33,410 nt of DNA, from contig NZ_AP022835.1 of the NCBI RefSeq assembly GCF_013394385.1, forward strand, positions 1 to 33,410, in the 5' to 3' direction. A program made the position numbers and the translations under genes. Below the pieces are notes generated by a model, which saw only the letters and a list, made by a program, of their open reading frames with translations, was not told where the DNA came from and made no database searches. Shown here piece by piece: positions 1 to 33,410 of the stretch (position 1 is its first letter; each line of letters opens with the position of its first letter). Source of the stretch: Kocuria sp. TGY1127_2. GTDB taxonomy: Bacteria; Actinomycetota; Actinomycetes; Actinomycetales; Micrococcaceae.

Positions 1-354
1 ATGAGAATGCGCGTCCAGCGCGGTGGATTCCTGATCGAGTCTGAACCAATGTTCCTGGATCCGATCCGCGAGACCATCAACAACGAGCTGACGAAAAGTA
101 CTGGTAAAGACCACGATTGGCGTCTCAGTGAACTAGAGCAGGCTACGACTGTTATCGGACTGCCCTCACCGATCAACCAGAAGACCAAACCCACCAATCC
201 TGCACTGGTGCCAATCTTCACTATCCTCATCAAGGCTGAAGCCAAGGCCGACATCTGCGAGCACTTGCGAACCCATGGGTTAGAGACCCGCACAATGTAC
301 CCTGACCTTCCTGGACTAGTCGACGAAGTGCGACGGAACTACCCGACCAGCTGA
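1..354 (+). CDS. FRG-domain protein, C-terminal part (continues from the window end)
   Basis: This frame is best read as the last 117 residues of the gene that starts at 32496, not as a separate protein that happens to begin with ATG at base 1. The gene at the window end stops on a complete codon (Pro-Asn) and base 1 continues in frame, giving 305 + 117 = 422 residues. The content fits: FRG domains end with a conserved stretch around a glutamine and a Gly-rich turn followed by FLI, seen here as VQRGGFLI (residues 5-12 here, 309-316 of the joined protein), and later with a helix and a 'hG.....hYPDL.GL' segment, seen here as LETRTMYPDLPGLVDEV. It has no ribosome-binding site of its own within the window. 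The continuity is seen directly; the circular join is inferred. If the molecule is linear, this is simply a partial gene. Confidence 0.82.
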   Translation: MRMRVQRGGFLIESEPMFLDPIRETINNELTKSTGKDHDWRLSELEQATTVIGLPSPINQKTKPTNPALVPIFTILIKAEAKADICEHLRTHGLETRTMYPDLPGLVDEVRRNYPTS

Positions 355-433
355 CAGTGATATGTCAATACATCCGAACGGCACCGCAAACTCAAGCAAA
401 CGGCGAGGGGCTGTGCCAGCCGGTGACGTATGT

Positions 434-455
434 CCGGTAGAGGGTCCCTCACCGG
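434..455. repeat. Inverted repeat downstream of the FRG gene
   Basis: CCGGT-a-GAGGG is followed after one T by CCCTCACCGG. The arms are perfectly complementary apart from one bulged A at 439. It lies 80 bases after the FRG stop and 122 bases before the recombinase start. There is no T run after it, so it is a weak terminator candidate; a recombinase or regulator binding site is equally possible. Confidence 0.4.
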
Positions 456-553
456 GACACTCGACGAAGTTTCCGCCCAGGCCGGGGTGCCGCTAGTTTC
501 CGCGGTTGTTCAATTCCCATAAGCCCCGCCCGAATAAATGCCCGGTGAAGGTG

Positions 554-577
554 TGTCAACCGGTACAGTTGTTGACA
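554..577. promoter_or_regulatory. Inverted repeat at the start of the first recombinase gene
   Basis: TGTCAAC (554-560) and GTTGACA (571-577) are perfect inverted arms separated by 10 bases, ending on the first base of the recombinase ATG. Serine resolvases commonly bind sites just upstream of their own gene, both to recombine and to repress themselves. This position and symmetry fit a crossover (res subsite) or an operator. That role is inferred. Confidence 0.45.
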
Positions 578-1140
578 TGCTGATCGGTTACGCACGAGTT
601 TCGACCACTGAGCAAGACCTCACCTCCCAGAAGGACGGTTTGAGTCGACTTGGCGTAGCCGAGTCGGACATCTACGTCGACCACGGTCTCACCGGCACCA
701 ATAGGTCGCGTCCGGGCCTGCGGGAGGCGATGGCAGCTGTTCGTGCCGGAGACACCCTGGTGGTGACCAAACTCGACCGGCTGGCCCGGTCGCTGCCGGA
801 TGCCCGCGATCTCGCAGCTGAGTTGACGGGTAAGGGTGTGACGCTGAATATCGGTGGCAGCATCTATGACCCCGAAGACCCCATCGGCAGGCTGTTGTTC
901 AACGTGTTGGGCATGGTCGCCGAGTTCGAAGCTGATCTAATCCGTATGCGCACTCGGGAGGGCATGGCAGTAGCCAAAGCTAAGGGGAGGTTGCGGGGTA
1001 AGAAGCCGAAGCTCTCCGTCTCGCAGGAGAGACACTTGGTCTCGCTGTACCGGGGTGGGGAGCATACGACGGCGGAGATTGCGGAGCTGTTCGGGGTGGC
1101 ACGCTCCACCGTATACAGAGCGATACAACGAGCTGCATAA
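577..1140 (+). CDS. Serine recombinase (resolvase/invertase family), intact
   Basis: A small serine recombinase of 187 residues. The N-terminal catalytic domain opens with YARVST, so the nucleophile is Ser9 with Arg7 beside it. The active-site loop TKLDRLARS follows near residue 65-73, and the long E helix (FNVLGMVAEFEADLIRMRTREG) runs near 108-130. The last 40 residues form a helix-turn-helix (TAEIAELFGVARSTVYRAIQ) that binds the recombination site. I chose the ATG at 577 because the catalytic domain starts there; an upstream in-frame ATG at 538 would add 13 residues with no homology-like character. The likely role is resolution of plasmid multimers or of a transposon cointegrate. A second, decayed copy lies at 8582-8990 in the same orientation, and the cargo block sits between the two. 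Confidence 0.88.
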   Translation: MLIGYARVSTTEQDLTSQKDGLSRLGVAESDIYVDHGLTGTNRSRPGLREAMAAVRAGDTLVVTKLDRLARSLPDARDLAAELTGKGVTLNIGGSIYDPEDPIGRLLFNVLGMVAEFEADLIRMRTREGMAVAKAKGRLRGKKPKLSVSQERHLVSLYRGGEHTTAEIAELFGVARSTVYRAIQRAA

Positions 1141-1170
1141 CCTCCCAACCTGACACTGTAAGGAGGTGCT

Positions 1171-1480
1171 GTGGAGTCTGGAGATCTGGCTACTTGGGTA
1201 GGTGCAGTAGCAACTTTTTCCGCTGTTGCTGTGGCTCTGTATCAACCTGCTAGAGAACGGAAAAGGCAAAGAATGGAAGCTGCGAAAGAGCAAGCGCGGG
1301 ATGTATCAGCCTGGATAAAAGCCGACTTTCCGCCGAAGTTTGAGGGATACCCCAAGCGGAAGCAGGTGTATGTCCAGAATGCTTCCAATACTCCTGTGTT
1401 CAGGGTTGTCATCTGTCTTGTACCTATGGACGAACGTGGTAATGCTCTAGCCAGTGGTGAACAAGTCTCGCGGGACCACG
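1171..1480 (+). pseudogene. Truncated gene for a small membrane-anchored protein, interrupted by an IS3 remnant
   Basis: A GTG start at 1171 follows a strong ribosome-binding site (AAGGAGG, 5 bases upstream). The first ~100 residues look genuine: an N-terminal membrane helix (LATWVGAVATFSAVAVALYQ), a basic patch (PARERKRQRMEAAKEQA) and a soluble segment that reads like a beta domain (KQVYVQNASNTPVFRVVICLVP). After about residue 103 the frame turns into Arg/Ser-rich low-quality sequence that is the antisense of a transposase. The open frame continues to 1722 only by chance. I read this as a gene cut by insertion of the IS3-family element near 1480. Its function is unknown; proteins of this N-terminal-helix type are common in actinobacterial accessory DNA. 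Confidence 0.6.
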
Positions 1481-2085
1481 AGTTGACGGGGGTTTCAGCG
1501 CGCCTTCGAGGCCGTTCCACCAGGTCTGTATTCAGTACTGCTAGAAGCCATACCTGGGGGTGTACCGGTAGCGGTGGTACATCTCGTTCTTCATGGTCGC
1601 GCAGAACGACTCGGCGGCGGTGTGCAACGCCAAGCCACCCTCAGGGGCCAATCACCAGCAAGGGCCAGAGCGCTCCGACAGGGACTTCCCGATTCTGGCG
1701 GAACCCGGCGGAAACAGACTGAGAGTCCCAGCACACTCCGATCCCGCCCATGGGCCGGCGCATGTCGAAGTAATGGCAGTAGCGGGCGAACTCGGTGGAG
1801 GTGTACTGGGTGCCGCGGTCAGAGCCGAAGACCACGTCGGGCTCGACGTGGCCGTGGGTATGGGCCATCTGCAGGACCTCGGCGACGAGGCATGCGCGCA
1901 TGTGATCGGCCATTTGCCCGCCCATCCTCATCTAGTGGCCAGGTTGATCACGGTGGCCAGGTAGAGCCAACCCTGCTCGGTGCGCAGCTCGAGCTCACGC
2001 ATCAGGTCGGCGATCAGCCCGACACTGCACGGGTGGCCCTCCTTCATGCCATGGCGCAGCGGGTTTGGTGGACGGCGCCGGGGCG
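1480..2085 (-). pseudogene. IS3-family transposase (OrfB, DDE/rve domain) remnant
   Basis: On the minus strand, fragments of an IS3-family OrfB appear in order but in shifting frames. First comes EQGWLYLATVINLATR (about 1985-1930), then GGQMADHMRACLVAEVLQMA and the core GSDRGTQYTSTEFARYC with RRPMGGIGVCWDSQ (about 1925-1700). A piece in another frame, AESFCATMKNEMYHRYRY, follows at about 1620-1550. The DRGTQYTS block holds one catalytic Asp, and the AESF block normally carries the Glu. At least two frameshifts and stops break it, and the N-terminal half with OrfA is missing because the transporter operon starts at 2102. It is a dead scar marking the boundary of the cargo block. Confidence 0.82.
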
Positions 2086-2101
2086 GCGTCTCGGTCTGGG
2101 G

Positions 2102-3652
2102 TCAGACGTGCACGCCGGGGCCCAGGGGGATGCCGAGCGCGTACCAGATGACGAAGAACAGGGACCAGACAATGAAGATGGCTAGAGACACCGGGATGGT
2201 GAAGGAGGCGAGCGTACCGATGCCGGCGTCCGTCTTGTACCGTCGGACGAATCCGAGCGCGAGAACGAAGAAGGGGCTCATGGGGGTCACCGCGTTGGTG
2301 GTGGAGTCGCCGATCATGAAGGCGACCTGCGCGGCTTCCGGCGCCATTCCGTAGTACATCATCATGGGCATGATCACCGGGGCGAAGATGGCCCACATCG
2401 CCGACCCACTGGTGACGATCATGTTGATGAAGCTCACCGCCACGATGATAAAGATGATGACCACGAGGTGCGGCACGTCCAGTCGCTCCAGAAGGCTCGC
2501 GCCGTTGACGGTGATGACCGAGCCGATGCCGGTCCACTCGAAGTACGCCAGGAATTGGGCCGCCGCGAAGAAGAGCACGATGACCTCGGCGAGGTTCGCC
2601 ACGCCCTCGGCCATGGCCTTGGGCACGTCCGCCAGCTTCGGGATGGTCCCGGCGATGCGCCCGTATACCACCCCGACCAGGGCGAAGAGCAGGGCGATGA
2701 GGACACCGATGTTCTCGATGACGGGAGATTCCAGGAAGCCCGAGTCGCCCGCCATCGGGGAACCAGGGAGGAGGGCGAGCAGCGCGATCATCGCGATGTA
2801 CGCGATCGCCGTCGCGCCGGCCCACCGCATGCTCTTCACCTCGGTGGGCGAGAGCGCAACCTCGACCTCGCCGTCCTCATGGCCGCCAACCGGCTCCGCG
2901 GTCGTGTACAGGTCCGGCCTCCTGGACAGGAACAGCTCGACGACCAGCGTGATGGTCACGGCGAGCAGCAGGGAGGAGACGGCGCCGAAGAAGTACGTGG
3001 CGACGGGGGTGATCACGTAGTCCGGGTCCACGGACTGGGCGGCCGCGGTCGACAGGGCCGAGCGGATCGCATCCTGGGGCGTGACAACGGGGCTGGCATT
3101 GAACCCTGCCGAGACGGATACGTACGCGACCATGATGCCGAGGACAGGGCTGCGACCCACCGCCCGGTAGGCCATCGCCCCGAGCGGGATCATCACGAGG
3201 TAGGCGGAGTCGCCCATGACGTGGGAGATCATCCCTGTGAACGCGATGGCGAAGGTGATCCACTTCCCCGGCAGGCGCACGATCGTGAGGCGTAGCAGCG
3301 CTTCCAGGGCCCCGCTCTTTTCGGCCACGCTGACCCCCATGATGATCACGAGGACGATGGCCAGCGCGGGGAAGCCAGCGAAGTTGTCCAGCGCCGAGTC
3401 GAAGGCGAAGGACAGGCCCTCGAGGCTGAGCAGGGATTTGACCTGCACGTCTTCGCCCGATTCGGGAAGGCTCACCGATACGTCCAGGGAACTCAGGAGG
3501 AGGCTCAGCCCCCCCAGCAGCGCCGCGAGGATCCAGAAAAGCCAGAACGGGTGCGGCAGCCTGTTCCCCACCCGCTCTATGGATTCGATCGCCCGGAACA
3601 GCCCGCTCATCCGGCCGAGGGACGTCTTCGTCTCATCGTTCGTCATTGCCAT
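2102..3652 (-). CDS. AbgT-family transporter
   Basis: A 516-residue inner-membrane protein with about a dozen hydrophobic segments, matching the AbgT family (p-aminobenzoyl-glutamate transporter; some members export sulfonamides). Family-like stretches include PHPFWLFWILAALL near residue 33, HVMGDSAYLVMIPLGAMAY near 145 and SAGFNASPVVTPQDA near 180. The C-terminal half holds MIVTSGSAMWAIFAPVIMPM and GDSTTNAVTPMSPFF. Length is normal for the family. It is the last gene of a three-gene minus-strand operon behind a DAO oxidoreductase (40 bases upstream) and a GntR regulator. The ATG at 3652 has only a weak ribosome-binding site, so it may depend on translation of the upstream gene. With an oxidoreductase beside it, the cargo is more likely an amino-acid or folate-breakdown compound than a drug; the exact substrate cannot be read from the sequence. 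The operon is visibly GC-richer than the flanking resolvase and IS remnants. Confidence 0.9.
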   Translation of the reverse strand: MAMTNDETKTSLGRMSGLFRAIESIERVGNRLPHPFWLFWILAALLGGLSLLLSSLDVSVSLPESGEDVQVKSLLSLEGLSFAFDSALDNFAGFPALAIVLVIIMGVSVAEKSGALEALLRLTIVRLPGKWITFAIAFTGMISHVMGDSAYLVMIPLGAMAYRAVGRSPVLGIMVAYVSVSAGFNASPVVTPQDAIRSALSTAAAQSVDPDYVITPVATYFFGAVSSLLLAVTITLVVELFLSRRPDLYTTAEPVGGHEDGEVEVALSPTEVKSMRWAGATAIAYIAMIALLALLPGSPMAGDSGFLESPVIENIGVLIALLFALVGVVYGRIAGTIPKLADVPKAMAEGVANLAEVIVLFFAAAQFLAYFEWTGIGSVITVNGASLLERLDVPHLVVIIFIIVAVSFINMIVTSGSAMWAIFAPVIMPMMMYYGMAPEAAQVAFMIGDSTTNAVTPMSPFFVLALGFVRRYKTDAGIGTLASFTIPVSLAIFIVWSLFFVIWYALGIPLGPGVHV

Positions 3653-3692
3653 CAGATGCCCATCTTGATCATTCGGCCCGTCTCGGCAGGCC

Positions 3693-4859
3693 CTACTGCT
3701 GCCCGATCTGGGTCGGGGCGGTAAAAGCGTGCAGATCCTCCCGGTAGCTCTCGGTGAACCGCTCGGGGCCGAAGCTCTCGAGGAGCGGGTCCCGCGACCG
3801 GTCGAGGAGTTCGTCTGCGCTCAACCGGCCGAGCAGCGGGCCCAAGGTGATCCCCCCGTGGGTGACCGCGGCGTATACGCTCCTCTCGGTATCCATGAAG
3901 CCGACAACGGGGAAGCCGTCGAGGGGGAGCGAGCGAAGCCCCAGCAGGACGTCGATGTCCTCTTCCCGCGGCATCTCGCCGGTGACCTCGTGGAATCGCC
4001 GTTGGAACTCGCCCCGGATCTCGTCGGCGCTGCCCTCGAGGTCGAGGGGGTCGACGCCGGCGTTCAGGTCCAGCGCCTGCACCACGACCCTTCCGTGGTT
4101 GCTCGGGCGCAGATTCAGGCGCGGGGAGTGCACAACGCGCTCGGGGCGGGCCGCCTGCGTCCTCACGTTTCCCAGCACGCCGACGAGGGGGGACCCCGTC
4201 TCCACGGCGGTGATCATCGGCAGGTCGAAGCCCGCGGCCGCGGCGATTTTCTTCGTCCACCGCCCCGCCGCGAGCACGATCCGCTCGGCACGGTGCACGG
4301 CACCGCCCGCGGTGGTCACGGCGACCGATCCGTCTCCATGCTCGATGTGCTCGACCATCTCCTCGACAAAGCGCGCGCCTCGGCGCCGCAGGGCGTCCAC
4401 GAGCGTTAAGATGTGCTCGTCGGGAAGCAGGTACCCTTCGCCCCCGAAGCAGGCCACGTGCGTCGTGTCCTCCGGGACCCGGGAGATTTCGGCGCGGTTC
4501 CGCGCCTCGTCCGCCGTCATCCACTCGGCGGAGTACCCGGCGGCCCTGAGCCTGGCCACGTTCTCCAGCACCCAGCCCGCGTTCGCCTCGTCCGTGAACT
4601 GAATGCCGCCGGTCTCGAAGTACGACTGCCGGCCCATCCCGCGCCGGGCGAACTCCCTGTGCTCGGCCATTCCCGCGACCTTCAGCTTGTGATAATCGGG
4701 GTCCGTATTGGTGTTCGCGTTGACCCAGGCGAATGACGTTGCCGTCGTGCCGCCGCCCGGGTGGCTGCCGTCTATGACGGTGACGTTCTCCCCTCGGGCG
4801 GTCAGGGATTCGGCGATGTGCAGGCCGATGATGCCTGCTCCGATGACGATGGTGCTCAT
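3693..4859 (-). CDS. FAD-dependent oxidoreductase, DAO (D-amino-acid/glycine oxidase-like) family
   Basis: A 388-residue flavoprotein. The dinucleotide-binding fold opens the chain (IVIGAGIIG, glycines at 7, 9 and 12), and the ribose-binding acidic residue follows in VTVIDGS near residue 36. Further DAO-family marks are the middle segment AERIVLAAGRWTKK near 190 and the C-terminal flavin-contacting stretch LLGLRSLPLDGFPVVGF with VYAAVTHGGITLGPLLG. Family members oxidise secondary or primary amines such as D-amino acids, sarcosine or glycine, giving imine and H2O2 or passing electrons on. The ATG at 4859 has a good ribosome-binding site (GAGGAG). The gene lies 24 bases after the gntR-type gene and 40 before the transporter, so the operon probably takes up a compound and oxidises it. 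The substrate is not identifiable here. Confidence 0.85.
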   Translation of the reverse strand: MSTIVIGAGIIGLHIAESLTARGENVTVIDGSHPGGGTTATSFAWVNANTNTDPDYHKLKVAGMAEHREFARRGMGRQSYFETGGIQFTDEANAGWVLENVARLRAAGYSAEWMTADEARNRAEISRVPEDTTHVACFGGEGYLLPDEHILTLVDALRRRGARFVEEMVEHIEHGDGSVAVTTAGGAVHRAERIVLAAGRWTKKIAAAAGFDLPMITAVETGSPLVGVLGNVRTQAARPERVVHSPRLNLRPSNHGRVVVQALDLNAGVDPLDLEGSADEIRGEFQRRFHEVTGEMPREEDIDVLLGLRSLPLDGFPVVGFMDTERSVYAAVTHGGITLGPLLGRLSADELLDRSRDPLLESFGPERFTESYREDLHAFTAPTQIGQQ

Positions 4860-4883
4860 GTGCTCTCCTCGGCGTATGGCGGG

Positions 4884-5594
4884 TTATGCGTCCGGGCCCG
4901 GTACCTGCAGGTAAAAGTCGGTGGTCCCGGGGCGCACGGTGGTCTCGACGGCTTCGATCAGGCGGCCCTCATGGTCGCGGAGCTCTCGGCGGCGGATCAG
5001 CGTCGTCTCTCCGGGGGCGGAATCCAACAGGTCGGCGTCCTCGCGGTCCAGTGCGTGAGGGATCAGGTACACGCGGATCGAGGCGACGCGCACGCCCGTC
5101 TCGCGCAGGTATCGGATGGACACGAGCGAACCCAGCTCCTGCACGAGAAGCTTGGGGGCGACCGCGAAGGGCAGCGCGTGCCGCTCGATGGAGACGGGGT
5201 TTCCGGCCTGGTTGAGCTTCCTGCGCACGAGAAAGATGATGGGATCCTCCGGGCCGAGGTCGGGAAGCGCGGGTGTGGCATCCTCGGCGTTGACGACCCC
5301 TTGGTCGAGGACCTCGTGGACTCCCGGATGCCCCGCCGTGGCCGAGTCCGGGTCCGCGAAGGTCATGAGGTCGAGCTGCGTCCTCCGGGTCGCGACGGTG
5401 GACCCCACCCCGCGCTTCCTGGTGATGTACCCGTCGTTGACGAGGTCGCTCATGACCCTGCCGGCCGTGGTGCGGCTGACGCCGTAGGCCTCGCACAGTT
5501 CGTGCTCGGTGGGCACACGAGCCCCGGGTTCGAGCTCGCCCTCCTCGATCCTGCGGATCAGTGCTCGCCGGATCTGCTGGTGTTTGGCTTCCAT
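4884..5594 (-). CDS. GntR-family regulator with UTRA effector domain
   Basis: A 236-residue regulator. Residues 1-70 form the winged helix typical of the HutC/FarR branch: IRRALIRRIEEGELEPGARV, then PTEHELCEAYGVSRTTAGRV and a wing GYITRKRGVGSTVA. From about residue 85 on is a UTRA domain that binds a small-molecule effector (VRRKLNQAGNPVSIERHALP, ending in ETTVRPGTTDFYLQV). It is the first gene of the operon with the DAO oxidoreductase and the AbgT transporter and probably represses all three. A palindrome overlapping the promoter -35 box is a fitting autoregulatory operator. The ATG at 5594 lies only six bases after a -10-like box, so the message is probably leaderless. Confidence 0.9.
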   Translation of the reverse strand: MEAKHQQIRRALIRRIEEGELEPGARVPTEHELCEAYGVSRTTAGRVMSDLVNDGYITRKRGVGSTVATRRTQLDLMTFADPDSATAGHPGVHEVLDQGVVNAEDATPALPDLGPEDPIIFLVRRKLNQAGNPVSIERHALPFAVAPKLLVQELGSLVSIRYLRETGVRVASIRVYLIPHALDREDADLLDSAPGETTLIRRRELRDHEGRLIEAVETTVRPGTTDFYLQVPGPDA

Positions 5595-5600
5595 TATTTG

Positions 5601-5636
5601 ACCCTACAAAGCTCTGGTTTGATGTGTCAAACATCA
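5601..5636 (-). promoter_or_regulatory. Promoter and operator of the GntR-DAO-AbgT operon
   Basis: Read on the minus strand, TTGACA (5630-5625) is followed after 18 bases by TAGGGT (5606-5601), then six bases later by the ATG of the GntR gene. The palindrome TGATGT-GTCAA-ACATCA (5620-5636) covers the -35 box and is the likely GntR operator. A bound repressor would block RNA polymerase directly. The boxes and palindrome are seen; the control scheme is inferred. Confidence 0.62.
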
Positions 5637-5895
5637 CCGACAACGGAGACGAGCGGCGCAGTGCCCGTGGAGGGAGCAAAGGGCCCCGCCGGGGGCAGGG
5701 CTGAGGCAAAGTCGTTGCTCACGGGCTGAGGCCGATGGGACTGATGCGGGGATAGGTAGCCTCCGTCCAGACCGCCCAGCGGGCAAGCCAGATCAGATGT
5801 CACCTATCTACGCTGGTTTCGCGTGTTGGTAGGGTCGGGTCATGCTTGGTGCGGGATCGACCCATTGGAGTCGAGGAAAATTGACTGGTTCTTTA
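5637..5895. other. Intergenic stretch between the GntR operon and the AraC-family gene
   Basis: About 260 bases with no convincing gene. It separates the start of the leftward GntR operon from the stop of the leftward AraC-family gene. I see no clear terminator hairpin with a T run for the AraC-family gene here. Confidence 0.5.
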
Positions 5896-6894
5896 CTAAG
5901 ACTGCTGGTCCTTCGTCTCTTCGAGGGCGGCGAGTTCTCTGTATTCACCAGGGGTCATCCCGACCGTGGTCCGGAATGATCGGTAGAACTGCACAGGCCC
6001 GGAAAACCCCAGCTGAAGAGCAACCGTCGATACCGGTGTGGTGACCTGTGTGCGAAGGACCTGACGGGCCCGCTCCAGCCGCAATGACCGGAGTCGGCCC
6101 ATGACTGACTCGCCGCTTCCCTCGAATAGGCGAAACAGCGTGCGACGGGAAAGATTCAATGCTGCTGCAATACGCTCGGTGTCGAGATCCGGATCAGCAA
6201 GATGAGCCCGCATATAAGCCAGCGCCTCGTTCCGCCGGACGACATCCGGTGTATCCTCCTGAGACTTTTGAGGGGACAGGAGGCTGATAAACGATGAGCC
6301 GAGGACAGGTGCTTGGTATTCAAGGGTATGGGCACCGCAGGGATCTTTGGCCTGACTGCCTGCCAGACCAACGAAGAACGATACGACAGCACCCACCGCT
6401 CCGGAACAAGAAAATCGCCTGGCGAGCAAGTAGTCGCTGCGGTCTATCCCCGCCATCGCATATGCGTCATCGGCTGGTAGTTCCAGTACAACTTGCTTGT
6501 AAGGGCCCTGGCTGCTCAACTTGAATGGGGTAGCACTGTCATAGATGACCAGGGATCCGGGCGAAGCCAGTGCGGCTCGTCCGGCTTGTTCGATGAGAAG
6601 ATCCCCGCTCAGCTGCATCAGAAAGTACAGGTAATCCTGATTCTCCGGGCCTTGGGCGATGTCGCTCCTAGAGCGTCTGACCTGCTCGGCTTGTGCCCAT
6701 TTCGTCGATAACCGAAATCCGGGATACTGGCCCAGCTGGATTTTGCCGCCGAACCGGCTGTCCACAGGGTCAGTCCTGACGGAGACGTACGCTTCTCGCC
6801 TGGCCTCGCGCCAGTAGTCGACCTCCTCGCCGTGCGGAGCACGCCGCGTGGAGAACGACTGTATGCGTTGCAACGAGGTTCCTTCGATATTCAC
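5896..6894 (-). CDS. AraC/XylS-family transcriptional regulator
   Basis: About 332 residues from a GTG at 6894. I prefer this start because GGGAGG sits 8 bases upstream, while the longer in-frame starts (6915, 6990) lack such a site and add low-complexity Arg-rich sequence. The N-terminal ~180 residues look like the AraC-type ligand-binding beta fold (FLMQLSGDLLIEQAGRAALA, SPGSLVIYDSATPFKL). The C-terminal ~100 residues are a double helix-turn-helix: DPDLDTERIAAALNLSRRTL with LFRLFEGSGESV, then QVTTPVSTVALQLGFSGPVQ and YRSFRTTVGMTPGEYR. This arrangement matches the FeaR/AraC-binding-like group. It lies downstream of, and in the same direction as, the formaldehyde dehydrogenase gene, but a strong terminator hairpin stands between them. 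It is the likely regulator of that gene, though nothing in the sequence proves it. Confidence 0.87.
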   Translation of the reverse strand: MNIEGTSLQRIQSFSTRRAPHGEEVDYWREARREAYVSVRTDPVDSRFGGKIQLGQYPGFRLSTKWAQAEQVRRSRSDIAQGPENQDYLYFLMQLSGDLLIEQAGRAALASPGSLVIYDSATPFKLSSQGPYKQVVLELPADDAYAMAGIDRSDYLLARRFSCSGAVGAVVSFFVGLAGSQAKDPCGAHTLEYQAPVLGSSFISLLSPQKSQEDTPDVVRRNEALAYMRAHLADPDLDTERIAAALNLSRRTLFRLFEGSGESVMGRLRSLRLERARQVLRTQVTTPVSTVALQLGFSGPVQFYRSFRTTVGMTPGEYRELAALEETKDQQS

Positions 6895-6996
6895 ACCGTC
6901 TCCCTCCCGAGGCATCCTGTCCCGGGCCCCGCGTGCGACTACTATACGACGTTGGTCTCGGGGCCTGGCCAACACATGAACGGTTCTCATGAAGAA

Positions 6997-7033
6997 ACCG
7001 GGCTGTGGCCGCCGTTAACGGCCGCAGCCCGGT
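6997..7033 (-). terminator. Rho-independent terminator of fdhA
   Basis: A 15-base stem (ACCGGGCTGTGGCCG against CGGCCGCAGCCCGGT, one G-T wobble) with a seven-base loop lies 16 bases after the fdhA stop. Read on the minus strand it is followed by TTTCTT, which suits a terminator for fdhA. Confidence 0.8.
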
Positions 7034-7048
7034 CAGAAGCGGGGAAGA

Positions 7049-8242
7049 TCAGGAAGGAATCAACCCGTGCGGGTCAATGATGAATTTCTCGGAGACTCCC
7101 GTATCGAAGGTCGAGTAGGCATCGGGTGCCTCGTCGAGACTGATCACCTTCGTGTTGAGCATGTCGCTGAGGTAAGGCATCCGGTCCCACAGGATGGACA
7201 TCATCAATTCACGGTTGTAGTGCATGATCGGTGCCTGCCCGCCGGAGATGCGCGGCGACTTGATCCACGCCTTGCCGAAGTCAAGGGGGAAGGTGCCTTC
7301 CTGTTCCGCCTTCGACGTCGCCAGTGGATCGGGCCCGTAAACACCGATGACACCGGTGGCTCCACCTGCTCGGGTGGCGTCCATGACCTGGTTGATGGCA
7401 TGTGCCGGGTTCATGTCATCGGCCTCAGTGCCAATTCCGTGTGCTTCGGAACCGACATAATCAACCGCGCAGTCGACCATCGGCTCGCCTAGGATGGCCT
7501 CGATCTGGTCGGTCAGCGCAACGTCTTGGTTGAGGTCGATGGTTTCACAGCCGTTGTTCTTCATCAGGTCCAGACGGTCTTGGTGGTAGTCGCCGACGAT
7601 GATGCAGGAGGCCCCGAGCAGACGGGCTGCTGCGGCACCGCACCGGCCGACCGGTCCGGCACCAGCGATGTAGACGGTCGATCCCGGTTTGGCTCCGGCT
7701 TCCACCAATCCGTGGAATGCGGTCGGGAGGACGTCGGAGAGAAGCGCGAGGTCACGGATCTTTTCCATGGCCTGGTCCTTGTCCGGGAACTTCAGCAATT
7801 GGAAATCGGCATACGGGACGAACAGGTATTCGGCCTGCCCGCCCTGCCAATTGCCCAGATTGAATCCGTAGGCCCCGCAGGCGACGTCCGGGTTCACGGT
7901 CTCGCAGACTTCTGTACGACGGGCCCGACAGTTGCGGCACCGACCGCAGGCCACGTTGAATGGAACAGAGACGAGGTCGCCTTCGGAAAGGAATTCGACG
8001 TCCGAGCCGATTTCGACGACTTCGCCGGTCATCTCGTGGCCCATGACCATGCCTTGCGGGACGGGGAAAGATCCTCGGTAGATGTGCAAATCGCTACCGC
8101 AGATGTTGGTGGCCACGATCTTCAAGATGACGCCGTGCGGGGCCTTTTTGCCGTTGGGCATCTCAAGTTTGGGGAAGTCCAAAGACTCCACACGCATGTC
8201 TCGTGCGCTTTCAAACACGACGGCGCGGTTGTTGCTTGACAT
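7049..8242 (-). CDS. fdhA: Zinc-dependent, glutathione-independent formaldehyde dehydrogenase
   Basis: A 397-residue medium-chain zinc dehydrogenase, close in length and layout to Pseudomonas putida formaldehyde dehydrogenase, which oxidises formaldehyde with tightly bound NAD and no thiol cofactor. Catalytic-zinc ligands are visible as Cys48 (NICGSDLH), His69-Glu70 (GHE) and Asp170 (LLSD). The structural zinc has Cys99, Cys102, Cys105 and Cys113. The NAD site has GAGPVG at 194-199 and the acidic Asp218 after strand 2. The insert near 150-180 and the long C-terminal segment match the FDH subgroup rather than ordinary alcohol dehydrogenases. I chose the ATG at 8242 (AGGAG eight bases upstream) over the longer frame start at 8290. 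It probably detoxifies formaldehyde released by demethylation or by oxidation of methylated amines, which could link it to the DAO oxidoreductase nearby; that link is inference. Confidence 0.9.
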   Translation of the reverse strand: MSSNNRAVVFESARDMRVESLDFPKLEMPNGKKAPHGVILKIVATNICGSDLHIYRGSFPVPQGMVMGHEMTGEVVEIGSDVEFLSEGDLVSVPFNVACGRCRNCRARRTEVCETVNPDVACGAYGFNLGNWQGGQAEYLFVPYADFQLLKFPDKDQAMEKIRDLALLSDVLPTAFHGLVEAGAKPGSTVYIAGAGPVGRCGAAAARLLGASCIIVGDYHQDRLDLMKNNGCETIDLNQDVALTDQIEAILGEPMVDCAVDYVGSEAHGIGTEADDMNPAHAINQVMDATRAGGATGVIGVYGPDPLATSKAEQEGTFPLDFGKAWIKSPRISGGQAPIMHYNRELMMSILWDRMPYLSDMLNTKVISLDEAPDAYSTFDTGVSEKFIIDPHGLIPS

Positions 8243-8581
8243 GGCGTTCTCCTCTTGTGCTGGTGTGCTGATCGGCCGCAAGGAAGTCAACGATTGGCGT
8301 GAGTCTCTGCGACCTTGACACTCCTCAACCTAGGGTTGCCGAGGTCGCCGCTACTATGGCCCTGGGCGCCACCTGACTAACACTGCGTGCCAAGGTCGTA
8401 CTCAACGGTCAAGACAGGTCGTGTTGGAAGGGCCTAGTAGCCAAAGGAAGCAGTAGCTCTGCGCTTGTCGAGGTGGACCTAGCACGGCATGAACCGCAAT
8501 GAACAGATTCCAGCGCACGTTGAAGTTGCGCAGAAATTCCCATTTGTTGGGTGGATGGGTTACACGAGCGCCCCTAAGCCG
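8243..8581. other. Intergenic stretch upstream of fdhA, up to the recombinase remnant
   Basis: About 340 bases. It must carry the fdhA promoter, but I could not pick out convincing -35/-10 boxes. CAACC-TAG-GGTTG (8332-8344) is a small perfect inverted repeat about 90 bases before the fdhA start and could be a regulator site. The part from about 8400 to 8580 joins abruptly to recombinase homology and is probably a recombination scar. Confidence 0.45.
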
Positions 8582-8990
8582 GTCCGGGCTGGGGACACTC
8601 TGGTGGTGACTAAACTGGACCGGCTCGCCCGATCCTTGCCCGACGCTAGAGATATTGCCGCTGAACTCACGGGCAAGGAGGTGGCTCTGAACATTGGCGG
8701 CAGCGTCTACGAGCCTGAGGATCCAATCGGCAGGCTGCTGTTCAACGTATTGGGCATGGTGGCCGAGTTCGAAGCTGACCTGATCCGGATGCGGACCCGT
8801 GAGGGCATGGCAGTAGCCAAGGCCAAAGGCAGACTGCGAGGCAAAAAGCCGAAACTGTCCGCCTCGCAAGAGAAACATCTAGTCTCACTCTATCGGGGAG
8901 GGGAACATACGACATCGGAGATCGCGGAGCTGTTCGGGTGGCCCGTTCCACGGTCTACCGAGCCATCCAGCGTGCCAGAACATAATTGGC
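8582..8990 (+). pseudogene. Serine recombinase remnant, second copy, truncated and frameshifted
   Basis: From VRAGDTLVVTKLDRLARS onward this matches residues ~58-187 of the intact recombinase at 577-1140, with many synonymous and some amino-acid changes. It is an old paralogue rather than a fresh duplicate. The first ~57 residues, including the catalytic serine, are replaced by unrelated sequence. Near 8939 one G is missing from a G run (GGG where the intact copy has GGGG). This shifts the last helix-turn-helix out of frame; with the base restored it would read LFGVARSTVYRAIQRART and stop at 8988-8990. It is dead as a recombinase. With the intact copy it brackets the metabolic cargo in direct orientation. 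Confidence 0.85.
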
Positions 8991-9048
8991 CCGTTTGCGA
9001 ATGGTAAGCGTCCTAAGAGAGGTGTGACCTTTACCGATGCGCTTCGTC

Positions 9049-9082
9049 GACAGGGCCCACCGATAGATAAGTGAGCCCTGTC
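9049..9082 (-). terminator. Hairpin after arsC
   Basis: GACAGGGC-c-CAC and GTG-a-GCCCTGTC form an 11-of-12 base-pair stem around a ten-base loop, nine bases beyond the arsC stop. No T run follows on the minus strand. It is a probable end-of-transcript structure for the ars operon, but not a textbook terminator. Confidence 0.55.
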
Positions 9083-9090
9083 CGTAGGAC

Positions 9091-9513
9091 TTAGTCCATC
9101 GCAAGCTCTGCCAGGAGTGCTTGAACTCGCTGGGCGATATCGTCACGAATCAATCGCATGCGCTCCTGGCCTTCAATGCCCTGGCGAGAAGGCTCAACAG
9201 TCTCCCATCTCTGTATTGAACCTGTCATACCTTCAACAGGTTCAATATGAGCTTCGGTGCCGATAATGATGATCCGATTAGCCTCCCGGAGCAGCTTCGC
9301 GTCTATAGCTTTGGGATATTCGCCGTCGAACGAGGCTCCCACCTCGGCCACAGATGCTTCCGAGGCCCGGTTAAGTCCCTGGCCAGGTTGTGTTCCGGCT
9401 GACTGGACGATCACTCGTCCGTTGGAATACAGGCGAGCCAAAGCAGCAGCCATCTGAGATTTGCCAGCGTTTTTCACGCAAATAAATACCACACAGGGGC
9501 GAGGGGCGGTCAT
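9091..9513 (-). CDS. arsC: Arsenate reductase, arsenate-mycothiol transferase type
   Basis: A 140-residue low-molecular-weight-phosphatase-fold protein. The phosphate loop is C-V-K-N-A-G-K-S near residue 12. It ends in Lys where phosphatases and thioredoxin-coupled ArsC have Arg. As I recall, the Corynebacterium glutamicum arsenate-mycothiol transferases share that change and similar downstream blocks (SAGTQPGQGLN, AEVGASF, PKAIDAKLLREANRIIIIG). Such enzymes join arsenate to mycothiol, and mycoredoxin then releases arsenite for export. The conserved region around RMRLIRDDIAQRV closes the domain. The ATG at 9513 overlaps the acr3 stop in ATGA, with AGGAGG just before it inside acr3, so the genes are translationally coupled. 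It is last in the arsO-acr3-arsC operon. Confidence 0.9.
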   Translation of the reverse strand: MTAPRPCVVFICVKNAGKSQMAAALARLYSNGRVIVQSAGTQPGQGLNRASEASVAEVGASFDGEYPKAIDAKLLREANRIIIIGTEAHIEPVEGMTGSIQRWETVEPSRQGIEGQERMRLIRDDIAQRVQALLAELAMD

Positions 9514-10574
9514 GAAGACACCTCCTGATGGGGGTACCGACGGCGCAAAGCCAGGGATACATAAACGAGGCCGATGAGGGCAGGCACTTCGATCAACGGC
9601 CCAATGACTCCTGCCAGGGCCTGTCCGCTGGAGGCGCCGAAAGTCGCGATCGATACGGCGATCGCCAGTTCGAAGTTGTTGCCCGCGGCGGTGAAAGCTA
9701 GCGTCGTGGTGCGCTGATAGGAAAAGTGCAAGGCCCTTCCCAGGAGGTATCCTGCACCCCACATGATCGCAAAATATGCGAGCAGGGGTATGGCAATACG
9801 TGCGACATCCACTGGTCTGTGAGTGATCTGATCACCTTGTAGAGCGAAAAGAACCACGATGGTGAACAGTAACCCGTAGAGGGCCAGAGGTCCGATCTTC
9901 GGTAGGAACGAGGTTTCGTAGGCTTTTCGGCCCCAGTGGCGTTCACCGATGCCACGCGAGAGGAACCCGGCCACTAGGGGTATCCCGAGAAAGACCAGCA
10001 CGGATCCGGCGATGCTGACAGTCGAAACATCTAGATGAGCTTGCGGTAATCCAAGCCAGCCAGGCAGAACGTTGAGATAGAACCAGCCTAGCCCGGCGAA
10101 GGCAATGACCTGAAAGATGGAATTGGTCGCCACCAGTACGGCCGCCGCCTCTCGGTCTCCGCAGGCCAGATCATTCCAGATGATGACCATGGCAATACAG
10201 CGGGCCAGTCCGACGATGATCAGCCCGGTTCGATATGCCGGTAGGTCCGGAAGAAAAATCCACGCCAGAGCGAACATCACGGCCGGTCCCACTACCCAAT
10301 TCAGAACCAAAGATGAGACCAGCATGGGTTTATCTGAGGTGACGTGACCGAGCCGGTCGTACCGGACCTTGGCCAGCACCGGGTACATCATTACCAATAG
10401 CCCCAGGGCAATCGGCAAGGACACGCCTTGGACCTCAACTGCAGACAGGCCTACACCCAAACCGGGAACTAACCGGCCTAACCCAAGACCAGCGACCATG
10501 GCCAGAATGATCCACACCGGCAGGAACCTGTCCAGGGTCGACAGCCGCCCGCCTGTCGCTGAATCAACGCTCAC
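9510..10574 (-). CDS. acr3: Arsenite efflux permease, ACR3 family
   Basis: A 354-residue, ten-helix membrane protein of the ACR3 (bile/arsenite/riboflavin transporter) family, which exports As(III). The cysteine needed for transport in the family is Cys126 in LARCIAMVIIWNDLACGD. The later conserved helix AAGNNFELAIAVSIATFG holds the expected Asn-Asn-Phe-Glu. The start is a GTG at 10574 that overlaps the arsO stop (GTGA), so arsO and acr3 are coupled; the downstream arsC start overlaps its own stop. It gives the export step for arsenite made by ArsC. Confidence 0.93.
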   Translation of the reverse strand: MSVDSATGGRLSTLDRFLPVWIILAMVAGLGLGRLVPGLGVGLSAVEVQGVSLPIALGLLVMMYPVLAKVRYDRLGHVTSDKPMLVSSLVLNWVVGPAVMFALAWIFLPDLPAYRTGLIIVGLARCIAMVIIWNDLACGDREAAAVLVATNSIFQVIAFAGLGWFYLNVLPGWLGLPQAHLDVSTVSIAGSVLVFLGIPLVAGFLSRGIGERHWGRKAYETSFLPKIGPLALYGLLFTIVVLFALQGDQITHRPVDVARIAIPLLAYFAIMWGAGYLLGRALHFSYQRTTTLAFTAAGNNFELAIAVSIATFGASSGQALAGVIGPLIEVPALIGLVYVSLALRRRYPHQEVSS

Positions 10575-11866
10575 CGTGAGACCCTCCCCTCAGAAGTGTT
10601 ACAGCAAGCTTCGGGTTCGGCGTCGAAATCACCAGAACCGCCGCATACTCCGGTCTCCGGGAGGTCTAGCTGCACACTTTGAGCGGCTTGAAGGTCCCCG
10701 GCCAGGTAGGCAGCAATGGAACGAACCTGTTCAAAACCAGTCATCGCCAAAAATGACGGAGCTCGACCATACGATTTGATCCCGGCGATGAACAGGCCTG
10801 CGTCCGGTTGCTCCAAGGACTGGTATCCATGCGCCGGCACCGATCCACAAGAATGCCAATTCGGGTCAATATCCGCAGCGATACCGGCAGGAGCTTCTAG
10901 TTGCCGGTTTAGGTCCAGGCGGACCTCGGAGAGAAAAGAATGATCTGGGCGGTACCCGGTGGCACATACGATCCGGTCCAACCCCTCTACTGCACCTCCG
11001 TCTGAGGAGACCAGAGCTACCGTATCCTCAGCCTCAGGGTGAACTGCAGCTGCCCTGAACCGGGTGATGACGGTAATCCTTCCGTCGGAAATCGCACGGC
11101 GAACCTTATCTCCCAGTGCTGCACGGGCAGGAAGCTCATCATTTTCTCCGCCGCCGAGAGCCTGATCGACAGAGCCTCGCCGCACTGCCCACACCACCGA
11201 AGATGCAGCATTTTCACCCTGGCGGGTCAACGCCACCAACGATGTCAGTGCTGAGGCACCTGAACCGAGAACAGCCACCTTCTGTCCAGCCCAGCACGGG
11301 TCAGCAGGATCAGGCATCGAGTGAACGATTCGGTCCGCATGGTCGATTTCCCCCGCCACCGGATATCCTTCAGAACCGAGCGGGCTAGGCCGTTGCCACG
11401 TCCCGGTCGTATCAACCACCGCACGAGCCAAGACCCGCTCGATGACCCCATCAGACCGGCGAGCATGTATGACAAAGGGTTGTTCGGCTCGACCTGATTC
11501 AACTAACAAATCCCGGTCTAGGCGGGATACCCCAACAACGCGGCGGTCAAACCTAATCCAGTCGGCCAATGCCTGCCCCAGTGGATCTAGGTACTGGCTG
11601 ACCCACTGCTGACCCGTGGGGTACACAGAGGCCTTGGGTGGCTTCCACTGCGCCCCTAGTTGTTTGACCCCAGCGGCAGAGACCAGCTCCTCCCAGGGGG
11701 AAAACATGCGCACATGTGCCCATTGATGCACATTCTCGGCAACACGATCTGACTGTTCGAGTACCAGGACGGACTGATCGCGGCCACGTAGTTCAGCCGC
11801 GCAGGCTAGGCCGATGGGTCCAGCGCCTAGAACGATGACCGGAAGATCCTCCGTGGACGAGTCCAT
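10571..11866 (-). CDS. arsO: ArsO-like flavin monooxygenase of arsenic operons
   Basis: A 431-residue two-dinucleotide-fold flavoprotein. The FAD site is VIVLGAGPIG (glycines 14, 16, 19), and the NADPH site is VAVLGSGASA (201-206). Between them, DTTGTWQRPSPLG resembles the linker of flavin monooxygenases, and IVCATGYRPD near 310 is the usual ATG motif. ArsO genes recur in actinobacterial and other ars operons; the reaction is unsettled. The tail holds a cysteine cluster (GVCGGSG and EACCNTS), which could bind As(III). The ATG at 11866 follows AGGAGG. It is the first gene of the operon, divergent from arsR, and its ribosome-binding site abuts the palindrome in the shared intergenic region. Confidence 0.85.
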   Translation of the reverse strand: MDSSTEDLPVIVLGAGPIGLACAAELRGRDQSVLVLEQSDRVAENVHQWAHVRMFSPWEELVSAAGVKQLGAQWKPPKASVYPTGQQWVSQYLDPLGQALADWIRFDRRVVGVSRLDRDLLVESGRAEQPFVIHARRSDGVIERVLARAVVDTTGTWQRPSPLGSEGYPVAGEIDHADRIVHSMPDPADPCWAGQKVAVLGSGASALTSLVALTRQGENAASSVVWAVRRGSVDQALGGGENDELPARAALGDKVRRAISDGRITVITRFRAAAVHPEAEDTVALVSSDGGAVEGLDRIVCATGYRPDHSFLSEVRLDLNRQLEAPAGIAADIDPNWHSCGSVPAHGYQSLEQPDAGLFIAGIKSYGRAPSFLAMTGFEQVRSIAAYLAGDLQAAQSVQLDLPETGVCGGSGDFDAEPEACCNTSEGRVSR

Positions 11867-11876
11867 GCAACGCCTC

Positions 11877-11900
11877 CTATTTAGGTGTTTGTCTAAATAG
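11877..11900. promoter_or_regulatory. ArsR operator between arsO and arsR
   Basis: CTATTTAG (11877-11884) and CTAAATAG (11893-11900) are perfect eight-base inverted arms with an eight-base spacer. They lie in the 74-base divergent region and touch the arsO ribosome-binding site. The AT-rich dyad suits an ArsR/SmtB repressor controlling both directions. Confidence 0.72.
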
Positions 11901-11904
11901 ATTT

Positions 11905-11933
11905 TTGCTTCCTGATTCGATGCTTGTCAAAAT
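11905..11933 (+). promoter_or_regulatory. Putative arsR promoter
   Basis: TTGCTT (11905-11910) and CAAAAT (11928-11933) are spaced by 17 bases. The -10 box ends seven bases before the chosen arsR ATG at 11941, which would make the arsR message leaderless. Confidence 0.4.
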
Positions 11934-11940
11934 AAGAGAC

Positions 11941-12273
11941 ATGTCCACTCCAGTAGCTCCTTCGGTCCCCGTCAGGTCCTCTAGCCTCATTGCGTCGGAG
12001 GATCGTGTTCGAGAGGCTGCGGAAATTTTCAAGGCGCTGTCGGATCCGTTGCGGTTGCGCTTGTATCTGGCGATTCGACGGGTAGAACCCGCTGAGGTCT
12101 GCGTCTGTGACTTGCCGGATCTGGCGGTTTCTCAAGCCACGGTCTCTCACCATCTGCGCAAGCTCAGGGAAGCAGGTCTTGTTACAGCTACACGTAAGGG
12201 GACCTGGGTTCACTACAGAGTGGTCGAGGGTGCGGCAGCTGAGGCAATCAGTATCGTCGGGCACTCAGGGTGA
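11941..12273 (+). CDS. arsR: ArsR-family arsenic-responsive repressor
   Basis: A 110-residue winged-helix repressor of the ArsR/SmtB family. The dimer helix and recognition region read IFKALSDPLRLRLYLAIRRV, then DLAVSQATVSHHLRKLREAG as the DNA-reading helix, then the wing TATRKGTWVHYRV. The As(III)-sensing cysteines are Cys54 and Cys56 in VCVCDL, the usual position at the start of the DNA-binding helix; a third ligand is not obvious. Arsenite binding should release it from the palindrome upstream and open both arsR and arsO-acr3-arsC. The start is uncertain: ATG at 11941 gives a normal-length protein, while in-frame ATGs at 11905 and 11920 would add residues without better ribosome-binding sites. 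Confidence 0.92.
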   Translation: MSTPVAPSVPVRSSSLIASEDRVREAAEIFKALSDPLRLRLYLAIRRVEPAEVCVCDLPDLAVSQATVSHHLRKLREAGLVTATRKGTWVHYRVVEGAAAEAISIVGHSG

Positions 12274-12379
12274 GTATGAGGTTTGACTGATCCAACGGGC
12301 CGCCAGGGTCACAATAACTCGATGCATGCCGATGGGATGTACATGCGGTTCAACGGTCATTCCGAGAGCTAGGTTGTGA

Positions 12380-12409
12380 ATCGTGCAAATTTGACCGATT
12401 CTGCACGAT
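12380..12409. promoter_or_regulatory. Inverted repeat upstream of the small acidic-protein gene
   Basis: ATCGTGCA (12380-12387) and TGCACGAT (12402-12409) are perfect eight-base arms with a 14-base spacer, 17 bases before the ATG at 12427. It is probably an operator for the three-gene run that follows. Confidence 0.55.
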
Positions 12410-12426
12410 AGAAGGGAACGTAGATC

Positions 12427-12777
12427 ATGAACACCTCAATTCTCGGAACCGACGTCCTGGACGCGTTCTCGGCCCTTGACGATGTACGCCCCTCCGGGGT
12501 GAATCCCCGCAAAGATGCAGCGGAGGTCCTTGAAGATAAGGACTCGCGAGACCGCTGGATCGCGGCCTTGACGGATACCTACGAGGTTGCCGAGCTTGAG
12601 CACTTCCACCGCGTGACTGGAGAAACCGAAGAGGCCGCGCGGCCCAGCTTCTTCTCTCGGGTCTTTGGGTCATCGCGACGCCGCGAGGAAGACGCAGAGA
12701 TGCAAGATGATGCCCGCGCCTACCATCGCTTGACTGCCGAAGCCTTGGTCAAATTGGGTGAGACGACACAGGAGTAA
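12427..12777 (+). CDS. Small acidic protein of unknown function
   Basis: A 116-residue protein with no family I recognise. It is rich in Asp and Glu, with short predicted helices (TDVLDAFSALDDV, RDRWIAALTDTYEVAELEHF) around a basic loop (FFSRVFGSSRRREED). It has no membrane segment or signal peptide. The start is supported by AGAAGGGAA ten bases upstream. A perfect inverted repeat just before it and a GNAT gene 29 bases after it suggest a regulated operon. It could be the partner of the acetyltransferase, for example an antitoxin-like or adaptor protein; no ribbon-helix-helix or other antitoxin fold is evident, so that is only a guess. Confidence 0.7.
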   Translation: MNTSILGTDVLDAFSALDDVRPSGVNPRKDAAEVLEDKDSRDRWIAALTDTYEVAELEHFHRVTGETEEAARPSFFSRVFGSSRRREEDAEMQDDARAYHRLTAEALVKLGETTQE

Positions 12778-12806
12778 CGACCACTATTGCAAGCAAGGGA
12801 GAAGGC

Positions 12807-13406
12807 ATGACTGCAGGAAAGCCGGAAGTCACGTTTAGGGACGTGTCAGTGCACCAGAGACGCCGCCTCAAGCAATTCTTTGCGGAGCGAATCCCAGCTG
12901 TGGATCGAAAATTTGTTAACGACGACCATGAAGCTGACTACACGCGCCTGCGGCACTATCTGCGCGAGAACGGAACTTTCGCGGACACCTGGTCCGAGTG
13001 GGTTGAGGCGCTTGACCAAGATGGGGAACGGGTCGGGGCTTTCTATCTGTCATGCAACGCCACGAATGCAGGATCGACCGAATGGCTCCAGCACCCGAGA
13101 ATAGAGCCTCGTTGGCTCGCGCAATACGTAACGGATACAGCCCTACTGGAATATATCGCAGTCACTGAGGGGAACGAAGGGCAAGGTATAGGGGTTGTCC
13201 TGTTTAAGCATTCTGTCAACCTTGCGCGCCAACATGGTTCCAAACGACTCCTTGCGGGGGCCGTCTCCGAGGCATCTCGTGATTTCCTTATCTCGCAAGG
13301 AATGGAAGCCGGCGGCTGGGGAGCCCCGCTTATGCCCGAGAAAAACGGTGGAGTCGGAATGAGACTGCCAGGCCCTTTCGCGGCATGGTGCTGGATGGAA
13401 CTGTGA
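12807..13406 (+). CDS. GNAT-fold N-acetyltransferase
   Basis: A 199-residue protein. The acetyl-CoA-binding core is visible at LLEYIAVTEGNEGQGIGVVL (about 113-132), where the GQGIG loop binds the pyrophosphate. It is followed by the helix FKHSVNLARQHGSKRLLAGA and the last strand-helix unit SEASRDFLISQGM. Residues 1-100 are a charged region before the core. The substrate is unknown. The last codons overlap the resolvase start (GTGA), so the two proteins are coupled. It follows the small acidic-protein gene at 29 bases, and the three probably form one message. GNAT enzymes on plasmids can be antibiotic-modifying, toxin (tRNA-acetylating) or protein-modifying; nothing here decides which. Confidence 0.8.
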   Translation: MTAGKPEVTFRDVSVHQRRRLKQFFAERIPAVDRKFVNDDHEADYTRLRHYLRENGTFADTWSEWVEALDQDGERVGAFYLSCNATNAGSTEWLQHPRIEPRWLAQYVTDTALLEYIAVTEGNEGQGIGVVLFKHSVNLARQHGSKRLLAGAVSEASRDFLISQGMEAGGWGAPLMPEKNGGVGMRLPGPFAAWCWMEL

Positions 13407-13957
13407 AAGTCGGTTACGCCCGTGTCTCCACGAAGGCGCAGCGGGAATCCCTGACTACCCAGCGTGAGACCTTACAGGCCGATGGGTGTCAGCGAGTCTT
13501 CGAGGACACCGCTAGCGGGGTGAAATCCGATCGTCCCGGCCTGGCCGCGGCCATCGACTATCTACGCGAGGGGGATATTCTCGTGGTGACTCGCATCGAC
13601 CGGCTGGGCCGCTCGATGCTCGATGCCCTAAAAACCCTCATGGACCTCGACGGACGCGGTATCCGTGTCCAGGCCCAGGATGTCGGGCTGGATACTGGGA
13701 CCGCGATGGGCAAATTCGTGGTCCACGTGAATCTTGCGTTGGCTCAGATGGAGCGGGAGCAAATGATCGAGCGGACCCGCGAGGGTATCGAGCATGCCCG
13801 TAAGCAGGGCAGAGTGCCGGGTCCGAAGCCGAAACTGACCGGGCAGAGGAAGGCAGCGGTCATTGCTGCGGTGAACTCCGGCATGTCTATGACCGAAGCG
13901 GCCAAGTTGCACGGGGTTTCCCGGTGGACGGTGCAGCGGGCTTTGGCTGAGTCCTAG
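13403..13957 (+). CDS. Serine recombinase (resolvase), probably for plasmid multimer resolution
   Basis: A 184-residue small serine recombinase, distinct from the one at 577. The catalytic domain begins KVGYARVST (Ser9, Arg7), and the active-site loop is TRIDRLGRSM. The E helix is NLALAQMEREQMIERTREGI, and the C-terminal helix-turn-helix is MSMTEAAKLHGVSRWTVQRA. I chose the GTG at 13403 because the homologous domain begins at its second residue. GTGA overlap with the preceding acetyltransferase gives coupled translation, an unusual partner for a resolvase. The upstream in-frame ATG at 13385 would add six residues and is less likely. Confidence 0.88.
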   Translation: MKVGYARVSTKAQRESLTTQRETLQADGCQRVFEDTASGVKSDRPGLAAAIDYLREGDILVVTRIDRLGRSMLDALKTLMDLDGRGIRVQAQDVGLDTGTAMGKFVVHVNLALAQMEREQMIERTREGIEHARKQGRVPGPKPKLTGQRKAAVIAAVNSGMSMTEAAKLHGVSRWTVQRALAES

Positions 13958-14251
13958 TTCGTCCGCTGCGCCTTCTGCCCAATCTTGCGATGAAGCTCGA
14001 TCAGGTTCTCGTGAGGAAAGAGCGCATAGAGCAGAGCTGAGGTCCACTCGGAGCCGCCCCAGTTCCGGGCGGTCTCGATATCCTCCGGAGACAGTTGTGC
14101 TTGCCTGATGACGGCTTTGATGCTGTCATCCACGTAGGCCGCGTGAAGGTCACTGTCTTCTCGGCTGCCGTTGGGGGGTGACGCGAAGAATCTTCGACAG
14201 GCTTTCGAGGATGAGAACTGCATCGACGGCGGTGCGTTGTGAAGTATCCAT
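13954..14251 (-). pseudogene. Small gene of unknown function with a one-base frameshift
   Basis: On the minus strand a frame opens at ATG 14251 (MDTSQRTAVDAVLILESLSK) and fails after ~26 residues. A second frame carries on with SREDSDLHAAYVDDSIKAVI and ends at 13954 with ELHRKIGQKAQRTN. They meet at a run of six identical bases (14173-14178). With five bases instead of six the two halves read as one ~98-residue protein (...LRVTPNGSREDS...). I therefore annotate one broken gene. The family is not recognised; it is small, helical and soluble. It is convergent with the resolvase (overlapping stops) and divergent from the toxin-antitoxin pair. Loss by mutation, phase variation in the tract, or a sequencing error are all possible. 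Confidence 0.62.
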
Positions 14252-14306
14252 AGCAACAGGCTAGCTGTGACCCCTGAGGTGGGGGAATATGCTGGTCTAC
14301 CACCAC

Positions 14307-14335
14307 TTGCACGTACCCCAGTAGTGGGATACAAT
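14307..14335 (+). promoter_or_regulatory. Promoter of the toxin-antitoxin pair
   Basis: TTGCAC (14307-14312) and TACAAT (14330-14335) are spaced by exactly 17 bases. The -10 box ends seven bases before the ATG at 14343, so the first message should be leaderless. CCCA-GTAG-TGGG in the spacer is a small dyad suitable for a ribbon-helix-helix repressor. Confidence 0.7.
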
Positions 14336-14342
14336 ATTGTGT

Positions 14343-14582
14343 ATGGGCATGGAGTACAAACACACAGCTTTCAAGCACGGAATGACCGAGCGGGAGATCG
14401 CCTACGTGTTCTCCCATGCGGTCGATAGGTTCTCGTTCGTTGATCGTTATGGCGACCAAGCGATCAAGTTCATCGGCCCGGTACATGCCCAGACGGACCG
14501 GTTGGCAGAGGTCTGCATCAAACGCTTAGGAGGTGACTATGTTGTCTTCCATGCGATGGAAACTGGGGAGCGTGCCCAGTAG
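14343..14582 (+). CDS. Probable toxin of a type II toxin-antitoxin pair
   Basis: A 79-residue protein with the pattern of a widespread small-toxin family: an opening EYKHTAFKHGMTEREIAYVF, a central GPVHAQTDRLAEVCIKR, and an ending in VVFHAMETGER. Proteins with this 'H..A..KHG' opening and 'hhHAM' ending occur next to ribbon-helix-helix antitoxins in actinobacteria. They resemble BrnT-like RNases in size and layout, but I cannot assign a mechanism. The ATG at 14343 is favoured because it lies seven bases after the -10 box; ATG 14349 and TTG 14337 are alternatives. The antitoxin gene follows after 75 bases. The toxin-first gene order is less common. Confidence 0.68.
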   Translation: MGMEYKHTAFKHGMTEREIAYVFSHAVDRFSFVDRYGDQAIKFIGPVHAQTDRLAEVCIKRLGGDYVVFHAMETGERAQ

Positions 14583-14657
14583 GCCCCGACCCCTGCCAGG
14601 GCGAGGAGAGAAGTATCGAAGTGTCCAGCATGGGCACGAGCAGAGAAAGGCAAGATC

Positions 14658-15020
14658 ATGACCCACAACGAAAAGCAGGACTGGGACCAGCTGGCCCAGG
14701 ATGCCGAGACCGGGGCGATGACTCCGGACCCGAACACGCCGAGCCTGCATGGCGACGACGCGGCTGAGGCTGGACGGGCAATCCTGCGCGAGGTCTATGG
14801 CACCGATGATCTGGATGCAATCAGTGACGCCGACCTGCGCCGGGGGCGACCGAGCCTCAGTGCGCAGAAGACACGGGCAGCAGGAGAATCCCCCATGCTG
14901 CGCGTGCGGGTGCCTGCCCAGGTGGATGAAGCCATCAGCAGCCTGTCCCAGGCGCAGGGGAGAACCAAGTCTGAGCTGATCCGGGATTGGATCGAAGAGG
15001 GCCTGCGACAGGCCAGCTAA
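14658..15020 (+). CDS. Ribbon-helix-helix antitoxin
   Basis: A 120-residue protein. The C-terminal ~45 residues are a ribbon-helix-helix DNA-binding unit: strand PMLRVRVPAQ, helix VDEAISSLSQAQ, then GRTKSELIRDWIEEGL. The N-terminal 75 residues are acidic and probably disordered, the usual toxin-wrapping arm of an antitoxin, with a linker GRPSLSAQKTRAAGESP seen in related antitoxins. It has a modest ribosome-binding site (AAAGG) before ATG 14658. It should neutralise the protein encoded just upstream and repress the shared promoter. Confidence 0.78.
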   Translation: MTHNEKQDWDQLAQDAETGAMTPDPNTPSLHGDDAAEAGRAILREVYGTDDLDAISDADLRRGRPSLSAQKTRAAGESPMLRVRVPAQVDEAISSLSQAQGRTKSELIRDWIEEGLRQAS

Positions 15021-15199
15021 ACCCACGCGGGAAATGGGTGGCCTGCACTCCAGTGTGCAGATACGAAGCTGCCCACCCTGTCCGCGACTGTCCCAGGTGA
15101 CACGTACGACTACATGCAGAGGAATAGTTTGGATATCCGAAGCGCACGAAGCGAGACTCCCATTACCTGGACGTTCGAGGGCCCTGCTCGGTCGGTGCC

Positions 15200-15420
15200 A
15201 GGGGTCTACCAAATGGAAGGCCGCCGGACGTGTGGTCCGCAAGGGTGAGAAGGGCCTAAAAATTTTCGCACCGTCCAAGCGCAAAATCCGCGACGAGAAG
15301 ACCGGCGAGAAACTCACCGACGAAGCGACCGGTGAGGACCGCGAGCAGGAGTTCTTCATCATGGTCAGCGTCTTCGACATCTCCCAAACCGACCTGATCG
15401 AGGACGAGACCACCGACTAA
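15200..15420 (+). pseudogene. ArdC-like antirestriction protein, fragment
   Basis: Residues from about STKWKAAGRVVRKGEKGLKI through FFIMVSVFDISQTDLIED match the middle of the N-terminal ssDNA-binding domain of ArdC-type antirestriction proteins (the 'W...GR.VRKGEKG..I..P' and 'VFD.SQT' segments). The N-terminal helices are missing or out of frame, and the C-terminal metallopeptidase-like domain is absent; the frame stops at 15420. ArdC proteins protect incoming plasmid DNA from host restriction. Here only a scar remains, unless a short ssDNA-binding product is still made. The open frame begins at 15034, but its first ~55 residues do not look like protein. Confidence 0.6.
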
Positions 15421-15439
15421 CAACCACCACAGAAAAAAA

Positions 15440-15473
15440 GGGGCGGGGCGAAAGCTCCGGCCCCCTCCGTTTT
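15440..15473 (+). terminator. Rho-independent terminator
   Basis: GGGGC...GCCCC with additional inner pairs around a GAAAG loop, followed by CCTCCGTTTT. It lies 20 bases after the ArdC-fragment stop and ends the toxin-antitoxin/ArdC direction. Confidence 0.7.
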
Positions 15474-15763
15474 ATGATCGGCCGGAGGTGGAACTCGAAA
15501 TCTCTGCGGGGCGCTGCGGTGGTGTTTCTCGGGGGCTATCGCCGCCCCGAACCCCCACGCCAAGGAGGGCCTTGGAACCCGGACCGCCGCCGTACTCGCT
15601 TCGCTGCGTGCGGCGACGGCTCGAGGCACACAGGGCGCTACGTTCAACAGAAACGGCTCCCATTCAGTTGGAGAACTCAAAGCTCACGAACCACAGATCA
15701 GAAGCAGACCGAGTCAGGCCGAAGCAATCAGGGGCGAAACCGGCCCGAGTAGAATTTGTCAGC
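15474..15763. other. Hairpin-rich stretch without a clear gene
   Basis: Three hairpins follow one another here. TCGGGG(G)C/GCCCCGA spans 15529-15550 with one bulge. CCAAGG-AGGG-CCTTGG spans 15560-15575 and is perfect. CCGCCGCCG/CGGCGACGG spans 15584-15619 and is eight of nine paired. The HNH frame is open through this DNA but does not look coding before ATG 15764. A structured RNA, an oriT or an old recombination site could explain it. Confidence 0.5.
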
Positions 15764-16249
15764 ATGAGCAATGAACGAAACCGGTTCTGGGACAAGGTCA
15801 TCAAAGGACCGGGCCCGAGCGATTGTTGGATCTGGACCGGGGCGATTGGTGATGATGGCTACGGGCGTTTCTGGACTACGCCGGAGGTGGGCAAACAGAA
15901 AATGATTCGCGCCCACCGCTACGCTCTCGGGCTTGTTCATGGTGGCCTGGATGCTATCGCTGATCTTGAAGCCTGCCACGTCTGCGATAATCCAATTTGT
16001 GTCCGGGCCGAGGCTGGTTCGTCAACTCATGTGCTTCTGGGAACTCGTGAGGCGAACATGACTGATCGGGCGACGCGTGGGCGGCATAATTTACAGTTCG
16101 CCGCTGAGTTCTTCCGCTACCAGCCCCCGAGCCAACGCGGTCCGCGTTCACGAGCATTACGTGATCTGATCCGGGAACAGGGGTATGACCGTCAGGCGAT
16201 CAAAGCGATGATGTTAGGACTCTCGCGAGGCCAAGGAACTCTGTTCTGA
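15764..16249 (+). CDS. HNH-type endonuclease-like protein
   Basis: A 161-residue protein of the small HNH family found in phages and plasmids. Its layout matches the family pattern: FWDKVIKG...CWIWTGAIGDDGYGRF at 9-36, AHRYALGLVHGG with His51, then CHVCDNPICV with Cys71, His72, Cys74 and Cys79, and HVLLGTREANMTDRATRGRHN with His89. The usual 'NP.HL' between the second Cys and the GT turn is replaced by a short Ala/Gly/Ser insert, so metal binding may be altered. The C-terminal 45 residues look like a small DNA-binding tail (RALRDLIREQGYDRQAIKAM). ATG 15764 starts the family homology. It overlaps the convergent gene at 16214 by 36 bases. Its job near the transfer region is unknown; it could nick or cut DNA as a selfish or processing nuclease. 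Confidence 0.75.
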   Translation: MSNERNRFWDKVIKGPGPSDCWIWTGAIGDDGYGRFWTTPEVGKQKMIRAHRYALGLVHGGLDAIADLEACHVCDNPICVRAEAGSSTHVLLGTREANMTDRATRGRHNLQFAAEFFRYQPPSQRGPRSRALRDLIREQGYDRQAIKAMMLGLSRGQGTLF

Positions 16250-16657
16250 ATCGCGGTCGTCTGTTCTCTGATCATCGTTGCCTTGATCGGAACGTGTGTT
16301 GTCTTCGAGAGCATCGTCGGCGTTGCGTTCTCCTGCCAGGAGGAACGAACGGACCTCTTGGGGGGAGAGCTGGAGCCGTTCCCCAATTTCTTTGTTTGTT
16401 AGTCCCTCGTCCTTCATTGACAGCACGAGTTTGCCTGCTCGTGCGGTGACCGGGTCCAGGGTGGCGAGTTCGCCTTGAAGCTTGGCGATCTTGTCCTTGA
16501 GTGCCTGGCGTTTCTTCTCGAAGTCGAAGGTTTCCAGGAAGAACGCTTCTGCCTTATCTAACAGGCGGTGTTCCTTTTTGATGGATGCCTCGGCGGCGGC
16601 TTTCGCGCGTTGTCGTGCGGCGGTCTTCGCCGCTGATTTCCGTTTCGTTCCAGCCAT
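16214..16657 (-). CDS. Small coiled-coil/helix-turn-helix protein, possible mobilisation accessory factor
   Basis: A 147-residue charged protein. The N-terminus is Lys/Ala-rich (KRKSAAKTAARQRAKAAAEA), followed by a coiled coil (FDFEKKRQALKDKIAKLQGE). A helix-turn-helix (DEGLTNKEIGERLQLSPQEV) lies near 82-101, and an acidic tail follows. The ATG at 16657 has GGGAGG seven bases upstream. It is divergent from traA across the oriT-like region, the usual place for an auxiliary protein that binds the origin of transfer beside a MobF relaxase. That role is inferred from position. Its leader can form alternative hairpins (16681-16762). Confidence 0.72.
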   Translation of the reverse strand: MAGTKRKSAAKTAARQRAKAAAEASIKKEHRLLDKAEAFFLETFDFEKKRQALKDKIAKLQGELATLDPVTARAGKLVLSMKDEGLTNKEIGERLQLSPQEVRSFLLAGERNADDALEDNTRSDQGNDDQRTDDRDSEQSSLASRES

Positions 16658-16680
16658 GATCAACCTCCCGTATCCCTAGC

Positions 16681-16762
16681 GCTCACCCTCCGAAAAATTG
16701 AGACCCGCCGGGGGTGAGCCAAGACGTCTATTCACTTACACCATGAGAGTCGCCCCGGCGGG
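16681..16762 (-). promoter_or_regulatory. Overlapping inverted repeats in the leader of the 16657 gene
   Basis: Arms GCTCACCC/GGGTGAGC (16681-16688, 16712-16719) and CCCGCCGGGG/CCCCGGCGGG (16704-16713, 16753-16762) are both perfect, and they share two bases, so both stems cannot form fully at once. A -10-like TAAAAT on the minus strand (16777-16772) would start RNA just before the outer hairpin, and GGGAGG at 16669-16664 follows the inner one. Confidence 0.55.
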
Positions 16763-17042
16763 CTGGTTTCGATTTTACACAGTCGGCACGTTGTACACAG
16801 TAGATTTCCCCCGTTCCTCCTCCAATTGACTGTGCACAGCTCACGATGGTGGACAGCTCCCGCACACAAGCTCTCCCCCGCAAGCTCCTCCGATCATGTG
16901 CACGGCACCTGTCCACCATCGTGGCCTCTTGTGCAAAATCGCGGCCAGCATAGAACTGTCCGGACCCCAACAGTTCGTCAAAACCCTCCCTCGTTCCTCG
17001 GTCGTTTTTTCCTCCTTATTGTCGTCACACCTCTTGCACTCA
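16763..17042. other. Putative origin of transfer (oriT) region
   Basis: The non-coding stretch between the divergent 16657 gene and traA. It contains a perfect 15-base inverted repeat, CACGATGGTGGACAG (16842-16856) with CTGTCCACCATCGTG (16909-16923), enclosing 52 bases. Inside and beside it are short repeats: TACACAGT twice (near 16776 and 16794) and GTGCAC twice. MobF relaxases act at an oriT usually located next to their own gene, with inverted repeats near the nick. Position and structure fit; the nick site itself cannot be identified here. Confidence 0.55.
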
Positions 17043-17071
17043 GTGACTCAGGGTGGGACTGGCTCTAGAAT
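17043..17071 (+). promoter_or_regulatory. Putative traA promoter
   Basis: GTGACT (17043-17048) and TAGAAT (17066-17071) are spaced by 17 bases, about 30 bases before the traA start. The -10 box is good and the -35 box weak. Confidence 0.42.
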
Positions 17072-17103
17072 TCGCGCGATCATGCGGTATTCTGAGGTCC
17101 ATG

Positions 17104-20100
17104 ATGACCGTCCATAAGCTCTCAACGGGCGATGGCCACCTCTACTACACCAACGAGGTGGCCAGCGGTGATCAGTTGCGCTCCAGTGACCGCGAACTGA
17201 GCGATTATTACCAGGTCTCCGGGATGCCGCCAGGCCAGTGGATTGGCGCGGGGGCGGAACACTTCGGCCTTCGTGGCCAAGAGGTCACTGAACTGCAAAT
17301 GGACGCGCTCTATGGTGACGGATCAACCCCGATTGACGAAGCCAAGTTGACCCAGTGGAAGAGTGAAACTCGCAGGCAAGCCGAGGAATCGGTACGGGTC
17401 GAAGCTGCACGCAACGCCTACGCGGGGTTATCGAAGTATCGTCCTGATGCGAACAACTCTGAGGCGATCAAGGCGCTGAATACCTCCCGCAGTGCGTTCT
17501 ACCGGACCCTGGCACAGCACACGGCCATGGGCAACGATGAGCTGGCACGGGTCGCCGTCACAGCCGGAGACGAATCGATTTTCATCGACGGCTACAAGAT
17601 GACACCGGCCGAACAACGCAAGGCCACCGCGGCAGGTAATGACGCCATTCGCGCAGGCACCGATGATTGGGTTGAGGCGACCCGGTTGGGGAGAAAACCC
17701 GGCGAGTACAAGCAATCCCCGGATAACGAGTTTACACGTGAACTCGACGAACAATACCGTCGCCACTTCAAGACCACAGACGCTCCCCCGACCAAGACTG
17801 AGCGGAAAGAGATTCAGAACCGTGTCGCCGGACAGCAATTTCGTGATCTTCACGGCCGCGACGGAACCGCGGCAGAGATCGCCGCACACATCGCAAACAA
17901 TTCGAAGCCGCGTCAGCAGTCGGTGGCCGGGTTCGACCACGTATTCACCCCCACCAAGTCCGTTTCGATGGCCTGGGGGCTCGGTGATGAGGCTCTGCGG
18001 ACCGGGATCGAATCAGCTCATGAGTCTGCGATCAACGACGTCGTTGATTACCTGAATGACCATGCAATCTATGCTCGTCGTGGTCAACACGGACGCGAGC
18101 AGATCGACACCGACAAGGGCCTGGTGGCCACGAAGTTCCGTCACTATGATTCCCGATCCGGAGACCCGAACCTGCACGATCACCTCGTGATCGCTAACAG
18201 GGTTAAAGGTGCTGACGGGAAATGGTCAACCCTGGACGGACGGCTGCTTTTTCAGCACGGTGTGGCCGCCAGTGAACTTTACAATGCTCGGATCATGCAC
18301 CATATCCACGAGACACTTGGTCTGGAATTTACCCCGACTGAGGTACGGGGGAAGAAGATTTGGGAGCTGGCCGGGATCAGCCGCGACGACGTGTCGAAAT
18401 TCTCCGCACGCTCCGTTTCCATCAAGGAAGCGTTGGAGACGGTCGAGGCTGAGTTCGTTGAACGGCACGGCCATGCCCCGACCCCGGCGCAACGGAACAA
18501 GCTGGCTCAGCAAGCCACGCTGGCGACCCGACCGGAGAAGGACGGACCGCATTCGCTCGAAGAGCTGAACCAGCAGTGGGTCGCCAAAGCGAAGGTCGCC
18601 ACCCCTGACCTGCCGCTGGGTGAGCACCTCCACGAACATCTGAAAACGGCTTCCACGCAACGGGCCGGTGAGGTCTCGGTCCAGGTGGCGGAGTCGTTGG
18701 CGATGACACCGCAAGAACATGTCGATGCGATCATCAGCCGCCTGGAAGAATCGCGTTCAACGTGGCGGAAAACGAATATCAACGCCGAGGCGACCCGGTA
18801 CTTCACCGACATCATGGGCGGACATCCCGTCGATGCTGACCTGAAACAGACTGTCGTTGATCAGGTCGTTGATGCTTCCGTGTCGATGACACCGGAGCTG
18901 GGTGTGGCACTGCCGCAGGGCAAAGAGTTCGTCCGTGAAGACGGTACGAGTATTTACTTACCCGCCAACCGCGAGGTCTTCACCAGCGAGGGGATCATCG
19001 CCAACGAGAAGTATCTTCTCGATGCCGCTTCCACACGGGAGGTCATCCCCGTAGCCTCGAACGAGGCCTTCGAAACCGCCTTGGAAGTAGCGCAGGAATC
19101 GGCCGGGAAAAAGGGTTATCAGATTGATGCGGGCCAAGAATCTTTGGCTCGGGAATTGGCCACCAGTGACAAGCTGGTGGCGTTCGGGATTGGCCCGGCC
19201 GGTGCCGGTAAAACCACGGCTTCAAAGATCATGGTCAACACCTGGATAGCAGAAGGGGCCCAAGTTCACGGGTTGGCACCGACCGCGGTCGCCGCCGATG
19301 TCCTGTCGAAAGACGCCGGAGTCACCGCAACCACCATTGATTCATTCCTGACCAAAGATTCCCCCGCCGCCGCAAAGATTCGTCCCGGTGATGTTTTCCT
19401 GGTGGATGAAGTCGGGATGGTATCCACGCCCAAATTGGCAGAGCTAGTGTCTCTGGCTGAGGCGCGCGGGGCTCTCGTGCGTGGTATCGGTGACGATCAG
19501 CAGCTCGGTGCCATCGGTGCCGGTGGTGCGCTGCGGCTGATTGACCGGGAAGCAGGCTGCACCCGCCTGGATCAGGTCCACCGCTTCCGCAACCCGGACA
19601 ACCCCGCCGAGGCCAACCTGGAAGAAGCAGCCGCCTCTCTGGCGCTACGTGAGCCTCCGGCTCGTGGTGAAGACAAGCCGTTCGACTGGTACGTCGAGCA
19701 AGGACGCATGCAGGCCGGTGGCCACGACACGATGGTCCAACAGGTCTTCCACGACTGGACCATAGATACAGAGGCCGGGAAGCTCTCGCTGATGATGGCC
19801 CCGACCAATGCCACGGTGACTGAGCTCAACGAGCTTGCCCAGGCCCGTGCCATCCGCAACGGTGCTGTTGATGCTTCACAGACGGTCACCACCCACGCCG
19901 ATGTGGCTATCCATCCCGGAGATCGGGTACTCACACGCAACAACGACCACCGGTTGGGCCTGAACGGCGGTAAAGACTTCGTGAAAAACGGGGACCTCTG
20001 GAACGTCCTGGCCACCCACGACGACGGTAGATTGACGGTCCAGCACGAGAAGCACCACGGCAAAATCACCTTGCCCGCCCACTACGTCAACGAGTGGGTC

Positions 20101-22329
20101 GAGCTCGGGTACGCGGCCACGATCAACCGGGCCCAAGGTTCCACGGTTGATGTGGCACGGGCGATCCTCGATCAGAACACCGAACGCTCTGATGCCTACG
20201 TGGCGCTGTCCAGGGCGACATCCGGCAACTACGGCTACACCGAGACCACAGCAGACCTGACCCGTGACCAGATCCTTGAATCCATCAGCCAGGCCTACGA
20301 TGTGAACATCTCCGTCCACGAGCAGGCCCAACGCATGAGGGCCGAAGACAGGTCGCCTGCCGAGAGGATCGACCTCTACACCAACCTGAGCCTGCACGCA
20401 TCTGAGAAGGCGATGGAACAGGTCACCGGTGAAGCACTCGGTCTCACTCGGGCCAACCAGCTCAAGGCCAACGACGGCTGGGGCGCACTAGCTCATGAAT
20501 TGGCCGATGCGACCGAGAAGGGCCTGGACCCGGCCGCGCTGGTCAAGGCAGCGCACGATCAGCGGGACTTCGGCAACGCCGAAGACGAATCGGCTGTGCT
20601 GCACTGGCGGATCAAAAATCTGCGTGCCCGTGACGAGCAGATCCGAGACACCGCCGGTCCCCGGCCGCTGGCGAGCATCCCTGATGAACACCTCGACCGG
20701 TTAATCGCCACAGCGAACGCATCCACCGAAACCGACTCCAAAAGAAGCCAGTTGGAAGACCCCAACTGGGACAAGCGCGAATTCGGGATGGTCCCGACCG
20801 AGGAACTGAACAAACGCCGGACCAGCCTGGCAGAGACCATGCGCGAGAACGGAGACCCTGAATACCGGTGGCTGATGTCCGAGATGGACGCCGAAGCCTC
20901 CCGTCGCAGGTGGTCCTCCCCCGCGCAAAAACAGTTTGAGGAGATCGCCCGCGGGGAAAAGTCCCGAAGCGGACACGATGTCACCATTCAACACGCTTTG
21001 ATCCAAGAGAAAGAGCTACGGGACTCGCTGTTGCCGACCGCTGAAAAGCACGAGAAGGCTGATGGAGCCACCATCACCCACGGAGTCTCGGAACACACCG
21101 CCTCGACGTTCTGGATGACCAATCAGCACACTCCGCAGGATTTCCGATCCATCTTGGAGGAGCACCACCAGGAAATCGGAGAACTCACCACACTGCGAGG
21201 CAAGCAGCTCGCGTCCGAGAAACCGGCCTGGACACATGCCCTCGGTGAGGTACCGGCCAATCGGAAGAACGCAGCCCAATGGCACCGGGTCGCCGGTGAG
21301 GTCGATGCTTTCCGAGCCCGGTACAACATTCCGGATTCGGAAGAACGGGCGATCCCGAAGAAGTACGCCCATTCCGACGAAGGGGAATACCTGCAATCCC
21401 AGGTGACTGAGGTCCACAAACGCGGGGTACTGTCCAACCGGCCCGGACAGACCGAAGGACAGAATCACGTTGTGGCCGAAGAAGCCACCGCTATCCGGTC
21501 GGCAACCGAGACGCTGACCGAGGCCGAAACCAAGATCGACACCCAAACCGATGCCGCTCAAAAGAAGTGGGAGGAAGCCCTCATGGACATGGACACCCAA
21601 TGGGATGAGGTCATCACAGCATGGCAACAGGAAGAAACCGCACGTACCGAGCATGAGCAGGCCGAAGAGGACGCCGAGGAAGCCCGGCAACGGGTCCAGG
21701 AAGAGAAGGACAAACTCGACACCATCGCCGAAGACTTGCAAGGTCAGGTCAACCGTGACTATGCCCCGGTCGCTCGTGCCGAACAAGATCTGGAAGAAGC
21801 CAACTTCTTCAACCGTGGGTCCCGGACCAAGGACTGGCAGGAAGAACAAGCCCGGTTCAAGGATAAGTACGGCTTCGATGATCCCGACGCGGCCTACAAC
21901 CAGGACTGGCTGGACCAGGACGATACTTACTCCGCGCAGAAGAGCGCCCTTGACGAAGCCAGCGACGAACTCGACGTCGCACAACAGAGAGCACAGGGCA
22001 CCGGGCAGGCACTAGAGACCGCCCACCAGTCCACTCAAGAGGCTTATGATTCCTACGCCGAGGTCAGGGACGAGAATCCGGCTACGCGGGTCACCCGTCC
22101 CGAGGCTGACGAGAGTAAGAACCAGGCCCGGCTCGATAAGGCCGAACGTCGGGATATGTCTGCCTTGCAGCGCGGGCAACGACCCACCGACCAGTTGCGC
22201 AACGAACGCGATGTCGCCAATTGGGCACAGGGCACCCGAGAGAAACAACGAAAGGCTCAATCCACTCAGACGCAATCGCCTGCCGTACTGGATCAGCAAC
22301 GGACACAGAAGAACTCCCGCAGCCTCTAA
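17104..22329 (+). CDS. traA: MobF relaxase-helicase (TraA/TrwC-like)
   Basis: A 1741-residue conjugative relaxase. Residues 1-~380 are the TrwC-type relaxase. Tyr14-Tyr15 sit in the N-terminal strand region where the catalytic tyrosines lie, and the metal-binding histidines are His347, His358 and His360 in HYDSRSGDPNLHDH. Residues ~670-1050 are a RecD-like helicase: Walker A GPAGAGKTT at 697-705, Walker B VDE at 767-769 and the late motif YVALSRAT near 1032. The rest, ~1100-1741, is highly charged with long coiled coils (about 1440-1680) and no recognised domain. The enzyme nicks at oriT, stays bound to the 5' end and unwinds the strand for export. ATG 17101 and ATG 17104 are adjacent possible starts; GAGG lies a few bases before. 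No coupling protein or secretion genes follow, so transfer must rely on a helper element. Confidence 0.94.
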   Translation: MTVHKLSTGDGHLYYTNEVASGDQLRSSDRELSDYYQVSGMPPGQWIGAGAEHFGLRGQEVTELQMDALYGDGSTPIDEAKLTQWKSETRRQAEESVRVEAARNAYAGLSKYRPDANNSEAIKALNTSRSAFYRTLAQHTAMGNDELARVAVTAGDESIFIDGYKMTPAEQRKATAAGNDAIRAGTDDWVEATRLGRKPGEYKQSPDNEFTRELDEQYRRHFKTTDAPPTKTERKEIQNRVAGQQFRDLHGRDGTAAEIAAHIANNSKPRQQSVAGFDHVFTPTKSVSMAWGLGDEALRTGIESAHESAINDVVDYLNDHAIYARRGQHGREQIDTDKGLVATKFRHYDSRSGDPNLHDHLVIANRVKGADGKWSTLDGRLLFQHGVAASELYNARIMHHIHETLGLEFTPTEVRGKKIWELAGISRDDVSKFSARSVSIKEALETVEAEFVERHGHAPTPAQRNKLAQQATLATRPEKDGPHSLEELNQQWVAKAKVATPDLPLGEHLHEHLKTASTQRAGEVSVQVAESLAMTPQEHVDAIISRLEESRSTWRKTNINAEATRYFTDIMGGHPVDADLKQTVVDQVVDASVSMTPELGVALPQGKEFVREDGTSIYLPANREVFTSEGIIANEKYLLDAASTREVIPVASNEAFETALEVAQESAGKKGYQIDAGQESLARELATSDKLVAFGIGPAGAGKTTASKIMVNTWIAEGAQVHGLAPTAVAADVLSKDAGVTATTIDSFLTKDSPAAAKIRPGDVFLVDEVGMVSTPKLAELVSLAEARGALVRGIGDDQQLGAIGAGGALRLIDREAGCTRLDQVHRFRNPDNPAEANLEEAAASLALREPPARGEDKPFDWYVEQGRMQAGGHDTMVQQVFHDWTIDTEAGKLSLMMAPTNATVTELNELAQARAIRNGAVDASQTVTTHADVAIHPGDRVLTRNNDHRLGLNGGKDFVKNGDLWNVLATHDDGRLTVQHEKHHGKITLPAHYVNEWVELGYAATINRAQGSTVDVARAILDQNTERSDAYVALSRATSGNYGYTETTADLTRDQILESISQAYDVNISVHEQAQRMRAEDRSPAERIDLYTNLSLHASEKAMEQVTGEALGLTRANQLKANDGWGALAHELADATEKGLDPAALVKAAHDQRDFGNAEDESAVLHWRIKNLRARDEQIRDTAGPRPLASIPDEHLDRLIATANASTETDSKRSQLEDPNWDKREFGMVPTEELNKRRTSLAETMRENGDPEYRWLMSEMDAEASRRRWSSPAQKQFEEIARGEKSRSGHDVTIQHALIQEKELRDSLLPTAEKHEKADGATITHGVSEHTASTFWMTNQHTPQDFRSILEEHHQEIGELTTLRGKQLASEKPAWTHALGEVPANRKNAAQWHRVAGEVDAFRARYNIPDSEERAIPKKYAHSDEGEYLQSQVTEVHKRGVLSNRPGQTEGQNHVVAEEATAIRSATETLTEAETKIDTQTDAAQKKWEEALMDMDTQWDEVITAWQQEETARTEHEQAEEDAEEARQRVQEEKDKLDTIAEDLQGQVNRDYAPVARAEQDLEEANFFNRGSRTKDWQEEQARFKDKYGFDDPDAAYNQDWLDQDDTYSAQKSALDEASDELDVAQQRAQGTGQALETAHQSTQEAYDSYAEVRDENPATRVTRPEADESKNQARLDKAERRDMSALQRGQRPTDQLRNERDVANWAQGTREKQRKAQSTQTQSPAVLDQQRTQKNSRSL

Positions 22330-22372
22330 CCCGTCAGCAACCGCACCTATACACAGAGACGAGGACCGACTC

Positions 22373-22498
22373 ATGTATGTCTTCGTCGGTGTTGCCATAC
22401 TTGGAACTTGGACCTTGACTGGTGTTCTCACACTGGCCCTTTGCCTTGCCGTTGTGGCTGTTTTCGTCATGATCGTGAACTGGGCCAACGGAAACTAA
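22373..22498 (+). CDS. 41-residue membrane peptide downstream of traA
   Basis: ATG 22373 with GAGG ten bases upstream opens a 41-residue frame. It is almost entirely one or two hydrophobic helices (YVFVGVAILGTWTLTGVLTL, then ALCLAVVAVFVMIVNWANGN). It begins 43 bases after the traA stop and is probably co-transcribed. Function unknown. Short membrane peptides next to transfer genes are sometimes entry-exclusion or assembly factors; nothing here allows a choice. Confidence 0.6.
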   Translation: MYVFVGVAILGTWTLTGVLTLALCLAVVAVFVMIVNWANGN

Positions 22499-22504
22499 GC
22501 CTGG

Positions 22505-22836
22505 TTATTCGTCATCGCCGAGGTACCACCGGGGATCCGATGAGGAGACCGCAGCTTCATAATCCGGGTCACCTTCCTCCGGAGTGTCGGCCCTCAATTT
22601 CGGCACAGGCCAAGCGACCCCAAAACCCGGAAATTGAGCAATCTCTTCCAAAGGATCAAGACCATAGGCTTGGGCGCCCCGAGAACAGCCACAGAGGGCA
22701 TCACACCACGGGCGCGAGAAACCGACAGGTGTCCTGACGAGACCCCGGACATCTTGCCAACCTGCCGCATGGACAGCTCGGACCCCCCATCGAGCGCGCC
22801 GATCCACTGATCAAACGCACTGGCAGAAATGGTCAC
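22505..22836 (-). pseudogene. Helix-turn-helix DNA-binding protein gene with a frameshift
   Basis: From a GTG at 22836 the minus strand encodes TISASAFDQWIGALDGGSEL, then SMRQVGKMSGVSSGHLSVSR, an XRE-like helix-turn-helix. The frame is lost near a run of four identical bases at 22677-22680. A second frame supplies the natural continuation AQAYGLDPLEEIAQFPGFGV and the acidic tail ending DPRWYLGDDE at 22505. One extra base in the run joins them into ~110 residues. Such small XRE-type proteins near rep genes often regulate replication or transfer. Either the gene is dead or the assembly lacks a base. It is divergent from the small DNA-binding gene at 22977. Confidence 0.62.
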
Positions 22837-22976
22837 GATGGTCTCATCTCAACGGGTAACGGTTGGGCCGAAAGGCCCGCGGCATGTGGCGGAGTCTCAA
22901 CTGTATAACCGCCGAGCTGTACGACACAGCTTTCCGTCAGCTCGCAACTGATGTACAACTCATGTATGTTAAGGAC

Positions 22977-23183
22977 ATGATACAGCGGCCAAAACGTCAG
23001 AAATCCGGGGAATTCAAGGGGTTCAACCTCCAGATGCACCCTGACCTTCAGCTGGCCGCAAAAGACAAGGCAGACGACCTCGGTGTTACGAAGTCCGCGT
23101 ACCTCGCAGAGCTCGTGGCGCGAGACACAGGACGCTCACCCCGGGAGCTGCCAATCACTCATCTAAACGAGCACACAACTTAA
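22977..23183 (+). CDS. Small putative DNA-binding protein upstream of the replication initiator
   Basis: A 68-residue basic protein. After a Lys/Arg-rich start (IQRPKRQKSGEFKGFNLQ), it has the strand-helix-helix look of a ribbon-helix-helix protein: LQMHPDLQLAAKDKADDLG, then VTKSAYLAELVARDTG. I take ATG 22977, since upstream frame residues do not look like protein. AAGG lies only two bases before the ATG, so initiation could also be leaderless from a TATGTT box at 22965-22970. Its position directly before rep suggests copy-number control, like CopG of rolling-circle plasmids; this is inference. The preceding DNA carries near-repeats of CTGTA/ATGTA that could be its operator. Confidence 0.62.
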   Translation: MIQRPKRQKSGEFKGFNLQMHPDLQLAAKDKADDLGVTKSAYLAELVARDTGRSPRELPITHLNEHTT

Positions 23184-23189
23184 AAAGAC

Positions 23190-23215
23190 GGTGGCCCTCT
23201 GCGAAGAGGGCCACC
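23190..23215 (+). terminator. Perfect hairpin between the small DNA-binding gene and rep
   Basis: GGTGGCCCTCT-GCGA-AGAGGGCCACC is an 11-base perfect stem with a four-base loop, seven bases after the stop of the upstream gene. Only a short CCTTTG follows, so it may be a terminator or an attenuator that limits read-through into rep. Confidence 0.65.
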
Positions 23216-23285
23216 CGAGCCTTTGAATCCCGCTAAAGCCTGCCAGCGGATCGGGATTCTGATGATTAACAAGGAGTCAATCTAT

Positions 23286-23321
23286 ATGTTGCAACCCCCA
23301 CCAAGGGGAGGTGCGCTATGA
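23286..23321 (+). CDS. Leader peptide of the replication initiator
   Basis: AAGGAG at 23271-23276 is followed after nine bases by ATG and an 11-codon frame, MLQPPPRGGAL. Its stop (TGA, 23319-23321) overlaps the rep start codon (ATG, 23318-23320) in ATGA. The rep ribosome-binding site (AAGGGGAGG) lies inside the leader codons. Translation of rep is therefore probably coupled to translation of this peptide, as in several theta plasmids where such a leader is the target of copy control. Three consecutive prolines could slow the ribosome. The coding of the peptide is inferred from the site spacing and overlap. Confidence 0.6.
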   Translation: MLQPPPRGGAL

Positions 23322-24541
23322 CCAGTATAGCAACACCACCCGCCAGTAGCATCCCTCGGGGCGTCTCTTTCGCCACGCGGTCCAAGCGCAGCCCAGAGAC
23401 ACTTGCTCGATCCCGCAGGGCTAAGGCCGCCTATACCTCTCGACCGCGTACCGCTGGTAAAGATTGGGAGAGGTCCCCCCTGACCAGGGCTCAGGCAGCT
23501 CATCGTGAAGGCGTGATCTTGGCCCGCAACGCGGGCAAATGGCTCCGGGCCTTCAAGCACCACCCCGTCGTCTCTAAGCTCCCCCGCAGGACACGCCGCC
23601 CGCTGAAGGCATTTGTGAAGTGGTTGATCAATCAGAACAACCCCAAGACGATGACGGTCTCATTCACTCGGCAAGCAGCGATGGACTACTTCCGGGTCAG
23701 CCGTCGAACCGTTGACTACTGGGTATTCCGTCTCCGCTTCTTCGGGTTGCTGGCCTCCATCGCGTCCGGTCGATCCGCCCGCTACGCACCCAAAGGCCAA
23801 CCCACGACTGATCTCGCACCGGTCTACACCTTCACCATCCCCGACCCGGACCACAAGCTCTTCGGCAACCCAGATCTCATCGACACCGAGAGCATTCATT
23901 GCACCCCCTCTCCCGTAAGGGAGAGTAAGACTTCCTGGGTTAAGACCGGGACCCAAAAAATCAGCTACCAAACCCTGTGTGCTCGCGCCTACGCACGCTA
24001 CGCACGGCAGCACCGCGCTTCCTTGGAGTCGAAACGGCAACAGCTCTTCCCTGCTCACGCCCAGAAAGCCGAAGCAAGCCAACTCAAGCACCTCGCCCGC
24101 TGCTTACAGCATCACTCCCCCGCCGATCTACGACGCATCGCCCTAGAACCGATCTTGGCCGAGACGACCCTGCTCTTCCGGGCCGGATGGCAAATCGCCG
24201 ACATCCTCCACGCCCTAGAGACCCGCCCCGACGGCAGCAGGTGGGACACCAGCGGATCCGGCGGAATGCGCTCCGTCCAAGCATGGCTCCGGCTCCGACT
24301 GAAAGCCTGGATAAAAGACTCTCGACCCCTGATAGCTCCGTCGGAACTCAAAGCTCAAGCTGATACAGCCCGAAAGGCAGAACAGGCCCGTCAACGGGCA
24401 CAGGCAGCGGCTGAACTCAAACAGTCAGCCCCGAAGGATTCCCCTGCCCGTGTGGCCGTCCGAAGGAAGACGGCCATCATCCGTTGTGGTAGCGAGCAAG
24501 CCGCCCGGAATCAACATCCGGAACTATTCGAAAGCGCCTGA
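23318..24541 (+). CDS. Plasmid replication initiator protein
   Basis: A 407-residue basic protein. The N-terminal 60 residues are Arg/Ser-rich. Near 110-150 is a winged-helix-like unit (FTRQAAMDYFRVSRRTVDYW, then VFRLRFFGLLASIASGRSAR) that should read DNA at the origin. The middle holds Tyr/Arg-rich helices (YQTLCARAYARYARQHRASL), and the C-terminus is a charged Ala/Gln-rich helix. I see no rolling-circle HUH motif or primase motif, so I read it as a theta-type initiator of an actinobacterial plasmid family; the exact family is not certain. The start at 23318 has AAGGGGAGG seven bases upstream. The gene is last in a small control region of a DNA-binding protein, hairpin and leader peptide. 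An ISL3 element sits 11 bases after its stop. Confidence 0.75.
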   Translation: MTSIATPPASSIPRGVSFATRSKRSPETLARSRRAKAAYTSRPRTAGKDWERSPLTRAQAAHREGVILARNAGKWLRAFKHHPVVSKLPRRTRRPLKAFVKWLINQNNPKTMTVSFTRQAAMDYFRVSRRTVDYWVFRLRFFGLLASIASGRSARYAPKGQPTTDLAPVYTFTIPDPDHKLFGNPDLIDTESIHCTPSPVRESKTSWVKTGTQKISYQTLCARAYARYARQHRASLESKRQQLFPAHAQKAEASQLKHLARCLQHHSPADLRRIALEPILAETTLLFRAGWQIADILHALETRPDGSRWDTSGSGGMRSVQAWLRLRLKAWIKDSRPLIAPSELKAQADTARKAEQARQRAQAAAELKQSAPKDSPARVAVRRKTAIIRCGSEQAARNQHPELFESA

Positions 24542-24552
24542 TGGCAACATCC

Positions 24553-25987
24553 GGCTCTTCACAATTCGGGGTGTAGGTGTGGTCTGAATCCGCCGGCTTC
24601 GAGGAGTGCGCGGGCGATGTAGTTGGTGAGGTTGCGGAAGCCGAGGGCCAGGCCACGCAGGTGCTCGAGGCGACCGTTCACGGCTTCGGTAGGTCCGTTG
24701 CTCGTGCGCGGCCGGTCGAAGTAGGCCAGGACGTCGCAGGCGCGTCTGGTCAGGGTGCGGCCGAGCTTGCGCAGTTCTACCAACGCCTCAGGCACACTGT
24801 CGGCGAGGGCGTCGATCACGGAGCTCATCTCGACGCGGCCGGCTGCCCGGTCGGGGTGACGGTAGGCGGAGATCATGCGCTGGTAGATCCCCCAGGTGCA
24901 CTCGACTTGCACGTGCCGGTCCCCAGCGAAGAGCTTGTCAAGGCGCTCGTGCTGGCGGTCGGTGAGCAGGTCAGCCCCGGTGTGCAGGGTCCGCCGCGCG
25001 GTGTAGAGCGGGTCGCCCTTGCGTCCGCGGTGTCCGTGCAGTTCCTGCTGGACTCGGCGGCGGCACTCATCGAGAGCGTCCCCGGCCAACCGGATGACGT
25101 GGAAGGGATCCATAACCGTGACGGCGTCCGGCAGCTCCTCGGTGGTGGCGGTCTTGAAGCCCGCGAACCCATCCATGGCCACGACCTCGATCCCATCGCG
25201 CCAAGCCTGGTCCCGCTCGGCCAGCCAGTCCTTGAACGCCTTCTTCGACCGACCTTCGACCACGTCCAGCAGGCGTGAGGGCCCGGTGCCGTCCCGGACC
25301 GGGGTGAGGTCGATGATCACGGTGACGTACTTGTCACCGCGCCGGGTGTGCCGCCACACGTGCTCATCGACCCCGACGACCTTGACACCGTCCAGGCGGG
25401 TCGGGTCCTCGATGAGCAGACGCCGGCCCTCAGCCAGGACCGCGTCGTTGGCGGTGTTCCACGCCACGCCCAGTCCTTCGGCAACTCGGGCCATCGACAG
25501 GTGGCCGACGACGATCCCGACCAGACCCCACCGCAGGCCGGCGCGGGAGATCTTGGCCCGCGGCGGCGCCGCAGCGGTGGTGTCCTGACGCCACACGTGC
25601 GAGCACTCCTTGCAGCGGTAGCGGCGCACGGTGAGCACCAGCGTGGTAGGGCGCCACCCGAACGGCTCGTGCGCCAACTCCCTGCTCACCGTGTCACGGG
25701 GCACGCCCTGGCAGCCGCACCGCCTGCACCAGTCGTCCGGCTCCACGACCCGGCACGCCAGCACGGACCGGTCAGGCTCGAGCAGCTGGCCGGTGACCTC
25801 CAGACCGAGGCCGTCGAGGCGGGTGAAGGTAGTCAGGTCAGGGCGCGTGAAGGTAGCGTCAGGCACGTCGAGGTCTTCCGGACGGGTTGTGTGAGAACTC
25901 CCATCATCGGAAGACCTCGACCCTCACCCCGACACCGACGCGCCGCCCCAGGTCGCACCACAGCTACACCCTCATCTGTGAAGAGCC
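24553..25987 (-). mobile_element. ISL3-family insertion sequence, complete
   Basis: The ends are imperfect inverted repeats beginning GGCTCTTCACA. The left end reads GGCTCTTCACA then GGGTGTAG-G-TGTGG; the right end, read inward, is GGCTCTTCACA then GGGTGTAG-C-TGTGG. GGCTCTTC is the usual ISL3-family terminus. One transposase fills the element. The flanking eight bases (CAACATCC on the left, GGTATTCT on the right) do not match, so there is no visible target duplication. This suggests a later deletion or recombination next to the element. Confidence 0.85.
24559..25866 (-). CDS. ISL3-family transposase
   Basis: A 435-residue transposase. The N-terminal zinc-ribbon-like part has Cys pairs (WCRRCGC and YRCKECSHVW) for end binding, followed by a helix-turn-helix (GHLSMARVAEGLGVAWNTAN). 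The DDE_Tnp_ISL3 catalytic domain follows: VVGVDEHVWRHTRRGDKYVT with the first Asp, VVAMDGFAGFKTATTEELPD with the second, and TSNGPTEAVNGRLEHLRGLA with the catalytic Glu. The length is typical and there are no breaks, so the element may still be active. It is GC-richer than the neighbouring rep gene, which suits a recent arrival. Confidence 0.93.
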   Translation of the reverse strand: MPDATFTRPDLTTFTRLDGLGLEVTGQLLEPDRSVLACRVVEPDDWCRRCGCQGVPRDTVSRELAHEPFGWRPTTLVLTVRRYRCKECSHVWRQDTTAAAPPRAKISRAGLRWGLVGIVVGHLSMARVAEGLGVAWNTANDAVLAEGRRLLIEDPTRLDGVKVVGVDEHVWRHTRRGDKYVTVIIDLTPVRDGTGPSRLLDVVEGRSKKAFKDWLAERDQAWRDGIEVVAMDGFAGFKTATTEELPDAVTVMDPFHVIRLAGDALDECRRRVQQELHGHRGRKGDPLYTARRTLHTGADLLTDRQHERLDKLFAGDRHVQVECTWGIYQRMISAYRHPDRAAGRVEMSSVIDALADSVPEALVELRKLGRTLTRRACDVLAYFDRPRTSNGPTEAVNGRLEHLRGLALGFRNLTNYIARALLEAGGFRPHLHPEL

Positions 25988-26108
25988 GGTATTCTTGAAG
26001 TACGTCTCAGATTGCTTTGAAATCAGCTGAAGCACTCTGGGGTGAGGAATCGAGACTCTGAGAAGCCGGTAGGAGCACGCGAACTGACAACGCGGAAGGA
26101 GTCGACTT

Positions 26109-27326
26109 TTGACGACTCACAAGAGTGAACCCACCGGGACGACGCAAAGCCCGACGGGGGAGGTAGTGGTCGGGGTGCTGGCCGATCCGGTCGCCACCGC
26201 CCTGACAGTCGCGAAGCATCTCGAACGGAAACTGCCTGGCCTACTCGCCGAGCAGCTCGCTGACGGTCACTGGAGAGTGGAGGTGCACCGAGAGAGGCTG
26301 CCTCCCAGTGACGAGAAGCGGTTTGAGATGATGGACCTGGCAGCCGAGCGTAAGCGGGAACATGGCTGGGACCTCGCGGTATGCGTGACCGACTTGCCAC
26401 TGATGATCGACCGGCGCCCCGTCGTCGCTGACGCCGACCACAGTCGGAACGTGGCGGTGGTTTCACTGCCGGCCTTCGGGGCCATGAACCTACGAAGGCG
26501 AGTTTCAGAGGTGGTGACGCAGCTCATTGGGGACATGCGCGGCGGGACCACTCCGAAGGACGGGTCCCAGGCGCATCGGCGGTCACGGGTCCCGGCTCTG
26601 GGCGGCGCCTTCGAGCGGACGACCCCAGACCAAGACGGGGTCGACGTCCGTATCTTCGCGAACCGCGGGCGGCTGCGGCTGCTCGTGGGAATGGTCCGGG
26701 ATAATCGTCCGTGGCGGCTGGTCTCCGGTCTCCGAGGGGCGTTGGTGGGAGCGTTCGCGTTCAGCGCGTTCTATCTGTTGAACACCACGCTGTGGGAACT
26801 CGCACTCACCATGGCAGCGTGGCAGCTGGTCGCCGTCGTCGTTGCCTCAATTACGGCAATGATCACTTGGCTCATCGTCTATCACCGCCTCTGGGAACGA
26901 GCCAAAGATCTGCCGCCGCAGGAACGTGAGCGAACGGTGCTGTTCAACGCGTCGACTGTCTTGACCCTCGCTATTGGGCTGATGTGCGGCTATGCGGGGC
27001 TGTTCGTCCTGAACCTGACTGCCGCGCTGATCGTTTTCACTCCGGAGGTGTTCACCCAGTACGCCGGAGACGCATACGGACTGGGCGAGTATCTCCTGGT
27101 GACCCTGTTCGCGACCGCCGCTGCGACGATCGCGGGTGCGATTGGGTCTGGCTTCGAAAGTGAAGAGTCGGTGCACGAGGCCGCCTATAGCTACCGGGAG
27201 CGCGCACGGCGCGAGAAGCGGCGCCGCTCACGCAGCGCAGAGAACAATGACAGCGCGGTCCACGACGCGGCGCAGAACGACGACACATCTCGTGCAGAGG
27301 ACTCCGATGCAGGCCCGGACCACTGA
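26109..27326 (+). CDS. Actinobacterial membrane protein of unknown function
   Basis: A 405-residue protein from a TTG at 26109, chosen because AAGGAG lies eight bases upstream. Residues ~20-200 are a soluble alpha/beta domain (VVVGVLADPVATALTVAKHL, HGWDLAVCVTDLPLMIDRRP, NVAVVSLPAFGAMNLRRRVS). Residues ~205-350 carry four membrane helices, and the tail is charged and Arg/Asp-rich. The layout matches a family common in actinobacterial genomes whose function is not established; I recall some members labelled as tetrahydrofolate dehydrogenase, which nothing here supports. On a plasmid it may be cargo brought in with the IS. It sits 121 bases after the ISL3 element and is not obviously part of the partition operon. 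Confidence 0.7.
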   Translation: MTTHKSEPTGTTQSPTGEVVVGVLADPVATALTVAKHLERKLPGLLAEQLADGHWRVEVHRERLPPSDEKRFEMMDLAAERKREHGWDLAVCVTDLPLMIDRRPVVADADHSRNVAVVSLPAFGAMNLRRRVSEVVTQLIGDMRGGTTPKDGSQAHRRSRVPALGGAFERTTPDQDGVDVRIFANRGRLRLLVGMVRDNRPWRLVSGLRGALVGAFAFSAFYLLNTTLWELALTMAAWQLVAVVVASITAMITWLIVYHRLWERAKDLPPQERERTVLFNASTVLTLAIGLMCGYAGLFVLNLTAALIVFTPEVFTQYAGDAYGLGEYLLVTLFATAAATIAGAIGSGFESEESVHEAAYSYRERARREKRRRSRSAENNDSAVHDAAQNDDTSRAEDSDAGPDH

Positions 27327-27671
27327 GGAGGCAATAGGTCGGCGGTGGATGGTGGGGCTCAAGTTCTTCGCGTACGTAAGCCCTGCCCGCATGAATGGTC
27401 GCTGAGGGATCCCTCAACGAGCTACTACTTTCGTTTTTGGTAGACATAGAAGCGATCACCATAGCCATACCCGCAACGCTGATGGGGTCTGCTGCACGAT
27501 CCGGTGACATCCGACCGTGCAGCGGCACTCCCGGCTACACCCTCGATCGCGAAGAGCCCAACATCCCCACGAACACTCATACCCACTTACCCACAAACAT
27601 GGGGTAGTGGATTTCCCCATTTACACATACGGGGGTACCCACCAATGTGGGTATGTGGTAATGTGTCATAC
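27327..27671. other. Intergenic region upstream of parA with palindromes and partition-type repeats
   Basis: It holds no gene. TGAGGGATCCCTCA (27403-27416) is a perfect 14-base palindrome. GCTGCACG (27491-27498) and CGTGCAGC (27516-27523) are perfect arms of a possible hairpin. The last 90 bases carry the partition-type sites listed separately. Short tandem-like CCCAC/CCAC motifs run from 27556 to 27660. Confidence 0.6.
27588..27653. repeat. Partition site/operator repeats before parA
   Basis: TACCCAC-CAAT-GTGGGTA (27636-27653) is a perfect inverted repeat. TACCCACAAACATGGGGTA (27588-27606) is an imperfect copy. The same motif recurs in and after the downstream partner gene, so these are probably ParB-type binding sites that serve as centromere and/or operator. 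Confidence 0.65.
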
Positions 27672-28265
27672 ATGAGCACCACAATAGGAATCGTCCAATC
27701 GAAGGGCGGCGTCGGAAAAACCACAACCGCCATTTATCTAGGACTGGCCCTCAAAGATCACGGCACGGTCGAAGTCTGGGATGCTGACCCGCAGGGCTCA
27801 GCCACCGAATGGGCGGACGCTACCGCCGCCGCTGGCTACCCCTTGCCATTCCCGGTGACGGCGGTCAACGAGCCGCAACTGTCCAAAAAAGACAGTGAGG
27901 CGAGCTATCTGATCATCGACACCGGCCCCGGTAACCCTCGCGTCATGGACAAAACCATTGAGCGCGCTGACGTCGTCATCATTCCGACCAAGTCCAGCAG
28001 TGTGGACATGGCGAGGACGTGGTCAACGCTCGATGCCCTGCCGGAAGACCAGCCCGCGATCCTGTTAATGACACAGACCGATCCCCGCACGATCACGCAC
28101 CGACAAACGATCGAGGCGATAGATCAAGACGGGGCTGCATATTTCCAGACCCCCATCAAACACAAGGAATCCATCAAGGGCAGCGGGAACGGATACCCGA
28201 ACGACCTCGCCGGATATGAAGAAGTCGCAACAGAGCTCATCGAGCGCATCAAGGAGATGTCATGA
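27672..28265 (+). CDS. parA: ParA-family partition ATPase
   Basis: A 197-residue ATPase of the short (type Ib) ParA group, lacking the N-terminal DNA-binding domain of longer ParAs. The deviant Walker A motif is SKGGVGKTTTA at residues 10-20, with the signature Lys. The A' region is VEVWDADPQGSATEWAD and the Walker B region YLIIDTGPGNPRVMD. It moves plasmid copies to daughter cells by cycling on the nucleoid with its DNA-binding partner. ATG 27672 starts the conserved fold; the -10-like GGTAAT lies close upstream and no ribosome-binding site is evident, so the message may be leaderless. Its stop overlaps the partner's start (ATGA), a typical parAB arrangement. Confidence 0.93.
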   Translation: MSTTIGIVQSKGGVGKTTTAIYLGLALKDHGTVEVWDADPQGSATEWADATAAAGYPLPFPVTAVNEPQLSKKDSEASYLIIDTGPGNPRVMDKTIERADVVIIPTKSSSVDMARTWSTLDALPEDQPAILLMTQTDPRTITHRQTIEAIDQDGAAYFQTPIKHKESIKGSGNGYPNDLAGYEEVATELIERIKEMS

Positions 28266-28498
28266 CAGAAAAACGAGGGTCCATGACGCGCAGAAAACCC
28301 ACGCAACAACAATCCCACGAAACCACAAATGTGGGTATGGGGGCGGCATTCCCAAACCGAGCGGAGGGGGAGGTTCAACGTCGCCTGTCCGTAGACGTCC
28401 CCGAGTCAGTAAAGAAGAAGATCAAGCGGATCGCAACTGAACGAGACACAACCGTCCGCAAACTGATCATCGACTTCATCGACGATCTAGACACATAA
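28262..28498 (+). CDS. Ribbon-helix-helix partition partner (ParB/ParG-like)
   Basis: A 78-residue protein starting in the parA stop. The N-terminal 35 residues are flexible and basic, the type of arm that stimulates the ParA ATPase in ParG-like proteins. The C-terminus is a ribbon-helix-helix: strand QRRLSVDVPESV, helix KKKIKRIATERD, then TTVRKLIIDFIDDLD. It should bind the TACCCAC-N4-GTGGGTA repeats around the locus as centromere-binding protein and repressor. One copy of the repeat core (CCACAAATGTGG, 28323-28334) lies inside its own coding sequence. Confidence 0.8.
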   Translation: MTEKRGSMTRRKPTQQQSHETTNVGMGAAFPNRAEGEVQRRLSVDVPESVKKKIKRIATERDTTVRKLIIDFIDDLDT

Positions 28499-28503
28499 CC
28501 ACA

Positions 28504-28534
28504 TACCCACATACGTGGTACCCACAAATGTGGG
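28504..28534. repeat. Partition-type repeats between the parA partner and ssb
   Basis: TACCCACATACGTGGTA (28504-28520) and CCCACAAATGTGGG (28521-28534) lie head to tail. They repeat the motif found before parA and sit 22-52 bases before the ssb start, so they may tie ssb to the same regulator. Confidence 0.65.
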
Positions 28535-28555
28535 CCAATCCTTCGAGGAGTCCCA

Positions 28556-28948
28556 ATGAGTAACGAGATCCCCCTGACGATCGTTGGCAACCTCACCAAA
28601 GATCCCGAGCTTCGATACCGACCCGGCGGGGGAGAGGCAGTGCTGAGCTTCACGGTGGCCTCCACCCCGCGATACTACTCCAAGGCCGAACGGGACTACG
28701 TCGATGGGGAGACCACGTTTATGCCGTGCTGGCTGAACTCGCGAGGCAGCGAAGCCGCCAACGGGTACCTGGAACGACTCTCGGAGACCTTCAAAAAAGG
28801 CGATCACGTGATCGCCGTCGGGGAACTGATCACCAAGACCAAAGACACTGACGGGCAGACTCAGCGATGGAATGAACTCAAGGTCCGCGAGATCGGAGCT
28901 TCCCCGCGATTCCGGACCGTCACCATCGACCGGGAGACCACCAACTAG
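28556..28948 (+). CDS. ssb: Single-stranded DNA-binding protein
   Basis: A 130-residue SSB with the OB-fold core: IPLTIVGNLTKDPELRYRPG at the start, then AVLSFTVASTPRYYSKAERD, CWLNSRGSEAANGYLERLSE and KKGDHVIAVGELITKTK. It lacks the long Gly/Pro-rich linker and the acidic C-terminal tip of chromosomal SSBs, as is common for plasmid copies. It probably protects single-stranded plasmid DNA during replication or after conjugative entry. AGGAG lies eight bases before ATG 28556. It follows the partition locus and precedes a small membrane-protein gene by 12 bases. Confidence 0.92.
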   Translation: MSNEIPLTIVGNLTKDPELRYRPGGGEAVLSFTVASTPRYYSKAERDYVDGETTFMPCWLNSRGSEAANGYLERLSETFKKGDHVIAVGELITKTKDTDGQTQRWNELKVREIGASPRFRTVTIDRETTN

Positions 28949-28960
28949 GGGAGAGCAGCC

Positions 28961-29242
28961 ATGAGCCAAGAACAGCAACCATTTCTTCCCGAGTACTACA
29001 AGCCCTCGCGGGCCAAGCGGTCCTTCTCGGTGTGGCGAATGGTCACGGCGCCGGTGCGATGGGGCCACCAAGCGGCCCGTACCGCGGCCCCGTTCATCGG
29101 CATGCTGTTCTTCTTCATTCCCGGAGCCCGCAATCGGTTCGGCTTGGGATACGTCTACGCCTGGTTCCTGATGATCTTCTTCATCGCAGCAGTCGCAACC
29201 AGCCTCGTCCTGAGCACAGGCAGCACCCATCAACACCCCTGA
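28961..29242 (+). CDS. Small membrane protein downstream of ssb
   Basis: A 93-residue protein with a soluble, basic N-terminus (PFLPEYYKPSRAKRSFSVWR) and two hydrophobic segments (AAPFIGMLFFFIPGA and WFLMIFFIAAVATSLVLSTG). It is 12 bases after ssb, with GGGGAG before its ATG, so it is co-expressed with ssb. I do not recognise the family. In this place it may belong to a transfer or establishment operon whose remaining genes were lost when the restriction module arrived. Confidence 0.68.
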   Translation: MSQEQQPFLPEYYKPSRAKRSFSVWRMVTAPVRWGHQAARTAAPFIGMLFFFIPGARNRFGLGYVYAWFLMIFFIAAVATSLVLSTGSTHQHP

Positions 29243-29465
29243 GACAACGACTCACCATCGAAAGGACAGACCAATGAGCACCCACGAAGCGAACAGATGT
29301 GTAGCACAATTCATCAACTGACGGTAGACTTGCACATGTAGAACGTGCACCGAATTATGCACACAACGCGGCGAATGATGATCCGCGGCAATCCGGTCTT
29401 CGTACAGCAGCATCTCTCACAGGCCGGAGACTGGTGCATGATGGACCGAACGTGGTGCAGAGACT
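29243..29465. other. Short stretch with gene fragments before the restriction-modification gene
   Basis: GAAAGGAC precedes an ATG at 29274 whose frame (MSTHEANRCVAQFIN) stops after 15 codons. It looks like the first codons of the next operon gene, cut off. A further small frame, ending GDWCMMDRTWCRDSN at about 29472, is not recognised. This probably marks the join between the ssb operon and the defence module. Confidence 0.45.
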
Positions 29466-32288
29466 CTAACTAACGGTCAGGTCCTGATAGTTGCGGAACA
29501 AGATCTCCAGGCGTTGCTCTTCGGTGCTTAGTTTCTTCGTTGCTCCGAGGGCTTTGTCTACGGCTCGATCGAGTTTGTCGTGGGCCTTCAGTAGAGCTGG
29601 GTCCATGGCTAGGGGGTTGTAGTGTTCGGCCAGGGAACGGTCAGGATGTAAGGCGCGAGCTTCGAGTACCCTCTGCCCACCTTCGATGATCTGTTCTCTC
29701 TGGGAGTCGGTCAGGTTCGGGAGTGGGAAGGTGTACCAGGTCAGAGTTGAGCCGAAACGCAGTCGTGATTCCAGCCGTCCTCCGATGGCTTTCTGCCAGG
29801 CCAAAAACATCGATGACGACAAGGTCGCGAACTGCAGCCCATCTGGGTCTGTGATCGTAAAGTTCGCATCACCAGCGATGACCTCGGGGTCGAACCGCTT
29901 GACCGTAAAGTATTTGCGGGTTTCTGAGACATGTCGCGGGATACAAACGAATGGTTCGTCTTGCTTGGCCAACTGCCGGAACAGGTGGTGGTGCGGGTAC
30001 TCGCGAGTGGAAGCGGCTTTGGATGCTGCGCGGAAGTCGCGGACAGCCGCGATGCGTTCTTTCAATATTGGTGACCGTTGGGCATCGGTAGGGTCCATGC
30101 CTTCCAGCCAGAGGCACCAGCGATCCTGGTTGTGTAGAAGTTCCTTAGCGCCGACGTAGGGGTGCAGGTATTTCGCGGCGATGGGGTCTTCAGCAACGTG
30201 TGCGTAGTCCTCTTCCGAGACGAGTAGATTCCCGCCGTCGCTGGGCTTAGAGCCGTATGAGGTGGTGTTTAGAACTGGAGATAGCATGGTCGAGCGTTTC
30301 TCTACCAGGACTGTTGGCCCGTCGACTAGGTACGGGTTCACTGCTTGACCTACCGGGATTTCTACGGCATCGGCATTAATTGAGGGGTAATCGAATAGGC
30401 GTGCTTTCGGTTCGCGGGCCCGGTCGAACCCTACGATGACGCAGTGGACCGCGGCCTTGCCTGGTGCTTGGGAATCCCAGGCGAAGGTTCGATGCGCGAA
30501 GCGGATACGCCATCCCTGATTGAAGATGGGACCGAATAAGCGGGGCACCTGGTCACCTTGAGTGATGGAGTTGGTGGTCACAAAAGCGAAGGCCCCATGT
30601 CGGTCCTGGTAGTAGTTCAAGGCCTTGGCATGCCAGCCGGTAACGAAATCTAAGCGCGATAATTGTGGGTTACCTCCCCAGGCCTGCCGCAGGTCTTCTA
30701 GCTGTTCGGGCGTGCGGGTGTGGTCCCCCAAAAACGGCGGGTTTCCGAAGATAAAGCTTTGGCCTTCGGGGTCTGGCAGGGTATGCGACCAGTCCAGGCG
30801 AAGAGCGTTGCCGTGGGTAATGTGGGCGGTGATCTCAATAGGTAACCGGTCCGGGGCCTGACCAATCGCTCGTGCCAGGCGGAGGTTCGCCTGGTGATCG
30901 ACCAGGAACATCGCGGTTTCAGCGATCTTGGCCGGCCACCAGTTGATCTCGAACCCGTAGAACCGGTCGATCCTCAACCGCTGATCCAAAGTAGCGTCCA
31001 ATGACTGGGTGAATTCCCCGCCGCGGCGCTGTTTCTCGGCCAGCAGGGACGTTTCGATATCCCGCAGCTTGGCGTAGGCGAGGTTGAGGAAGTTCCCGCC
31101 GCCGCAGGCCGGATCGCAGTAGATGTTCGAGGCCATCTCATTGATGAAGGCATCGAAGTCTTTGGCACGGGTGGACTTGTTCCGAATCAGCCGATCAGCT
31201 CGGGACTGGTACTGGTCCAAAAACAGTGGCCCGATGGTTTTCAGGATGTTCGCCTCGGAAGTGTAGTGCTCCCCAGCCGCCCGACGGGCTTCTTTGGATT
31301 TGACCAGTTGGAACATGGCACCGAAGACCGAAACGCTGATCCGGTTCCACTGGAAACGGCAGGCTGCCAGCAGGACCTCGTGAGTTTCTGGGGTGAAGTA
31401 CTCAACGAAGATCGCCTCGTCGAAGATTCCACCGTTGACATAGGGAAACCTGCTCAACAGATCCGGCAGATTTCGGGACCGCTTGTGCACCGGGGTGTTC
31501 AGGACTCGAAAGAGGTCACCCAGTTGTGGTGCCAGGCTGGTTGGTGTGGTCTCGTCGCTCACCCACCGGTAGAACAGGTCCTTTTCCCACAGTCCGGCAT
31601 CGTCACCATAGAGCAGGAACAGTAGCCGGGTCATCAGGATCGAGGTTCGTTCCTGGGCCTGGTCTTCCTCCTCGGGGTTTTCGGCTGCTTCGTCACCGAC
31701 AGCAGCATCAGTATCGTCGCCGAGAATGGACGTATAGAGTTCGGCCATCAGCCCGGCCGCAGCGGTCGAGGCCTGTTCCTGCTCGACCTCGGTGATGGTC
31801 TCTTCACCGATCAGAAATCGTAGCTGGTCGTAGTGGCCAGCGATGTCTTCCAGGTCGAAGCGCAGTTCCGGTTCGGTGTCGTCCAGGCGCAGGATGCGGA
31901 TGGTGGCGAAGTTGGTCACGATGGCGTATTTGGGCCATTCGGATTGGCGAATACCGCCACCGGCCAGGTAGTCGTTGATCTGCCCGACAGCCTCATCCAA
32001 CTCCACGTCGAGGGATTTGGCTTCTCCGATGGCCACACCGGTCATGAAGAAGTCGATCCACCCGTGTTGGCCGGTGGTGGCTCGGGTGGCATCGCGTTCG
32101 AACAGGTTGATGCGTTCGGGGATGATCCCGAAGCAACGCAACAGATCTGACCAGAAGGACTGGGCGTATTTCTTCTCGGTGGCCTTTTCCACATCCTGTC
32201 GCCACTGAGCGATACGATCCGTCCAGAAGTGGGCGAAGTCGGTCAGCTTCTGGGTGGAGGTCGCGCGGTCGAGGAAGTCGTGGGCCAT
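29466..32288 (-). CDS. MmeI-like type IIL restriction-modification enzyme (single-chain endonuclease and N6-adenine methyltransferase)
   Basis: A 940-residue enzyme. The nuclease part shows Asp79, nine residues, then Glu89-Ala-Lys91 (IDF...GEAKS), the same D-X9-E-X-K spacing as in MmeI. A helical connector follows to about 335. The methyltransferase core has AAGEHYTSEANILKTIGPLF (337-356), the AdoMet motif DPACGGGNF (392-400) and the catalytic motif GNPPF (515-519), an N6-adenine type. From about 620 to 860 is the target-recognition region, followed by a helical C-terminus. The length matches MmeI (about 919). Such enzymes cut a fixed distance from the site and methylate one strand, so no separate methyltransferase is needed. 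It is the only restriction gene seen. It stands alone on the minus strand, divergent from the FRG-domain gene. The ATG at 32288 follows TATGCT closely, so it may be leaderless. Alternative: a BREX-type methyltransferase, made unlikely by the nuclease motif. Confidence 0.9.
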   Translation of the reverse strand: MAHDFLDRATSTQKLTDFAHFWTDRIAQWRQDVEKATEKKYAQSFWSDLLRCFGIIPERINLFERDATRATTGQHGWIDFFMTGVAIGEAKSLDVELDEAVGQINDYLAGGGIRQSEWPKYAIVTNFATIRILRLDDTEPELRFDLEDIAGHYDQLRFLIGEETITEVEQEQASTAAAGLMAELYTSILGDDTDAAVGDEAAENPEEEDQAQERTSILMTRLLFLLYGDDAGLWEKDLFYRWVSDETTPTSLAPQLGDLFRVLNTPVHKRSRNLPDLLSRFPYVNGGIFDEAIFVEYFTPETHEVLLAACRFQWNRISVSVFGAMFQLVKSKEARRAAGEHYTSEANILKTIGPLFLDQYQSRADRLIRNKSTRAKDFDAFINEMASNIYCDPACGGGNFLNLAYAKLRDIETSLLAEKQRRGGEFTQSLDATLDQRLRIDRFYGFEINWWPAKIAETAMFLVDHQANLRLARAIGQAPDRLPIEITAHITHGNALRLDWSHTLPDPEGQSFIFGNPPFLGDHTRTPEQLEDLRQAWGGNPQLSRLDFVTGWHAKALNYYQDRHGAFAFVTTNSITQGDQVPRLFGPIFNQGWRIRFAHRTFAWDSQAPGKAAVHCVIVGFDRAREPKARLFDYPSINADAVEIPVGQAVNPYLVDGPTVLVEKRSTMLSPVLNTTSYGSKPSDGGNLLVSEEDYAHVAEDPIAAKYLHPYVGAKELLHNQDRWCLWLEGMDPTDAQRSPILKERIAAVRDFRAASKAASTREYPHHHLFRQLAKQDEPFVCIPRHVSETRKYFTVKRFDPEVIAGDANFTITDPDGLQFATLSSSMFLAWQKAIGGRLESRLRFGSTLTWYTFPLPNLTDSQREQIIEGGQRVLEARALHPDRSLAEHYNPLAMDPALLKAHDKLDRAVDKALGATKKLSTEEQRLEILFRNYQDLTVS

Positions 32289-32483
32289 GAATTACAGCAT
32301 ACGGAACGGGCGGTCGATCCCTAGTAGGTCGGACAGGCGACAGGCCTGTTTGCGAGTCGGTAATTCTATGAGGACCAGACACTGGTGACAGTGTGGAGGA
32401 ACCCCTCTCCGAGCTACCTCTTGCTTTTGGGTTTGTTCGAGGATGCGGAACGGTTCTTTCCAGCCTGGTGGTGGCCCACCGCC

Positions 32484-32489
32484 TAAACT
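32484..32489 (+). promoter_or_regulatory. Putative -10 box of the FRG gene
   Basis: TAAACT ends six bases before the ATG at 32496, so the message would be leaderless. No clear -35 box is seen. The 207-base divergent region to the restriction gene shows no strong palindrome. Confidence 0.4.
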
Positions 32490-32495
32490 CTACTC

Positions 32496-33410
32496 ATGGC
32501 ATCAAATGACGCGGTTGGTGAAGACGAGGACGAATCTAGGTATTCCCTCAGCTCGGGAGCGGGTCCCCAGAGCAACTATGCCCGGTTGTTGAGCCAGAAT
32601 CTGCAGTTACCATCAGTAGATGCCATGTTAAGCCAAGCCATACAGGCGGGAGCACAGCGGTCATTCCAGCTCCCCAGTGTGTCCGACATTCTCGCGAAGA
32701 GTCGCCAGAACCTCCTTAAGCAGATGCAGTCCGCGATCAGTGTTGACGTGTCTTCCGTGTTGGCCGACAGCGTGATCCAGTCCTGGCAGAAAGAGCGCCG
32801 TAGCGATCCGCGTAAGCAGTGGACAGCTCGGAAGTTCCTGACCGCCAACGCCGTCGGAGTCTCTAACCTCCAGCAGTTCACCAGTGTCCTGGCGAAGTTT
32901 TCACCCCGGCATTCCCAGCACGAACTTGTCTGGCGTGGACAAAGCAACGCTGACTGGCCGGTTCGATCAACCCTCTCTCGAGCGATCACTCGGAGCAACG
33001 GCACCGAAAGGGCCACCGAAGATGATCTCAACACAGCGGAGACCGAGATCCTCAAATCCGTTCGCAACTGGGGTTTGGGTTCTGCCGAGCTTGCATTCAC
33101 CCCACTGCAAATCCTTGCCCAGCTGCAACACGCTGGTGCTCCCACCCGACTCCTTGATGTCACTCGTGACCCTGAGATTGCCGCCTGGTTCGCCGTCAAT
33201 GATAAGTCTGACCATGACGGTCTCCTCATTGCTTGGGGTCAGCACCCACGGGTCCGTCATGGTGTCCACAAGTACGAGCCCACCAGCGAATTCCTCGACC
33301 CCGCAGACAACAAGCTTTTCTGGCACGACTTCTTGAGCGAGGAAAAGCGTCGAGACAGAAGCTGGGGCACCGGGGAGCGAGTCCACGTCTGGTTCCCTTC
33401 CGCCCCCAAC
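32496..33410 (+). CDS. FRG-domain protein, N-terminal part (continues at base 1)
   Basis: The frame from ATG 32496 stays open for 305 whole codons to the last base and continues at base 1 for 117 more, to a total of 422 residues. Residues 1-115 are a polar N-terminus with amphipathic helices (SVDAMLSQAIQAGAQR, SVSDILAKSRQNLLKQ) and no known domain. The FRG domain follows: LVWRGQSNADWPVRSTLSRA (144-163) with the Arg-Gly pair that helps name the family, then LAQLQHAGAPTRLLDVTRDP (207-226) and EIAAWFAVND, a hallmark stretch, and the closing part at window positions 1-354. FRG-domain proteins are found in phage-defence and mobile-element loci, but their activity is not settled. It is divergent from the MmeI-like enzyme, suggesting a defence role, perhaps as a back-up effector. 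The latter is inference. Confidence 0.85.
   Translation, partial: MASNDAVGEDEDESRYSLSSGAGPQSNYARLLSQNLQLPSVDAMLSQAIQAGAQRSFQLPSVSDILAKSRQNLLKQMQSAISVDVSSVLADSVIQSWQKERRSDPRKQWTARKFLTANAVGVSNLQQFTSVLAKFSPRHSQHELVWRGQSNADWPVRSTLSRAITRSNGTERATEDDLNTAETEILKSVRNWGLGSAELAFTPLQILAQLQHAGAPTRLLDVTRDPEIAAWFAVNDKSDHDGLLIAWGQHPRVRHGVHKYEPTSEFLDPADNKLFWHDFLSEEKRRDRSWGTGERVHVWFPSAPN

Follow-up and report, generated by a model that had tools for sequence, protein, structure and literature searches.

Among described restriction systems, a type I enzyme is guarded by the nuclease PrrC. Type IIL enzymes (the MmeI family) combine N6-adenine methylation with cleavage about 20/18 nt away, and restriction genes are also known to stabilise plasmids. 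FRG-domain proteins are represented among the defence candidates of PADLOC as PDC-S15/FRG. No tested activity of an FRG protein was found in the literature searched, nor, in its titles and the opening parts of its abstracts, a description of FRG linked to restriction-modification (R-M).

The window analysed here comprises all of contig C2 (33,410 bp), one of the two contigs of a 3.0-Mb genome. Its type IIL enzyme gene and neighbouring FRG-domain gene (Table 1) recall the PrrC-type guard of a type I enzyme in that an effector would be tied to restriction. However, the window FRG protein is predicted to resemble ADP-ribosyltransferases (ARTs) and not a nuclease, and its gene is divergent from that of the enzyme. 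The PrrC-like arrangement, with the effector inside the restriction operon, was not found, as the two divergent genes start 207 bp apart.

An intact type IIL enzyme and an FRG protein are encoded back to back

The 940-aa enzyme carries five Pfam MmeI domains above the cut-off, corresponding to the N, helical spacer, methylase, TRD and C domains in one chain. It matches the PADLOC model REase_MTase_IIG with 1096 bits, and phmmer aligns its residues 35-938 with MmeI (PDB 5hr4; E 6e-178). The nuclease site D79-X9-E89-X-K91 is intact and aligned with D70/E80/K82 of MmeI, which the MmeI study gives as its PD-(D/E)XK catalytic residues (PMC4833311). The methylase motifs DPACGGG (from 392) and NPPF (from 516) are also present. 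The window enzyme is thus, like MmeI, a five-domain single chain with D-X9-E-X-K, DPACG and NPPF motifs, and the earlier note was correct in calling it a complete type IIL enzyme. Phage records contain five MmeI matches at E 1e-40. NCBIfam has no model for either the MmeI-family or the FRG protein.

The open reading frame of the FRG gene is complete across the contig end and encodes 422 aa. Its FRG domain (PF08867) scores 63.1 bits against a Pfam cut-off of 25, and PADLOC assigns the protein to PDC-S15, fourteen models of which match (best E 6e-27). The protein belongs to the same family as the PDC-S15/FRG candidates, and differs by a variable N-terminal extension of ~115 residues that has no counterpart in shorter relatives such as P0021 and P0022. 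This N-terminus had been described as lacking a known domain, and Pfam indeed finds no match over the N-terminal 142 residues. The predicted structure has pLDDT values below 50 for residues 1-38 and of 53-77 by blocks for residues 41-110. A hidden conserved domain was considered here and rejected because the region has no Pfam match, varies among homologues and is modelled with low pLDDT. As judged from alignments and the model, the N-terminus is a variable, partly disordered tail.

The model of the FRG protein is similar to ADP-ribosyltransferases with modest scores. Foldseek gave no match at E 0.001, and a sequence search of solved structures gave none at E up to 1. An alignment of 16 proteins, six of them fusions (see below), shows no variation at R147, T217, R218, D221, R307, Q311 and F315.

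The two genes stand back to back with nothing between their divergent starts except the 207-bp gap, as had been claimed; being divergent, they do not share a single transcript. The span originally assigned to the pair (29466..32495) does contain the MmeI gene; the FRG gene lies outside it, since it starts at 32496. The single promoter-like match in the gap that faces the MmeI gene (32391-32363) overlaps a 16-bp dyad with perfect 6-bp arms (ACACTG-GTGA-CAGTGT, 32379-32394), a possible operator. The direct neighbours of the FRG gene are the MmeI gene and a recombinase gene, and neither is antitoxin-like.

Table 1. Features of the window and of the FRG loci compared with it
Feature	Position	Strand	Remarks
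ssb of plasmid backbone	28556..28948	+	SSB domain
93-aa ORF after ssb	28961..29242	+	no Pfam match
Left junction, backbone end/cargo start	29434..29449	+	GTGCA-N5-GACCGA
Type IIL restriction-modification enzyme (MmeI family), 940 aa	29466..32288	-	Pfam, PADLOC, phmmer, motifs
Divergent intergenic region	32289..32495	.	207 bp
FRG-domain gene, codons 1-305 of 422	32496..33410	+	continues at window position 1
FRG-domain gene, codons 306-422 and stop	1..354	+	across join, contig as circle
Serine recombinase	538..1140	+	Resolvase domain; 183 bp past FRG stop
Right junction	12383..12398	+	sole other GTGCA-N(3-7)-GACCG match, window as circle
MmeI-family protein in tandem with FRG	L088:5163-7907; L090:5178-7922
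Methyltransferase overlapping FRG	L046, L035, L078
Methyltransferase near FRG	L088, L011, L041		distances 7 bp, 217 bp, 603 bp
Methyltransferase near FRG	L057, L012, L029, L052		distances 909 bp, 1118 bp, 2.3 kb, 4.4 kb

The enzyme probably recognises a target different from that of MmeI

To predict the target, the residue code in PMC4833311 was applied by hand to one pairwise alignment with 5hr4. The window enzyme keeps the counterparts of MmeI residues L805, E806, R808, R810, A774, Y642 and K645. By this code, Y642 and K645 point to C at position 2, A774 and R810 to R at position 4, and E806 and R808 to C at position 6. In contrast to MmeI, E751 is replaced by R and N773 by D, which points to G at position 3; the same source links these changes at E751/N773 to G:C at this position (PMC4833311).

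Position 1 is the least sure because the alignment has a gap there: the kept A723 with Y738 changed to Q points to A, and the change of F737 to R points to G. The change of T752 to H counts against the prediction, as T752 is presented in PMC4833311 as a well conserved contact for position 5. The target of the window enzyme is probably ACGRAC or GCGRAC, not the TCCRAC of MmeI, and the A at position 5 is the predicted methylated base.

The gene pair lies at one end of a plasmid cargo

Parts of the window backbone are similar to plasmids of Kocuria sp. TGY1120_3. We infer that contig C2 is a circle, because the FRG open frame runs across the join and full-length relatives of the protein span it; the two contig ends share no overlap. 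In pTGY1120_3_1 (L093), the counterpart of window position 29449 is joined directly to that of 12393, which identifies the 16.35 kb from 29450 round to 12392 as cargo. This cargo is absent from the related Kocuria plasmid, and the MmeI-FRG pair forms its left end. The pair does not by itself account for the interruption of the ssb operon proposed earlier: the comparison with pTGY1120_3_1 replaces a split by the pair with the edge of the whole cargo.

The pattern GTGCA-N(3-7)-GACCG occurs twice in the window read as a circle, at 29434 and 12383, and these sites are the two junctions. L093 has it at its uninterrupted site, and L094 and L095 have it at their break points, beyond which other DNA follows; as a short pattern it has further matches elsewhere, one in L093 and two in L094. 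Its positions suggest that it would be the crossover site of a serine recombinase. A block of pTGY1120_3_2 that is 82% identical to the recombinase region begins at window position 440, and the GTGCA/GACCG pattern was not found near this second break. With break points at the left junction and near 440, the MmeI and FRG genes occupy a stretch of ~4.4 kb between them.

Two recombinase-gene stretches in the cargo (739-1133 and 8582-8975) are 79% identical, a sign of repeated cassette capture. Cargo segments 7049-8255 and 9528-10545 are similar to genes for an alcohol-dehydrogenase-type protein and an ACR3 arsenite transporter on other actinobacterial plasmids. By eye, the ORF at 13385-13957 resembles another serine recombinase gene. 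Finally, 1,436 bp at 24553-25988 are 100% identical to pTGY1120_3_2 in reverse orientation and are possibly a recently moved insertion element.

The exact MmeI-FRG pair does not recur

In an order-level sample of 396 genomes, FRG is present in 29 and, among the rows listed, a strong MmeI_Mtase match (E <= 1e-30) in 52, with the window's own genome in both groups. Besides this genome, G109, G217, G246 and G387 carry both families, on different contigs or more than 600 kb apart, and these four cases compare with about 3.6 expected by chance. None of the 28 other FRG-bearing genomes has a strong MmeI_Mtase match close to FRG. In G106, a 1673-aa ORF located ~3 kb from FRG matches MmeI_Mtase weakly (E 1e-6).

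A second set consisted of the best 80 of 107 FRG loci from GTDB genomes. A tblastn search of these loci with the window enzyme found a full-length relative in L088 alone, together with a weak partial match in L046. In L088, from a Bacteroidales assembly, an MmeI-family gene with five MmeI domains stands in tandem with FRG across a 7-bp gap. L090, one of three FRG loci found in viral contigs, has the same DNA over the 4 kb compared letter for letter. As in the window, an MmeI-family gene adjoins FRG in these loci; unlike in the window, both genes are on the same strand with a 7-bp gap, and the FRG protein is 25% identical. The L088/L090 enzyme has Lys aligned to the nuclease Glu, and D-X9-E-X-K was not found in it. 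This substitution suggests that FRG may stand where the nuclease is lost.

Six plasmid MmeI-like loci contain no FRG by annotation or by tblastn at E 0.01. Twelve plasmids carry FRG; window 27000-33410 matches 49 plasmids, some of them through the ssb part only, and the 40 listed include none of the twelve.

The earlier note had raised a possible fixed pairing and had named the neighbour count beforehand as a test that could refute it. Homologues of the two genes are rarely together: no pair occurs in the 28 other FRG-bearing genomes, and one occurs in the 80 FRG loci, in tandem and not divergent. Furthermore, no divergent pair was found elsewhere in the 396 genomes, the best 80 of 107 FRG loci or the six plasmid MmeI loci. 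On these counts a fixed MmeI-FRG module is rejected; the exact pair is not a recurring system.

Methyltransferase genes of several types occur near FRG

A search for FRG and METHYLTRANSFERASES was carried out with methyltransferase seeds (phmmer) against the same best 80 of 107 FRG loci; the neighbour statistics rest on gene calls by our own script, and many loci stop at contig ends. In 10 of the 80 loci (Table 1), FRG has a methyltransferase gene of type I, II, III, IIL or DISARM at a distance of up to 4.4 kb; in four of these ten the gene overlaps FRG or is 7 bp away. No methyltransferase was found 5-10 kb from FRG in the 80 loci, although these empty bins are biased because the seeds came partly from genes adjoining FRG.

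PADLOC identifies the methyltransferase as DrmMI in L046 (with DrmA on the other side of FRG), type I M in L035 and L052, type III in L078 and L041, and type II in L011, L012 and L057, where L012 and L057 also match DruM. Pfam concurs for seven of these; the L088 protein is of the MmeI family, and L029 has PF02384 matches. Among the top 13 loci of the FRG list (L010-L022), a methyltransferase is near in L011 and L012 only.

An unbiased check covered 39 genomes (~160 Mb), which gave 44 PF02384 match rows. PF02384 lies within 5 kb of FRG in 2 of 40 loci (L029 and L035), against about 0.1 expected when contig ends are ignored. We scanned 151 of 153 next-neighbour ORFs (two of L090 were omitted as copies of L088) and, as a control, 121 ORFs ~7 kb from FRG (122 chosen, one dropped for size). 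The control ORFs include one member each of HmaB, MTase_II, REase_I and mREase_IV, and five of mad3. FRG loci are thus generally rich in defence genes, and the case for a specific methyltransferase tie is weaker for it.

Several individual loci have further features. In L046 (5787-14715), FRG is situated between the DrmMI and DrmA genes with overlapping ends, in a DISARM-like gene order. In L030 (6619-9849), an HmaC gene lies 620 bp upstream of FRG and an ORF with methylase motifs further up (2355-5153); this locus matched its own seed only and, as HmaC, was left out of the methyltransferase count. In the Microbacterium loci L025, L026 and L027, an ADP-ribosylglycohydrolase-type gene, with a dual-specificity phosphatase domain in L027, either overlaps FRG or is separated from it by 83 and 177 bp; a homologue is found 659 bp from FRG in L034.

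FRG is also fused to HsdM-like proteins

When the FRG part of fusion P0051 was used as a query, 47 proteins with both N6_Mtase and FRG (P0051 and P0069-P0114) were present among 120 listed of 453 matches. This number gives no rate, because the query was one of the fusions, the length limits work in their favour and the listing covers 120 of the 453. When the 47 are aligned, 41 show YDPxCG as motif I. Motif IV is readable in 46, where it reads NPPF in 16 and SPPF in one, and the catalytic Asn is replaced by V, A, I or C in 29 (26 of them V). Of the 47, 45 contain R-x(2-3)-Q-x-G-x-F, the FRG motif; P0051 stops short of it and P0109 is one residue off.

These fusions have the same FRG core as the window protein. 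The latter is free-standing beside an intact enzyme, whereas in the fusions FRG is attached to a type I M-like partner that has often lost its catalytic Asn. Searches for the genomic surroundings of the fusions gave five matches at E 1e-60 in the 194 genomes around G468, covering the HsdM part only; nine plasmid records, none matching past query residue 439; and two matches in viral contigs with their best segments in the HsdM part.

We conclude that FRG became linked to R-M proteins on more than one occasion. Many of the fused methylases are probably inactive, to judge from motif IV, and the HsdM-like proteins are possibly decayed methylases that serve as sensors. The earlier suggestion that FRG works with restriction thus gains support for a wider link (10 of 80 loci and the fusions).

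Two stacked defence genes or a guarded enzyme

On balance we favour the explanation that two self-sufficient defence genes are stacked as plasmid cargo, and that their adjacency reflects accumulation at a recombination hot spot, not a conserved two-part system. The single-chain type IIL enzyme would methylate plasmid and host DNA and cut unmethylated incoming DNA. The FRG protein, with a core predicted to be an ADP-ribosyltransferase-like domain, would be an effector of abortive infection: on sensing of an intruder, it would use up NAD+ or attach ADP-ribose to a target. The two genes would have become neighbours as cargo accumulated at the hot spot.

It is rather doubtful that FRG is instead a guard of the restriction enzyme, released to shut down the cell once the enzyme is inhibited or titrated by a phage, or stalls on foreign DNA. 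A guard would agree with the nearby methyltransferases, which belong to different R-M types and in four loci overlap FRG or lie 7 bp from it, with the HsdM-FRG fusions and with the tandem pair of L088/L090. However, the window genes are divergent, no other divergent pair was found in any of the sets searched, and the L010-L022 group has a methyltransferase near FRG in two loci only.

A role in plasmid maintenance, with FRG as a post-segregational killer or anti-competitor, the MmeI gene as stability partner and phage not the main target, appears quite improbable. Both genes are on a small plasmid beside a recombinase gene, and the glycohydrolase-type gene that adjoins FRG in three Microbacterium loci could encode a reversal enzyme. 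Yet the window FRG has no antitoxin-like neighbour, and 46 of the 80 FRG loci are on contigs >100 kb, taken together whatever the nature of each contig. Least probable of all, and scarcely to be expected, is that the cargo FRG gene has decayed or fallen silent. Third-position G+C is slightly lower in it (0.66) than in the MmeI gene (0.71) and in a 1758-aa ORF at 17053-22329 (0.70), but the frame is full-length, the protein keeps the residues shared by the other members of two alignments (21 and 15 proteins besides it), and a relative at 78% identity exists.

Beyond the explanation of two stacked genes, we tentatively propose a wider one for the family. FRG may be a general plug-in ART-like killer that several kinds of methylase (type I, II, III, IIL and DISARM) acquired in independent events. 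One branch may have fused to HsdM-like proteins whose catalysis decayed, leaving the former methylase as a sensor, and the window FRG may guard or back up an intact type IIL enzyme. The broader link between FRG and methyltransferases is strong enough to test. Specifically, the ties of FRG to unlike R-M methyltransferases and its decayed fusions raise the testable question of whether FRG is an effector that fires when restriction fails. The window offers a compact case for this question: its enzyme is intact, a target motif is predicted for it, and the FRG protein stands free, so the two genes can be tested separately and together.
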